The notes beneath the pieces are model-generated. The model did no database searches. It was not told the DNA's origin and saw only the letters and a list, made by a program, of their open reading frames with translations. The position numbers and the translations under genes are program-made. Below are positions 1-33,928 of a stretch of DNA of 33,928 nucleotides, piece by piece; position 1 is the stretch's first letter; each line of letters starts with the position of its first letter. Origin of the DNA: Hyphomonadaceae bacterium (lineage in GTDB: Bacteria > Pseudomonadota > Alphaproteobacteria > Caulobacterales > Aquidulcibacteraceae); NCBI GenBank assembly GCA_022843225.1, contig JALHOC010000012.1:1-33928 (forward strand), read 5' to 3'.

Positions 1-830
1 GCGATCTGAGCCAAGCGCTCGACCTCGCGCACGTTCAGCCCTTCGCTGATCGCACGCGCCGCGAGGCCGCGTGGATCGGGCGCGGTCAGGATCGCGCGCG
101 CATGGCCGGACGACAGCCGTCCGTCGCGCACCATCTCTTGCAGATCATCCGGCAGCGCCAACAGGCGCAACATGTTGGCGATGTGTGGGCGCGACTTGCC
201 CACCGCGTCAGCGATTTCCTGCTGCGTGCGGCCAAAGCGATCGATCAGTGCCTGGAAGCCTTGCGCTTCTTCGATGGCGTTGAGGTCGGTCCGTTGCACG
301 TTCTCGACGATGGCGATCTCGAGCACTTCGACTTCATTGAGCTCGCGGATGACGGCGGGGATGTTGTGCAAGCCCGCGCGCTGCGCCGCGCGCCAGCGGC
401 GTTCGCCAGCGACGATCTCGTATTTGCCGCCTGGGACCGGGCGAACGAGGATCGGCTGCAACACGCCATGCGCGCGGATCGAGTTCGAAAGATCGGTCAG
501 CTCGGCTTCGTCGAAGTGGCGGCGCGGCTGACCGGGATTGCGTTGTACAAGATCGATCGGCAGCGAGCGCGGGCCCACGTCGGCGCCGGCGCTCGTCGGC
601 GCTGCCGCAGCGGGAACGGGCGCGGGTTGCGGCGCTGCCGCCGGCTGAGCGATCGGAAGCTCGAACACATTGCGCGGCGGCTCAATCGGCGCTGCGGCCG
701 GGCGCGGCGCTTCCGCCTGCTGCTGCGGCGCCGGCCAAGCGGGCGCATTCGCCGGCGGTTCGGTTTTCACCGGCTCGCCCAAAAGAGCCGAGAGCCCGCG
801 CCCCAAGCCACGCTTCGCAAACTCGCTCAT
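1..830 (-). CDS. parB: Chromosome partitioning protein ParB (3' end outside window)
   Basis: This is the centromere-binding CTPase/DNA-binding partner of ParA, which loads at parS sites to segregate the origin region. The start codon is ATG at 828-830 with GGGAG six bases upstream; 276 codons are visible before the window edge. The N-terminus begins MSEFAKRGLGRGLSALLG, as is usual for alphaproteobacterial ParB. It is followed by a proline/alanine-rich linker (about residues 20-75), the ParB/Sulfiredoxin-like CTP-binding domain with GERRWRA (box II) and ENVQRTDLN, and then the helix-turn-helix region (QEIADAVGKSRPHIANMLRLL). The dimerisation C-terminus is cut off. It follows parA by 88 bp and forms the end of the minus-strand operon. 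Identity is secure. Confidence 0.97.
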   Translation of the reverse strand, partial: MSEFAKRGLGRGLSALLGEPVKTEPPANAPAWPAPQQQAEAPRPAAAPIEPPRNVFELPIAQPAAAPQPAPVPAAAAPTSAGADVGPRSLPIDLVQRNPGQPRRHFDEAELTDLSNSIRAHGVLQPILVRPVPGGKYEIVAGERRWRAAQRAGLHNIPAVIRELNEVEVLEIAIVENVQRTDLNAIEEAQGFQALIDRFGRTQQEIADAVGKSRPHIANMLRLLALPDDLQEMVRDGRLSSGHARAILTAPDPRGLAARAISEGLNVREVERLAQI

Positions 831-887
831 GCCCGTCTCCCGTCCGACCCTGATTCGGCTGATGCTTAAGTATTCGCTAGGCAGGTC

Positions 888-901
888 TTACCCACGGGTA
901 A
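888..901. repeat. 14-bp palindrome in the parA-parB gap
   Basis: TTACCCACGGGTAA consists of 6-bp arms (TTACCC/GGGTAA) around two bases. It lies between the parA stop and the parB ribosome binding site. A two-base loop is too tight for a good RNA hairpin, so a protein-binding palindrome is as likely as an RNA structure. No known operator was recognised. Confidence 0.4.
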
Positions 902-918
902 AAATTGCCGGCCAATCG

Positions 919-1707
919 TCAGGCGGCGCTGCGAATTCGCTCCCGCTCGATCAGCTCCTTGGCAAGATTGATGTAGGCTTTGCTGCCGGACGCATTCTGA
1001 TCGTAGATGATCGCGGGCAATCCGTGGCTCGGCGCTTCAGAGATGCGCACATTGCGCGGGATCACAGTCTCATAGACCTTATCCGGGAAGTGCGCCCTCA
1101 CCTCTTGCGCCACCTGCTCCGACAGCGTGGTGCGCTTGTCATACATGGTCAGCACCACGCCCTGAATTTCGAGGGCCGGATTGAGGTTCTGTTTCACGGC
1201 GTTGATGGTGGCGACCAGCTGCGCCAGACCCTCAAGCGCGAAGTATTCCGTTTGCAGTGGAACAAGCACAGCGTCGGCCGCTGTAAGCGCATTCACGGTC
1301 AACACGTTCAGCGAGGGCGGGCAATCGATCAGCACATAATCGATATTGAGCGAGCTTTCGCTGCGAAATTGCGTGAGGGCGTCGCGCAGCCGGAATTGCG
1401 CCCGCCCGCCCGCCATCAGCTCGGTTTCGACGCCGGACAAGTTCGCGTCCGCCGGGACGATAAAGAGGTTGGGCACTTTCGTCGGCAGCACCGCCTTGGA
1501 CATCGGCTCGGCGCCCACCAGCACATGGTAGCTGCTGACGGCCCGGTCCTGGGGGTGAATGTCGATACCTGTCGAGGCGTTGCCTTGCGGGTCGGTGTCG
1601 AAAATGAGCACGCCCTTGCCGGTCGCGGCCAGCGCGGTGCCAAGGTTGATGGCAGTGGTCGTCTTGCCCACCCCGCCCTTCTGGTTGGCGATCGCCAGTG
1701 CACGCAT
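919..1707 (-). CDS. parA: Chromosome partitioning ATPase ParA
   Basis: This is a Walker-type ATPase that forms DNA-bound gradients and, with ParB, moves the replicated origin to the new pole. The 262-residue length is normal for chromosomal ParA/Soj. The deviant Walker A box KGGVGKTT is at residues 10-17, the switch I region DTDPQGNAS at 37-45, and Walker B in the IDCPPSL segment. The ATG start is supported by GAGGAG about nine bases upstream. It sits 30 bp after rsmG and 88 bp before parB, so rsmG-parA-parB are probably co-transcribed with mnmG. The short N-terminus, without a helix-turn-helix extension, marks it as a chromosomal (type Ib-like) rather than a plasmid type Ia ParA. Confidence 0.97.
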   Translation of the reverse strand: MRALAIANQKGGVGKTTTAINLGTALAATGKGVLIFDTDPQGNASTGIDIHPQDRAVSSYHVLVGAEPMSKAVLPTKVPNLFIVPADANLSGVETELMAGGRAQFRLRDALTQFRSESSLNIDYVLIDCPPSLNVLTVNALTAADAVLVPLQTEYFALEGLAQLVATINAVKQNLNPALEIQGVVLTMYDKRTTLSEQVAQEVRAHFPDKVYETVIPRNVRISEAPSHGLPAIIYDQNASGSKAYINLAKELIERERIRSAA

Positions 1708-1737
1708 GTCACCAAACTCCTCTTCGAGCCGGGCGAT

Positions 1738-2367
1738 TCAGGCGGCCTTCGTAATGCGAACGATTCGGCCGCGCGGGTCGCTGAGGCTCTCCAGCACGTC
1801 CGCCCTAAAGCCCCCACCCTGAAGAGCTTCCTTCGCGGCGCTCAGCTCGGCGTCGAGGTCTGCGCCTTTATGGAAGAGCCCTTGAGCGCCCGAAGCCAGA
1901 ATCGGCTTCGCATAGGCCATGAGTCGCGGCAAGGGCGCCAACGCACGCGCGGTGACCACATCATATGGCCCCTCGCCTGCCCCGAAATCCTCAATCCGTT
2001 GATTGAACACCTGAACTGGAAGGGCGGCGGCCTCGGCTACCGCACGCAAAAAAGCGGCCTTCTTTCCGGTGGATTCGACCAGATGGACGCTCGCGCCAGG
2101 GACATCCGCCAGCATCGCCGCAACCACCAAGCCCGGGAAACCGGCCCCCGAGCCCAGATCCACCCACCGGCGCGCGCCTGGCGCGAGGCGCACCACCTGC
2201 GCTGAGTCCAGCGCATGGCGGGGCCAGAAGAGTTCTAACTCCTTGGGGCCTACCAAATTCATGCGCTCAGACCATTCCGCCAAGAGAAGGCGGTGGGTCT
2301 CAAGCCGATCGAGGGTTTCCTGTGAAACGTTAAGAGCTGCTTGAAAGGCGGTGGAGCCGGCGCTCAC
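1738..2367 (-). CDS. rsmG: 16S rRNA (guanine527-N7)-methyltransferase RsmG
   Basis: The enzyme transfers a methyl group from S-adenosylmethionine to N7 of G527 in 16S rRNA. It has 209 residues, matching the family. The SAM-binding motif I is DLGSGAGFPG at residues 70-79. Upstream RMNLVGPKE resembles the conserved NLt segment of GidB proteins. Translation probably begins at GTG 2365-2367, which overlaps the TGA of the preceding DUF3088 gene (GTGA), implying coupling. A parS-like sequence (2315-2328) lies inside the 5' part of the gene. This gidA-gidB-parA-parB order is a classic origin-proximal arrangement. Confidence 0.95.
   Translation of the reverse strand: MSAGSTAFQAALNVSQETLDRLETHRLLLAEWSERMNLVGPKELELFWPRHALDSAQVVRLAPGARRWVDLGSGAGFPGLVVAAMLADVPGASVHLVESTGKKAAFLRAVAEAAALPVQVFNQRIEDFGAGEGPYDVVTARALAPLPRLMAYAKPILASGAQGLFHKGADLDAELSAAKEALQGGGFRADVLESLSDPRGRIVRITKAA
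2315..2328. promoter_or_regulatory. Candidate ParB-binding site (parS) inside rsmG
   Basis: GTTTCCTGTGAAAC matches the palindromic parS core GTTTCACGTGAAAC at 12 of 14 positions, with both outer half-site arms (GTTTC and GTGAAAC) intact. It lies within rsmG, near parAB, as parS sites often do. It is one of five candidates in 6.3 kb. Confidence 0.6.
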
Positions 2368-2711
2368 GGGTGCGGCCCCGCGCCGCCGCAGGCAGCGGCG
2401 AGGTAGCGGCCGATAGCGCGGGTATCGGTCAGGAAGGCCCTGCCCTCAGCCCGGCGGGCTTCAGCGGGCGCCTTGTTGGCGTTGGCCAGAACCAGAACCG
2501 GCATGCCCTGGTTCATCTCCCCGATCAGCGCGATGATCTCGTTGCGCGGGCGCGGGAACGGCAGGCGCCGCACATCGATGGCCCGCGCCCAATGCGGGTT
2601 CGCGAGCAGCGCGCCCTCCATCGCTGCGCAATCATGGCAATACCAGGCGCCTTCCAGCGCCACGTCTTCGAACGGCGCGCGTATGAGAAACAGCGTATCG
2701 CGGCTGATCAT
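2364..2711 (-). CDS. DUF3088 family protein
   Basis: This is a 115-residue protein recognised as DUF3088 from its opening [15 protein letters not shown] and the [24 protein letters not shown] core. Its biochemical role is not known to me. Residues 25-28 are CHDC, a CxxC motif placed early in the chain as in thioredoxin-fold proteins, so a redox or thiol role is possible; that is inference only. It overlaps the mnmG stop by four bases (ATGA) and its own stop overlaps the GTG of rsmG, so it is embedded in the mnmG-rsmG-parA-parB operon. No signal peptide is seen, suggesting a cytoplasmic location. Confidence 0.8.
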
Positions 2712-4576
2712 GCGCGCCTCCTCTGCTCGCGCTTCACATGCGCCAACAAAGCTGTGAGCGCGCCAGGCGTGACGCCTTCGATGCGTGACGCTTGGCCGAG
2801 CGTGACAGGCCGCGCCGCCATGAGCTTCTCGCGCACTTCATTGGAAAGCCCGCCGACTCCCGCGTAGTCAAGGTCGGGCGAAAGCCGCAAATCCTCGTCG
2901 CGCTTGAAGGCTTCCACATCGAGCGCCTGGCGTTCGAGATAGCCCGCATAGAGCGCGTCGATCTCAAGCTGTTCGCGGGCCTGGCTCGACAATGCGTCCA
3001 GCTCCGGCCACACGGCGCGCAAGCGCTCGAACGTCACGTTCGGATACGCCAGTAATTGCAGCGCATCGCGGCGAACGCCGTCTTGATTGACTTGCAGCCC
3101 GGCCTTCGCGGCCTGGGCCGGTGTCAGCGACAGCGATTGTGCCAACACGCGCGCGGCCTCGATTTCACGCATTTTAGCGGCGAACGCACGCGCCCTCTCC
3201 GCGCCGACGCAGCCAAGCGCAACACCCATTGGCGTGAGGCGCTGGTCGGCGTTGTCCGCGCGCAGCGAGAGCCGATACTCCGCGCGCGACGTGAACATGC
3301 GATAGGGCTCGGTGACGCCGCGCGTGACGAGGTCATCGATCATCACGCCGATGTATCCCTCAGCGCGAGTGATCTCGAACGGCGCCCCCCCGCCCACTGC
3401 GCGCGCGGCGTTGAGCCCGGCGATCAGCCCTTGCGCGGCCGCCTCCTCATAGCCCGTCGTGCCGTTGATCTGGCCAGCGAGATAAAGGCCCTTGATGCGC
3501 TTGGTCTCCAAAGTCGGCATCAGCTCGCGCGGATCGACGTAATCGTACTCGATCGCATAAGCGTGGCGCTTGATGACAACGTTCTCGAGCCCAGCGATCG
3601 TGCGGATAAAGCGCTCTTGCACGTCTTCCGGTAGCGATGTGCTGATGCCGTTTGGATAGACCGTGTCGTCGTCCAGACCTTCGGGTTCGAGGAAGATTTG
3701 ATGCGCGGACTTGTCAGCGAAGCGCACGACCTTGTCTTCGATCGAAGGGCAATAGCGCGGCCCTCGCCCGCTGATCGCGCCGGAATAGACGGCCGACTTC
3801 GAGAGCGAGTCTTCGATGATCTTATGGGTTTCGGCGTTGGTGTAGGTGACGCCGCAGGCGATTTGGGGATTGGTAATCCGCGCGGTCAGAAACGAGAATG
3901 GCGAGGGCTCTTCGTCGCCGTGCTGCAGCTCCAGCGAGGCCCAATCGATCGAGCTGGATTGGAGGCGCGCCGGGGTGCCGGTCTTCAGACGCCCCATTGC
4001 GAAACCCGCGCCGTACAAGCGATCTGAGAGCCCGATCGCAGGGGCCTCGCCGTGACGACCTGCCGGGATGCGCTTGTCGCCGATATGGATGACGCCCTTC
4101 AGGAACGTGCCGGTAGTGAGGACAATACGCGGAGCGCGATATTCGCGGCCGTCGGCGTTGGTGACGCCGACCACGGCGCCTTCCGCCAGCACCAGGTCCT
4201 CGACTGCATCCGCTTCGATTGTCAGCCCCGACTGCGCCGCCAGCGCGGCTTGCATGGCTTCCCGATAGAGCTTGCGGTCCGACTGCGCGCGCGGTCCGCG
4301 GACGGCTGGGCCCTTGGAGCGATTGAGCAGTCTGAACTGGATGCCGCCGGCGTCGGCGACGCGGCCCATGACGCCGTCCAGCGCATCGATCTCACGGACG
4401 AGGTGGCCCTTGCCCAGGCCACCAATGGCCGGGTTGCAGCTCATCTCGCCGATGGTCTCGAGCTTGTGCGTGAGCAGCAGCGTGCGCGCGCCGAGACGCG
4501 CGGCCGCCGCCGCGGCCTCGCAGCCGGCGTGGCCGCCGCCGATGACGATCACGTCGAAGGAGCGCTCTGAACTCAT
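2708..4576 (-). CDS. mnmG: tRNA uridine-5-carboxymethylaminomethyl modification subunit MnmG (GidA)
   Basis: This FAD-dependent subunit works with MnmE to modify the wobble uridine (U34) of certain tRNAs. With the start at 4576 it has 622 residues, close to the family norm, and the FAD-binding GGGHAG falls at residues 13-18 as in homologues. The [12 protein letters not shown] signature is at 47-58. The frame stays open to 4741, and another ATG at 4591 adds five residues, but neither has a clear ribosome binding site, so the start rests on family alignment. The C-terminal MnmE-binding domain ([25 protein letters not shown]) is complete. It heads the operon leading to parAB. Confidence 0.96.
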
Positions 4577-4763
4577 GTGTTGGGACTTCATATAGGAGCG
4601 GGTTTGCCGCGTCACTCGCTCACGCTCATCACCCACCCCCGGATGCGCAACGCGTAGTCCGGGACCATAGACTCCGTCGGGGCGATCGCGCTCCAACGTC
4701 GAGCTGCTGTGTTTGTGGGTCCCGCGCTCGATGCTGCGCATCGCCCCGGGAATGGGTGAGTGT

Positions 4764-4780
4764 GTTGTACGAAGTACGAC
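4764..4780. repeat. Inverted repeat upstream of mnmG
   Basis: GTTGTACGAAGTACGAC has 7-bp arms (one mismatch) around GAA. It lies in the mnmG-mnmE gap about 190 bp upstream of the mnmG start and 16 bp from the nearest parS-like site. It could be an operator or a chance palindrome; no family is assigned. Confidence 0.3.
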
Positions 4781-4795
4781 CGCGAGCGCACCGCT

Positions 4796-4809
4796 GCTTC
4801 ACGCGAAAC
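4796..4809. promoter_or_regulatory. Candidate parS site (variant) in mnmG-mnmE gap
   Basis: GCTTCACGCGAAAC matches the parS core at 12 of 14 positions. It lies 21 bp from the better site at 4831-4844, in non-coding DNA. The closely spaced pair suggests a ParB nucleation point. Confidence 0.55.
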
Positions 4810-4830
4810 TCCCTAATTGCGCCTTCACCA

Positions 4831-4844
4831 GTTTCGCGTGAAAC
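4831..4844. promoter_or_regulatory. ParB-binding site (parS) in mnmG-mnmE gap
   Basis: GTTTCGCGTGAAAC matches GTTTCACGTGAAAC at 13 of 14 positions. It is the best parS match in the window, lies in the 298-bp gap between mnmE and mnmG, and is about 9 kb from the candidate origin. Confidence 0.85.
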
Positions 4845-4874
4845 GCCATGTAAATCGCGACTTTTCGTGCGATC

Positions 4875-6182
4875 TCACTTGCCGATACAGAAGCTCGAAA
4901 AAATCTCATCGAGCAAGTCTTCGACATCGATGCGCCCCGTCAGACGCCCAATCGCATGCGCGGCGACGCGTACGTCCTCGGCAGCCAATTCGGGGCCAGC
5001 GTCGAGCGCTGGGATCGCGCGGAAAAGCGCCGCCCGCGCTTCTTCCACCAAGCGCCGATGCCGCGCCCGCGTCAGCGCGGGCGCCTCTTCGCGACCGAGC
5101 GCTTCGGCGACGCGCGACGCAATTAGGGCTTGGAGGTCTGGGATGCCCTGGCCAGTCTTGGCGGACACCGTCAGCGGCCCGGACTCACCTGTCAGGTCGG
5201 CCTTAGACTTAACGACCAGATCGCTCTCGCTCAGCGCGGCCAGCAGCGCCGGCACGGTAGCGTTGTCGGCTTCTACCAAGCCAATCCGCAAATCTGCTTC
5301 CTCAGCCCGCGCCAGCGCCCGGCGCACACCTTCCGCTTCGATGGCGTCGGCGGCTTCGCGCAAGCCCGCCGTGTCGGCGATCCAGACTGGGTAGCCGGCC
5401 AGGACGAGGCGAACCTCAACCACGTCGCGCGTGGTGCCCGGGATGTCGCTGACAATCGCCGCCTCGCGCTGTGCCAGGGCATTCAGCAGGCTCGACTTGC
5501 CGGCATTGGGCGGGCCGATGATGGCGATGCGAAAGCCGTCGCGAACCCGCTCGCCGCGATGATCAGCTAGATGCGCGCCCATGTCGTCGGCCAGCGCCCG
5601 CAGGATTGGCCCCGCCCGGCGCGACAGCGCGCCCGGCAGGTCCTCATCCGGGAAGTCGATCTCGGCCTCAATCAAGGCGGCCGCCTCGATCAGCTTGCCC
5701 CGCCAGCCTTCATAGAGCGCGCTGAGCGCGCCCTTGGCTTGCCGGAGCGCTTGGCGGCGCTGGCCCTCGGTTTCGGCGTCCACGAGGTCGGCAAGGCCCT
5801 CGGCTTCGGCGAGGTCGAGCTTGCCATTCTCAAAGGCGCGGCGCGTGAATTCGCCAGGCTCCGCTGGCCGAACGCCAGGCTGGCTTAGGCAGGCGTTGAC
5901 CACCGCCTCGATCACCGCCGGCCCGCCATGGACGTGCAGTTCGGCGACATCTTCGCCAGTGAAGCTGGCGGGCGAGGCAAACCAAAGCACCAAGCCTTCA
6001 TCGAGCAACTCGCCGCTCGCTGGATCGCGGAAAGCGCTCAGCGTCGCCAAACGCGGCGGCGGCAAATCCGTAGCTGTCAGCGCGCTAAGAGCCGCGCCAG
6101 CTTGCGGCCCAGACACCCGTATCATTGCAACGCCAGCCCGGCCCGCGCCGGACGCCAACGCCACGATGGTCTCGGGTTTCAT
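4875..6182 (-). CDS. mnmE: tRNA modification GTPase MnmE (TrmE)
   Basis: This is the potassium-activated GTPase partner of MnmG in wobble-uridine modification of tRNA. With the start at 6180-6182 (MKPETIVALAS, the conserved N-terminus) it has 435 residues. The tetrahydrofolate-binding N-domain includes ELHVHGG (81-87) and PAEPGEFTRRAFENGKLDL. The G domain shows G1 GPPNAGKSS (223-231), G2 DIPGTTRD (246-253) and G3 DTAG (270-273). G4 reads SKAD rather than NKxD. The C-terminal FCIGK with its catalytic cysteine is intact. No ribosome binding site is obvious, and a parS-like sequence covers the start codon. The mnmE and mnmG frames are separated by 298 bp. Confidence 0.96.
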   Translation of the reverse strand: MKPETIVALASGAGRAGVAMIRVSGPQAGAALSALTATDLPPPRLATLSAFRDPASGELLDEGLVLWFASPASFTGEDVAELHVHGGPAVIEAVVNACLSQPGVRPAEPGEFTRRAFENGKLDLAEAEGLADLVDAETEGQRRQALRQAKGALSALYEGWRGKLIEAAALIEAEIDFPDEDLPGALSRRAGPILRALADDMGAHLADHRGERVRDGFRIAIIGPPNAGKSSLLNALAQREAAIVSDIPGTTRDVVEVRLVLAGYPVWIADTAGLREAADAIEAEGVRRALARAEEADLRIGLVEADNATVPALLAALSESDLVVKSKADLTGESGPLTVSAKTGQGIPDLQALIASRVAEALGREEAPALTRARHRRLVEEARAALFRAIPALDAGPELAAEDVRVAAHAIGRLTGRIDVEDLLDEIFSSFCIGK

Positions 6183-6189
6183 GTGAAAA
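6176..6189. promoter_or_regulatory. Candidate parS site over the mnmE start codon
   Basis: GTTTCATGTGAAAA matches the parS core at 12 of 14 positions and includes the mnmE start codon. Its sequence is partly constrained by coding, so it is less certain than the intergenic site. Confidence 0.45.
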
Positions 6190-6202
6190 TATCTAAGTGC
6201 GA

Positions 6203-6451
6203 TTAGGGCTTTGCACGTGGAACGGAAGCGCCCGCAGCGCTCGTCATTAGCTTCACGAACGCGTCCTGCGCTTGCGTGCCCACGCTCATCCAAGACTGCA
6301 TCATCGTATCCGGGCTCATCAGCGAGAGATTGGCCTCCATGCGCTTGCCCATCTCAGCCACAAGCTGCTCGTTGATTGGGGTGACGTCCGGCAGGCCCAT
6401 GAAGCGGCGCGCTTCCTCTGGGCTGCATTCGACATTGACGGTGAACTTCAT
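6203..6451 (-). CDS. DUF6489 family protein
   Basis: This is an 82-residue protein beginning MKFTVNVECSPEEARRFMGLPDV, the hallmark of DUF6489, a small family found in alphaproteobacteria. Its function is unknown. The ECSPEEAR/FMGLPD segment is followed by a methionine-rich amphipathic stretch (about residues 30-65: NLSLMSPDTMMQSWMS) that resembles phasin-like helices; this resemblance is an impression, not an assignment. It lies 20 bp upstream of mnmE in the same direction and diverges from the dienelactone hydrolase gene across an 81-bp gap. Confidence 0.8.
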   Translation of the reverse strand: MKFTVNVECSPEEARRFMGLPDVTPINEQLVAEMGKRMEANLSLMSPDTMMQSWMSVGTQAQDAFVKLMTSAAGASVPRAKP

Positions 6452-6532
6452 GGGTCACGAATCCTTCGCGCCAAGCGCGCGCGGGATGTCTATAACGCGG
6501 CCAATCGGATCAAGACAGACGGAGGCTAGGTC

Positions 6533-7222
6533 ATGGGCGAGTGGGTTGAGGTGCAGGGGCCGGATGGCGCCTTCCGGGCGTACGTGGCGCGCCCCGTTGG
6601 CACGCCGAGAGCCGCCGTGGTGGAGATCCAGGAAATCTTCGGCGTCAATTCGGTGATGCGCAAAAAGGCCGACTGGCTGGCGGGCGAAGGCTTCCTCGCC
6701 ATCGCGCCCGATCTCTTCTGGCGCATACAGCCCGGCATCGACATCACCGACCAGAGCGAAGCGGAGTGGGCGCAGGCGTTCGACTATTTCAAGCGCTTCG
6801 ATGTGGATGCGGGCGTCCGCGATATCCAGGCGACGGTCGCGCATGCCCGCTCGATCGGCGCGGCGAACGTCGGCGCAGTCGGCTATTGCCTCGGCGGCCT
6901 GCTGGCCTACCTCACCGCGTGCCGCACCGATTGCGACGCCTGTGTCGGCTATTACGGCGTCAACATTCCCTCGTTCGTCGGCGAAGCCGCCAACATCACG
7001 AAGCCGCTGATGCTGCACATCGCCGGCAAGGACGGCTTTGTGGACGCCGCGGCGCAAGCGGCCATGCAGGCCGGCCTCGGCGGCAATTCCAAAATCACGC
7101 TGCACACCTATGCCGAGCAGGACCACGCGTTCACGCGCGAAGGCGGCAAGCATTATGATGCCGCCGCCGCACAGCTGGCGGATGGCCGCACGGTCGCGTT
7201 CCTGAAGGAGCACCTGGCATGA
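6533..7222 (+). CDS. Dienelactone hydrolase family protein
   Basis: This is a cytoplasmic alpha/beta-hydrolase of 229 residues. The dienelactone hydrolase catalytic triad is visible: Cys119 in GYCLGG, Asp167 in GKDGF and His198 in DHAF. The conserved EIFGVN segment is at residues 34-39. The family opens lactone rings such as dienelactone in chloroaromatic breakdown, but many members have unknown substrates, and no aromatic pathway is present here. The start has GGAGG at 6521-6525. It opens a plus-strand cluster in which each following gene overlaps the last by a few bases, and stands out against the minus-strand genes on both sides. Confidence 0.92.
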   Translation: MGEWVEVQGPDGAFRAYVARPVGTPRAAVVEIQEIFGVNSVMRKKADWLAGEGFLAIAPDLFWRIQPGIDITDQSEAEWAQAFDYFKRFDVDAGVRDIQATVAHARSIGAANVGAVGYCLGGLLAYLTACRTDCDACVGYYGVNIPSFVGEAANITKPLMLHIAGKDGFVDAAAQAAMQAGLGGNSKITLHTYAEQDHAFTREGGKHYDAAAAQLADGRTVAFLKEHLA

Positions 7223-8166
7223 GGCGCGCGCTTCTGATCTGCGCCTGCGCGCTGGCGCTGGCGGCATGCGAGCAGCAAAGCGCCAACCAGCAACCAACCG
7301 AGTCCGCAGCAGCGTATACACTCGCGCCCGCCGATTTGGCGGGCTTCTTCGATTGCCTGCGCGAACAAGGTCAGACCGTCGTCGCAGCGCATCGCGGCGG
7401 GCCGGAGCCGGGCTTCGCCGAGAACGCGATCGAGACCTTCGAGAACACGCTGCGCCACACGCCAGCCATGCTGGAGATCGACATCCGCGAAACCGCAGAT
7501 GGCGTGCTCGTTCTCAAGCACGACGAGGAGCTTGACCGCACAACGACCGCCACGGGGTTGTTGGAAGAGGCCACGCTGGCCGAGTTGCAGGCCTTGCGGC
7601 TGCGAGACGAGAACGGGCAGACGCTCGATGCGCGCATTCCCACACTGCGCGCGGCGCTCGACTGGGCGGCGGGCAAGGCGGTGCTTGAACTCGACGTCAA
7701 GCGCGGCGTCTCGTTCGAAAACGTTGTCGCCGAAGTGCGCGCGGCCAATGCGGCCGATCGCGTGATCTTCATCACGTACAGCGTGCCCGCCGCAATCCGC
7801 GTGCATCGGCTCGCGCCTGAGCTGATGATCTCGACCAGCATCGGAAGCGAGGCCGACCTCGAAGAATTGGAGCGCGCACGCGTCGACCTCACCCGCATCC
7901 TGGCTTGGACCGGCATCGACGAGCCCAACAGCGCGCTCAATGCGGCGCTTGCGCAGCGCGGTGTCGAAGTGCTGTTCGGCACGCTGGGCGGGCGCGAGTC
8001 CTGGGACAATCGCTTCGCCGCTTCCGGCGATGATCAATATGCGGAGTTTGCCGAGACGGGTATCCATTTGATCGCTACCGATCGGCCCGCAGCAGCCGCG
8101 CGCGATCTCGATGCGGCCGATGGCGTGGAGGGCTTTGGCGCCAAGCAATGCGAGGCGGCGCAGTGA
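7219..8166 (+). CDS. Glycerophosphodiester phosphodiesterase family lipoprotein
   Basis: This is a predicted exported lipoprotein of 315 residues that hydrolyses glycerophosphodiesters to an alcohol and glycerol-3-phosphate. The N-terminus is a short signal with lipobox LAAC (Cys17 after cleavage). GDPD motifs are present: HRGG at 58-61, ENAIETF, EIDI (86-89, metal ligands Glu/Asp) and KHDEELDRTT (100-109). The C-terminal part is consistent with a TIM barrel. Its ATG overlaps the stop of the hydrolase gene (ATGA). It would act at the cell envelope, perhaps on deacylated phospholipids; the physiological substrate is not shown by the sequence. Confidence 0.92.
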   Translation: MRRALLICACALALAACEQQSANQQPTESAAAYTLAPADLAGFFDCLREQGQTVVAAHRGGPEPGFAENAIETFENTLRHTPAMLEIDIRETADGVLVLKHDEELDRTTTATGLLEEATLAELQALRLRDENGQTLDARIPTLRAALDWAAGKAVLELDVKRGVSFENVVAEVRAANAADRVIFITYSVPAAIRVHRLAPELMISTSIGSEADLEELERARVDLTRILAWTGIDEPNSALNAALAQRGVEVLFGTLGGRESWDNRFAASGDDQYAEFAETGIHLIATDRPAAAARDLDAADGVEGFGAKQCEAAQ

Positions 8167-9134
8167 AAGCCATCCGCATTACACAGCATGGCGGGCCAGA
8201 GGCGATGGCGCTCGCCGACATCGCCGAGCCTGCGCCGGGGCCGCTCGAGATCCGGGTGCGCCATCACGCGATCGGCGTGAACTTCATCGACACCTATCAC
8301 CGCGCGGGCTCGTACAAGATCGCGTTGCCGAGCGGATTGGGGCTGGAAGCAGCGGGCGTCGTTGATGCGATTGGCGAAGGCGTGACGCGCTTCAAGCTCG
8401 GTGATCGCGCTGCATATTGCTCGGGTCCGATCGGCGCCTATGCGGAAACGAATGTGCTTCCCGAGGGCCGCGCCGTGCGCTTACCCGATGCAATCTCGTA
8501 CGACATCGCGGCGGCCTCGATGCTCAAAGGCATGACCTCGCGTTATCTTCTGAGAAAGACGTTTCGCGTGGAACCAGGCCATTGGGTCCTGATCCATGCA
8601 GCGGCCGGAGGCGTCGGACAAATTCTTGTACAATGGGCCAAGCACCTTGGCGCGCATGTGATTGCGACGGCCGGCAGCGAGGAGAAGGCTGGGATCGCGA
8701 AGGCGCTTGGCGCCGACCATACGCTCGTCGTTCGCGGCGAGGACGACTTCGCGCCGCGCATGCGCGCGATCGTGAAAGAGGGCGCGCATGTCGTCTATGA
8801 CGGCGTTGGCGCCGATACCTGGCGCGGCTCGCTCGATAGCCTGCGCCCCTTGGGCATGATGGTGAGCTACGGCAATGCCTCTGGCCCGCCGCCGGCGATT
8901 GCGCCCGGCGTACTCTCCGCGAAGGGGTCGCTGTTCCTGACTCGCCCCGGCCTAGCGCACTACACGGCGACCACCCAGCAGCTCGACGAAACCGCTGCGG
9001 ATTTATTCGATGTGCTGGAGACGGGCGCTGTGAAGATCGCGCGGCCAAAGCCCTACGCGTTGGCCGACGCCGCGCAAGCGCACCGCGATCTCGAAGCGCG
9101 CAAGACAACTGGAAGCTTGGTGCTGACGCCGTGA
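8163..9134 (+). CDS. NADPH:quinone oxidoreductase (zeta-crystallin-like MDR family)
   Basis: This is a 323-residue zinc-independent medium-chain dehydrogenase that reduces quinones with NADPH. The conserved VNFIDTYHRAG (39-49) and the nucleotide-binding AAAGGVG (146-152) are typical of QOR. There are no zinc-ligand cysteine clusters. GTG at 8163 overlaps the preceding TGA (GTGA) and puts the N-terminus at KAIRITQHGGPE, as in E. coli Qor; an in-frame ATG at 8148 would add five residues but lies inside the previous gene. A parS-like sequence is inside this gene (8561-8574). The name qorA is likely but not certain. Confidence 0.92.
   Translation: MKAIRITQHGGPEAMALADIAEPAPGPLEIRVRHHAIGVNFIDTYHRAGSYKIALPSGLGLEAAGVVDAIGEGVTRFKLGDRAAYCSGPIGAYAETNVLPEGRAVRLPDAISYDIAAASMLKGMTSRYLLRKTFRVEPGHWVLIHAAAGGVGQILVQWAKHLGAHVIATAGSEEKAGIAKALGADHTLVVRGEDDFAPRMRAIVKEGAHVVYDGVGADTWRGSLDSLRPLGMMVSYGNASGPPPAIAPGVLSAKGSLFLTRPGLAHYTATTQQLDETAADLFDVLETGAVKIARPKPYALADAAQAHRDLEARKTTGSLVLTP
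8561..8574. promoter_or_regulatory. Candidate parS site inside the quinone oxidoreductase gene
   Basis: GTTTCGCGTGGAAC matches the parS core at 12 of 14 positions. It is the candidate nearest the origin (about 5.3 kb). Its bases are also read as codons (TFRVE), so it may be coincidental. Confidence 0.35.
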
Positions 9135-9652
9135 GCGTGAGGCAAGCCATCGGCGCGGTTCTCAGCATTGGCGCGGTAATTGTCGCCGCGGCGCTTATCC
9201 TGGTGGTCGCAATTGTCGCCTATCTCTCAGTGGGCCCGCCTCAGGTCGACGTTGCGCGGCGAGCGTTTCCGTCGGGCGTGGAGCTTGGCGAAAGCCTTCA
9301 CCAGGAAAACGTCAGCGGTTTTCGTGAGGGCTGCGTTCTCGTGATCTTTCGGTTGAGCGACGAGTCCGCGCGAAGTCTGCAGGCCGACGCCGCAAGCTAT
9401 TTGCATGGGTGAGGAGACACAACGGGACGAGGGCAAACCTTGTCCTCGTGGAGCGAGACGCCGTTGAGGAGCCACGAAGGCATCAACGGTAGCGGCGCGT
9501 GGGCGTGCAGCAATAGATTGCATCCGCTTGTGCGTCGCCCGCACGAGGCGGCGGGCCGTCCCGGCGCATACTACGCAACGTTCGCACACGGCGAGGGTCT
9601 GCTTGTGCTAATCCCATCCGAGCGCGTCGCGGTGTTTTTATATTTCGGCTGA
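9131..9652 (+). pseudogene. Small membrane-anchored protein gene interrupted by one in-frame TGA
   Basis: GTG at 9131 overlaps the quinone oxidoreductase stop. The frame encodes an N-terminal membrane segment (about residues 7-33), then a domain with FREGCVLVIFRLSDES, and meets TGA at 9410-9412 after 93 residues. The same frame continues for 79 more codons to TGA at 9650-9652, with protein-like sequence (WSETPL, GAYYATFAHGEGLLVLIPSERVAVFLYFG). A single base change (TGG to TGA) would explain the break. The product would be about 173 residues with a cytoplasmic tail, or a periplasmic domain if the N-terminus is an anchor. I do not recognise the family. Sequencing error, a recent pseudogene or readthrough are all possible; a real second start at TTG 9440 is less likely. 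Confidence 0.6.
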
Positions 9653-9654
9653 GC

Positions 9655-9697
9655 CTGCTGGACACCAGCAGAAAAAGCGCTGCCTCGCTTCGAGCGC
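9655..9697 (-). terminator. Possible weak terminator downstream of rho
   Basis: On the minus strand a short stem (GCGCT at 9693-9697 pairing with AGCGC at 9677-9681) is followed by five T residues (9672-9676). Next comes a 7-bp hairpin CTGCTGG-ACA-CCAGCAG (9655-9671). The first stem is short, so confidence is low. The 7-bp hairpin is followed by A, not T, on the plus strand, so it is not a good terminator for the plus-strand cluster. Confidence 0.3.
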
Positions 9698-9698
9698 C

Positions 9699-10991
9699 CT
9701 ACGTATTCATGCTCTGGAAGAAGTCGTCATTGTTCTTCGAGCCCTTGAGCTTATCCAGCAGGAATTCGATCGCGTCCTGCGTGCCCATCGGCGAAAGAAT
9801 GCGGCGCAGCACGTACATCTTCTGCAGGTGCTCTTTCGGGGTGATCAGCTCATCCTTCCGGGTGCCCGATTTGAGCACATCGATGGCTGGGAAGATGCGG
9901 CGGTCGGCAACCTTGCGGTCCAGCTGAAGCTCGCTGTTACCCGTGCCCTTGAATTCTTCGAAGATCACTTCGTCCATGCGCGAACCAGTGTCGATGAGCG
10001 CCGTGGCTATGATTGTAAGCGAGCCGCCTTCCTCGAGATTACGCGCCGCGCCGAAGAAACGCTTCGGGCGCTGCAGCGCGTTGGCGTCGACGCCGCCCGT
10101 CAGCACCTTGCCGGAAGAGGGCACGGTGGCATTGTAGGCGCGACCGAGGCGCGTGATGGAGTCGAGCAGAATGACGACATCCTTGCCGTGCTCAGCGAGG
10201 CGCTTGGCTTTCTCGATCACCATCTCCGCCACAGCCACGTGGCGCGTCGCCGGCTCGTCGAAGGTGGAGGAAACCACCTCGCCCTTTACCGTCCGGCGCA
10301 TGTCGGTGACTTCTTCGGGGCGTTCGTCGATCAGCAGAACCATCAAGAACACTTCCGGGTGGTTGGCTTCAATCGCCTTGGCGATGTTCTGCAGAATGAC
10401 GGTTTTACCCGTGCGCGGCTGCGCGACGATCAATGAGCGCTGGCCTTTGCCGATCGGGGCGACGATGTCGATGATGCGGCCCGTCTTGTCTTTGATGGTC
10501 GGGTCTTCGAGTTCCATCTTCAGCCGCTCGGTCGGATAGAGCGGGGTCAGGTTATCGAAGTGGACCTTGTGGCGGACCTTATCCGGATCTTCGAAATTGA
10601 CCGAGTTGACCCTGGTCAGCGCGAAATAGCGTTCGCCATCTTTCGGCGCCTTGATCTGGCCTTCCACCGTATCGCCGGTGCGGAGGCCGAATTTCCGGAT
10701 CTGCTGTGGCGAGATGTAGATGTCGTCCGGGCCCGGCAAATAGCTCGATTGCGGCGAGCGGAGAAAGCCGAAGCCGTCCGGTAGAATTTCGCATACGCCG
10801 GCGCCGCCGATCTCGACGCCGCGTTCGGCGACCGATTTCAGGATCGCGAACAACATGTCCTGGGTGCGCAGTGTGTTTGCGCCCTCAATCTCGAGCGATT
10901 CCGCGAGCGCGAGGATTTCGGTGGGGGGTTTGCGTTTGAGCTCTTGCAGCGTCAGCTGGGTGAGCCCTTCGAGTGCTTGTTCTTGTGTCAT
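9699..10991 (-). CDS. rho: Transcription termination factor Rho
   Basis: This is a hexameric RNA-dependent ATPase/helicase that terminates transcription. With the start at 10989-10991 it has 430 residues, typical for the family; the frame is open further upstream but that part has no Rho similarity. The N-terminal domain ([24 protein letters not shown]) and the RNA-binding cold-shock-like domain ([31 protein letters not shown]) precede the ATPase domain with its P-loop (AQPRTGKT), [13 protein letters not shown] and the Q/R-loop region ([13 protein letters not shown]). It follows hemJ after about 210 bp of leader, long enough for separate regulation, although no structure was recognised in it. 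Confidence 0.98.
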
Positions 10992-11201
10992 GGTTTGTCT
11001 CTGAGGAGAGGTCCGCGCGCGCAAGCTCGTTGGGCGGGACCGTCTGGAAATGTGAAAGCCGGCGGAAAGGAGGGGAGTTTCGGCGCCGCCGCCGCGATGC
11101 GCGCCGAGCCCGCGCTGGGACTCGTCGCACGCCGGAGGGACACCATAAGTGCTCGCAGCCGTCAAGCACCCCCGCGCACGAGGCGAGGCCGCAAGACCCT
11201 T

Positions 11202-11672
11202 CTAAGGCTCAACCGTTGCCAAGAGGACAACGGCGATGGCGATCAGGAAGGGGATCTCGCTGAACCGGCGCCAGAAGGTTTCGGAGCGGCGGCGCTCGCC
11301 CACAGCGAGCCGGCGGCCCTCAGCAATTAGGTAGCCGTGATAGCCAGACAAGCCCAACACCAGCAGGAGCTTGCCCCAGAACCAGTGCGGCACCCCAACG
11401 AGGATCTCGCCCAAGGGGCGGCCCCAATCGCCGGTGATGTAGGTTCCGAACAGGAAAATACCGAAGGCCCAGGCCAGGATCAGGCTCGGCGTCAAGATGA
11501 TCAGCCGCAGGCTGCGCGCGGCCTTCAGCATCGCGGCATCGAGTTCGCCGCCAGGCTGGCCCGATGTCGCGTAGGCGTAAAAGCGCGGCAGCATCAACAG
11601 CCCCGCAACCCAGGCGATCACCGCGATGATATGTAGCCCGCGGGCCAGATCATAACCGATCACGTGATCCAT
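11202..11672 (-). CDS. hemJ: Protoporphyrinogen IX oxidase HemJ
   Basis: This is a membrane protein of 156 residues in the HemJ/UPF0093 family that oxidises protoporphyrinogen IX to protoporphyrin IX, the step before ferrochelatase. Conserved features are RGLHIIAVIAWVAGLLMLPRF near the N-terminus (heme-ligand histidine at about residue 14) and GKLLLVLGLSGYHGYL near residue 100. About four transmembrane helices can be seen. It is 19 bp downstream of hemH, which makes the product of HemJ into heme, so the hemE-hemH-hemJ order forms a functional heme operon in the minus direction. Confidence 0.93.
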   Translation of the reverse strand: MDHVIGYDLARGLHIIAVIAWVAGLLMLPRFYAYATSGQPGGELDAAMLKAARSLRLIILTPSLILAWAFGIFLFGTYITGDWGRPLGEILVGVPHWFWGKLLLVLGLSGYHGYLIAEGRRLAVGERRRSETFWRRFSEIPFLIAIAVVLLATVEP

Positions 11673-11691
11673 CGAACTCAGCCCCCGAAGT

Positions 11692-12777
11692 TCAGTTCCG
11701 TGCGCCGCAAAGCTTCATCGAGGCTGGACAGATTCGCCCGCCCGAGTCCGGCTCAACCTTGCCTGGCGCGGTGAGCGCACGCTCCACAAAATCGGCCAGC
11801 GCGTCAATGAAGGCCGGCTCCGCGCCCAAAGCTGGTGCGCGCAAATAATATGGCAAGCCGAGCTCTTGAGCGCGTTGCGCGTACTCAATGTCGAGCTCGA
11901 CAAGGGTCTCAATGTGCTCCGAGACAAACGCGATCGGAGATACGATGACGCCCTGGCGGTCCGTGCTGGCGCGGTGAAGTTCTTCCTCGGTTGAAGGGCC
12001 AATCCACTTCAACGGCCCAACGCGCGACTGATAGCAGGTCACCGCATCCCAGCCCGACGGCAAGAGCCGCCGCACCGCCGCGACGGTCTGCTCCACTTGC
12101 CATTGATACGGATCGCCGCGCTCGATCACACTCTGCGGGAGGCCATGCGCGGAGAACAACACGCGTGGCGTTGGCGGCGAGCCGCCTTGGCGCCATGCAG
12201 TGAGAATTGTATCGGCATGCGCTTGCGCGAATTTCTGGCCCGATGGGTAACAACAGATCGTGGAAGAGGGCAGGCGCGAGGCCTTGGCCCAAGCGGCTAA
12301 AGATGACGCCGATGTCGTGGATGAGAATTGGGGATAGAGCGGCAGGAGCACAGCATCGGTCGCACCCCAAGCTTCCGCGGCCTTGGCCGCGTCCTTCACG
12401 AACGGCTTCCAATAACTCATGGCTGGGAAGCACTTGAAGGTCACGTTGCTAACGCGCTGCGCGATGGCGGCTTCGAGCGCGTCGGCCTGCTTCTGCGTCT
12501 CCGGCAGAATGGGCGAGCTGCCACCCATGAAGGCGTAGTTCGCTTTCGCGGATTTCTCGCGCGTTCTAGAAATCAGCTGCGCGATCAGAAATCGAAAGGG
12601 CTGCGGCGCGCTAATGATTGCCTTGTCGTTGAACAGGTTGAACAGGAAGGGGCGCACTGCCTTCGGAGAATCTGGTCCGCCCAGATTGAACAAGATTATG
12701 GCCACGCGACGCGATGTCATGGCCCGTAAACTGCGGCGCGCATCGGACGTTGGTTCCTCAACAGGGAGAGCGCTCAT
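11692..12777 (-). CDS. hemH: Ferrochelatase HemH
   Basis: This inserts ferrous iron into protoporphyrin IX, the last step of heme synthesis. It has 361 residues with NLGGPDSP near the N-terminus, YAFMGGSSPI, the active-site FSAHGLP (His211) and SPIAFVSEHIETLVELD (about 280-296). The ATG at 12777 overlaps the hemE stop (ATGA); an internal ATG at 12720 would remove 19 poorly conserved residues. Cysteines 175 and 176 and a C-terminal pair at 350 and 357 (C-x6-C) suggest a [2Fe-2S] cluster, known for Caulobacter ferrochelatase, but that is inferred from spacing only. Confidence 0.96.
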   Translation of the reverse strand: MSALPVEEPTSDARRSLRAMTSRRVAIILFNLGGPDSPKAVRPFLFNLFNDKAIISAPQPFRFLIAQLISRTREKSAKANYAFMGGSSPILPETQKQADALEAAIAQRVSNVTFKCFPAMSYWKPFVKDAAKAAEAWGATDAVLLPLYPQFSSTTSASSLAAWAKASRLPSSTICCYPSGQKFAQAHADTILTAWRQGGSPPTPRVLFSAHGLPQSVIERGDPYQWQVEQTVAAVRRLLPSGWDAVTCYQSRVGPLKWIGPSTEEELHRASTDRQGVIVSPIAFVSEHIETLVELDIEYAQRAQELGLPYYLRAPALGAEPAFIDALADFVERALTAPGKVEPDSGGRICPASMKLCGARN

Positions 12778-13805
12778 GCCTTGCCCTTCACCAATTCAAC
12801 GAGGCGCGCGACGTTTTCAGGCGTCGCTTGGGGCGTGATGCCATGGCCGAGATTAAAGATGTGCGGGCTATCCTTGAACCGCGCGATCGTTTCAAGCACG
12901 CCGTGCTCCAAAGCCGCGCCACCCACGACCAGCAATTGCGGGTCTAGATTGCCTTGCACCGCCATTGTCTGCGGTAGGTCGAGACGCGAGGAGACACTGG
13001 TGTCGAGCCCGATCGCGTCAATTCCCGTGACATTGGCGTAGGTCGAGATCGCCACGCCCGCGCCGCGCGGAAAGCCAATGATGGGCGCGGTCACGCCAAG
13101 CGCGCGTAGGCGTTTCACGAGTTTCTGAGTCGGCTTGATGATGAGGCGTTCGAACAGGGGAGGAGGCAGCCCCTCAGCCCAGCTCTCAAAGATTTGCACA
13201 CAATCAGCGCCGGCCTTGACCTGCTCGGCCAAATGCCGCGCACTCATTTCGACAAGCACATCCAGGAGTGCATCCACATCGGCCGGGCGCTCATATACAG
13301 CGCGACGCGCGCGATCCTTTTCGCCGCCTTCGCCCTGCAGCATGTAGGTCGCAACCGTCCAGGGCGCACCGCAAAAGCCGATCAGCGCGATAGTCTTATC
13401 CAGCCCACCCTTGATCCGCTCCACCGCTTCATAGACCGGGGCAAGCCGTTGCAGCCCGCGCTCCGGATCGTCGAAAACCCATTTGTCCTCGCCAATCAGA
13501 GGATTGAGCCGCGGTCCTTCGCCTTCGACGAACCAGACCTTCCGCCCAAGAGCATCGGGCACGACCAAGATGTCAGAAAACAGAATGGCCGCATCCAAGG
13601 GAAAGCGCCGCAAGGGCTGCATGACAGCCTCGGTCGCGAGAGCGGGCGAATAACAAAACTCCATGAAACTCTTCGATCGGGTGCGCAGCTCCCGGTATTC
13701 CGGGAGATAGCGACCCGCTTGGCGCATGATCCATAGCGGAGGGCTCTCAAGCCGCTCGCCGTTCAAGACACGCATAAGAGCGGGAAGGTTTTCCCGACCG
13801 ACCAT
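12774..13805 (-). CDS. hemE: Uroporphyrinogen decarboxylase HemE
   Basis: This removes four carboxyl groups from uroporphyrinogen III to give coproporphyrinogen III in heme synthesis. It has 343 residues, normal for the family. The signature PPLWIMRQAGRYLPEYRELR is near residues 22-41 and the second signature GFCGAPWTVATYML lies near 140. The ATG at 13803-13805 has AGAGGAAG just upstream. The gene is the first on the minus side of the 337-bp candidate origin; hemE flanks the origin in Caulobacter, Sinorhizobium and Rickettsia. It overlaps hemH by four bases, so translation is probably coupled. Confidence 0.98.
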   Translation of the reverse strand: MVGRENLPALMRVLNGERLESPPLWIMRQAGRYLPEYRELRTRSKSFMEFCYSPALATEAVMQPLRRFPLDAAILFSDILVVPDALGRKVWFVEGEGPRLNPLIGEDKWVFDDPERGLQRLAPVYEAVERIKGGLDKTIALIGFCGAPWTVATYMLQGEGGEKDRARRAVYERPADVDALLDVLVEMSARHLAEQVKAGADCVQIFESWAEGLPPPLFERLIIKPTQKLVKRLRALGVTAPIIGFPRGAGVAISTYANVTGIDAIGLDTSVSSRLDLPQTMAVQGNLDPQLLVVGGAALEHGVLETIARFKDSPHIFNLGHGITPQATPENVARLVELVKGKA

Positions 13806-14142
13806 GACTTCCTCTAAACCTAAGATTCTGAACCCTGATTAGGGAGGACTCGTTGTTGTGGCGATACGCAAACCGGGAGAAAAAGGATTTCCACAGCTTG
13901 TCCCCAGACTTGCTCTAGCCGACCCAGGCCAAAAACGCAGTCCACAAACCGATTTTCTGGGCGCGTGACGATGACGCGATTCCTTTTGAAGCAGCTGTGC
14001 GCTCTGTGAATAGCGCGGGGAGGAATCGCCCTGGGGGACCAATGACCCTGGCGTCTTTCCCTCAACGCGCGGGTAAACCGGCTTTGCGCCTATTGCCATC
14101 AACAGCTTGTCCACAAGGGCGGCTCAGCTGATATGAGGACCC
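13806..14142. other. Probable chromosomal replication origin (oriC)
   Basis: This is a 337-bp gene-free region between divergent hemE and ppsR, the position of the origin in Caulobacter and Rickettsia prowazekii. DnaA-box-like sequences (consensus TTATNCACA) are TTGTCCACA (14107-14115, one mismatch), CTATTCACA on the minus strand (14005-14013, one mismatch), ATTTCCACA (13887-13895), TTGTCCCCA (13898-13906) and CAGTCCACA (13938-13946); the last three are weaker. An IHF-like site overlaps the best box. Three GANTC (CcrM-type methylation) sites are at 13824, 13978 and 14023. No TTAA pairs typical of CtrA were found. Short open frames on the minus strand here look spurious. Location is stronger evidence than the motifs. 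Confidence 0.7.
14097..14109 (+). promoter_or_regulatory. IHF-like site in the candidate origin
   Basis: CATCAACAGCTTG matches WATCAANNNNTTR at all fixed positions except the first. It overlaps the best DnaA-like box at 14107-14115. IHF binding within the Caulobacter origin is established; its use here is inference. Confidence 0.4.
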
Positions 14143-14970
14143 ATGCGCGGCAGCATAGGCGTTTATTTCAATGTCCACTTGGTGTCGGACTCGACAGGGG
14201 AGACCCTGGCCGGCGTCATGCGCGCCACCTGCGCCCAGTTTGATAACATCATCCCGATTGAGCATTCCTACTTTCTGGTGCGGTCCACACGTCAGCTTGA
14301 GCGGGTGCTGCGCGAGATCGAGGACGCCCCAGGCGTCGTGATGTTCACGCTCTCCAATCTGGAGCATCGCGGCCAGCTAGAAGCGCGGTGCAAGGCGCTC
14401 GGCATGCCCTGTGTGGCGGTTTTGGACCCAGTGCTTTCGGTAACCTCACGGTATCTGGGGCAGGAGTTGAACCACAGAGTAGGGGCTTCGCGGCGCCTCA
14501 ACGCCGAATATTTCAAGCGCATCGATGCGCTCGACTTCGCGATGGATCACGACGACGGCCAGCAAGTGGTCGAATTGCTCGATGCTGATGTCATCCTAGT
14601 CGGCGTGAGTCGGACCTCGAAAACGCCGACCAGTGTCTATCTGGCGCATCGGGGGGTGAAAGCAGCGAACGTCCCCATGGTGCCTGGCGTCCCCTTGCCG
14701 GCGGAATTGTTCACCAAGGATAGGCCGGTTGTCGTCGGGCTGTTAATCTCGGCGGACCGTCTGATTCACATTAGGCGCAATCGTTTGATGGCGATGAAGG
14801 AGACGCGGGCGGGCGAGTATACCGATGAGGATGCCGTGCGCCGTGAGGTCATGGACGCCCAGCGTCTCTTTGAGCGTGAAGGTTGGCCAACCATCGATGT
14901 GTCGCGCCGGTCGATTGAGGAAACGGCTGCAGCCGTTCTCAATCTGTTGGCGGAGCATCGTGGCGGATGA
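14143..14970 (+). CDS. ppsR: Pyruvate, phosphate dikinase / PEP synthase regulatory protein (DUF299)
   Basis: This is a bifunctional ADP/Pi-dependent kinase and pyrophosphorylase that switches pyruvate phosphate dikinase or PEP synthase by (de)phosphorylating a threonine. It has 275 residues, the usual length. The N-terminal VHLVSDSTGETL (11-22) and the P-loop GVSRTSKTPTS (154-164) are diagnostic. GAGG lies just upstream of the ATG at 14143. It is the first gene on the plus side of the candidate origin, the position of RP001 in Rickettsia and of its counterparts in other alphaproteobacteria. The target enzyme is not in this window, so whether it acts on PPDK or PEP synthase cannot be told. 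Confidence 0.95.
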   Translation: MRGSIGVYFNVHLVSDSTGETLAGVMRATCAQFDNIIPIEHSYFLVRSTRQLERVLREIEDAPGVVMFTLSNLEHRGQLEARCKALGMPCVAVLDPVLSVTSRYLGQELNHRVGASRRLNAEYFKRIDALDFAMDHDDGQQVVELLDADVILVGVSRTSKTPTSVYLAHRGVKAANVPMVPGVPLPAELFTKDRPVVVGLLISADRLIHIRRNRLMAMKETRAGEYTDEDAVRREVMDAQRLFEREGWPTIDVSRRSIEETAAAVLNLLAEHRGG

Positions 14971-15557
14971 GCCTGATCCTTGCCTCAGGCAGTGCGTCGC
15001 GCCGACGCATGCTCGAAGCCGCAGGCTTGGTGTTCGAGATCGATGTGCCGCGTGTTGACGAAGAGGCGGCGAAGGCCAGCTTGCGCGCCGCGGGGCTTGC
15101 CCCGCGTGAGCAGGCGGACGCGTTGGCGGAACTCAAAGCGCTCTCTGTTTCACGGACCCGGCAGGGGTTCGTCATCGGCGGCGACCAGATGCTGGCCATC
15201 GAGGGTGAAACGCTGGACAAGCCTAAGGACATCGCCGAAGCGCGGAAACATCTGATGCGTTTGCGCGGGAAATCGCACCATTTGCTTTGTGCGGCCGTGG
15301 TCGCCAGCGAAGGCGCGATCATTTGGCGTCACGTCGATACGCCGCGGTTGAAGATGCGCGCGTTCTCCGACGCGTTTCTCGATGACTATCTCGCACGCAC
15401 TGGCGGCGACGTTCTCTCGTCCGTTGGCGCGTATCAGCTCGAAGGTCTCGGCGCGCAATTGTTCGAGCGCGTTGAGGGTGATTACTTCTCCGTGCTCGGC
15501 TTGCCGCTCTTGCCGCTCTTGGCATTTCTTCGCGAGCACGGGATCGTGCCGAGATGA
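14967..15557 (+). CDS. maf: Maf family nucleotide pyrophosphatase
   Basis: This is a 196-residue Maf/HAM1-fold protein, probably a house-cleaning nucleoside triphosphate pyrophosphatase. The N-terminal LASGSASRRRML replaces the commoner SxSPRR form. GGDQML and DKPKD carry the predicted catalytic and substrate residues, followed by GGDVLSSVGAYQLEGLGAQLFERVEGDYFSVLGLPLLPLL. It overlaps ppsR by four bases (ATGA) and aroE follows with the same overlap. The 3' part contains a small direct repeat (TTGCCGCTC twice from about 15501) encoding LPLLPLL. Exact nucleotide specificity cannot be read from the sequence. Confidence 0.92.
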   Translation: MSLILASGSASRRRMLEAAGLVFEIDVPRVDEEAAKASLRAAGLAPREQADALAELKALSVSRTRQGFVIGGDQMLAIEGETLDKPKDIAEARKHLMRLRGKSHHLLCAAVVASEGAIIWRHVDTPRLKMRAFSDAFLDDYLARTGGDVLSSVGAYQLEGLGAQLFERVEGDYFSVLGLPLLPLLAFLREHGIVPR

Positions 15558-16378
15558 ACATCTCCTCGACCACCCAGGTCTATGGCGTCATCGGGAGCCC
15601 CGTGCGGCATTCGCTGTCGCCCATCCTGCACAACGCCTGGATCGCCGATCATGGGCTTAATGCTGTCTATGTGGCGCTCGAACTCAAGAACGAGAACCCG
15701 ATCGCGGCCCTGCGCGCCCTCGGGTCCTTCGGTGTGCGCGGCGCCAATGTCACCGTGCCCTACAAAGAAGCCGCCGCGCGCGCGGCAGGCGCGACGGACC
15801 TTGCGGTGGCGAATGTCTTGCGCTGGGACGAAATGGGCGGGCAGTCTGCCTTCAACACGGACGGCTTGGGTTTTGTGCACGCGCTGTCCGAGAGCCAGCC
15901 GGATTGGCGCGCGCGTGTGAAACGCGTGCTTGTCATCGGCGCAGGCGGCGCGGGGCAGGGCATTGCGCGGGCCCTGAGCCCGCATGCCGATACCCTTCAT
16001 ATCGCCAATCGCACGCCGGCTCGCGCCGACGAAACCGCAGCCCTGATCCCCAATGGTCGCGCGCTGAGATGGGAAGATCTGGAGCGCGGCTTTGGCGGCG
16101 CTGATCTGATTGTACAAACCACAAGCCTCGGCATGACGGGGCAGCCCGACCAAGCATGGCCGGTGGAGATGTGCCGTGACGGCGCGATCATTGCCGACAT
16201 TGTCTATCGCCCACTTGAAACGCCGTTGCTTGCCGCCGCGCGCTCACGCGGCCTCGCGACCATGGATGGCCTCGGCATGTTGATCCATCAGGCCGCGCTC
16301 TCGTTCGAGCTTTGGTTTGGGATTATGCCAGATGTCGCAAAGGCGCGCGCGCGGTTGATGGCGGCGCTCGCGGCATGA
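15554..16378 (+). CDS. aroE: Shikimate dehydrogenase AroE
   Basis: This reduces 3-dehydroshikimate to shikimate with NADPH in aromatic amino acid synthesis. It has 274 residues. The substrate-binding [12 protein letters not shown] (12-23), the catalytic lysine in [10 protein letters not shown] (about 63-72) and NTDGLGF (about 97-103) are intact. The nucleotide-binding site reads [10 protein letters not shown]. The C-terminal [18 protein letters not shown] is typical. It is flanked by four-base overlaps with maf and coaE, indicating one translational unit. No anomalies are seen. Confidence 0.97.
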
Positions 16379-16968
16379 AAATCATCGGACTCACCGGGTC
16401 GATCGGCATGGGGAAGTCGACGGTGGCGCGGATGTTCGCGGAAGAGGGCGCGCCTTTTTTTGATTCCGACGCGGCCGTGCATGCCTTGTATGCGCCTGGT
16501 GGTGCGGGGGTGACGGCTGTCGAAGCAGCGTTTCCCGGTGTTGCGCGCGCTGGCGGCATTGACCGCGCCCTACTGTCGCCGCGCGTTGTCAGCGATGCTG
16601 AGGCGATGCGGCGACTTGAAAGCATCGTGCACCCCCTTGTGCGCCAAGCGCAGCTCGATTTCCTCGCCGCCCAGGCGGCGGAGGGCGCGGCTTTTGCCGT
16701 GCTCGATATTCCGCTCCTGCTTGAAGGCGGCAACGCGCAGGGCGTGGACGCGGTCGTTGTGGTTTCGGCTCCCGCCGATGTGCAGCGCGCGCGCGTTTTG
16801 GCCCGGCCGGGCATGAGCGCGGAGAAGTTCGAGGCAATTCTGGCGCGGCAAATGCCAGATGCCGAGAAGCGCGCGCGCGCGGACTTCGTCATCGACACGG
16901 GGTGTAGCCTGGAGGAAACGCGCGCCCAGGTTCGCGCGACGCTAGACGCCCTGCGCGAACAGGACTAG
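16375..16968 (+). CDS. coaE: Dephospho-CoA kinase CoaE
   Basis: This phosphorylates the 3' hydroxyl of dephospho-CoA, the last step of coenzyme A synthesis. It has 197 residues starting [16 protein letters not shown], with the P-loop at residues 8-16. [14 protein letters not shown], a conserved ESIVHPLVR segment and [10 protein letters not shown] follow. The ATG at 16375 overlaps the aroE stop (ATGA); the frame is open upstream to 16312 but that part has no CoaE similarity. It precedes dnaQ by nine bases. The aroE-coaE-dnaQ order is a conserved alphaproteobacterial arrangement. Confidence 0.96.
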
Positions 16969-16977
16969 CGCGGTCAC

Positions 16978-17724
16978 ATGCGTGAAATCGTTTTCGATAC
17001 GGAAACCACCGGCGTTTTTCCGGACCATCAAGAGCCAGAACTGCGTGACCGCATCGTCGAGATCGGCTGTGTCGAGATCGTGAATCTGGAGCGCACGGGC
17101 CGCGAATTTCACGTCTATCTCAACCCCGAACGCTCGGTGCCGGAGGAGGTGGTGCGCGTTCACGGGCTCACCCGCGACTTTCTGATCCGCCACAAACGGT
17201 TCGCCGAAATCGTGGACGACTTCTTAGAGTTTATCGGCGACGCGCCGATGGTGGCGCACAATGCCTCGTTCGACCAAGGCTTCCTCAATGCCGAGATGCG
17301 CCGCATCGGTCGGGGCGAGGCGCCGGGGGCGCGCTTCGTCGATACGCTGATGATCGCGCGCAAGCGCTTTCCCGGCGCGTCCTGCTCGCTGGATGCCTTG
17401 GCGAAAAGATTCCAGCTCGATCGCTACGGTTTTGATCTCGCCGCCCGCAAGGGCCCGGGCGGCCACGGCGCCTTGATCGATGCGCGGATACTGGCGGAAG
17501 TTTATCTGCAGCTTAAAGGCGGGCGCGAGCAGCGCTTGGCGTTCGAAGCCGATGCTGCCGACGCGCGCGGCGATGCGTCGGCGCCGCGCACCATCCAGTT
17601 CGCGCAACGCCAACCTAGGGCGAGCCCGCTTCCTTCGCGGATGACGCCGCAAGAAGAAGCGGATCACGCCGCGTTTGTAGCGGGACTTGGCCAGAACGCG
17701 CTGTGGCTGAAGGTCGGGTCTTGA
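16978..17724 (+). CDS. dnaQ: DNA polymerase III epsilon subunit DnaQ (3'-5' proofreading exonuclease)
   Basis: This DEDDh exonuclease proofreads the replicative polymerase. It has 248 residues. Exo I is DTETTG (Asp7, Glu9), Exo II is HNASFDQGFL (Asp99) and Exo III is HGALIDA (His163, Asp168). The C-terminal part (about 180-248) carries a low-complexity linker ending PLPSRMTPQEEADHAAFVAGLG, the region expected to contact the alpha subunit. It follows coaE by nine bases and faces secB across a four-base gap. The ribosome binding site is weak. Confidence 0.96.
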   Translation: MREIVFDTETTGVFPDHQEPELRDRIVEIGCVEIVNLERTGREFHVYLNPERSVPEEVVRVHGLTRDFLIRHKRFAEIVDDFLEFIGDAPMVAHNASFDQGFLNAEMRRIGRGEAPGARFVDTLMIARKRFPGASCSLDALAKRFQLDRYGFDLAARKGPGGHGALIDARILAEVYLQLKGGREQRLAFEADAADARGDASAPRTIQFAQRQPRASPLPSRMTPQEEADHAAFVAGLGQNALWLKVGS

Positions 17725-17728
17725 CCGC

Positions 17729-18238
17729 TCAACCCGTCGATTGCTGACCGAGCGGCACGTCCTGGCGTTGCTCGCGCGCGCGCAGCTCGTTCATGTAGAG
17801 CGGCGTAAAGTCGATCGGGTTAATCAGCAGTGGCGGGTACCCGCCCTCGCGCGTAATCTCGGCGAGGATTTGCCGGCTGAACGGAAAAAGCAGCCGCGGG
17901 CACTCAATCCAGATCAGCGGCTCGGTATCGTCTGAGCGCACATTCACGAACTGAAAAGCGCCTGAATAGACGAGGTTGACCGCGAAGAGCGGGGCCTCGC
18001 CGCGACGGGCCTGGACGTTGATGCAGAGATCGACCTCAAAGGCTTCGCCGTTTTCGCCCAGCGGGCGTGACTTCACCTCAACACCCATGTCGATCGTGGG
18101 CTGAATGTCGTAGGCCTGGGTGGCGACCGCGCCCATCGCGTTCTGGAATGAAAGTTCCTTAACGTACTGAGAGAGCACGCGCAGATGGGGAAATTCGGCC
18201 TGAGGGAGGGCGCCATCAGGCGCGGCTTGGGTTGTCAT
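17729..18238 (-). CDS. secB: Protein-export chaperone SecB
   Basis: This is a tetrameric cytosolic chaperone that holds precursors unfolded and delivers them to SecA. It has 169 residues; FPHLRVLSQYVKELSFQNAMG at the start and LLFPFSRQILAEITREGGYPPLLINPIDFTPLY later are characteristic. It is convergent with dnaQ and divergent from the Tim44-domain gene across about 166 bp. The acidic, flexible C-terminal tail (QRQDVPLGQQSTG) is short. The location beside dnaQ is conserved in many alphaproteobacteria. No anomalies are seen. Confidence 0.96.
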   Translation of the reverse strand: MTTQAAPDGALPQAEFPHLRVLSQYVKELSFQNAMGAVATQAYDIQPTIDMGVEVKSRPLGENGEAFEVDLCINVQARRGEAPLFAVNLVYSGAFQFVNVRSDDTEPLIWIECPRLLFPFSRQILAEITREGGYPPLLINPIDFTPLYMNELRAREQRQDVPLGQQSTG

Positions 18239-18404
18239 GGGGCCAACTCGCGACTTTGTGGGGGCCGTCGGGGCAGGGGCGCTACCATGCGATCACCAGC
18301 CTCGCAACGCAACCGCGCTGGCGAAGCGGGCTTATCCGCACTATCTTGCATCAAATACCTACGGCGCGACGGCTGAGGCGCTGATTTTCTCGGAGTTCCC
18401 AGAC

Positions 18405-18998
18405 GTGGACCAGGGCTTGCTCGAAATACTGATATTGGCGTTTGTGGCGGGCTTTGTTCTGTTCCGCCTCTACACGACATTGGGCAAGCGGACCGGCTCG
18501 GAGCGCCCGGCGCAGCCGCAGCCGGTGCAAGGTGACTTGCCGCGTGAACAGCCCCTCGCCCAGAAGCCCGCGCCGACGCCGGGCGGAACCGCTGGCGAGG
18601 GTCTGATTTCTATTGTGCGCGCCGATCCGAGCTTTGACGTCGATCATTTCGTGGCTGGCGCGCGCGGCGCTTACGAATTGATCATCCAGGCTTTCGCCAA
18701 GGGCGATCGCGACGCATTGCGCGGGCTGCTGACCCCGAGGGTCTTCGAGTCCTATGCTGCGGCGATCGACAAGCGCGAAGAATCCGGCGGTCCGGCGCCT
18801 GAACTCGTGCGCTTGCGCCACGCTGAAATCACCGAAGCAGAGATGCGCGGCGACACCGCCCGCGTCACCGTGAAGTTCGAAGCCGAACTGGCTGAAGGCG
18901 CCCATGGCGTGCGCGACGCCCGTGAGCGTTGGACCTTCGAACGCGCCGTCACGTCGCCCGACCCCAATTGGTTGCTCGCGCGCGTCACCGCTGCGTGA
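18405..18998 (+). CDS. Tim44/TimA domain protein
   Basis: This is a 197-residue protein with one N-terminal membrane segment (about residues 5-22) ending in LFRLYTTLGKRTG, a proline/glutamine-rich linker and a Tim44-like domain (about 70-197: FVAGARGAYELIIQAFAKGDRDALRGLL, RERWTFER). The mitochondrial homologue helps import across the inner membrane; in bacteria the family's role is not settled. I chose GTG 18405 because CGGAG lies nine bases upstream and the protein then starts directly before the membrane helix; the frame is open to 18237 but that segment looks non-coding. It diverges from secB and overlaps the next gene by four bases. Confidence 0.85.
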   Translation: MDQGLLEILILAFVAGFVLFRLYTTLGKRTGSERPAQPQPVQGDLPREQPLAQKPAPTPGGTAGEGLISIVRADPSFDVDHFVAGARGAYELIIQAFAKGDRDALRGLLTPRVFESYAAAIDKREESGGPAPELVRLRHAEITEAEMRGDTARVTVKFEAELAEGAHGVRDARERWTFERAVTSPDPNWLLARVTAA

Positions 18999-19510
18999 GT
19001 GGGCGTAAACGCGAACTAACAGCCGACGAGAAGCAGCTTTGGCGGCGCGTCGCGTCAGGGCTGAAACGCCGCCGCCGTGCGCTCCCCGAGCCCGATGCAG
19101 CGCTGATCGCCGAACACAAGCCGCGAAGCCGCGCGCAGAATCCCTCGCCCAGCCCAGCGCCACGCACACCAGCAAAGCTCGCGCCGCCACCGGCCGAGCG
19201 TGGGGCCGAGAAGCGCGTGCGGCGCGGCAAGCTCGAGATCGGCGCGACCTTGGATTTGCACGGCCACACGCAGGTGACCGGACAGGCCGCGCTCGAACGG
19301 TTTCTGGCCGCAGCCAGCGCGCGCGGCGACAGCACGGTGATTGTGGTCACTGGGGTCGGCCGCGCCGGGGAGGGCGTGCTGAAGCGCCGCTTGCCTGAAT
19401 GGCTGGCTTCCCCTTCCGTGCGCCCAATGATTTCGGGGTTCGCGCAAGCGCATCAGCGCCACGGCGGCGCCGGCGCTTATTATGTCTTCATTAAGCGGTC
19501 GCGGACGTAA
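18995..19510 (+). CDS. Smr domain protein
   Basis: This is a 171-residue protein with an Smr (MutS2 C-terminal-like) domain in its second half. The signatures are LDLHGH (86-91), VVTGVGRAGEGVLK (117-130) and GGAGAYYVFIKR near the end. The N-terminal half is basic and proline-rich. Some Smr proteins are nucleases acting on DNA or on stalled-ribosome mRNA; substrate here is unknown. GTG 18995 overlaps the Tim44-domain stop (GTGA). In several alphaproteobacteria a mltA gene stands between the Tim44 and Smr genes; it is absent here. Confidence 0.9.
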   Translation: MSGRKRELTADEKQLWRRVASGLKRRRRALPEPDAALIAEHKPRSRAQNPSPSPAPRTPAKLAPPPAERGAEKRVRRGKLEIGATLDLHGHTQVTGQAALERFLAAASARGDSTVIVVTGVGRAGEGVLKRRLPEWLASPSVRPMISGFAQAHQRHGGAGAYYVFIKRSRT

Positions 19511-19604
19511 CAACGTGCAGCGGCGCGCCAAACACATGCAGCTTGTACAAAAAGCGGCGGCATTCAGGCCCTACTAACCAAATGCGGCAAGGGTCTTGTC
19601 CGCA

Positions 19605-21716
19605 ATGCTGCATCGTTGGATCCAAGGACTTGCTTCACTGAAGCTGCGCCGGCCGCGCAGCTTGGCAAGCCGTGCCGCGCTGCTGACCACCACATTTGTC
19701 GTCGTCACGGCGGCCTTGTGCGCCACTACATTGCTTATTGGCGCGCACCGCGAGAGCGCCCGACATCAAATCGCGGTTCTCTCGGATCTAACCATCCACG
19801 CAGCAACGCAATGGGGCGGCTTGATAGAAGAGGGCCGGCGCGACGAACTGGATCGCGTCGTCGGTCGTGTCATTGCGCGCGCCACGGTTATGCAGGTTTC
19901 GCTGCACGACGCCCACGGCGGCGTTCTGACCGAACGCGTCGACGATCGGCGCGGGGCGGCGCTGCTTGAGGGGCTTGAGCAACGTGCGCGCGAAAGCGGC
20001 GAGATTGCCATAGCGCGAAGCGGCGAGGGCGTTGCGTTCGCCGCGCCGATGATGCGCGCGGGCCGCATGATCGGCGTCGGTTTGATTGTCTGGACGCCGG
20101 ACGCCTACCGCTTAAATGCATTCGTCGCACTAGCGCCATTTCTGTTGATCGCGGCGGGCCTTGTTCTGATTTCGATTCCGCTCACGGCGATCTTGGTGCG
20201 TCGCGCAGCCGCGCCTCTGCATGCGCTGACCGCACAGGCGGAGCGCATCGCAAGCGGGGCGGAACTCGCGCCGATCGAGATTGTCAGCCACGATGAGTTT
20301 CAGACTCTGGCGACCGCCTTCAACAGGATGACCGCGCGGCTCGATGAATCGCTGCGTCGCATTCAAGACATAGCTTTCATCGACCCCATCACCCAATTGC
20401 CCAATCAGGATAGGTTCGCGCGCGAGATCGACTTTGCGCTCCTACAGGATGGCAGCGAGCTTGGCGCAGTGGCGGTATTTGAACTTCAACGGATCGCGAA
20501 GTTGCGACCGACGCTTGAATCTAATGCGGCGCGCGACCTCACGAGGGCGATCGCGACGCACTTCGCGGAAGCAACCCGCGCGGTGGATAAACTAGTGGCG
20601 CCGGCGCACCGAGGGGACCGCCGCGCCCTGGCCGCCCGGCTCGGCGCAGACGAGTTTGGCGTGTTCGCGCCACGCCTTGCTTCGGCGACGGATGCCGCGC
20701 GCTTTGCTCAACATGTGAACGCCGCTCTCAATCGTCCCTTCGAATGGCGTGGCCACAAGCTCGCTCTAGGCGCTTCCTGCGGGGTCGCGCTCACGCCCCG
20801 CGATGGGGGCGACGCCGGCGCGGTGATCCGGCGCGCGCGTTTGGCGCTTGGCGCCGCACACGCCTCGCCGGCGCGGGTCCGCTTGTTTACGCCGGCTTTG
20901 GATCGCGAGGTCAATGCGCGCCTCAATTTGGAGCGCGAGATGCGCGGCGCTTTGGAGCGCAACGAGTTTCGCGCGTTCTTTCAGCCCAAGCTGAATCTGG
21001 CCACCGGGCGGATCGAAGCGTGCGAGGCGCTCGCGCGGTGGGTGCGCCCTGACCGCACGATCATTGGGCCCGCGCGCTTCATTCCGGTCGCCGAAGAGAA
21101 CGGTCTCATTGGGCCGCTCTCGGAAGCCATCATGCGCGAGGCGTGTTGGAAAGCGGCCGCATGGGCGCGCGCGGGGCAGCCGGTTAAGGTGGCCGTCAAT
21201 GTCTCGGCGTTGCAATTCCGGGGCGAACGCTTCGCCGAGGGCGTGCTACGCATCATTGAACACGCCGGGCTCTCACCGGATCAGCTCGAACTGGAAATCA
21301 CGGAAACGGTGGCGCTTGAAGATCCAGAGCGCGCCGCGCGTACGATTAGGCCTTTGCGAGACGCCGGCGTGCGGTTGGCGATCGATGATTTCGGCTGCGG
21401 GCACTCGAGCTTATCGGTGCTTTCGAAGCTTCCGTTTGATGTGATTAAGATCGACCAGCAATTCATTCGCGCGCTAAGCCGGGGCGATCGGCAGGCCGTG
21501 GCGATCATCGAAATGATTCTCGCGCTCGCTAGTGCGTTGGGTATGGAAGTTGTCGCCGAGGGCATTGAGCGCCGTGAAGAGATGGATTTCATGCGCGCGC
21601 ATGGCTGCCACTGGGCTCAGGGCTTCCTGAGCGGGGCGGCGGTCTCGGCGCACGAATTCACGGAATTGTTGCGTCGCCAAGCCAGCGAAGAGATTGCAGC
21701 CGAAGATGCCGCTTGA
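19605..21716 (+). CDS. Membrane-bound degenerate-GGDEF/EAL protein, probable c-di-GMP phosphodiesterase
   Basis: This is a 703-residue signalling protein. It has two transmembrane helices (about residues 27-47 and 175-197) enclosing a periplasmic sensor region, a HAMP linker (about 199-252), a GGDEF domain and a C-terminal EAL domain. The GGDEF signature is GADEF (in RLGADEFGVF) and the DxLTGLPNR motif reads DPITQLPNQ, so cyclase activity is unlikely. The EAL motifs look intact: EALARW, NVS, EITET, AIDDFGCGHSSL, VIKID, VVAEGIE and QGFLSG. I chose ATG 19605 because AAGGG lies 11 bases upstream; a TTG at 19596 has too short a spacing. It stands alone. Confidence 0.9.
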   Translation: MLHRWIQGLASLKLRRPRSLASRAALLTTTFVVVTAALCATTLLIGAHRESARHQIAVLSDLTIHAATQWGGLIEEGRRDELDRVVGRVIARATVMQVSLHDAHGGVLTERVDDRRGAALLEGLEQRARESGEIAIARSGEGVAFAAPMMRAGRMIGVGLIVWTPDAYRLNAFVALAPFLLIAAGLVLISIPLTAILVRRAAAPLHALTAQAERIASGAELAPIEIVSHDEFQTLATAFNRMTARLDESLRRIQDIAFIDPITQLPNQDRFAREIDFALLQDGSELGAVAVFELQRIAKLRPTLESNAARDLTRAIATHFAEATRAVDKLVAPAHRGDRRALAARLGADEFGVFAPRLASATDAARFAQHVNAALNRPFEWRGHKLALGASCGVALTPRDGGDAGAVIRRARLALGAAHASPARVRLFTPALDREVNARLNLEREMRGALERNEFRAFFQPKLNLATGRIEACEALARWVRPDRTIIGPARFIPVAEENGLIGPLSEAIMREACWKAAAWARAGQPVKVAVNVSALQFRGERFAEGVLRIIEHAGLSPDQLELEITETVALEDPERAARTIRPLRDAGVRLAIDDFGCGHSSLSVLSKLPFDVIKIDQQFIRALSRGDRQAVAIIEMILALASALGMEVVAEGIERREEMDFMRAHGCHWAQGFLSGAAVSAHEFTELLRRQASEEIAAEDAA

Positions 21717-21777
21717 TCGCGACGCGGCGAGCGGTCAACCTGACCCCCAGAAGAGATGCCGTGATGGGGGTTGATTG

Positions 21778-22941
21778 ATGACGGATCGCGCCGCTCTGGA
21801 CGCCGCCGCTGCCGCCGGCGTCATTACCAGCGAGCAGGCGCGGGCTCTGCAGGACTTCCTTTCTCAGCGATCGCTGGACGCACAGGCGGCGTCTGTTGAT
21901 GGCGAAGAGAACCTCAGGTTCATCCGTAACTTTCACGACGTGTTTCTCGCCATTGGCATCGTGCTGTTCGCTGCAGGCTTGGCGGTAGGCATCGGCTCGG
22001 TCGTCGCGGGTCAGAAGAGCCCCGCCACCGCATCCGTTATGGTGGGCATATTGTCTTTCCTTGCCGCAGGCACGCTTTGGGGGCTCGGTGAAGTGTTTGC
22101 GCTTCGCCGCCGGTTGTTCTTGCCCGCTATCGCCATTGTGCTGTCCTTGACCGCTTTCGCGGTGGTTGGCGCCGCCACGCTCTATGCAGGTGTGTTGCTG
22201 GGGCAGGGGTTTGAGCTGAATGTCGATTTTGAGAGCATGCCCGCAGAGGTGCGCACGGGAATTCTGATCGCCCTGGCGGCTGGCGTGATCGCGCCAGCCT
22301 TGTTCTATGCGCGTTTTCGATTGCCGTTTTCGCTTGGCCTTGTGGGCATGACTGCGGCGATGTTTTTGCTCGTCTCCGCGCTCATGGTTGATTTCGAGGC
22401 GGCGACACGACTTCTGCCTGCACTGACGCTTCTGCTCGGCGCTTCGCTATTCGGCGCCGCTGTCGCGTTTGACGCACGCGACCCAGCGCGCGCGACCCAC
22501 CTATCGGACAATGGGTTCTGGCTACATTTCGCGGCGGCGCCGCTCATTCTCAACGGTGCGTTTGGATTGGTGGGGCAGGCCTTTCGAAGCGGTGCTTCAA
22601 CCGACGCGAGCGGGCTTATTCAGGCAAGCGCCAATGGGGCCGACGCCGTCGCGCCCGCCTTGGCGACCTTGGTTGTTGTGCTGTTGCTTGGGTTTGTGTC
22701 GCTTCTGATAAACCGCCGCGCGCTGATCGTTTCCGCGTTGCTTACGACCGGCGTGGCGATCGGCGTTCTGCTCAACGCGGTTGGCCTCGGCGCCGGCGCG
22801 CTGGCGGCGTCAACGCTGATTGTGCTCGGCGCATTCGTGCTTGTCTTGGGCGCGGGGTGGCGCGTGGCGCGCCGAGGTCTACTCGGTTGGGTGAAGCCCG
22901 ACGGCCCGTGGGCGCGCATCTTCCCGCCGGAAGCGGCCTAG
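21778..22941 (+). CDS. Multi-pass membrane protein of unknown function
   Basis: This is a 387-residue protein with a soluble N-terminus (about 1-45: DRAALDAAAAAGVITSEQARALQDFL) followed by roughly eight to ten hydrophobic helices and a short basic tail. The N-terminal pattern resembles DUF2157-type proteins, but I do not assign it with confidence. The start is ATG 21778 with a G-rich ribosome binding site (GGGGG) just upstream; a TTG at 21775 is also in frame. Its stop (22939-22941) overlaps the stop of the convergent kinase gene by four bases. No substrate or partner can be inferred. Confidence 0.75.
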   Translation: MTDRAALDAAAAAGVITSEQARALQDFLSQRSLDAQAASVDGEENLRFIRNFHDVFLAIGIVLFAAGLAVGIGSVVAGQKSPATASVMVGILSFLAAGTLWGLGEVFALRRRLFLPAIAIVLSLTAFAVVGAATLYAGVLLGQGFELNVDFESMPAEVRTGILIALAAGVIAPALFYARFRLPFSLGLVGMTAAMFLLVSALMVDFEAATRLLPALTLLLGASLFGAAVAFDARDPARATHLSDNGFWLHFAAAPLILNGAFGLVGQAFRSGASTDASGLIQASANGADAVAPALATLVVVLLLGFVSLLINRRALIVSALLTTGVAIGVLLNAVGLGAGALAASTLIVLGAFVLVLGAGWRVARRGLLGWVKPDGPWARIFPPEAA

Positions 22942-23936
22942 ACCCGGAATCCGTTGCTCAATGCGAGCGCGCGCAGATTCGTTTCTGGCCGCGGGCCAAC
23001 GTGAGAAATCACCTCCGCCGCGGCCAAAGAGGCAAGCGCGCCGCACTCGGCCAAGGGTCGCCCGCGCGCGTGCGCGAACAGAAAGCCTGCCGCGTACTGA
23101 TCGCCCGCGCCGGTGGAATCCACGACTTGCGTTACCGGCATCGCCGGTACGGCAATAATCTCGTGGCGCGTGATGACAAGCGATCCCTCCGCCGAGCGCG
23201 TAACTGCGATGAGCGGGCACGCCTCGCGCGCGGCGGCGATCGCGGCCTCCAATGTTTCGCTTTGATAGAGCGAGATGATCTCGGCTTCGTTGGCGAACAG
23301 AACATCGATGTGGCCCGCGACCAAATGCTTGAAGCTGTCGCGGTGGCGATCGACACAGAATTTGTCCGAAAGCGTCAAAGAAACTTTCCGCCCCGCTGCC
23401 CGTGCGATCTCGGCGGCGTGGACGAAAGCGGCCTTGGCTTCGTCGCGATCGAACAGATAGCCCTCCAGGAACAAGGTCTCACCCGCGCGGATGAGGTCGG
23501 CGTCGATGTCGTCGGGCGCGAGAAACGTCGATGCGCCGAGATACGTGTTCATGGAGCGATGGCCATCGGGCGTCACCGCGATGATCGAACGGGCGGTGCC
23601 CGGTGGCGCATGGCGCGGCGCGGTTTCGAAATGCACGCCGGCGGCGCGGAATTCGGTGCGAAACCGCTCGCCCAGAGCGTCATCGGCAACCTTGCCGATA
23701 TAGCCGGCCGAGCCGCCTAAGCTTGTCACGCCGGTCATCGTATTCGCGGCCGAGCCGCCCGCCGCCATGATCGCGCCGGAGAGCCGTGCGGTCAGGTGGT
23801 CGGCGCGCGCTTCATCGATCAGCGAGGTCGCGTCCTTGGGGATGCCTTCCTCGATCAAGAAGGACTCGGGGACGGACTGGATGAGATCGATGATGGCGTT
23901 GCCGACGGCGACGATATCGTAGTGTTCAACGGGCAT
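22938..23936 (-). CDS. PfkB-family carbohydrate/adenosine kinase
   Basis: This is a 332-residue ribokinase-fold enzyme. GGSAANTMTG marks the substrate-binding N-terminus, and DSTGAGDQYAAGFLF (about 271-285) is the PfkB C-terminal signature with the catalytic aspartate and anion hole. The overall length and N-terminus (YDIVAVGNAIIDL) fit alphaproteobacterial adenosine-kinase-like proteins; ribose or another nucleoside are alternatives. Start at 23934-23936 is chosen by the family N-terminus; no ribosome binding site is evident and the frame continues upstream to 24002. It diverges from the small lipoprotein gene. Confidence 0.88.
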   Translation of the reverse strand: MPVEHYDIVAVGNAIIDLIQSVPESFLIEEGIPKDATSLIDEARADHLTARLSGAIMAAGGSAANTMTGVTSLGGSAGYIGKVADDALGERFRTEFRAAGVHFETAPRHAPPGTARSIIAVTPDGHRSMNTYLGASTFLAPDDIDADLIRAGETLFLEGYLFDRDEAKAAFVHAAEIARAAGRKVSLTLSDKFCVDRHRDSFKHLVAGHIDVLFANEAEIISLYQSETLEAAIAAAREACPLIAVTRSAEGSLVITRHEIIAVPAMPVTQVVDSTGAGDQYAAGFLFAHARGRPLAECGALASLAAAEVISHVGPRPETNLRALALSNGFRV

Positions 23937-24011
23937 GGGGGCAGGGGCTAGCTTGGGCTGGGCGCCGTTGCAAGCATTGCGAGCGCGGCATTTGGGCGGC
24001 ATGGTCGGGGC

Positions 24012-24401
24012 ATGCGATTCATAAGTCTTATTGCCGCTTTGGCAGCGTTGTCGGCGTGCGCGACAACTCCGCTCCCAGCATCACGTGCCGGCGCCTCAGC
24101 GCCCGCGAATGCGGGAGCGCCTTCGCGGGCGGCGCAATTGCTGGCCGCCGCCGGTTCGTCGACCGCGCCAACGCGGGCCGAGATCGAGCGTGCGCTTGGC
24201 GCGCCGGACATCGCCCGCCAAGATGGAGCAGGCGCGGCGCTGACGTATCGCTCGCAGAATTGCGCGCTCTTGTTGGTGTTTGTGTCGGATGCGCGCAATG
24301 CGATGCGCTTGGCGCAAGCTCATCCGAGTGCGCGCCGCGCGGGTGAGGCGTCGCCCAGTCTCGATCAGTGTGCAGCGGAAGCAGCGCAGCGGCGCAATTG
24401 A
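24012..24401 (+). CDS. Small hypothetical lipoprotein
   Basis: This is a 129-residue protein with a lipoprotein signal (lipobox LSAC, Cys16), an alanine/proline-rich stretch to about residue 48 and a C-terminal part containing PTRAEIERALGAPDIARQDG and TYRSQNCALLLVFV. This latter layout resembles SmpA/OmlA-type small lipoproteins but the match is not strong enough to name. Its TGA overlaps the ATG of the ATP-grasp gene (TGATG), implying coupled translation. Two cysteines (in QNCALL and DQCAAE) follow the mature N-terminus. Codon usage matches its neighbours. Confidence 0.75.
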   Translation: MRFISLIAALAALSACATTPLPASRAGASAPANAGAPSRAAQLLAAAGSSTAPTRAEIERALGAPDIARQDGAGAALTYRSQNCALLLVFVSDARNAMRLAQAHPSARRAGEASPSLDQCAAEAAQRRN

Positions 24402-25282
24402 TGGCGCGCATCGCCTATCTCAATGGCCGCACCTATCGCGGCGAAGCCATCGCGCGTGACGACGTTCCCCCGCTTGAGCGCCCAGACCGCCAGCTCATTT
24501 ACGTTGCGAGCGCTCGGCTCGGGATCGAGTTTGAAACAGTTTTTTGGGACGAGCCGGACTTGCCCGCGCGTGGTTACGACGCCGCCATCATCCGCACCTG
24601 CTGGGATTACACCGCGCGCGCGGATGAGTTCCTGGCTACGCTCGAAGCGCATGAGCGCGCTGGCTTGCGCGTGTTCAACAGCCCGGAGGTGGTGCGCTGG
24701 AATGCACGCAAGACCTATCTGAAAGAGCTTGGCGCTTCCACCATCGAGACAATCTGGGTCGACAAGCCTGATGCGCGCAATGTGGCGCAAGCTTTTGACG
24801 CGCTCGATGCGGCGGAAGTCGTGATCAAGCCGCAAGTGGGCGCCGGCTCGATCGCGACGGTGCGGCTAAAGCGCAATGCCTGGAGCGAGGCGGATTTGAT
24901 AGCGGGCCCGCAAGGGCCGGCGATGATCCAGCCCTTTCTGCGCGCGATCGAAACGGAAGGGGAGCGCTCGCTGTTCTGGTTCGGCGGTATGTTCTCTCAT
25001 GCGATCCGCAAACAGCCCAATGCGGGCAGCTGGCTCGCGAACATCCCGTCGGAAACGCGCTTTTTCTCCGATACGCCGCCCGCGCAAGCCTTCGAGGCGG
25101 CGGAGGCCGCGCGCGCCCGCGCCCCCAAGGGCCTGCTCTATGTGCGCATCGATCTGGTGTTGGGCGATGACGGCAAGTGGCGCGTAATCGAGATCGAAGC
25201 GATCGAGCCCTATCTCTTTTTGGCCTTCGCGCCAGCGGGCGCTGACGCTTTCGTGGATGCGATTGCGCGCGTTTTGGGCTGA
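24401..25282 (+). CDS. ATP-grasp domain ligase (RimK/DcsG-like)
   Basis: This is a 293-residue ATP-grasp protein starting MARIAYLNGRTYRG, with YDAAIIRTCWDYT near residue 65 (typical of the cycloserine-ligase-like branch), KPQVGAGSIAT as the ATP-contact lysine region and EIEAIEPYLFL near the C-terminus with metal-binding glutamates. Such enzymes join a carboxylate to an amine or thiol; the substrates here are unknown. Its last 73 bp are antisense to nth. The frame is open upstream, but ATG 24401 overlapping the lipoprotein stop gives a family-like N-terminus. Confidence 0.85.
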   Translation: MARIAYLNGRTYRGEAIARDDVPPLERPDRQLIYVASARLGIEFETVFWDEPDLPARGYDAAIIRTCWDYTARADEFLATLEAHERAGLRVFNSPEVVRWNARKTYLKELGASTIETIWVDKPDARNVAQAFDALDAAEVVIKPQVGAGSIATVRLKRNAWSEADLIAGPQGPAMIQPFLRAIETEGERSLFWFGGMFSHAIRKQPNAGSWLANIPSETRFFSDTPPAQAFEAAEAARARAPKGLLYVRIDLVLGDDGKWRVIEIEAIEPYLFLAFAPAGADAFVDAIARVLG

Positions 25283-25908
25283 TAGGTGCAGAGGTCGGCG
25301 ATCACGCAACGCGGGCATTCGGGTTTGCGCGCGAGGCAAGTATAGCGCCCGTGCAGGATCAACCAATGATGCGCGCCGTGCAAATAGTGCGATGGCGTGA
25401 TCCGTATCAATTGCGCCTCGACCTCGTTGGGTGTCTTGCCGTGTGCGAGGCCGGTGCGGTTGGCGATGCGAAATACATGCGTATCAACTGCGATCGTGCC
25501 TTCGCCGAACGCTTCCATGAGCACGACATTGGCGGTCTTGCGGCCCACGCCCGGTAGCGCTTCAAGCGCTTCCCGGTCGTGCGGAACCTCGCCGTGGTGC
25601 TCGTCGAGAAGCGCTTGACTCAGCGCGATGACATTCTTGGCTTTGTTACGCCACAGGCCGATCGTCTTGATGTGCTCGGCGACCCCCGCCTCGCCCAGCT
25701 TAAGCATTTTCGCCGGCGTATCGGCGTGCTTGAACAAATCCTTGGTCGCCTTGTTGACGCCCTTATCGGTGGCTTGCGCCGACAGCACCACGGCGACGAG
25801 CAGCGTGTAGGGATTGGTGTACTCAAGCTCCGTCCGCGGATCGGGGCGGATGTCGGCCAGGCGCGCATACAGCGCCTCGGCTTTAGCTTTCGTGAGGCGC
25901 TTGGCCAC
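25210..25908 (-). CDS. nth: Endonuclease III (DNA glycosylase/AP lyase) Nth
   Basis: This removes oxidised pyrimidines and cleaves abasic sites in base excision repair. It has 232 residues. The helix-hairpin-helix LPGVGRKTA is at 118-126 with catalytic Lys124, and VDTHV holds Asp142. The [4Fe-4S] cysteines are 191, 198, 201 and 207 (C-x6-C-x2-C-x5-C). After the last cysteine comes a tail of about 25 residues (Lys/Ala-rich), and almost all of it is encoded in the 73-bp overlap with the ATP-grasp gene. The DUF2244 gene is divergent from it, as often seen in alphaproteobacteria. Confidence 0.96.
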   Translation of the reverse strand: MAKRLTKAKAEALYARLADIRPDPRTELEYTNPYTLLVAVVLSAQATDKGVNKATKDLFKHADTPAKMLKLGEAGVAEHIKTIGLWRNKAKNVIALSQALLDEHHGEVPHDREALEALPGVGRKTANVVLMEAFGEGTIAVDTHVFRIANRTGLAHGKTPNEVEAQLIRITPSHYLHGAHHWLILHGRYTCLARKPECPRCVIADLCTYQPKTRAIASTKASAPAGAKAKKR

Positions 25909-25955
25909 GTGTGAGTTTCCCTTGGCGCTACATTTCGTTGCGCTAGCATAGGGGT

Positions 25956-26474
25956 ATGACGCCCGCTTGGGAACGAAGCCCTGCGCCGCCTACGCTGGAC
26001 GGCCCGCTCTACATGGACGCTGTGCTGCGCCCGCACCGCAGTCTGAGTTTCGCTGCATTTCGGCTGATGCTGATCGTAGTGATCGCGGCCAATGTGGTGC
26101 TCGCGGTGGTCTTCATGGCGCAAGGTGCGTTTCCGGTCGCGGGCTTTCTTGGGCTAGACGTTCTGGCGCTCGCCTTGGCATTCCGTTGGAATTATCGCGC
26201 CGCGCGCGTTGAGGAGCATGTACGCATCGCCGCCAGCAAGGTTCATGTCGCCAGCGTCAGTGCCGATGGTGAAGCAAAGCACTGGACACTTAATCCGATC
26301 TGGTCGCGCGTGCTGCGAGAAGGGCGGGGCGTTCTCATTCGCGCCGGCGCCTCACAGATCAGGCTGGGCGCATTTCTGTCGCCGAAGGAGTGCGCGTCAT
26401 TCGCAGCGGCGCTCGACGCGGCGCTGCACAAGGCGCGGCGGGGTTACAACCCCAGCACATCCGTCATCGAATAG
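25956..26474 (+). CDS. DUF2244 family membrane protein
   Basis: This is a 172-residue protein with the DUF2244 layout: LRPHRSLSFAAFRLM near the N-terminus, two closely spaced transmembrane helices (about 35-75), then a soluble region with WTLNPIWSRVLREG and RLGAFLSPKECASFAAAL. The function is unknown; the protein is probably anchored in the inner membrane with a cytoplasmic C-terminus. It is divergent from nth (47 bp apart) and its last 31 bp overlap the 3' end of dapB on the other strand. Confidence 0.88.
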   Translation: MTPAWERSPAPPTLDGPLYMDAVLRPHRSLSFAAFRLMLIVVIAANVVLAVVFMAQGAFPVAGFLGLDVLALALAFRWNYRAARVEEHVRIAASKVHVASVSADGEAKHWTLNPIWSRVLREGRGVLIRAGASQIRLGAFLSPKECASFAAALDAALHKARRGYNPSTSVIE

Positions 26475-27229
26475 AGCGCCGGCGGCTTGCCCTTCGCCCA
26501 GAGCGCCGCCGCCAATGCGCCGTCGGCGAACAAGCCGCGATCGAGTGCTGCATGGGAGAGCGTAAGCACCTCGCGATCGGACACGAAGCGCACATCGTGC
26601 TCGCCGATAATGCCGCCGGCGCGAATGACGGAAAAGCCGATGCTTCCCTCGCGGCGCGGCTCTGACGTGTTTGTCCGATTCAGCACGAACGCCCCAAAGG
26701 CCGACGCGCCCCGGCCCTGCGCCGCTGCCTCGCCCAGCATTAGCGCCGTGCCTGACGGGGCGTCCACTTTGCGCCGATGATGCGCCTCGGTGATTTCGAT
26801 GTCCCAGTCCGGGCCAAGCTTCGCGGCCGCTTGTTTCACCAACGCCGCGAGCAGATTCACACCGAGGCTGAAATTGCCCGAGCGCACGATGGCGATGCGG
26901 TGCGCCGCGTCCGCGAGAGCGGCTTCATGCGCCGCGCCAAGGCCGGTCGTGCCGATGATGGCGGCGGGCGCCTGGCAGTGGGCGAGGGCCACGAGCGTCG
27001 CGTCAGGTGTGGTGAAGTCGATCCAGGCATCGGCAGCGGCGCTGGCGGCGCGCACGTCGTCGGTGACGCGAACGCCGCCAATGTCTGAACCGAGCGCTGG
27101 CGATCCCGCGCGCTCGGTGGCGCCGACCAGCCGAAAACGCGCGTCTTGCGCGAGGGACGCAATCAGGGCTTGGCCCATGCGGCCAGCGGCCCCGGCAATG
27201 GCGATTGAGAGGGGAGTGGCAGCACTCAC
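26444..27229 (-). CDS. dapB: 4-hydroxy-tetrahydrodipicolinate reductase DapB
   Basis: This uses NAD(P)H to reduce 4-hydroxy-tetrahydrodipicolinate on the way to diaminopimelate and lysine. It has 261 residues. GAAGRMGQ (13-20) is the nucleotide-binding loop, GTTGLG follows, and EAHHRRKVDAPSGTAL (149-163) holds catalytic His150/His151 and Lys154. Translation probably begins at GTG 27227-27229, overlapping the dnaJ stop (GTGA). The dnaK-dnaJ-dapB order is seen in other alphaproteobacteria. Its 3' end overlaps DUF2244 by 31 bp. Confidence 0.96.
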   Translation of the reverse strand: MSAATPLSIAIAGAAGRMGQALIASLAQDARFRLVGATERAGSPALGSDIGGVRVTDDVRAASAAADAWIDFTTPDATLVALAHCQAPAAIIGTTGLGAAHEAALADAAHRIAIVRSGNFSLGVNLLAALVKQAAAKLGPDWDIEITEAHHRRKVDAPSGTALMLGEAAAQGRGASAFGAFVLNRTNTSEPRREGSIGFSVIRAGGIIGEHDVRFVSDREVLTLSHAALDRGLFADGALAAALWAKGKPPALYSMTDVLGL

Positions 27230-28377
27230 CGCGCCGGCGGTTCCGCAGCGCTGTCGAAGAAGCGTTTCACGCTATCGAAGAAGCCTTGCGTCTGTGGATG
27301 GGCTTCCTCGCCGCAATCCTTGGCGAATTCTTCGAGCAGCTTGCGCTGCTTGGCGCTGAGGTTCACCGGCGTTTCCACCAGCAGCTCAACATGCAAATCG
27401 CCGCGCTCCTTGGAGCGCAGATGCGTCATGCCCTTGCCTTTGACACGGAAGCGCCGGCCCGTTTGCGCGCCGGCCGGGATCGTCACGCGCGTCGGCTGGC
27501 CATCGATGGTGGGGATATCGATCTCGCCACCGAGGGCGGCTTTGCACATCGGCGTCGGCGCGCGGCAATAGAGATCGGCGCCTTCGCGCTCGAACAAGGC
27601 GTGTGGTTTCACCGAGAGGAAGAGGTACAAATCGCCGGGCGGGCCGCCGCGCGCGCCCCCATCGCCTTCGCCGGCCAATCGTATCCGCGTGCCGTCCTCG
27701 ACGCCCGCGGGTATCTTCACCGCGAGTGTACGCTCCTTCTGCGTCATCCCGCGTCCGCCACAGGAGCGGCATGGCGTCTTGATGCTTTGCCCACGCCCAT
27801 GGCAGCTGGGACAAGTGCGTACGATGCGGAACATGCCTTGGCTGGCGCGCACTTGACCGGCGCCTTGGCAGGTGGCGCAGGTTTGCAACGGCGCCTTGCC
27901 CTCCGAGCCCGTGGCGCCGCAAGGCTCGCAGGCTTGCGCGCGCGGCACGATGATCTCGGTCTCCACGCCCCGAAACGCGTGTTCGAGCGTGATCTCCTTG
28001 TCGTAGCGAAGGTCCGATCCGCGCTCGGGCCCATTGCGCGGGCCGCGTCGCCCGCCCGCGAACATCTCTTCGAAGCCGCCACCGAAAATCTCGTTGAACA
28101 GATCGGAGAAGTCGTGAAAGCCGCCGGCGCCGCCCGGCCCACCGGCGCCGTTCTGGAACGCGGCGCGGCCAAAGCGATCATATTGCGCGCGCTTCTCGGG
28201 GTCGGAGAGCACGGAATAGGCCTCGCCCAATTCCTTGAACTTCTCTTCTGAAACCTTGCAGCCCGGATTTTGATCTGGGTGCAATTTCATGGCGAGCTTG
28301 CGGAACGACGATTTGATCGTCGCCGCATCGGCGTCACGTGCGACGCCGAGAATCTCGTAGAAATCGCGGTTGCTCAT
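27226..28377 (-). CDS. dnaJ: Chaperone DnaJ
   Basis: This is the Hsp40 co-chaperone that delivers substrates to DnaK and stimulates its ATPase. It has 383 residues. The J domain starts MSNRDFYEILGVARDAD with HPD in KLHPDQNPG (about 33-35). A Gly/Phe-rich region follows, then a zinc-binding region with four CxxCxGxG-like repeats (CEPCGATG, CATCQGAG, CPSCHGRG, CRSCGGRG). The C-terminal peptide-binding domain is complete. It lies 35 bp after dnaK and overlaps dapB by four bases. Confidence 0.98.
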   Translation of the reverse strand: MSNRDFYEILGVARDADAATIKSSFRKLAMKLHPDQNPGCKVSEEKFKELGEAYSVLSDPEKRAQYDRFGRAAFQNGAGGPGGAGGFHDFSDLFNEIFGGGFEEMFAGGRRGPRNGPERGSDLRYDKEITLEHAFRGVETEIIVPRAQACEPCGATGSEGKAPLQTCATCQGAGQVRASQGMFRIVRTCPSCHGRGQSIKTPCRSCGGRGMTQKERTLAVKIPAGVEDGTRIRLAGEGDGGARGGPPGDLYLFLSVKPHALFEREGADLYCRAPTPMCKAALGGEIDIPTIDGQPTRVTIPAGAQTGRRFRVKGKGMTHLRSKERGDLHVELLVETPVNLSAKQRKLLEEFAKDCGEEAHPQTQGFFDSVKRFFDSAAEPPAR

Positions 28378-28412
28378 GCGCGAAGATCCAGACGCATGAT
28401 CTGCTCCTGGCC

Positions 28413-30311
28413 TTAAGCGCGCTTCTTGCCGTCGACTTCTTCGAACTCAGCATCGACGACGCCTTCCTGGCCGCCGCCGCCCGCGTCACCACCGCCGCCC
28501 GCTTGTTGGCCGCCATAGAGCGCCTCGCCGATTTTCATCGACGCTTGCACCAGGGCCTGCGTGTTTGCGGCGATCTCGGCTGTGTTGTCGGTTGCAAGCG
28601 AGGTCTTGAGCGCGGCGATCGCGGATTCGATCGCCTGCTTGTCGCTGGCGGGGATTTTGTCGCCGTTCTCGGTCAATTGCTTTTCAGTGGCGTGCACCAA
28701 GGCTTCGCCCTGGTTCTTGGCTTCGGCCAGTGCGCGGCGCTCTTTGTCCTCGCCGGCATGCTCTTCGGCTTCTTTCACCATCTTTTGGATGTCGGCTTCG
28801 GAGAGCCCGCCCGAAGGCTGGATACGCATGCTTTGTTCTTTGTTGGTCGCTTTGTCCTTGGCGCCGACTGAAACGATGCCGTTCGCGTCGATATCGAACG
28901 TGACTTCGATCTGCGGCATGCCGCGCGGGGAGGGTGGGATGCCGACCAAGTCGAACTGGCCGAGGGGACGGTTGTCTGCCGCCATTTCGCGCTCGCCTTG
29001 GAACACGCGGATGGTGACCGCGTTTTGGTTGTCTTCCGCCGTTGAGAAGATCTGGCTCTTCTTGGTCGGGATCGTGGTGTTGCGCTCGATCAGTCGCGTG
29101 AACACGCCGCCGAGGGTTTCGATGCCGAGCGAGAGCGGCGTCACGTCAAGCAGCACGACATTCTTCACATCGCCCTGCAGCACGCCGGCTTGGATCGCCG
29201 CGCCCACGGCGACGACCTCATCCGGGTTGACGCCCTTGTGCGGTTCGCGGCCGAAAAATTCCTTCACCAATTGCTGGATTTTCGGCATGCGTGTCATGCC
29301 GCCGACGAGCACCACTTCCTTGATGTCGGAGGCGGAGAGGCCGGCGTCCTTGAGCGCTGACTTGCAGGGCCCGAGCGTTTTCTGAACCAGATCGTCCACC
29401 AGGCTCTCGAACTTGGCGCGCGTCAGCTTGGTGTTGAGGTGCAGCGGATTGCGGTTTGCATCCATCGATATGAACGGCACCGAGACGTCGAAGTCCGTGC
29501 GCGAAGACAATTCCTTCTTCGCTTGCTCGGCCACTTCCTTGAGCCGTTGCAGCGCCAGCTTGTCTTGGCGCAGATCGACGCCGTTCTGCTTCTTAAACTC
29601 GTCGGCGAGGTAATTCAGAATGCGGACGTCGAAATCCTCACCGCCAAGGAAGGTATCTCCATTGGTGGAGCGCACTTCGAACACGCCGTCGCCGATCTCG
29701 AGAATCGAAACGTCGAAGGTACCGCCGCCGAGATCGTACACGGCGATGGTTTTGTTCTGCGTCTTGTCGAGGCCGTAGGCGAGCGCGGCGGCGGTTGGTT
29801 CGTTGATGATGCGCAACACTTCAAGACCGGCGATGCGGCCGGCGTCCTTGGTGGCTTGGCGCTGGGCGTCGTTGAAATAAGCGGGAACCGTGATCACGGC
29901 CTGGGTCACGGGCTCGCCCAGATAATCTTCTGCCGTCTGCTTCATTTTTTGCAGCACGAACGCGGAGATCTCCGATGGCGCGTATTGCTTGTCGCGACCC
30001 TGGATCCAGGCGTCCCCATTGGGGCCCTTGACAATCTTGTACGGAACCAGATCGGCGTCTTTCTTGGCGATCGGGTCGTCGGCGGAGCGGCCGATCAGGC
30101 GCTTCACGGCGTAATACGTGTGGGTCGGGTTGGTGATGGCTTGGCGCGCGGCTTGGATGCCGATCAGGCGCTCGCCATTTTCGGTGAACGCAACCACCGA
30201 CGGCGTCGTGTTCGCGCCCTCCGCGTTGACGATGACCTTCGGCTGGCCGCCTTCCATGACTGCCACGCACGAATTGGTCGTGCCCAGGTCGATGCCGATC
30301 ACTTTGCCCAT
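28413..30311 (-). CDS. dnaK: Chaperone DnaK (Hsp70)
   Basis: This is the ATP-dependent Hsp70 chaperone. With the start at 30309-30311 it has 632 residues and begins [14 protein letters not shown], the canonical N-terminus; GAGGA lies about ten bases upstream. An in-frame ATG at 30326 would add five residues with a poor ribosome binding site. Signatures include [15 protein letters not shown] and [14 protein letters not shown]. The C-terminal tail [12 protein letters not shown] follows a glycine-rich stretch. A 289-bp region upstream, shared with divergent alkB, contains possible heat-shock promoters. Confidence 0.99.
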
Positions 30312-30461
30312 AATTGTCGTCCTCATTCCTTTCAGCGGCGCGGGTTTCGGCTCTTGGACCCAGATTGGCGTCCCCGAATAGCGCGTCCTGTTCCTTCACG
30401 TGTTTACGATGGAGCGCCCCGTCACCCCCTCAAAGCTTCGGGTCGCTACGTTTCCCGGCTC

Positions 30462-30489
30462 ATGTGGTCGATGCGCGAGCGAGTTCAAG
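30462..30489 (-). promoter_or_regulatory. Possible RpoH (sigma-32) promoter for dnaK
   Basis: On the minus strand, CTTGAA (30484-30489) and CCACAT (30462-30467) are separated by 16 bp, resembling the heat-shock consensus CTTGAA-N13-17-CCCCATNT with one -10 mismatch. It lies about 150 bp upstream of dnaK. Confidence 0.45.
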
Positions 30490-30524
30490 CCTCCTGCGGG
30501 CCTCTATCCGCATTCGGCGCGGGG

Positions 30525-30554
30525 GAATAGTGCCCGGTCTTGACCTGGCTCAAG
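30525..30554 (-). promoter_or_regulatory. Second possible promoter upstream of dnaK
   Basis: On the minus strand, CTTGAG (30549-30554) and CTATTC (30525-30530) are separated by 18 bp. This could be an alphaproteobacterial RpoH-type or a housekeeping promoter. It is weaker evidence than the nearer candidate. Confidence 0.25.
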
Positions 30555-30600
30555 CTTGTCGGGAACAAAAAAGAAACCGGATCGGAGCATCACGCCCCCT

Positions 30601-31227
30601 ATGTCCCGGCCCATGAGTGATCTCGACGGCTTCCGGCTTTGGCCCGGCCTGCTTGGCCGCGCCGAGCAGGAGGCCCTGCGCGACGAGGTGTTCGCACGGC
30701 TTAAATCCGGGCCGCTTTATGTGCCGCGCATGCCGAAGTCTGGCGCGCCGATGCGGGTGCGGATGAGCAATTTTGGCGCGCTGGGTTGGGTTACCGATAA
30801 AGAGCAGGGCTATCGTTACCAGGCGACCCACCCGGATACCGGTAAGCCGTGGCCCGACATGCCCGAGAAGGTGTTGGCGCTGTGGGCCGAACTAACCAGC
30901 TATCCCGCGCCGCCGGAAGCGTGTCTCGTCAATCTTTACGAGGGCGACGCGCGCATGGGGTTGCATGTCGATAGTGACGAGGACGCCTGGGACGCGCCGG
31001 TTCTATCGATCTCGCTCGGCGACACCGCGCTGTTTCGCATTGGCGGCGTCGTGCGCTCCGATCCGACGCGCAGCGTGCGGCTCGCCTCGGGCGATGTGTG
31101 CATGCTCGGCGGCCCAAGCCGGCGCGCTTATCACGGCGTTGATCGCATACTGCCGGGTACGTCACGGCTGTTGCCAAAGGGCGGGCGGATCAATCTGACG
31201 CTGCGGCGGGTGACGGCTCCGGGCTAG
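30601..31227 (+). CDS. alkB: AlkB-type 2-oxoglutarate/Fe(II)-dependent DNA repair dioxygenase
   Basis: This oxidatively removes alkyl groups (such as 1-methyladenine and 3-methylcytosine) from nucleic acids. With ATG 30601 it has 208 residues. The iron ligands are His122 and Asp124 (GLHVDSDE) and His178 (AYHGVDRI); 2-oxoglutarate is bound by Arg196 in RINLTLRR. NFGALGW and NLYEGDARMG are family hallmarks. A second ATG at 30613 is possible; TTG 30556 is less likely. It is divergent from dnaK, and its last 38 bp overlap the 3' end of the M48 protease gene on the opposite strand. Confidence 0.94.
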   Translation: MSRPMSDLDGFRLWPGLLGRAEQEALRDEVFARLKSGPLYVPRMPKSGAPMRVRMSNFGALGWVTDKEQGYRYQATHPDTGKPWPDMPEKVLALWAELTSYPAPPEACLVNLYEGDARMGLHVDSDEDAWDAPVLSISLGDTALFRIGGVVRSDPTRSVRLASGDVCMLGGPSRRAYHGVDRILPGTSRLLPKGGRINLTLRRVTAPG

Positions 31228-32563
31228 TTGTCGAGGGAGCAGCGGGCTCGCCCTCTCGCATCACGACAAAATCCGGACGCCACCCCGCAGGCGGTCCGCC
31301 GGGGGAGGGCGCCAAACGCCCTGCTGCGATCTCGTTGGCCTTCCACACCATCGCGCGATGCACACGATTCCAGCCTGAGGGGTGGGTATAGAAAACCCAT
31401 TCCTCGAGCCCGCTTGGCTCCATCTTGCGATACTCTGAAAGCAGCACAGCCGCTTCGGCGAATCCGTCAGGTTCGCGCGCGAGATTGAGCCCAAACGCAT
31501 CGGCTTGGTTTTCGTGGAAGCGCGTGATGTTGTTCTGGATCGGCGTCATTAAGAGGCCGATGGCCGAGATCAGCGCCAAGACGACCGGCAAACCGGCAGG
31601 GTCGCTGATATCGCGGACGCCCCAGCGTTCCCCCTTGGTGATGGCGCGGAAGCCGAAATGCACAGCGGCGAAGGTAATGATGATCAGCGCGGTCATCATG
31701 ATCATGAGCGAGTAGATGTGGCCAAGCACGTAGTGGCCGATTTCGTGACCCATCACCGCACGCACCGCTTCCGGGCTGCCGCGCTCGAGCAAGGTGTCGG
31801 CGAGCGCAATGCGCGTGGTGCCGAAGAGACCGGAGACGTTGGCGCTGATCGAGTTGGTCTGGCGGGAGCGGTCATATACCAGCACGTCGTTCGCGGGTAC
31901 GCCGTTGGCTTGGGCCATCGCCAAGATGTCGTCTCGGAGGGCGCCCTCTTGCATCGGCGTGTAGGTGTTGAACAACGGTTCAATGAAGACTGGTTGCACC
32001 ATGATAAGAAGGCCGGCGAACGCGACGCTCACCGCCGAGCCCCAGATCCACCACGTGTTCTTCGCGGCGCGAATGATGAGGTAGAGAATCGCAAGAAAGA
32101 TCGAGCCGATCACAAGCCCGATGCCTGCCCCGATCGCTTGCTCGCCTAACCATTCGGGGAAAGTCTGCGTCGAAAGATCGAAGCGGTGCTCGCGCACGAA
32201 CCCGACATAATAGCTGAATGGGAACGTCAGCACCGTCGAAACTAGGTTCACGAAGAACGCGACGCCAAGCGCGACAAGCGGGAACCATTTCACCGTGCGT
32301 TCAAGCCAACCGCGCACGCCTCGCGCCCACCCCAAAACCAGGATGAGGCCGGCGACCGCGATTGAGACAGCCGTTCCAGCGAACTCGATCCAATAGCCGC
32401 CTTCAAAGTAGCGGTTGGACCGCTCGGTTGCCTCAGGCCCCATGGTCGCGAGCCAAGCGCGCGTCGCGTCGGCTGGATCGAAGGGCAGGGCCGCCGCGAG
32501 GGCTTCGCCGCCAAGATTCACCGCGATCAACGCGGTGAGGGTCGCCCAGAAAAGCTTGTGCAT
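31190..32563 (-). CDS. M48 family (Ste24/CAAX-protease-like) membrane metallopeptidase
   Basis: This is a 457-residue zinc metalloprotease of the inner membrane. The N-terminus is a signal-like hydrophobic segment (about 1-25), followed by several transmembrane helices (about 60-80, 95-115, 145-165, 175-192). The zinc motif HEIGH is at 273-277 and the third ligand lies in ENQADAFG (351-358), giving the Ste24-type arrangement. NSISANVSGLFGTTRI matches the substrate-cleft region. Two further helices follow HEIGH. The C-terminus is a proline/alanine/serine-rich tail. In bacteria the role is likely membrane protein quality control; prenyl processing is not expected. The start at 32563 was chosen from the signal-like N-terminus. 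Confidence 0.92.
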   Translation of the reverse strand: MHKLFWATLTALIAVNLGGEALAAALPFDPADATRAWLATMGPEATERSNRYFEGGYWIEFAGTAVSIAVAGLILVLGWARGVRGWLERTVKWFPLVALGVAFFVNLVSTVLTFPFSYYVGFVREHRFDLSTQTFPEWLGEQAIGAGIGLVIGSIFLAILYLIIRAAKNTWWIWGSAVSVAFAGLLIMVQPVFIEPLFNTYTPMQEGALRDDILAMAQANGVPANDVLVYDRSRQTNSISANVSGLFGTTRIALADTLLERGSPEAVRAVMGHEIGHYVLGHIYSLMIMMTALIIITFAAVHFGFRAITKGERWGVRDISDPAGLPVVLALISAIGLLMTPIQNNITRFHENQADAFGLNLAREPDGFAEAAVLLSEYRKMEPSGLEEWVFYTHPSGWNRVHRAMVWKANEIAAGRLAPSPGGPPAGWRPDFVVMREGEPAAPSTTSPEPSPAAASD

Positions 32564-32664
32564 GTCTCTCTGCCCCGAGATGATGGGCCAGCGTGGCGCG
32601 CCCTTGAGCGCCGCGCAAGCCGCCGCGCGTTCGACGCGAACCTCAAGGGCCCATCGGAGCACCC

Positions 32665-33543
32665 ATGAGACTGCTGACCCCTGAAGGCAATTTCGACCCG
32701 ACCCGGCGCAGCATCGCCGCGTCCTTGTTCTTTGCCGGCTATGCGCCTGCCGCGCTGAGCGCGTGCGCGAGTCCGGTGACCACAACCGCAGAAGGCTTGA
32801 TCGAGGCAGATGTCGCGTTCGACGGCGCCGGCGGCTATCGCTTGCCGGGCTTTGTCGCGCGGCCGAGCGATCGCGCAGCCCATGGCGCGATCATCGTCGT
32901 GAATGAGATTTTTGGCATCCATGATTACATCAAGGATGTCTGCCGCCGCTTCGCACGAGAGGGTTATGTGGCGCTGGCGCCGGACTATTTCGATCGCGCC
33001 GGCGATCCCGCGCCGCTCACCGACTTTGCAGCGATCCGCACCATCGTCGCGACCGCCAACCACGAACAAGTCATGGGCGACACCCAAGGCGCGCTGCGCT
33101 GGCTCGCGGCGCAGCGTTTTGTAAAGGACGACGCAATCGGCATCACCGGCTTCTGCTGGGGTGGGACGGTCGTCTGGATGGCGGCCGCGCAGTTCCCGGA
33201 AGTGAAAGCTGGCGTCGCGTGGTACGGGCGCTTGGTGCGGCCACAACCGGGCAGTTGGGGCGCCCAGGAAGAGCGGCCTTGGCCGTACGATGTTGGCGCG
33301 CTCATCCGCGCGCCGGTGCTGGGCCTCTACGCCGAGAACGATCGCGGCATTCCACTCGACAGCGTCGAAGCTATGCGCGCTTCGCTTTCCGCAGCGGACA
33401 ATCCAACAAACTCGCAAATCATCGTCTATCCCGGCGCGCAACACGGCTTTCATGCCGATTATCGCGACAGCTACAATGCCGAAGCCGCCGCCGATGGCTG
33501 GGCGCGTTGCTTGGCCTGGTTCCGCGAGCACGGCGTGCGCTGA
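32665..33543 (+). CDS. Exported dienelactone hydrolase family protein
   Basis: This is a 292-residue alpha/beta-hydrolase with Cys164 in GFCWGG, Asp226 in AENDRG and His260 in QHGFH, the dienelactone hydrolase triad. Unlike the copy at 6533 it has an N-terminal extension with twin arginines (RR at 14-15), a hydrophobic stretch and a lipobox-like LSAC (Cys34), suggesting Tat-type export and possibly lipid anchoring. The substrate is unknown. It diverges from the M48 protease gene by about 100 bp and is followed by a strong terminator. Confidence 0.9.
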   Translation: MRLLTPEGNFDPTRRSIAASLFFAGYAPAALSACASPVTTTAEGLIEADVAFDGAGGYRLPGFVARPSDRAAHGAIIVVNEIFGIHDYIKDVCRRFAREGYVALAPDYFDRAGDPAPLTDFAAIRTIVATANHEQVMGDTQGALRWLAAQRFVKDDAIGITGFCWGGTVVWMAAAQFPEVKAGVAWYGRLVRPQPGSWGAQEERPWPYDVGALIRAPVLGLYAENDRGIPLDSVEAMRASLSAADNPTNSQIIVYPGAQHGFHADYRDSYNAEAAADGWARCLAWFREHGVR

Positions 33544-33549
33544 AAACAG

Positions 33550-33584
33550 AAAACGGCGGCGCTCTTGTCCAGCGCCGCCGTTTT
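33550..33584. terminator. Bidirectional intrinsic terminator
   Basis: A perfect 14-bp stem (33550-33563 with 33571-33584) encloses a 7-base loop. Its outer A4/T4 ends give a U-run for transcripts from both directions. It lies just after the dienelactone hydrolase stop and 44 bp after the 3' end of the convergent PPC-domain gene, so it probably serves both. Confidence 0.92.
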
Positions 33585-33628
33585 GAGCCCCGGCGTTGCC
33601 GCCGGAGTTCTTGTGCATCCCCCAGGGC

Positions 33629-33928
33629 TTACTGCTGGCGCACAATCGAGATCGAGTAATCGCCGGCGGCGCCGCCCAAGCCGCTGACTTGAAGCAGGAA
33701 CGAGCCGCCTTCGGCGGAGCTGAAGCGCAGACGCGCGTCGCGCCCGTCTCCGGAATCGTCGTCGGCATCCACGCGCTCGCCATTGATGTCGATCATGGCG
33801 AGGAATGGATCGGCGAGCGGGGAATCGCCTTCGCCCTTCACGTCGATCACATAACGCACGCCGGCCTCCAGCTCGACGCGGTATGAGTCGAGATCGCCGG
33901 GAATGTCGATGCGGCTCTTGCGGTCGTC
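33629..33928 (-). CDS. PPC (pre-peptidase C-terminal) domain protein, C-terminal fragment
   Basis: Only the last 99 codons are in the window; the frame is open to the edge. The sequence DIPGDLDSYRVELEAG followed by DPFLAMIDINGERVDADDDSGDG and GSFLLQVSGLGGAAGDYSISI is typical of PPC beta-sandwich domains, which occur at the C-terminus of secreted proteases and other exported proteins. The acidic DADDDSGDG loop could bind calcium. The N-terminal catalytic part, if any, lies outside, so the full function is unknown. An in-frame ATG at 33859 is inside the domain and not the true start. Confidence 0.85.
   Translation of the reverse strand, partial: DDRKSRIDIPGDLDSYRVELEAGVRYVIDVKGEGDSPLADPFLAMIDINGERVDADDDSGDGRDARLRFSSAEGGSFLLQVSGLGGAAGDYSISIVRQQ

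Follow-up and report, generated by a model that had tools for sequence, protein, structure and literature searches.

The DNA analysed here (the window) is the whole of contig C12, 33,928 bases of a 2.86 Mb draft genome in 117 contigs, and its source genus is probably Terricaulis (Caulobacterales). In the available part of PMC12700997, the Terricaulis clade is placed as sister to Hyphomonadaceae, and a title cited there describes the type species as prosthecate and budding. In the window, hemE and a ppsR-type gene for a kinase/pyrophosphorylase diverge from a spacer that lies exactly where an earlier reading of the same DNA (the sequence-only reading) had placed a candidate replication origin (Table 1). 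On the hemE side the order outward is hemE, hemH, a HemJ-like gene, rho, a zinc alcohol dehydrogenase (ADH), GDPD and a dienelactone hydrolase (DLH), followed by trmE, gidA, a DUF3088 gene, gidB, parA and parB; on the ppsR side it is ppsR, maf, aroE, coaE, dnaQ, secB and a Tim44-like gene. That most genes point outward, with ppsR-maf-aroE-coaE-dnaQ on one side and hemE-hemH-hemJ-rho on the other, also held on inspection. The same order is found in the single-contig relatives G002, G003 and G022, to which 34 window ORFs were matched; one of these is unmatched in all three and two more are unmatched in one or two. The statement that the spacer is the only gene-free interval above 300 bp fails, as the two ORFs tested in the 564-bp gap separating the convergent ADH and rho genes (9135–9698) are without a match in any of 11 relatives. 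A search of a plasmid collection with the junction DNA returned 17 records, all partial matches with at most 21% covered at 60–90% identity. We take the window's ppsR (PF03618) to be the COG1806 gene that borders Cori, the origin of Caulobacter crescentus. COG1806 (DUF299) is given as the Cori boundary gene in the part of PMC1914354 available.

Table 1. Genes and sequence elements of the window (positions count from its first base).
Feature	Coordinates	Strand	Remark
parB	3–830	−	cut by contig end
parA	919–1707	−	
parS-like site	2315–2328		
gidA/mnmG	2708–4741	−	
KOPS switch interval of relatives, if one shared point	4180–7400		+6.4 kb (G003) to +9.6 kb (G002), converted coordinates
Pair of parS-like sites	4796–4844		starts 4796, 4831
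trmE/mnmE	4875–6293	−	
Pair of parS-like sites	6176–6223		starts 6176, 6210
parS-like site	8561–8574		
hemH, hemJ-like (UPF0093), rho	9699–12777	−	
hemE, uroporphyrinogen decarboxylase	12774–13805	−	TIGR01464
hemE-ppsR spacer, candidate oriC	13806–14142		AT 0.445 vs 0.360 for window
Fourth GANTC site	13824–13828		
Conserved block GACTCGTTGTTG, holds GANTC site	13847–13858	+	exact in 25/29 genus spacers
Tandem DnaA-box-like words ATTTCCACA-GC-TTGTCCCCA	13887–13906	+	inside conserved alignment block
Weak box-like GTCCACA	13940–13946	+	outside conserved column blocks of 29-spacer alignment
Paired GANTC element GATTC-N39-GGAATC	13978–14027		39-bp spacing in 28/29 spacers, 38 in one
CTATTCACA box within paired GANTC element	14005–14013	−	
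DnaA-box-like TTGTCCACA adjoining ppsR	14107–14115	+	TTGTCCACA in 23/29 spacers
ppsR-type kinase/pyrophosphorylase	14143–14970	+	PF03618
maf, aroE, coaE, dnaQ	14967–17724	+	

The DnaA-box-like words are present where the sequence-only reading had put them: TTGTCCACA at 14107 (+), CTATTCACA at 14005 (−) and ATTTCCACA at 13887 (+), each one mismatch from TTWTNCACA, together with TTGTCCCCA at 13898 and GTCCACA at 13940. Its three GANTC sites are in fact four (13824, 13847, 13978 and 14023). Its IHF-like site stands as a one-mismatch match at 14097, and an exact site occurs in just 1 of 29 genus spacers. Over the whole window, matches to TTWTNCACA with at most one mismatch are not above chance (16 against 15.3 expected); three of the 16 sit in the spacer, which is 1% of the window, and within the window two DnaA boxes in 350 bp are seen at the spacer only. 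The AT content of the spacer is above the average of the window, which serves as the reference here in place of the genome: 136 of 33,592 windows of 337 bp equal or exceed it. A hairpin at the paired GANTC element had a z-score of −1.39 and is not claimed.

Comparison across the genus reveals which of these elements are retained. Among the 30 genomes searched, our own included, hemE is found in all, and in 29 of the 30 loci it diverges from ppsR across a gap of 321–368 bp; the 30th locus (L015, 2495 bases examined) is without ppsR. In a wider set of named loci, a ppsR match adjoins hemE in 59 of 80. Three loci named Caulobacteraceae (L035, L038 and L039; hemE 65–67% identical) have no ppsR adjoining hemE, and in a presumed Caulobacteraceae genome, G223, whose hemE is 66% identical to that of the window, hemE and ppsR lie about 1.6 Mb apart in contig coordinates (C1:1694942 and C1:66147); transfer of hemE, or its relocation away from the origin, is possible in these four. 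An alignment of the 29 spacers shows conserved islands amid diverged sequence, namely GACTCGTTGTTG, a block with tandem CCACA and TCC-CA, the GANTC pair and AACAgCTTGTCCACA adjoining ppsR. We compared word counts with dinucleotide shuffles of the 29 spacers: TTGTCCACA has 24 matches in 23 spacers (shuffle mean 0.0, maximum 1), TCCACA 67 matches in 28 (mean 4.7, maximum 13) and GANTC 125 matches in all 29 (mean 44, maximum 57). Thus, it is because the boxes are conserved genus-wide that their cluster stands above chance across the 29 spacers; most are sub-consensus, and the canonical TTATNCACA was found in none of the 29. The 39-bp spacing of GATTC-N39-GGAATCG is unchanged in 28 spacers and is N38 in L014, and GATTC-N39-GGAATC occurs at a single place in our own genome. 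Within the stretches examined, the spacer is strictly the densest 350-bp window of DnaA boxes in 7 of 12 genomes (our own included), ties in G003 and G026, and is beaten in G002, G014 and G021.

Our genome encodes a CcrM-like RAMA domain (RAMA is the C-terminal domain of CcrM); a control search for RAMA across 14 genomes was positive in Caulobacter only. Full CtrA sites (TTAA-N7-TTAA) are found in 1 of the 29 genus spacers and not in our own, and TTAACCAT in 4 of 29. The IHF consensus is matched exactly in one spacer of 29, with one mismatch in our own, and with at most one mismatch in 17 or 20 of 29, depending on the consensus used and counted without a shuffle control.

Below, distances in kb are positive on the hemE/parS side (right) and negative on the ppsR side (left) of the spacer. 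Judged from sequence, the region would carry a ParABS system near the candidate oriC, with parA, parB and several parS-like sites. Each of the 12 genomes has six such sites (at most two mismatches) at +4.7 to +12.4 kb, with close pairs at two of the places, and further matches are scattered, including one near −2.5 kb in 7 of the 12. The six sites in our own window account for 12 of 13 strand-wise matches, compared with 1.9 expected from shuffles. In three Terricaulis relatives the starts of parA and hemE are 12.2–12.8 kb apart. The word CCCTGCCC recurs close to the rho start (+2720 to +2790 from hemE) in nine of the 12 genomes, and in five of these nine it falls outside called genes.

To place the locus on a chromosome, we sampled GC skew in G002, the one genome used for this whole-chromosome comparison, taking 20 kb in every 60 kb over roughly the first 3.62 of 3.73 Mb, with one stretch sampled finely. 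The minimum of these samples falls near 2,043 kb; hemE is about 33 kb away from it and dnaA 97 kb. Around the junction we examined 12 genomes of the 30 (11 relatives and our own contig) from −40 to +58 kb or over shorter ranges. The local minimum lies on the hemE/parS side in all 12, at +5.7 to +36.8 kb; in G003 the minimum at +14.5 kb is local, and skew across all 200 kb is lowest at the left edge, −104 kb. The expectation that the skew minimum would sit at the spacer was therefore not borne out in any of the 12, each being displaced by 5.7–36.8 kb to the parS side. The sequence-only reading had counted a minimum elsewhere on the chromosome against an origin here, and such a minimum is found on a small scale only, about 33 kb from hemE in the 3.73 Mb of G002. 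Raw GC skew was set aside as a locator, with minima that scatter and are confounded by gene strand.

Because gene strand affects GC skew, we classed genes by GC and AT skew at third codon positions, and also used strand-biased 7-mers without GGG, CCC, AGG or CCT, which are free of GGGNAGGG (KOPS). Mean GC3 skew is about 0.00 for leading genes (273) and about −0.22 for lagging genes (293), with a cross-validated accuracy of 0.83. By this classing, composition is of the left-arm type in ppsR (12/12), aroE (12/12) and maf (11/12), and of the right-arm type in hemE (12/12), hemH (9/12), hemJ (8/12) and parA (12/12). Right of the spacer, rho (right-arm in 0/12), ADH (left in 10/12) and GDPD (left in 9/12) are nonetheless left-arm-like, trmE (7/12) and gidA (5/12) are split, and secB, which lies on the ppsR side, comes out as right-arm in 7/12. 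A classing row for 'orf7', a shadow frame of DLH, was left out; DLH itself is unclassed. The low GC3 skew of rho is partly gene-specific, being below that of hemE in 32 of 40 outgroup loci with high GC3 (out of 64 with both genes). The KOPS-free 7-mers have a plus fraction of 0.345 at −2.5 to 0 kb, 0.679 at 0 to 1.5 kb and 0.540 at 1.5 to 3 kb, fall to 0.287 at 3 to 5 kb, and rise slowly to 0.50 at 12 to 16 kb and 0.54 beyond, so that the right-arm level is not steady until about 16 kb. Gene-corrected and KOPS-free signals thus switch at the spacer and revert over 3–8 kb, and raw GC skew and KOPS switch elsewhere; the polarity signals disagree on the exact pivot.

KOPS are strongly polar in the genus. 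In the G002 samples they number 3 plus and 67 minus on the left arm (240 kb to 2,010 kb), 6 and 4 between 2,010 and 2,043 kb, and 35 and 2 on the right arm beyond 2,043 kb. Pooled over the 12 genomes, they number 2 plus and 127 minus from −40 to 0 kb, 0 and 20 from 0 to 3 kb, 0 and 1 from 3 to 6.5 kb, none from 6.5 to 9.5 kb, 25 and 0 from 9.5 to 16 kb, and 67 and 3 from 9.5 to 58 kb. In 30 genus loci, the 12 genomes among them, the 2.5 kb nearest the spacer on the side of hemE contain 0 plus and 27 minus KOPS, the 27 being 17 raw positions of which some are probably the same aligned site; because orthologous sites repeat, KOPS counts are not independent events. The last minus and first plus KOPS lie at +2.7 and +9.6 kb in G002, +6.4 and +9.8 kb in G003, and +2.8 and +12.3 kb in G022, which would put a switch common to them at +6.4 to +9.6 kb; in G002 two more minus KOPS follow, at +16.8 kb and +108 kb. 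With parS-like sites from +4.7 to +12.4 kb, the flip would fall inside the conserved parS cluster. Our own window has no KOPS from about 2445 to 15960, and the switch is thus not located there. The 25 most polar octamers, mostly KOPS-like, are in plus orientation in 0 of 43 cases at 0 to 1.5 kb, 5 of 33 at 3 to 5 kb, 9 of 17 at 8 to 9.6 kb and 39 of 40 at 9.6 to 12 kb, and KOPS-like 7-mers have plus fractions of 0.40 at 0 to 1.5 kb, 0.23–0.28 at 1.5 to 6.5 kb and 0.72 at 8 to 9.6 kb. In KOPS and KOPS-like octamers, the ppsR-side polarity accordingly continues past the spacer without a switch there. The FtsK of G002 has a gamma domain, the domain with which Escherichia coli FtsK reads KOPS in the available part of PMC2680272.

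An explanation of the minus KOPS by codon usage only was rejected: the 279 kb of right-arm plus-strand genes at 16–300 kb contain 2 minus KOPS and the 48 kb of hemE-rho contain 15, and in Sinorhizobium meliloti KOPS pointing away from the origin prevail in genes of both kinds, leading (22 to 3) as well as lagging (19 to 4). KOPS are polar in the sampled arms of S. meliloti (CP090106.1; 26 plus and 6 minus, and 7 plus and 26 minus). That record (L263, L264 and L266), 3.72 Mb and titled S. meliloti Ak57 plasmid pSymB, contains dnaA, hemE and parAB, has the hemE/kinase-pyrophosphorylase junction at its start, and looks like a mislabelled chromosome. Twelve Rhizobiales loci chosen among the 80 named ones show a change in general strand-biased 7-mers at the spacer, from 0.38 to 0.52, 0.60, 0.49 and 0.65 in successive bins, and S. 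meliloti alone has no clear change there. On the hemE side of S. meliloti and these 12 loci, KOPS number 4 plus and 12 minus at 0–4.4 kb, 4 and 7 at 4.4–7 kb, and 1 and 2 beyond, and no flip at parS was seen. Fifteen Caulobacteraceae-like loci, a few of them labelled only alphaproteobacterium or Caulobacterales, have KOPS mostly plus on both sides (12 plus and 4 minus left of hemE, 18 and 8 right of it), so the switch is not on the parS side there; these counts speak against a general rule that KOPS always switch at parS. Rhizobiales thus share the first half of the pattern, the ppsR-side KOPS polarity continuing past the spacer, and the Caulobacteraceae-like loci do not. In 24 kb of G087, KOPS form palindromic pairs.

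A tentative explanation, which we hold to be possible and rather less than probable, is that KOPS of the genus are arranged around the parS centromere and not around oriC, with a KOPS axis from parS to dif and a mutational bias from oriC to the terminus. A KOPS axis centred on parS would be novel and is unproven; no paper on KOPS at parS versus oriC was among the listed hits of a literature search restricted to open-licence papers. Rhizobiales may share the displacement. If the arrangement is real, the oriC-parS stretch carries the replication polarity of one arm and the segregation polarity of the other, so that two selective forces would be separable on one chromosome, and the offset would offer a natural experiment on whether it is replication or segregation that the FtsK-read polar sequences follow.

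The same signals could instead mean that replication starts 5–10 kb hemE-ward, in rho-trmE-gidA among the parS sites, leaving the spacer as a conserved double promoter regulated by DnaA and CcrM. For such a start speak the flip in KOPS orientation between the last minus (+2.7 to +6.4 kb) and first plus sites (+9.6 to +12.3 kb), the pooled counts of 0/20 and 25/0 on its two sides in 12 genomes, the change of polar octamers over +5 to +9.6 kb, the left-arm-like rho, ADH and GDPD, and the GC-skew minima on the hemE side. We nevertheless judge it unlikely: hemE, hemH and hemJ are right-arm-like in 12, 9 and 8 of 12 genomes, the KOPS-free words jump at the spacer, the skew of rho is partly its own, ADH, GDPD, DLH, trmE and gidA largely occupy the stretch, and it is at the spacer only that our window has two DnaA boxes within 350 bp. 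A divergent promoter region whose boxes are regulatory, origin function having moved elsewhere, would account for the few good boxes in our single spacer, and spacers of divergent genes are expected to retain some conserved sites; the conserved junction, the boxes together with the paired GANTC sites, and a switch of composition right across the spacer make this very unlikely.

An origin adjoining dnaA, as in many other bacteria, is highly improbable. In favour, boxes in the sampled 1.6 Mb of G002 cluster most densely at 2,139,458, ahead of the dnaA domain match (2,140,299). Against it, the G002 skew minimum is 97 kb from dnaA and nearer hemE, and the Hyphomonas and Caulobacter origins are near hemE in the parts of the literature available. 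In G002, dnaA lies 130 kb from hemE; for G003 and G022 the distances are 115 and 224 kb, provided that their contigs are circular. DnaA boxes ahead of dnaA fit autoregulation in other bacteria, and autoregulation is possible for the cluster at G002:C1:2139458, three box-like words in 350 bp, with the dnaA domain match some 0.84 kb further on.

We are thus fairly confident that the spacer at 13806–14142 is the chromosomal replication origin, oriC. The proposal of the sequence-only reading gains support from synteny with Cori, from box-like and GANTC elements retained genus-wide, and from the composition switch between ppsR (left-arm in 12/12) and hemE (right-arm in 12/12); we accept it because Cori lies at the same junction and the replication peak of Hyphomonas lies near hemE. 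From these sequence features we infer DnaA binding, melting, methylation control, ParB binding and replication start at the spacer, which could proceed as follows. DnaA would load on few, mostly sub-consensus boxes, namely the tandem at 13887–13906, the opposite-strand box at 14005 and the best, TTGTCCACA, at 14107; the AT-richer DNA on the hemE side of the spacer would melt, and forks would start here and travel outward along both gene clusters. A CcrM-type enzyme would set the methylation state of the four GANTC sites, two of them in a rigid inverted pair, which may report that state after fork passage, and ParB on the parS cluster, 5–11.5 kb off, would separate the sister origins. A likely origin is thereby supplied for a little-studied genus.

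The spacer very probably joins the hemE-type alphaproteobacterial origins, with a GANTC geometry of its own and without the CtrA array of Caulobacter. Cori was located experimentally at the same hemE/COG1806 junction, as the available part of PMC1914354 reports, and likewise has DnaA-box-like sites, a CcrM-like RAMA domain being encoded in both genomes. PMC1914354, as far as available, gives it five CtrA sites, five DnaA boxes and one IHF site, whereas our spacer has no full CtrA site and no exact IHF site; the same partial source describes CtrA sites as few or absent in some relatives. Our spacer has the GANTC-N39-GANTC element. The CtrA array and the exact IHF site would accordingly be dispensable features of Cori, and the boxes and GANTC sites those that persist. 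In Hyphomonas neptunium, the marker-frequency maximum is near hemE, and GC skew, dnaA and DnaA sites gave no clear answer, as in our genus (PMC6650430, available part); parAB lies about 7 kb from hemE there, compared with 12.2–12.8 kb for parA in the Terricaulis relatives, and CtrA binds beside the origin (PMC7200025, available part). The origins of Rickettsia prowazekii and Wolbachia, predicted from boxes and synteny in the accessible text of PMC1914354, also have hemE as a boundary gene; unlike ours, these genomes are AT-rich, and in Wolbachia the second boundary gene differs. For the polarity signals, the nearest likeness is Pseudomonas aeruginosa, in which the GC-skew switch mirrors KOPS and coincides with dif instead of the replication terminus (PMC6199493, available part). 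KOPS are also described as switching at dif in the portion available of PMC13342612. In P. aeruginosa the segregation axis thus stands apart from the replication axis, with the displacement at the terminus; in Terricaulis it would be at the origin end.
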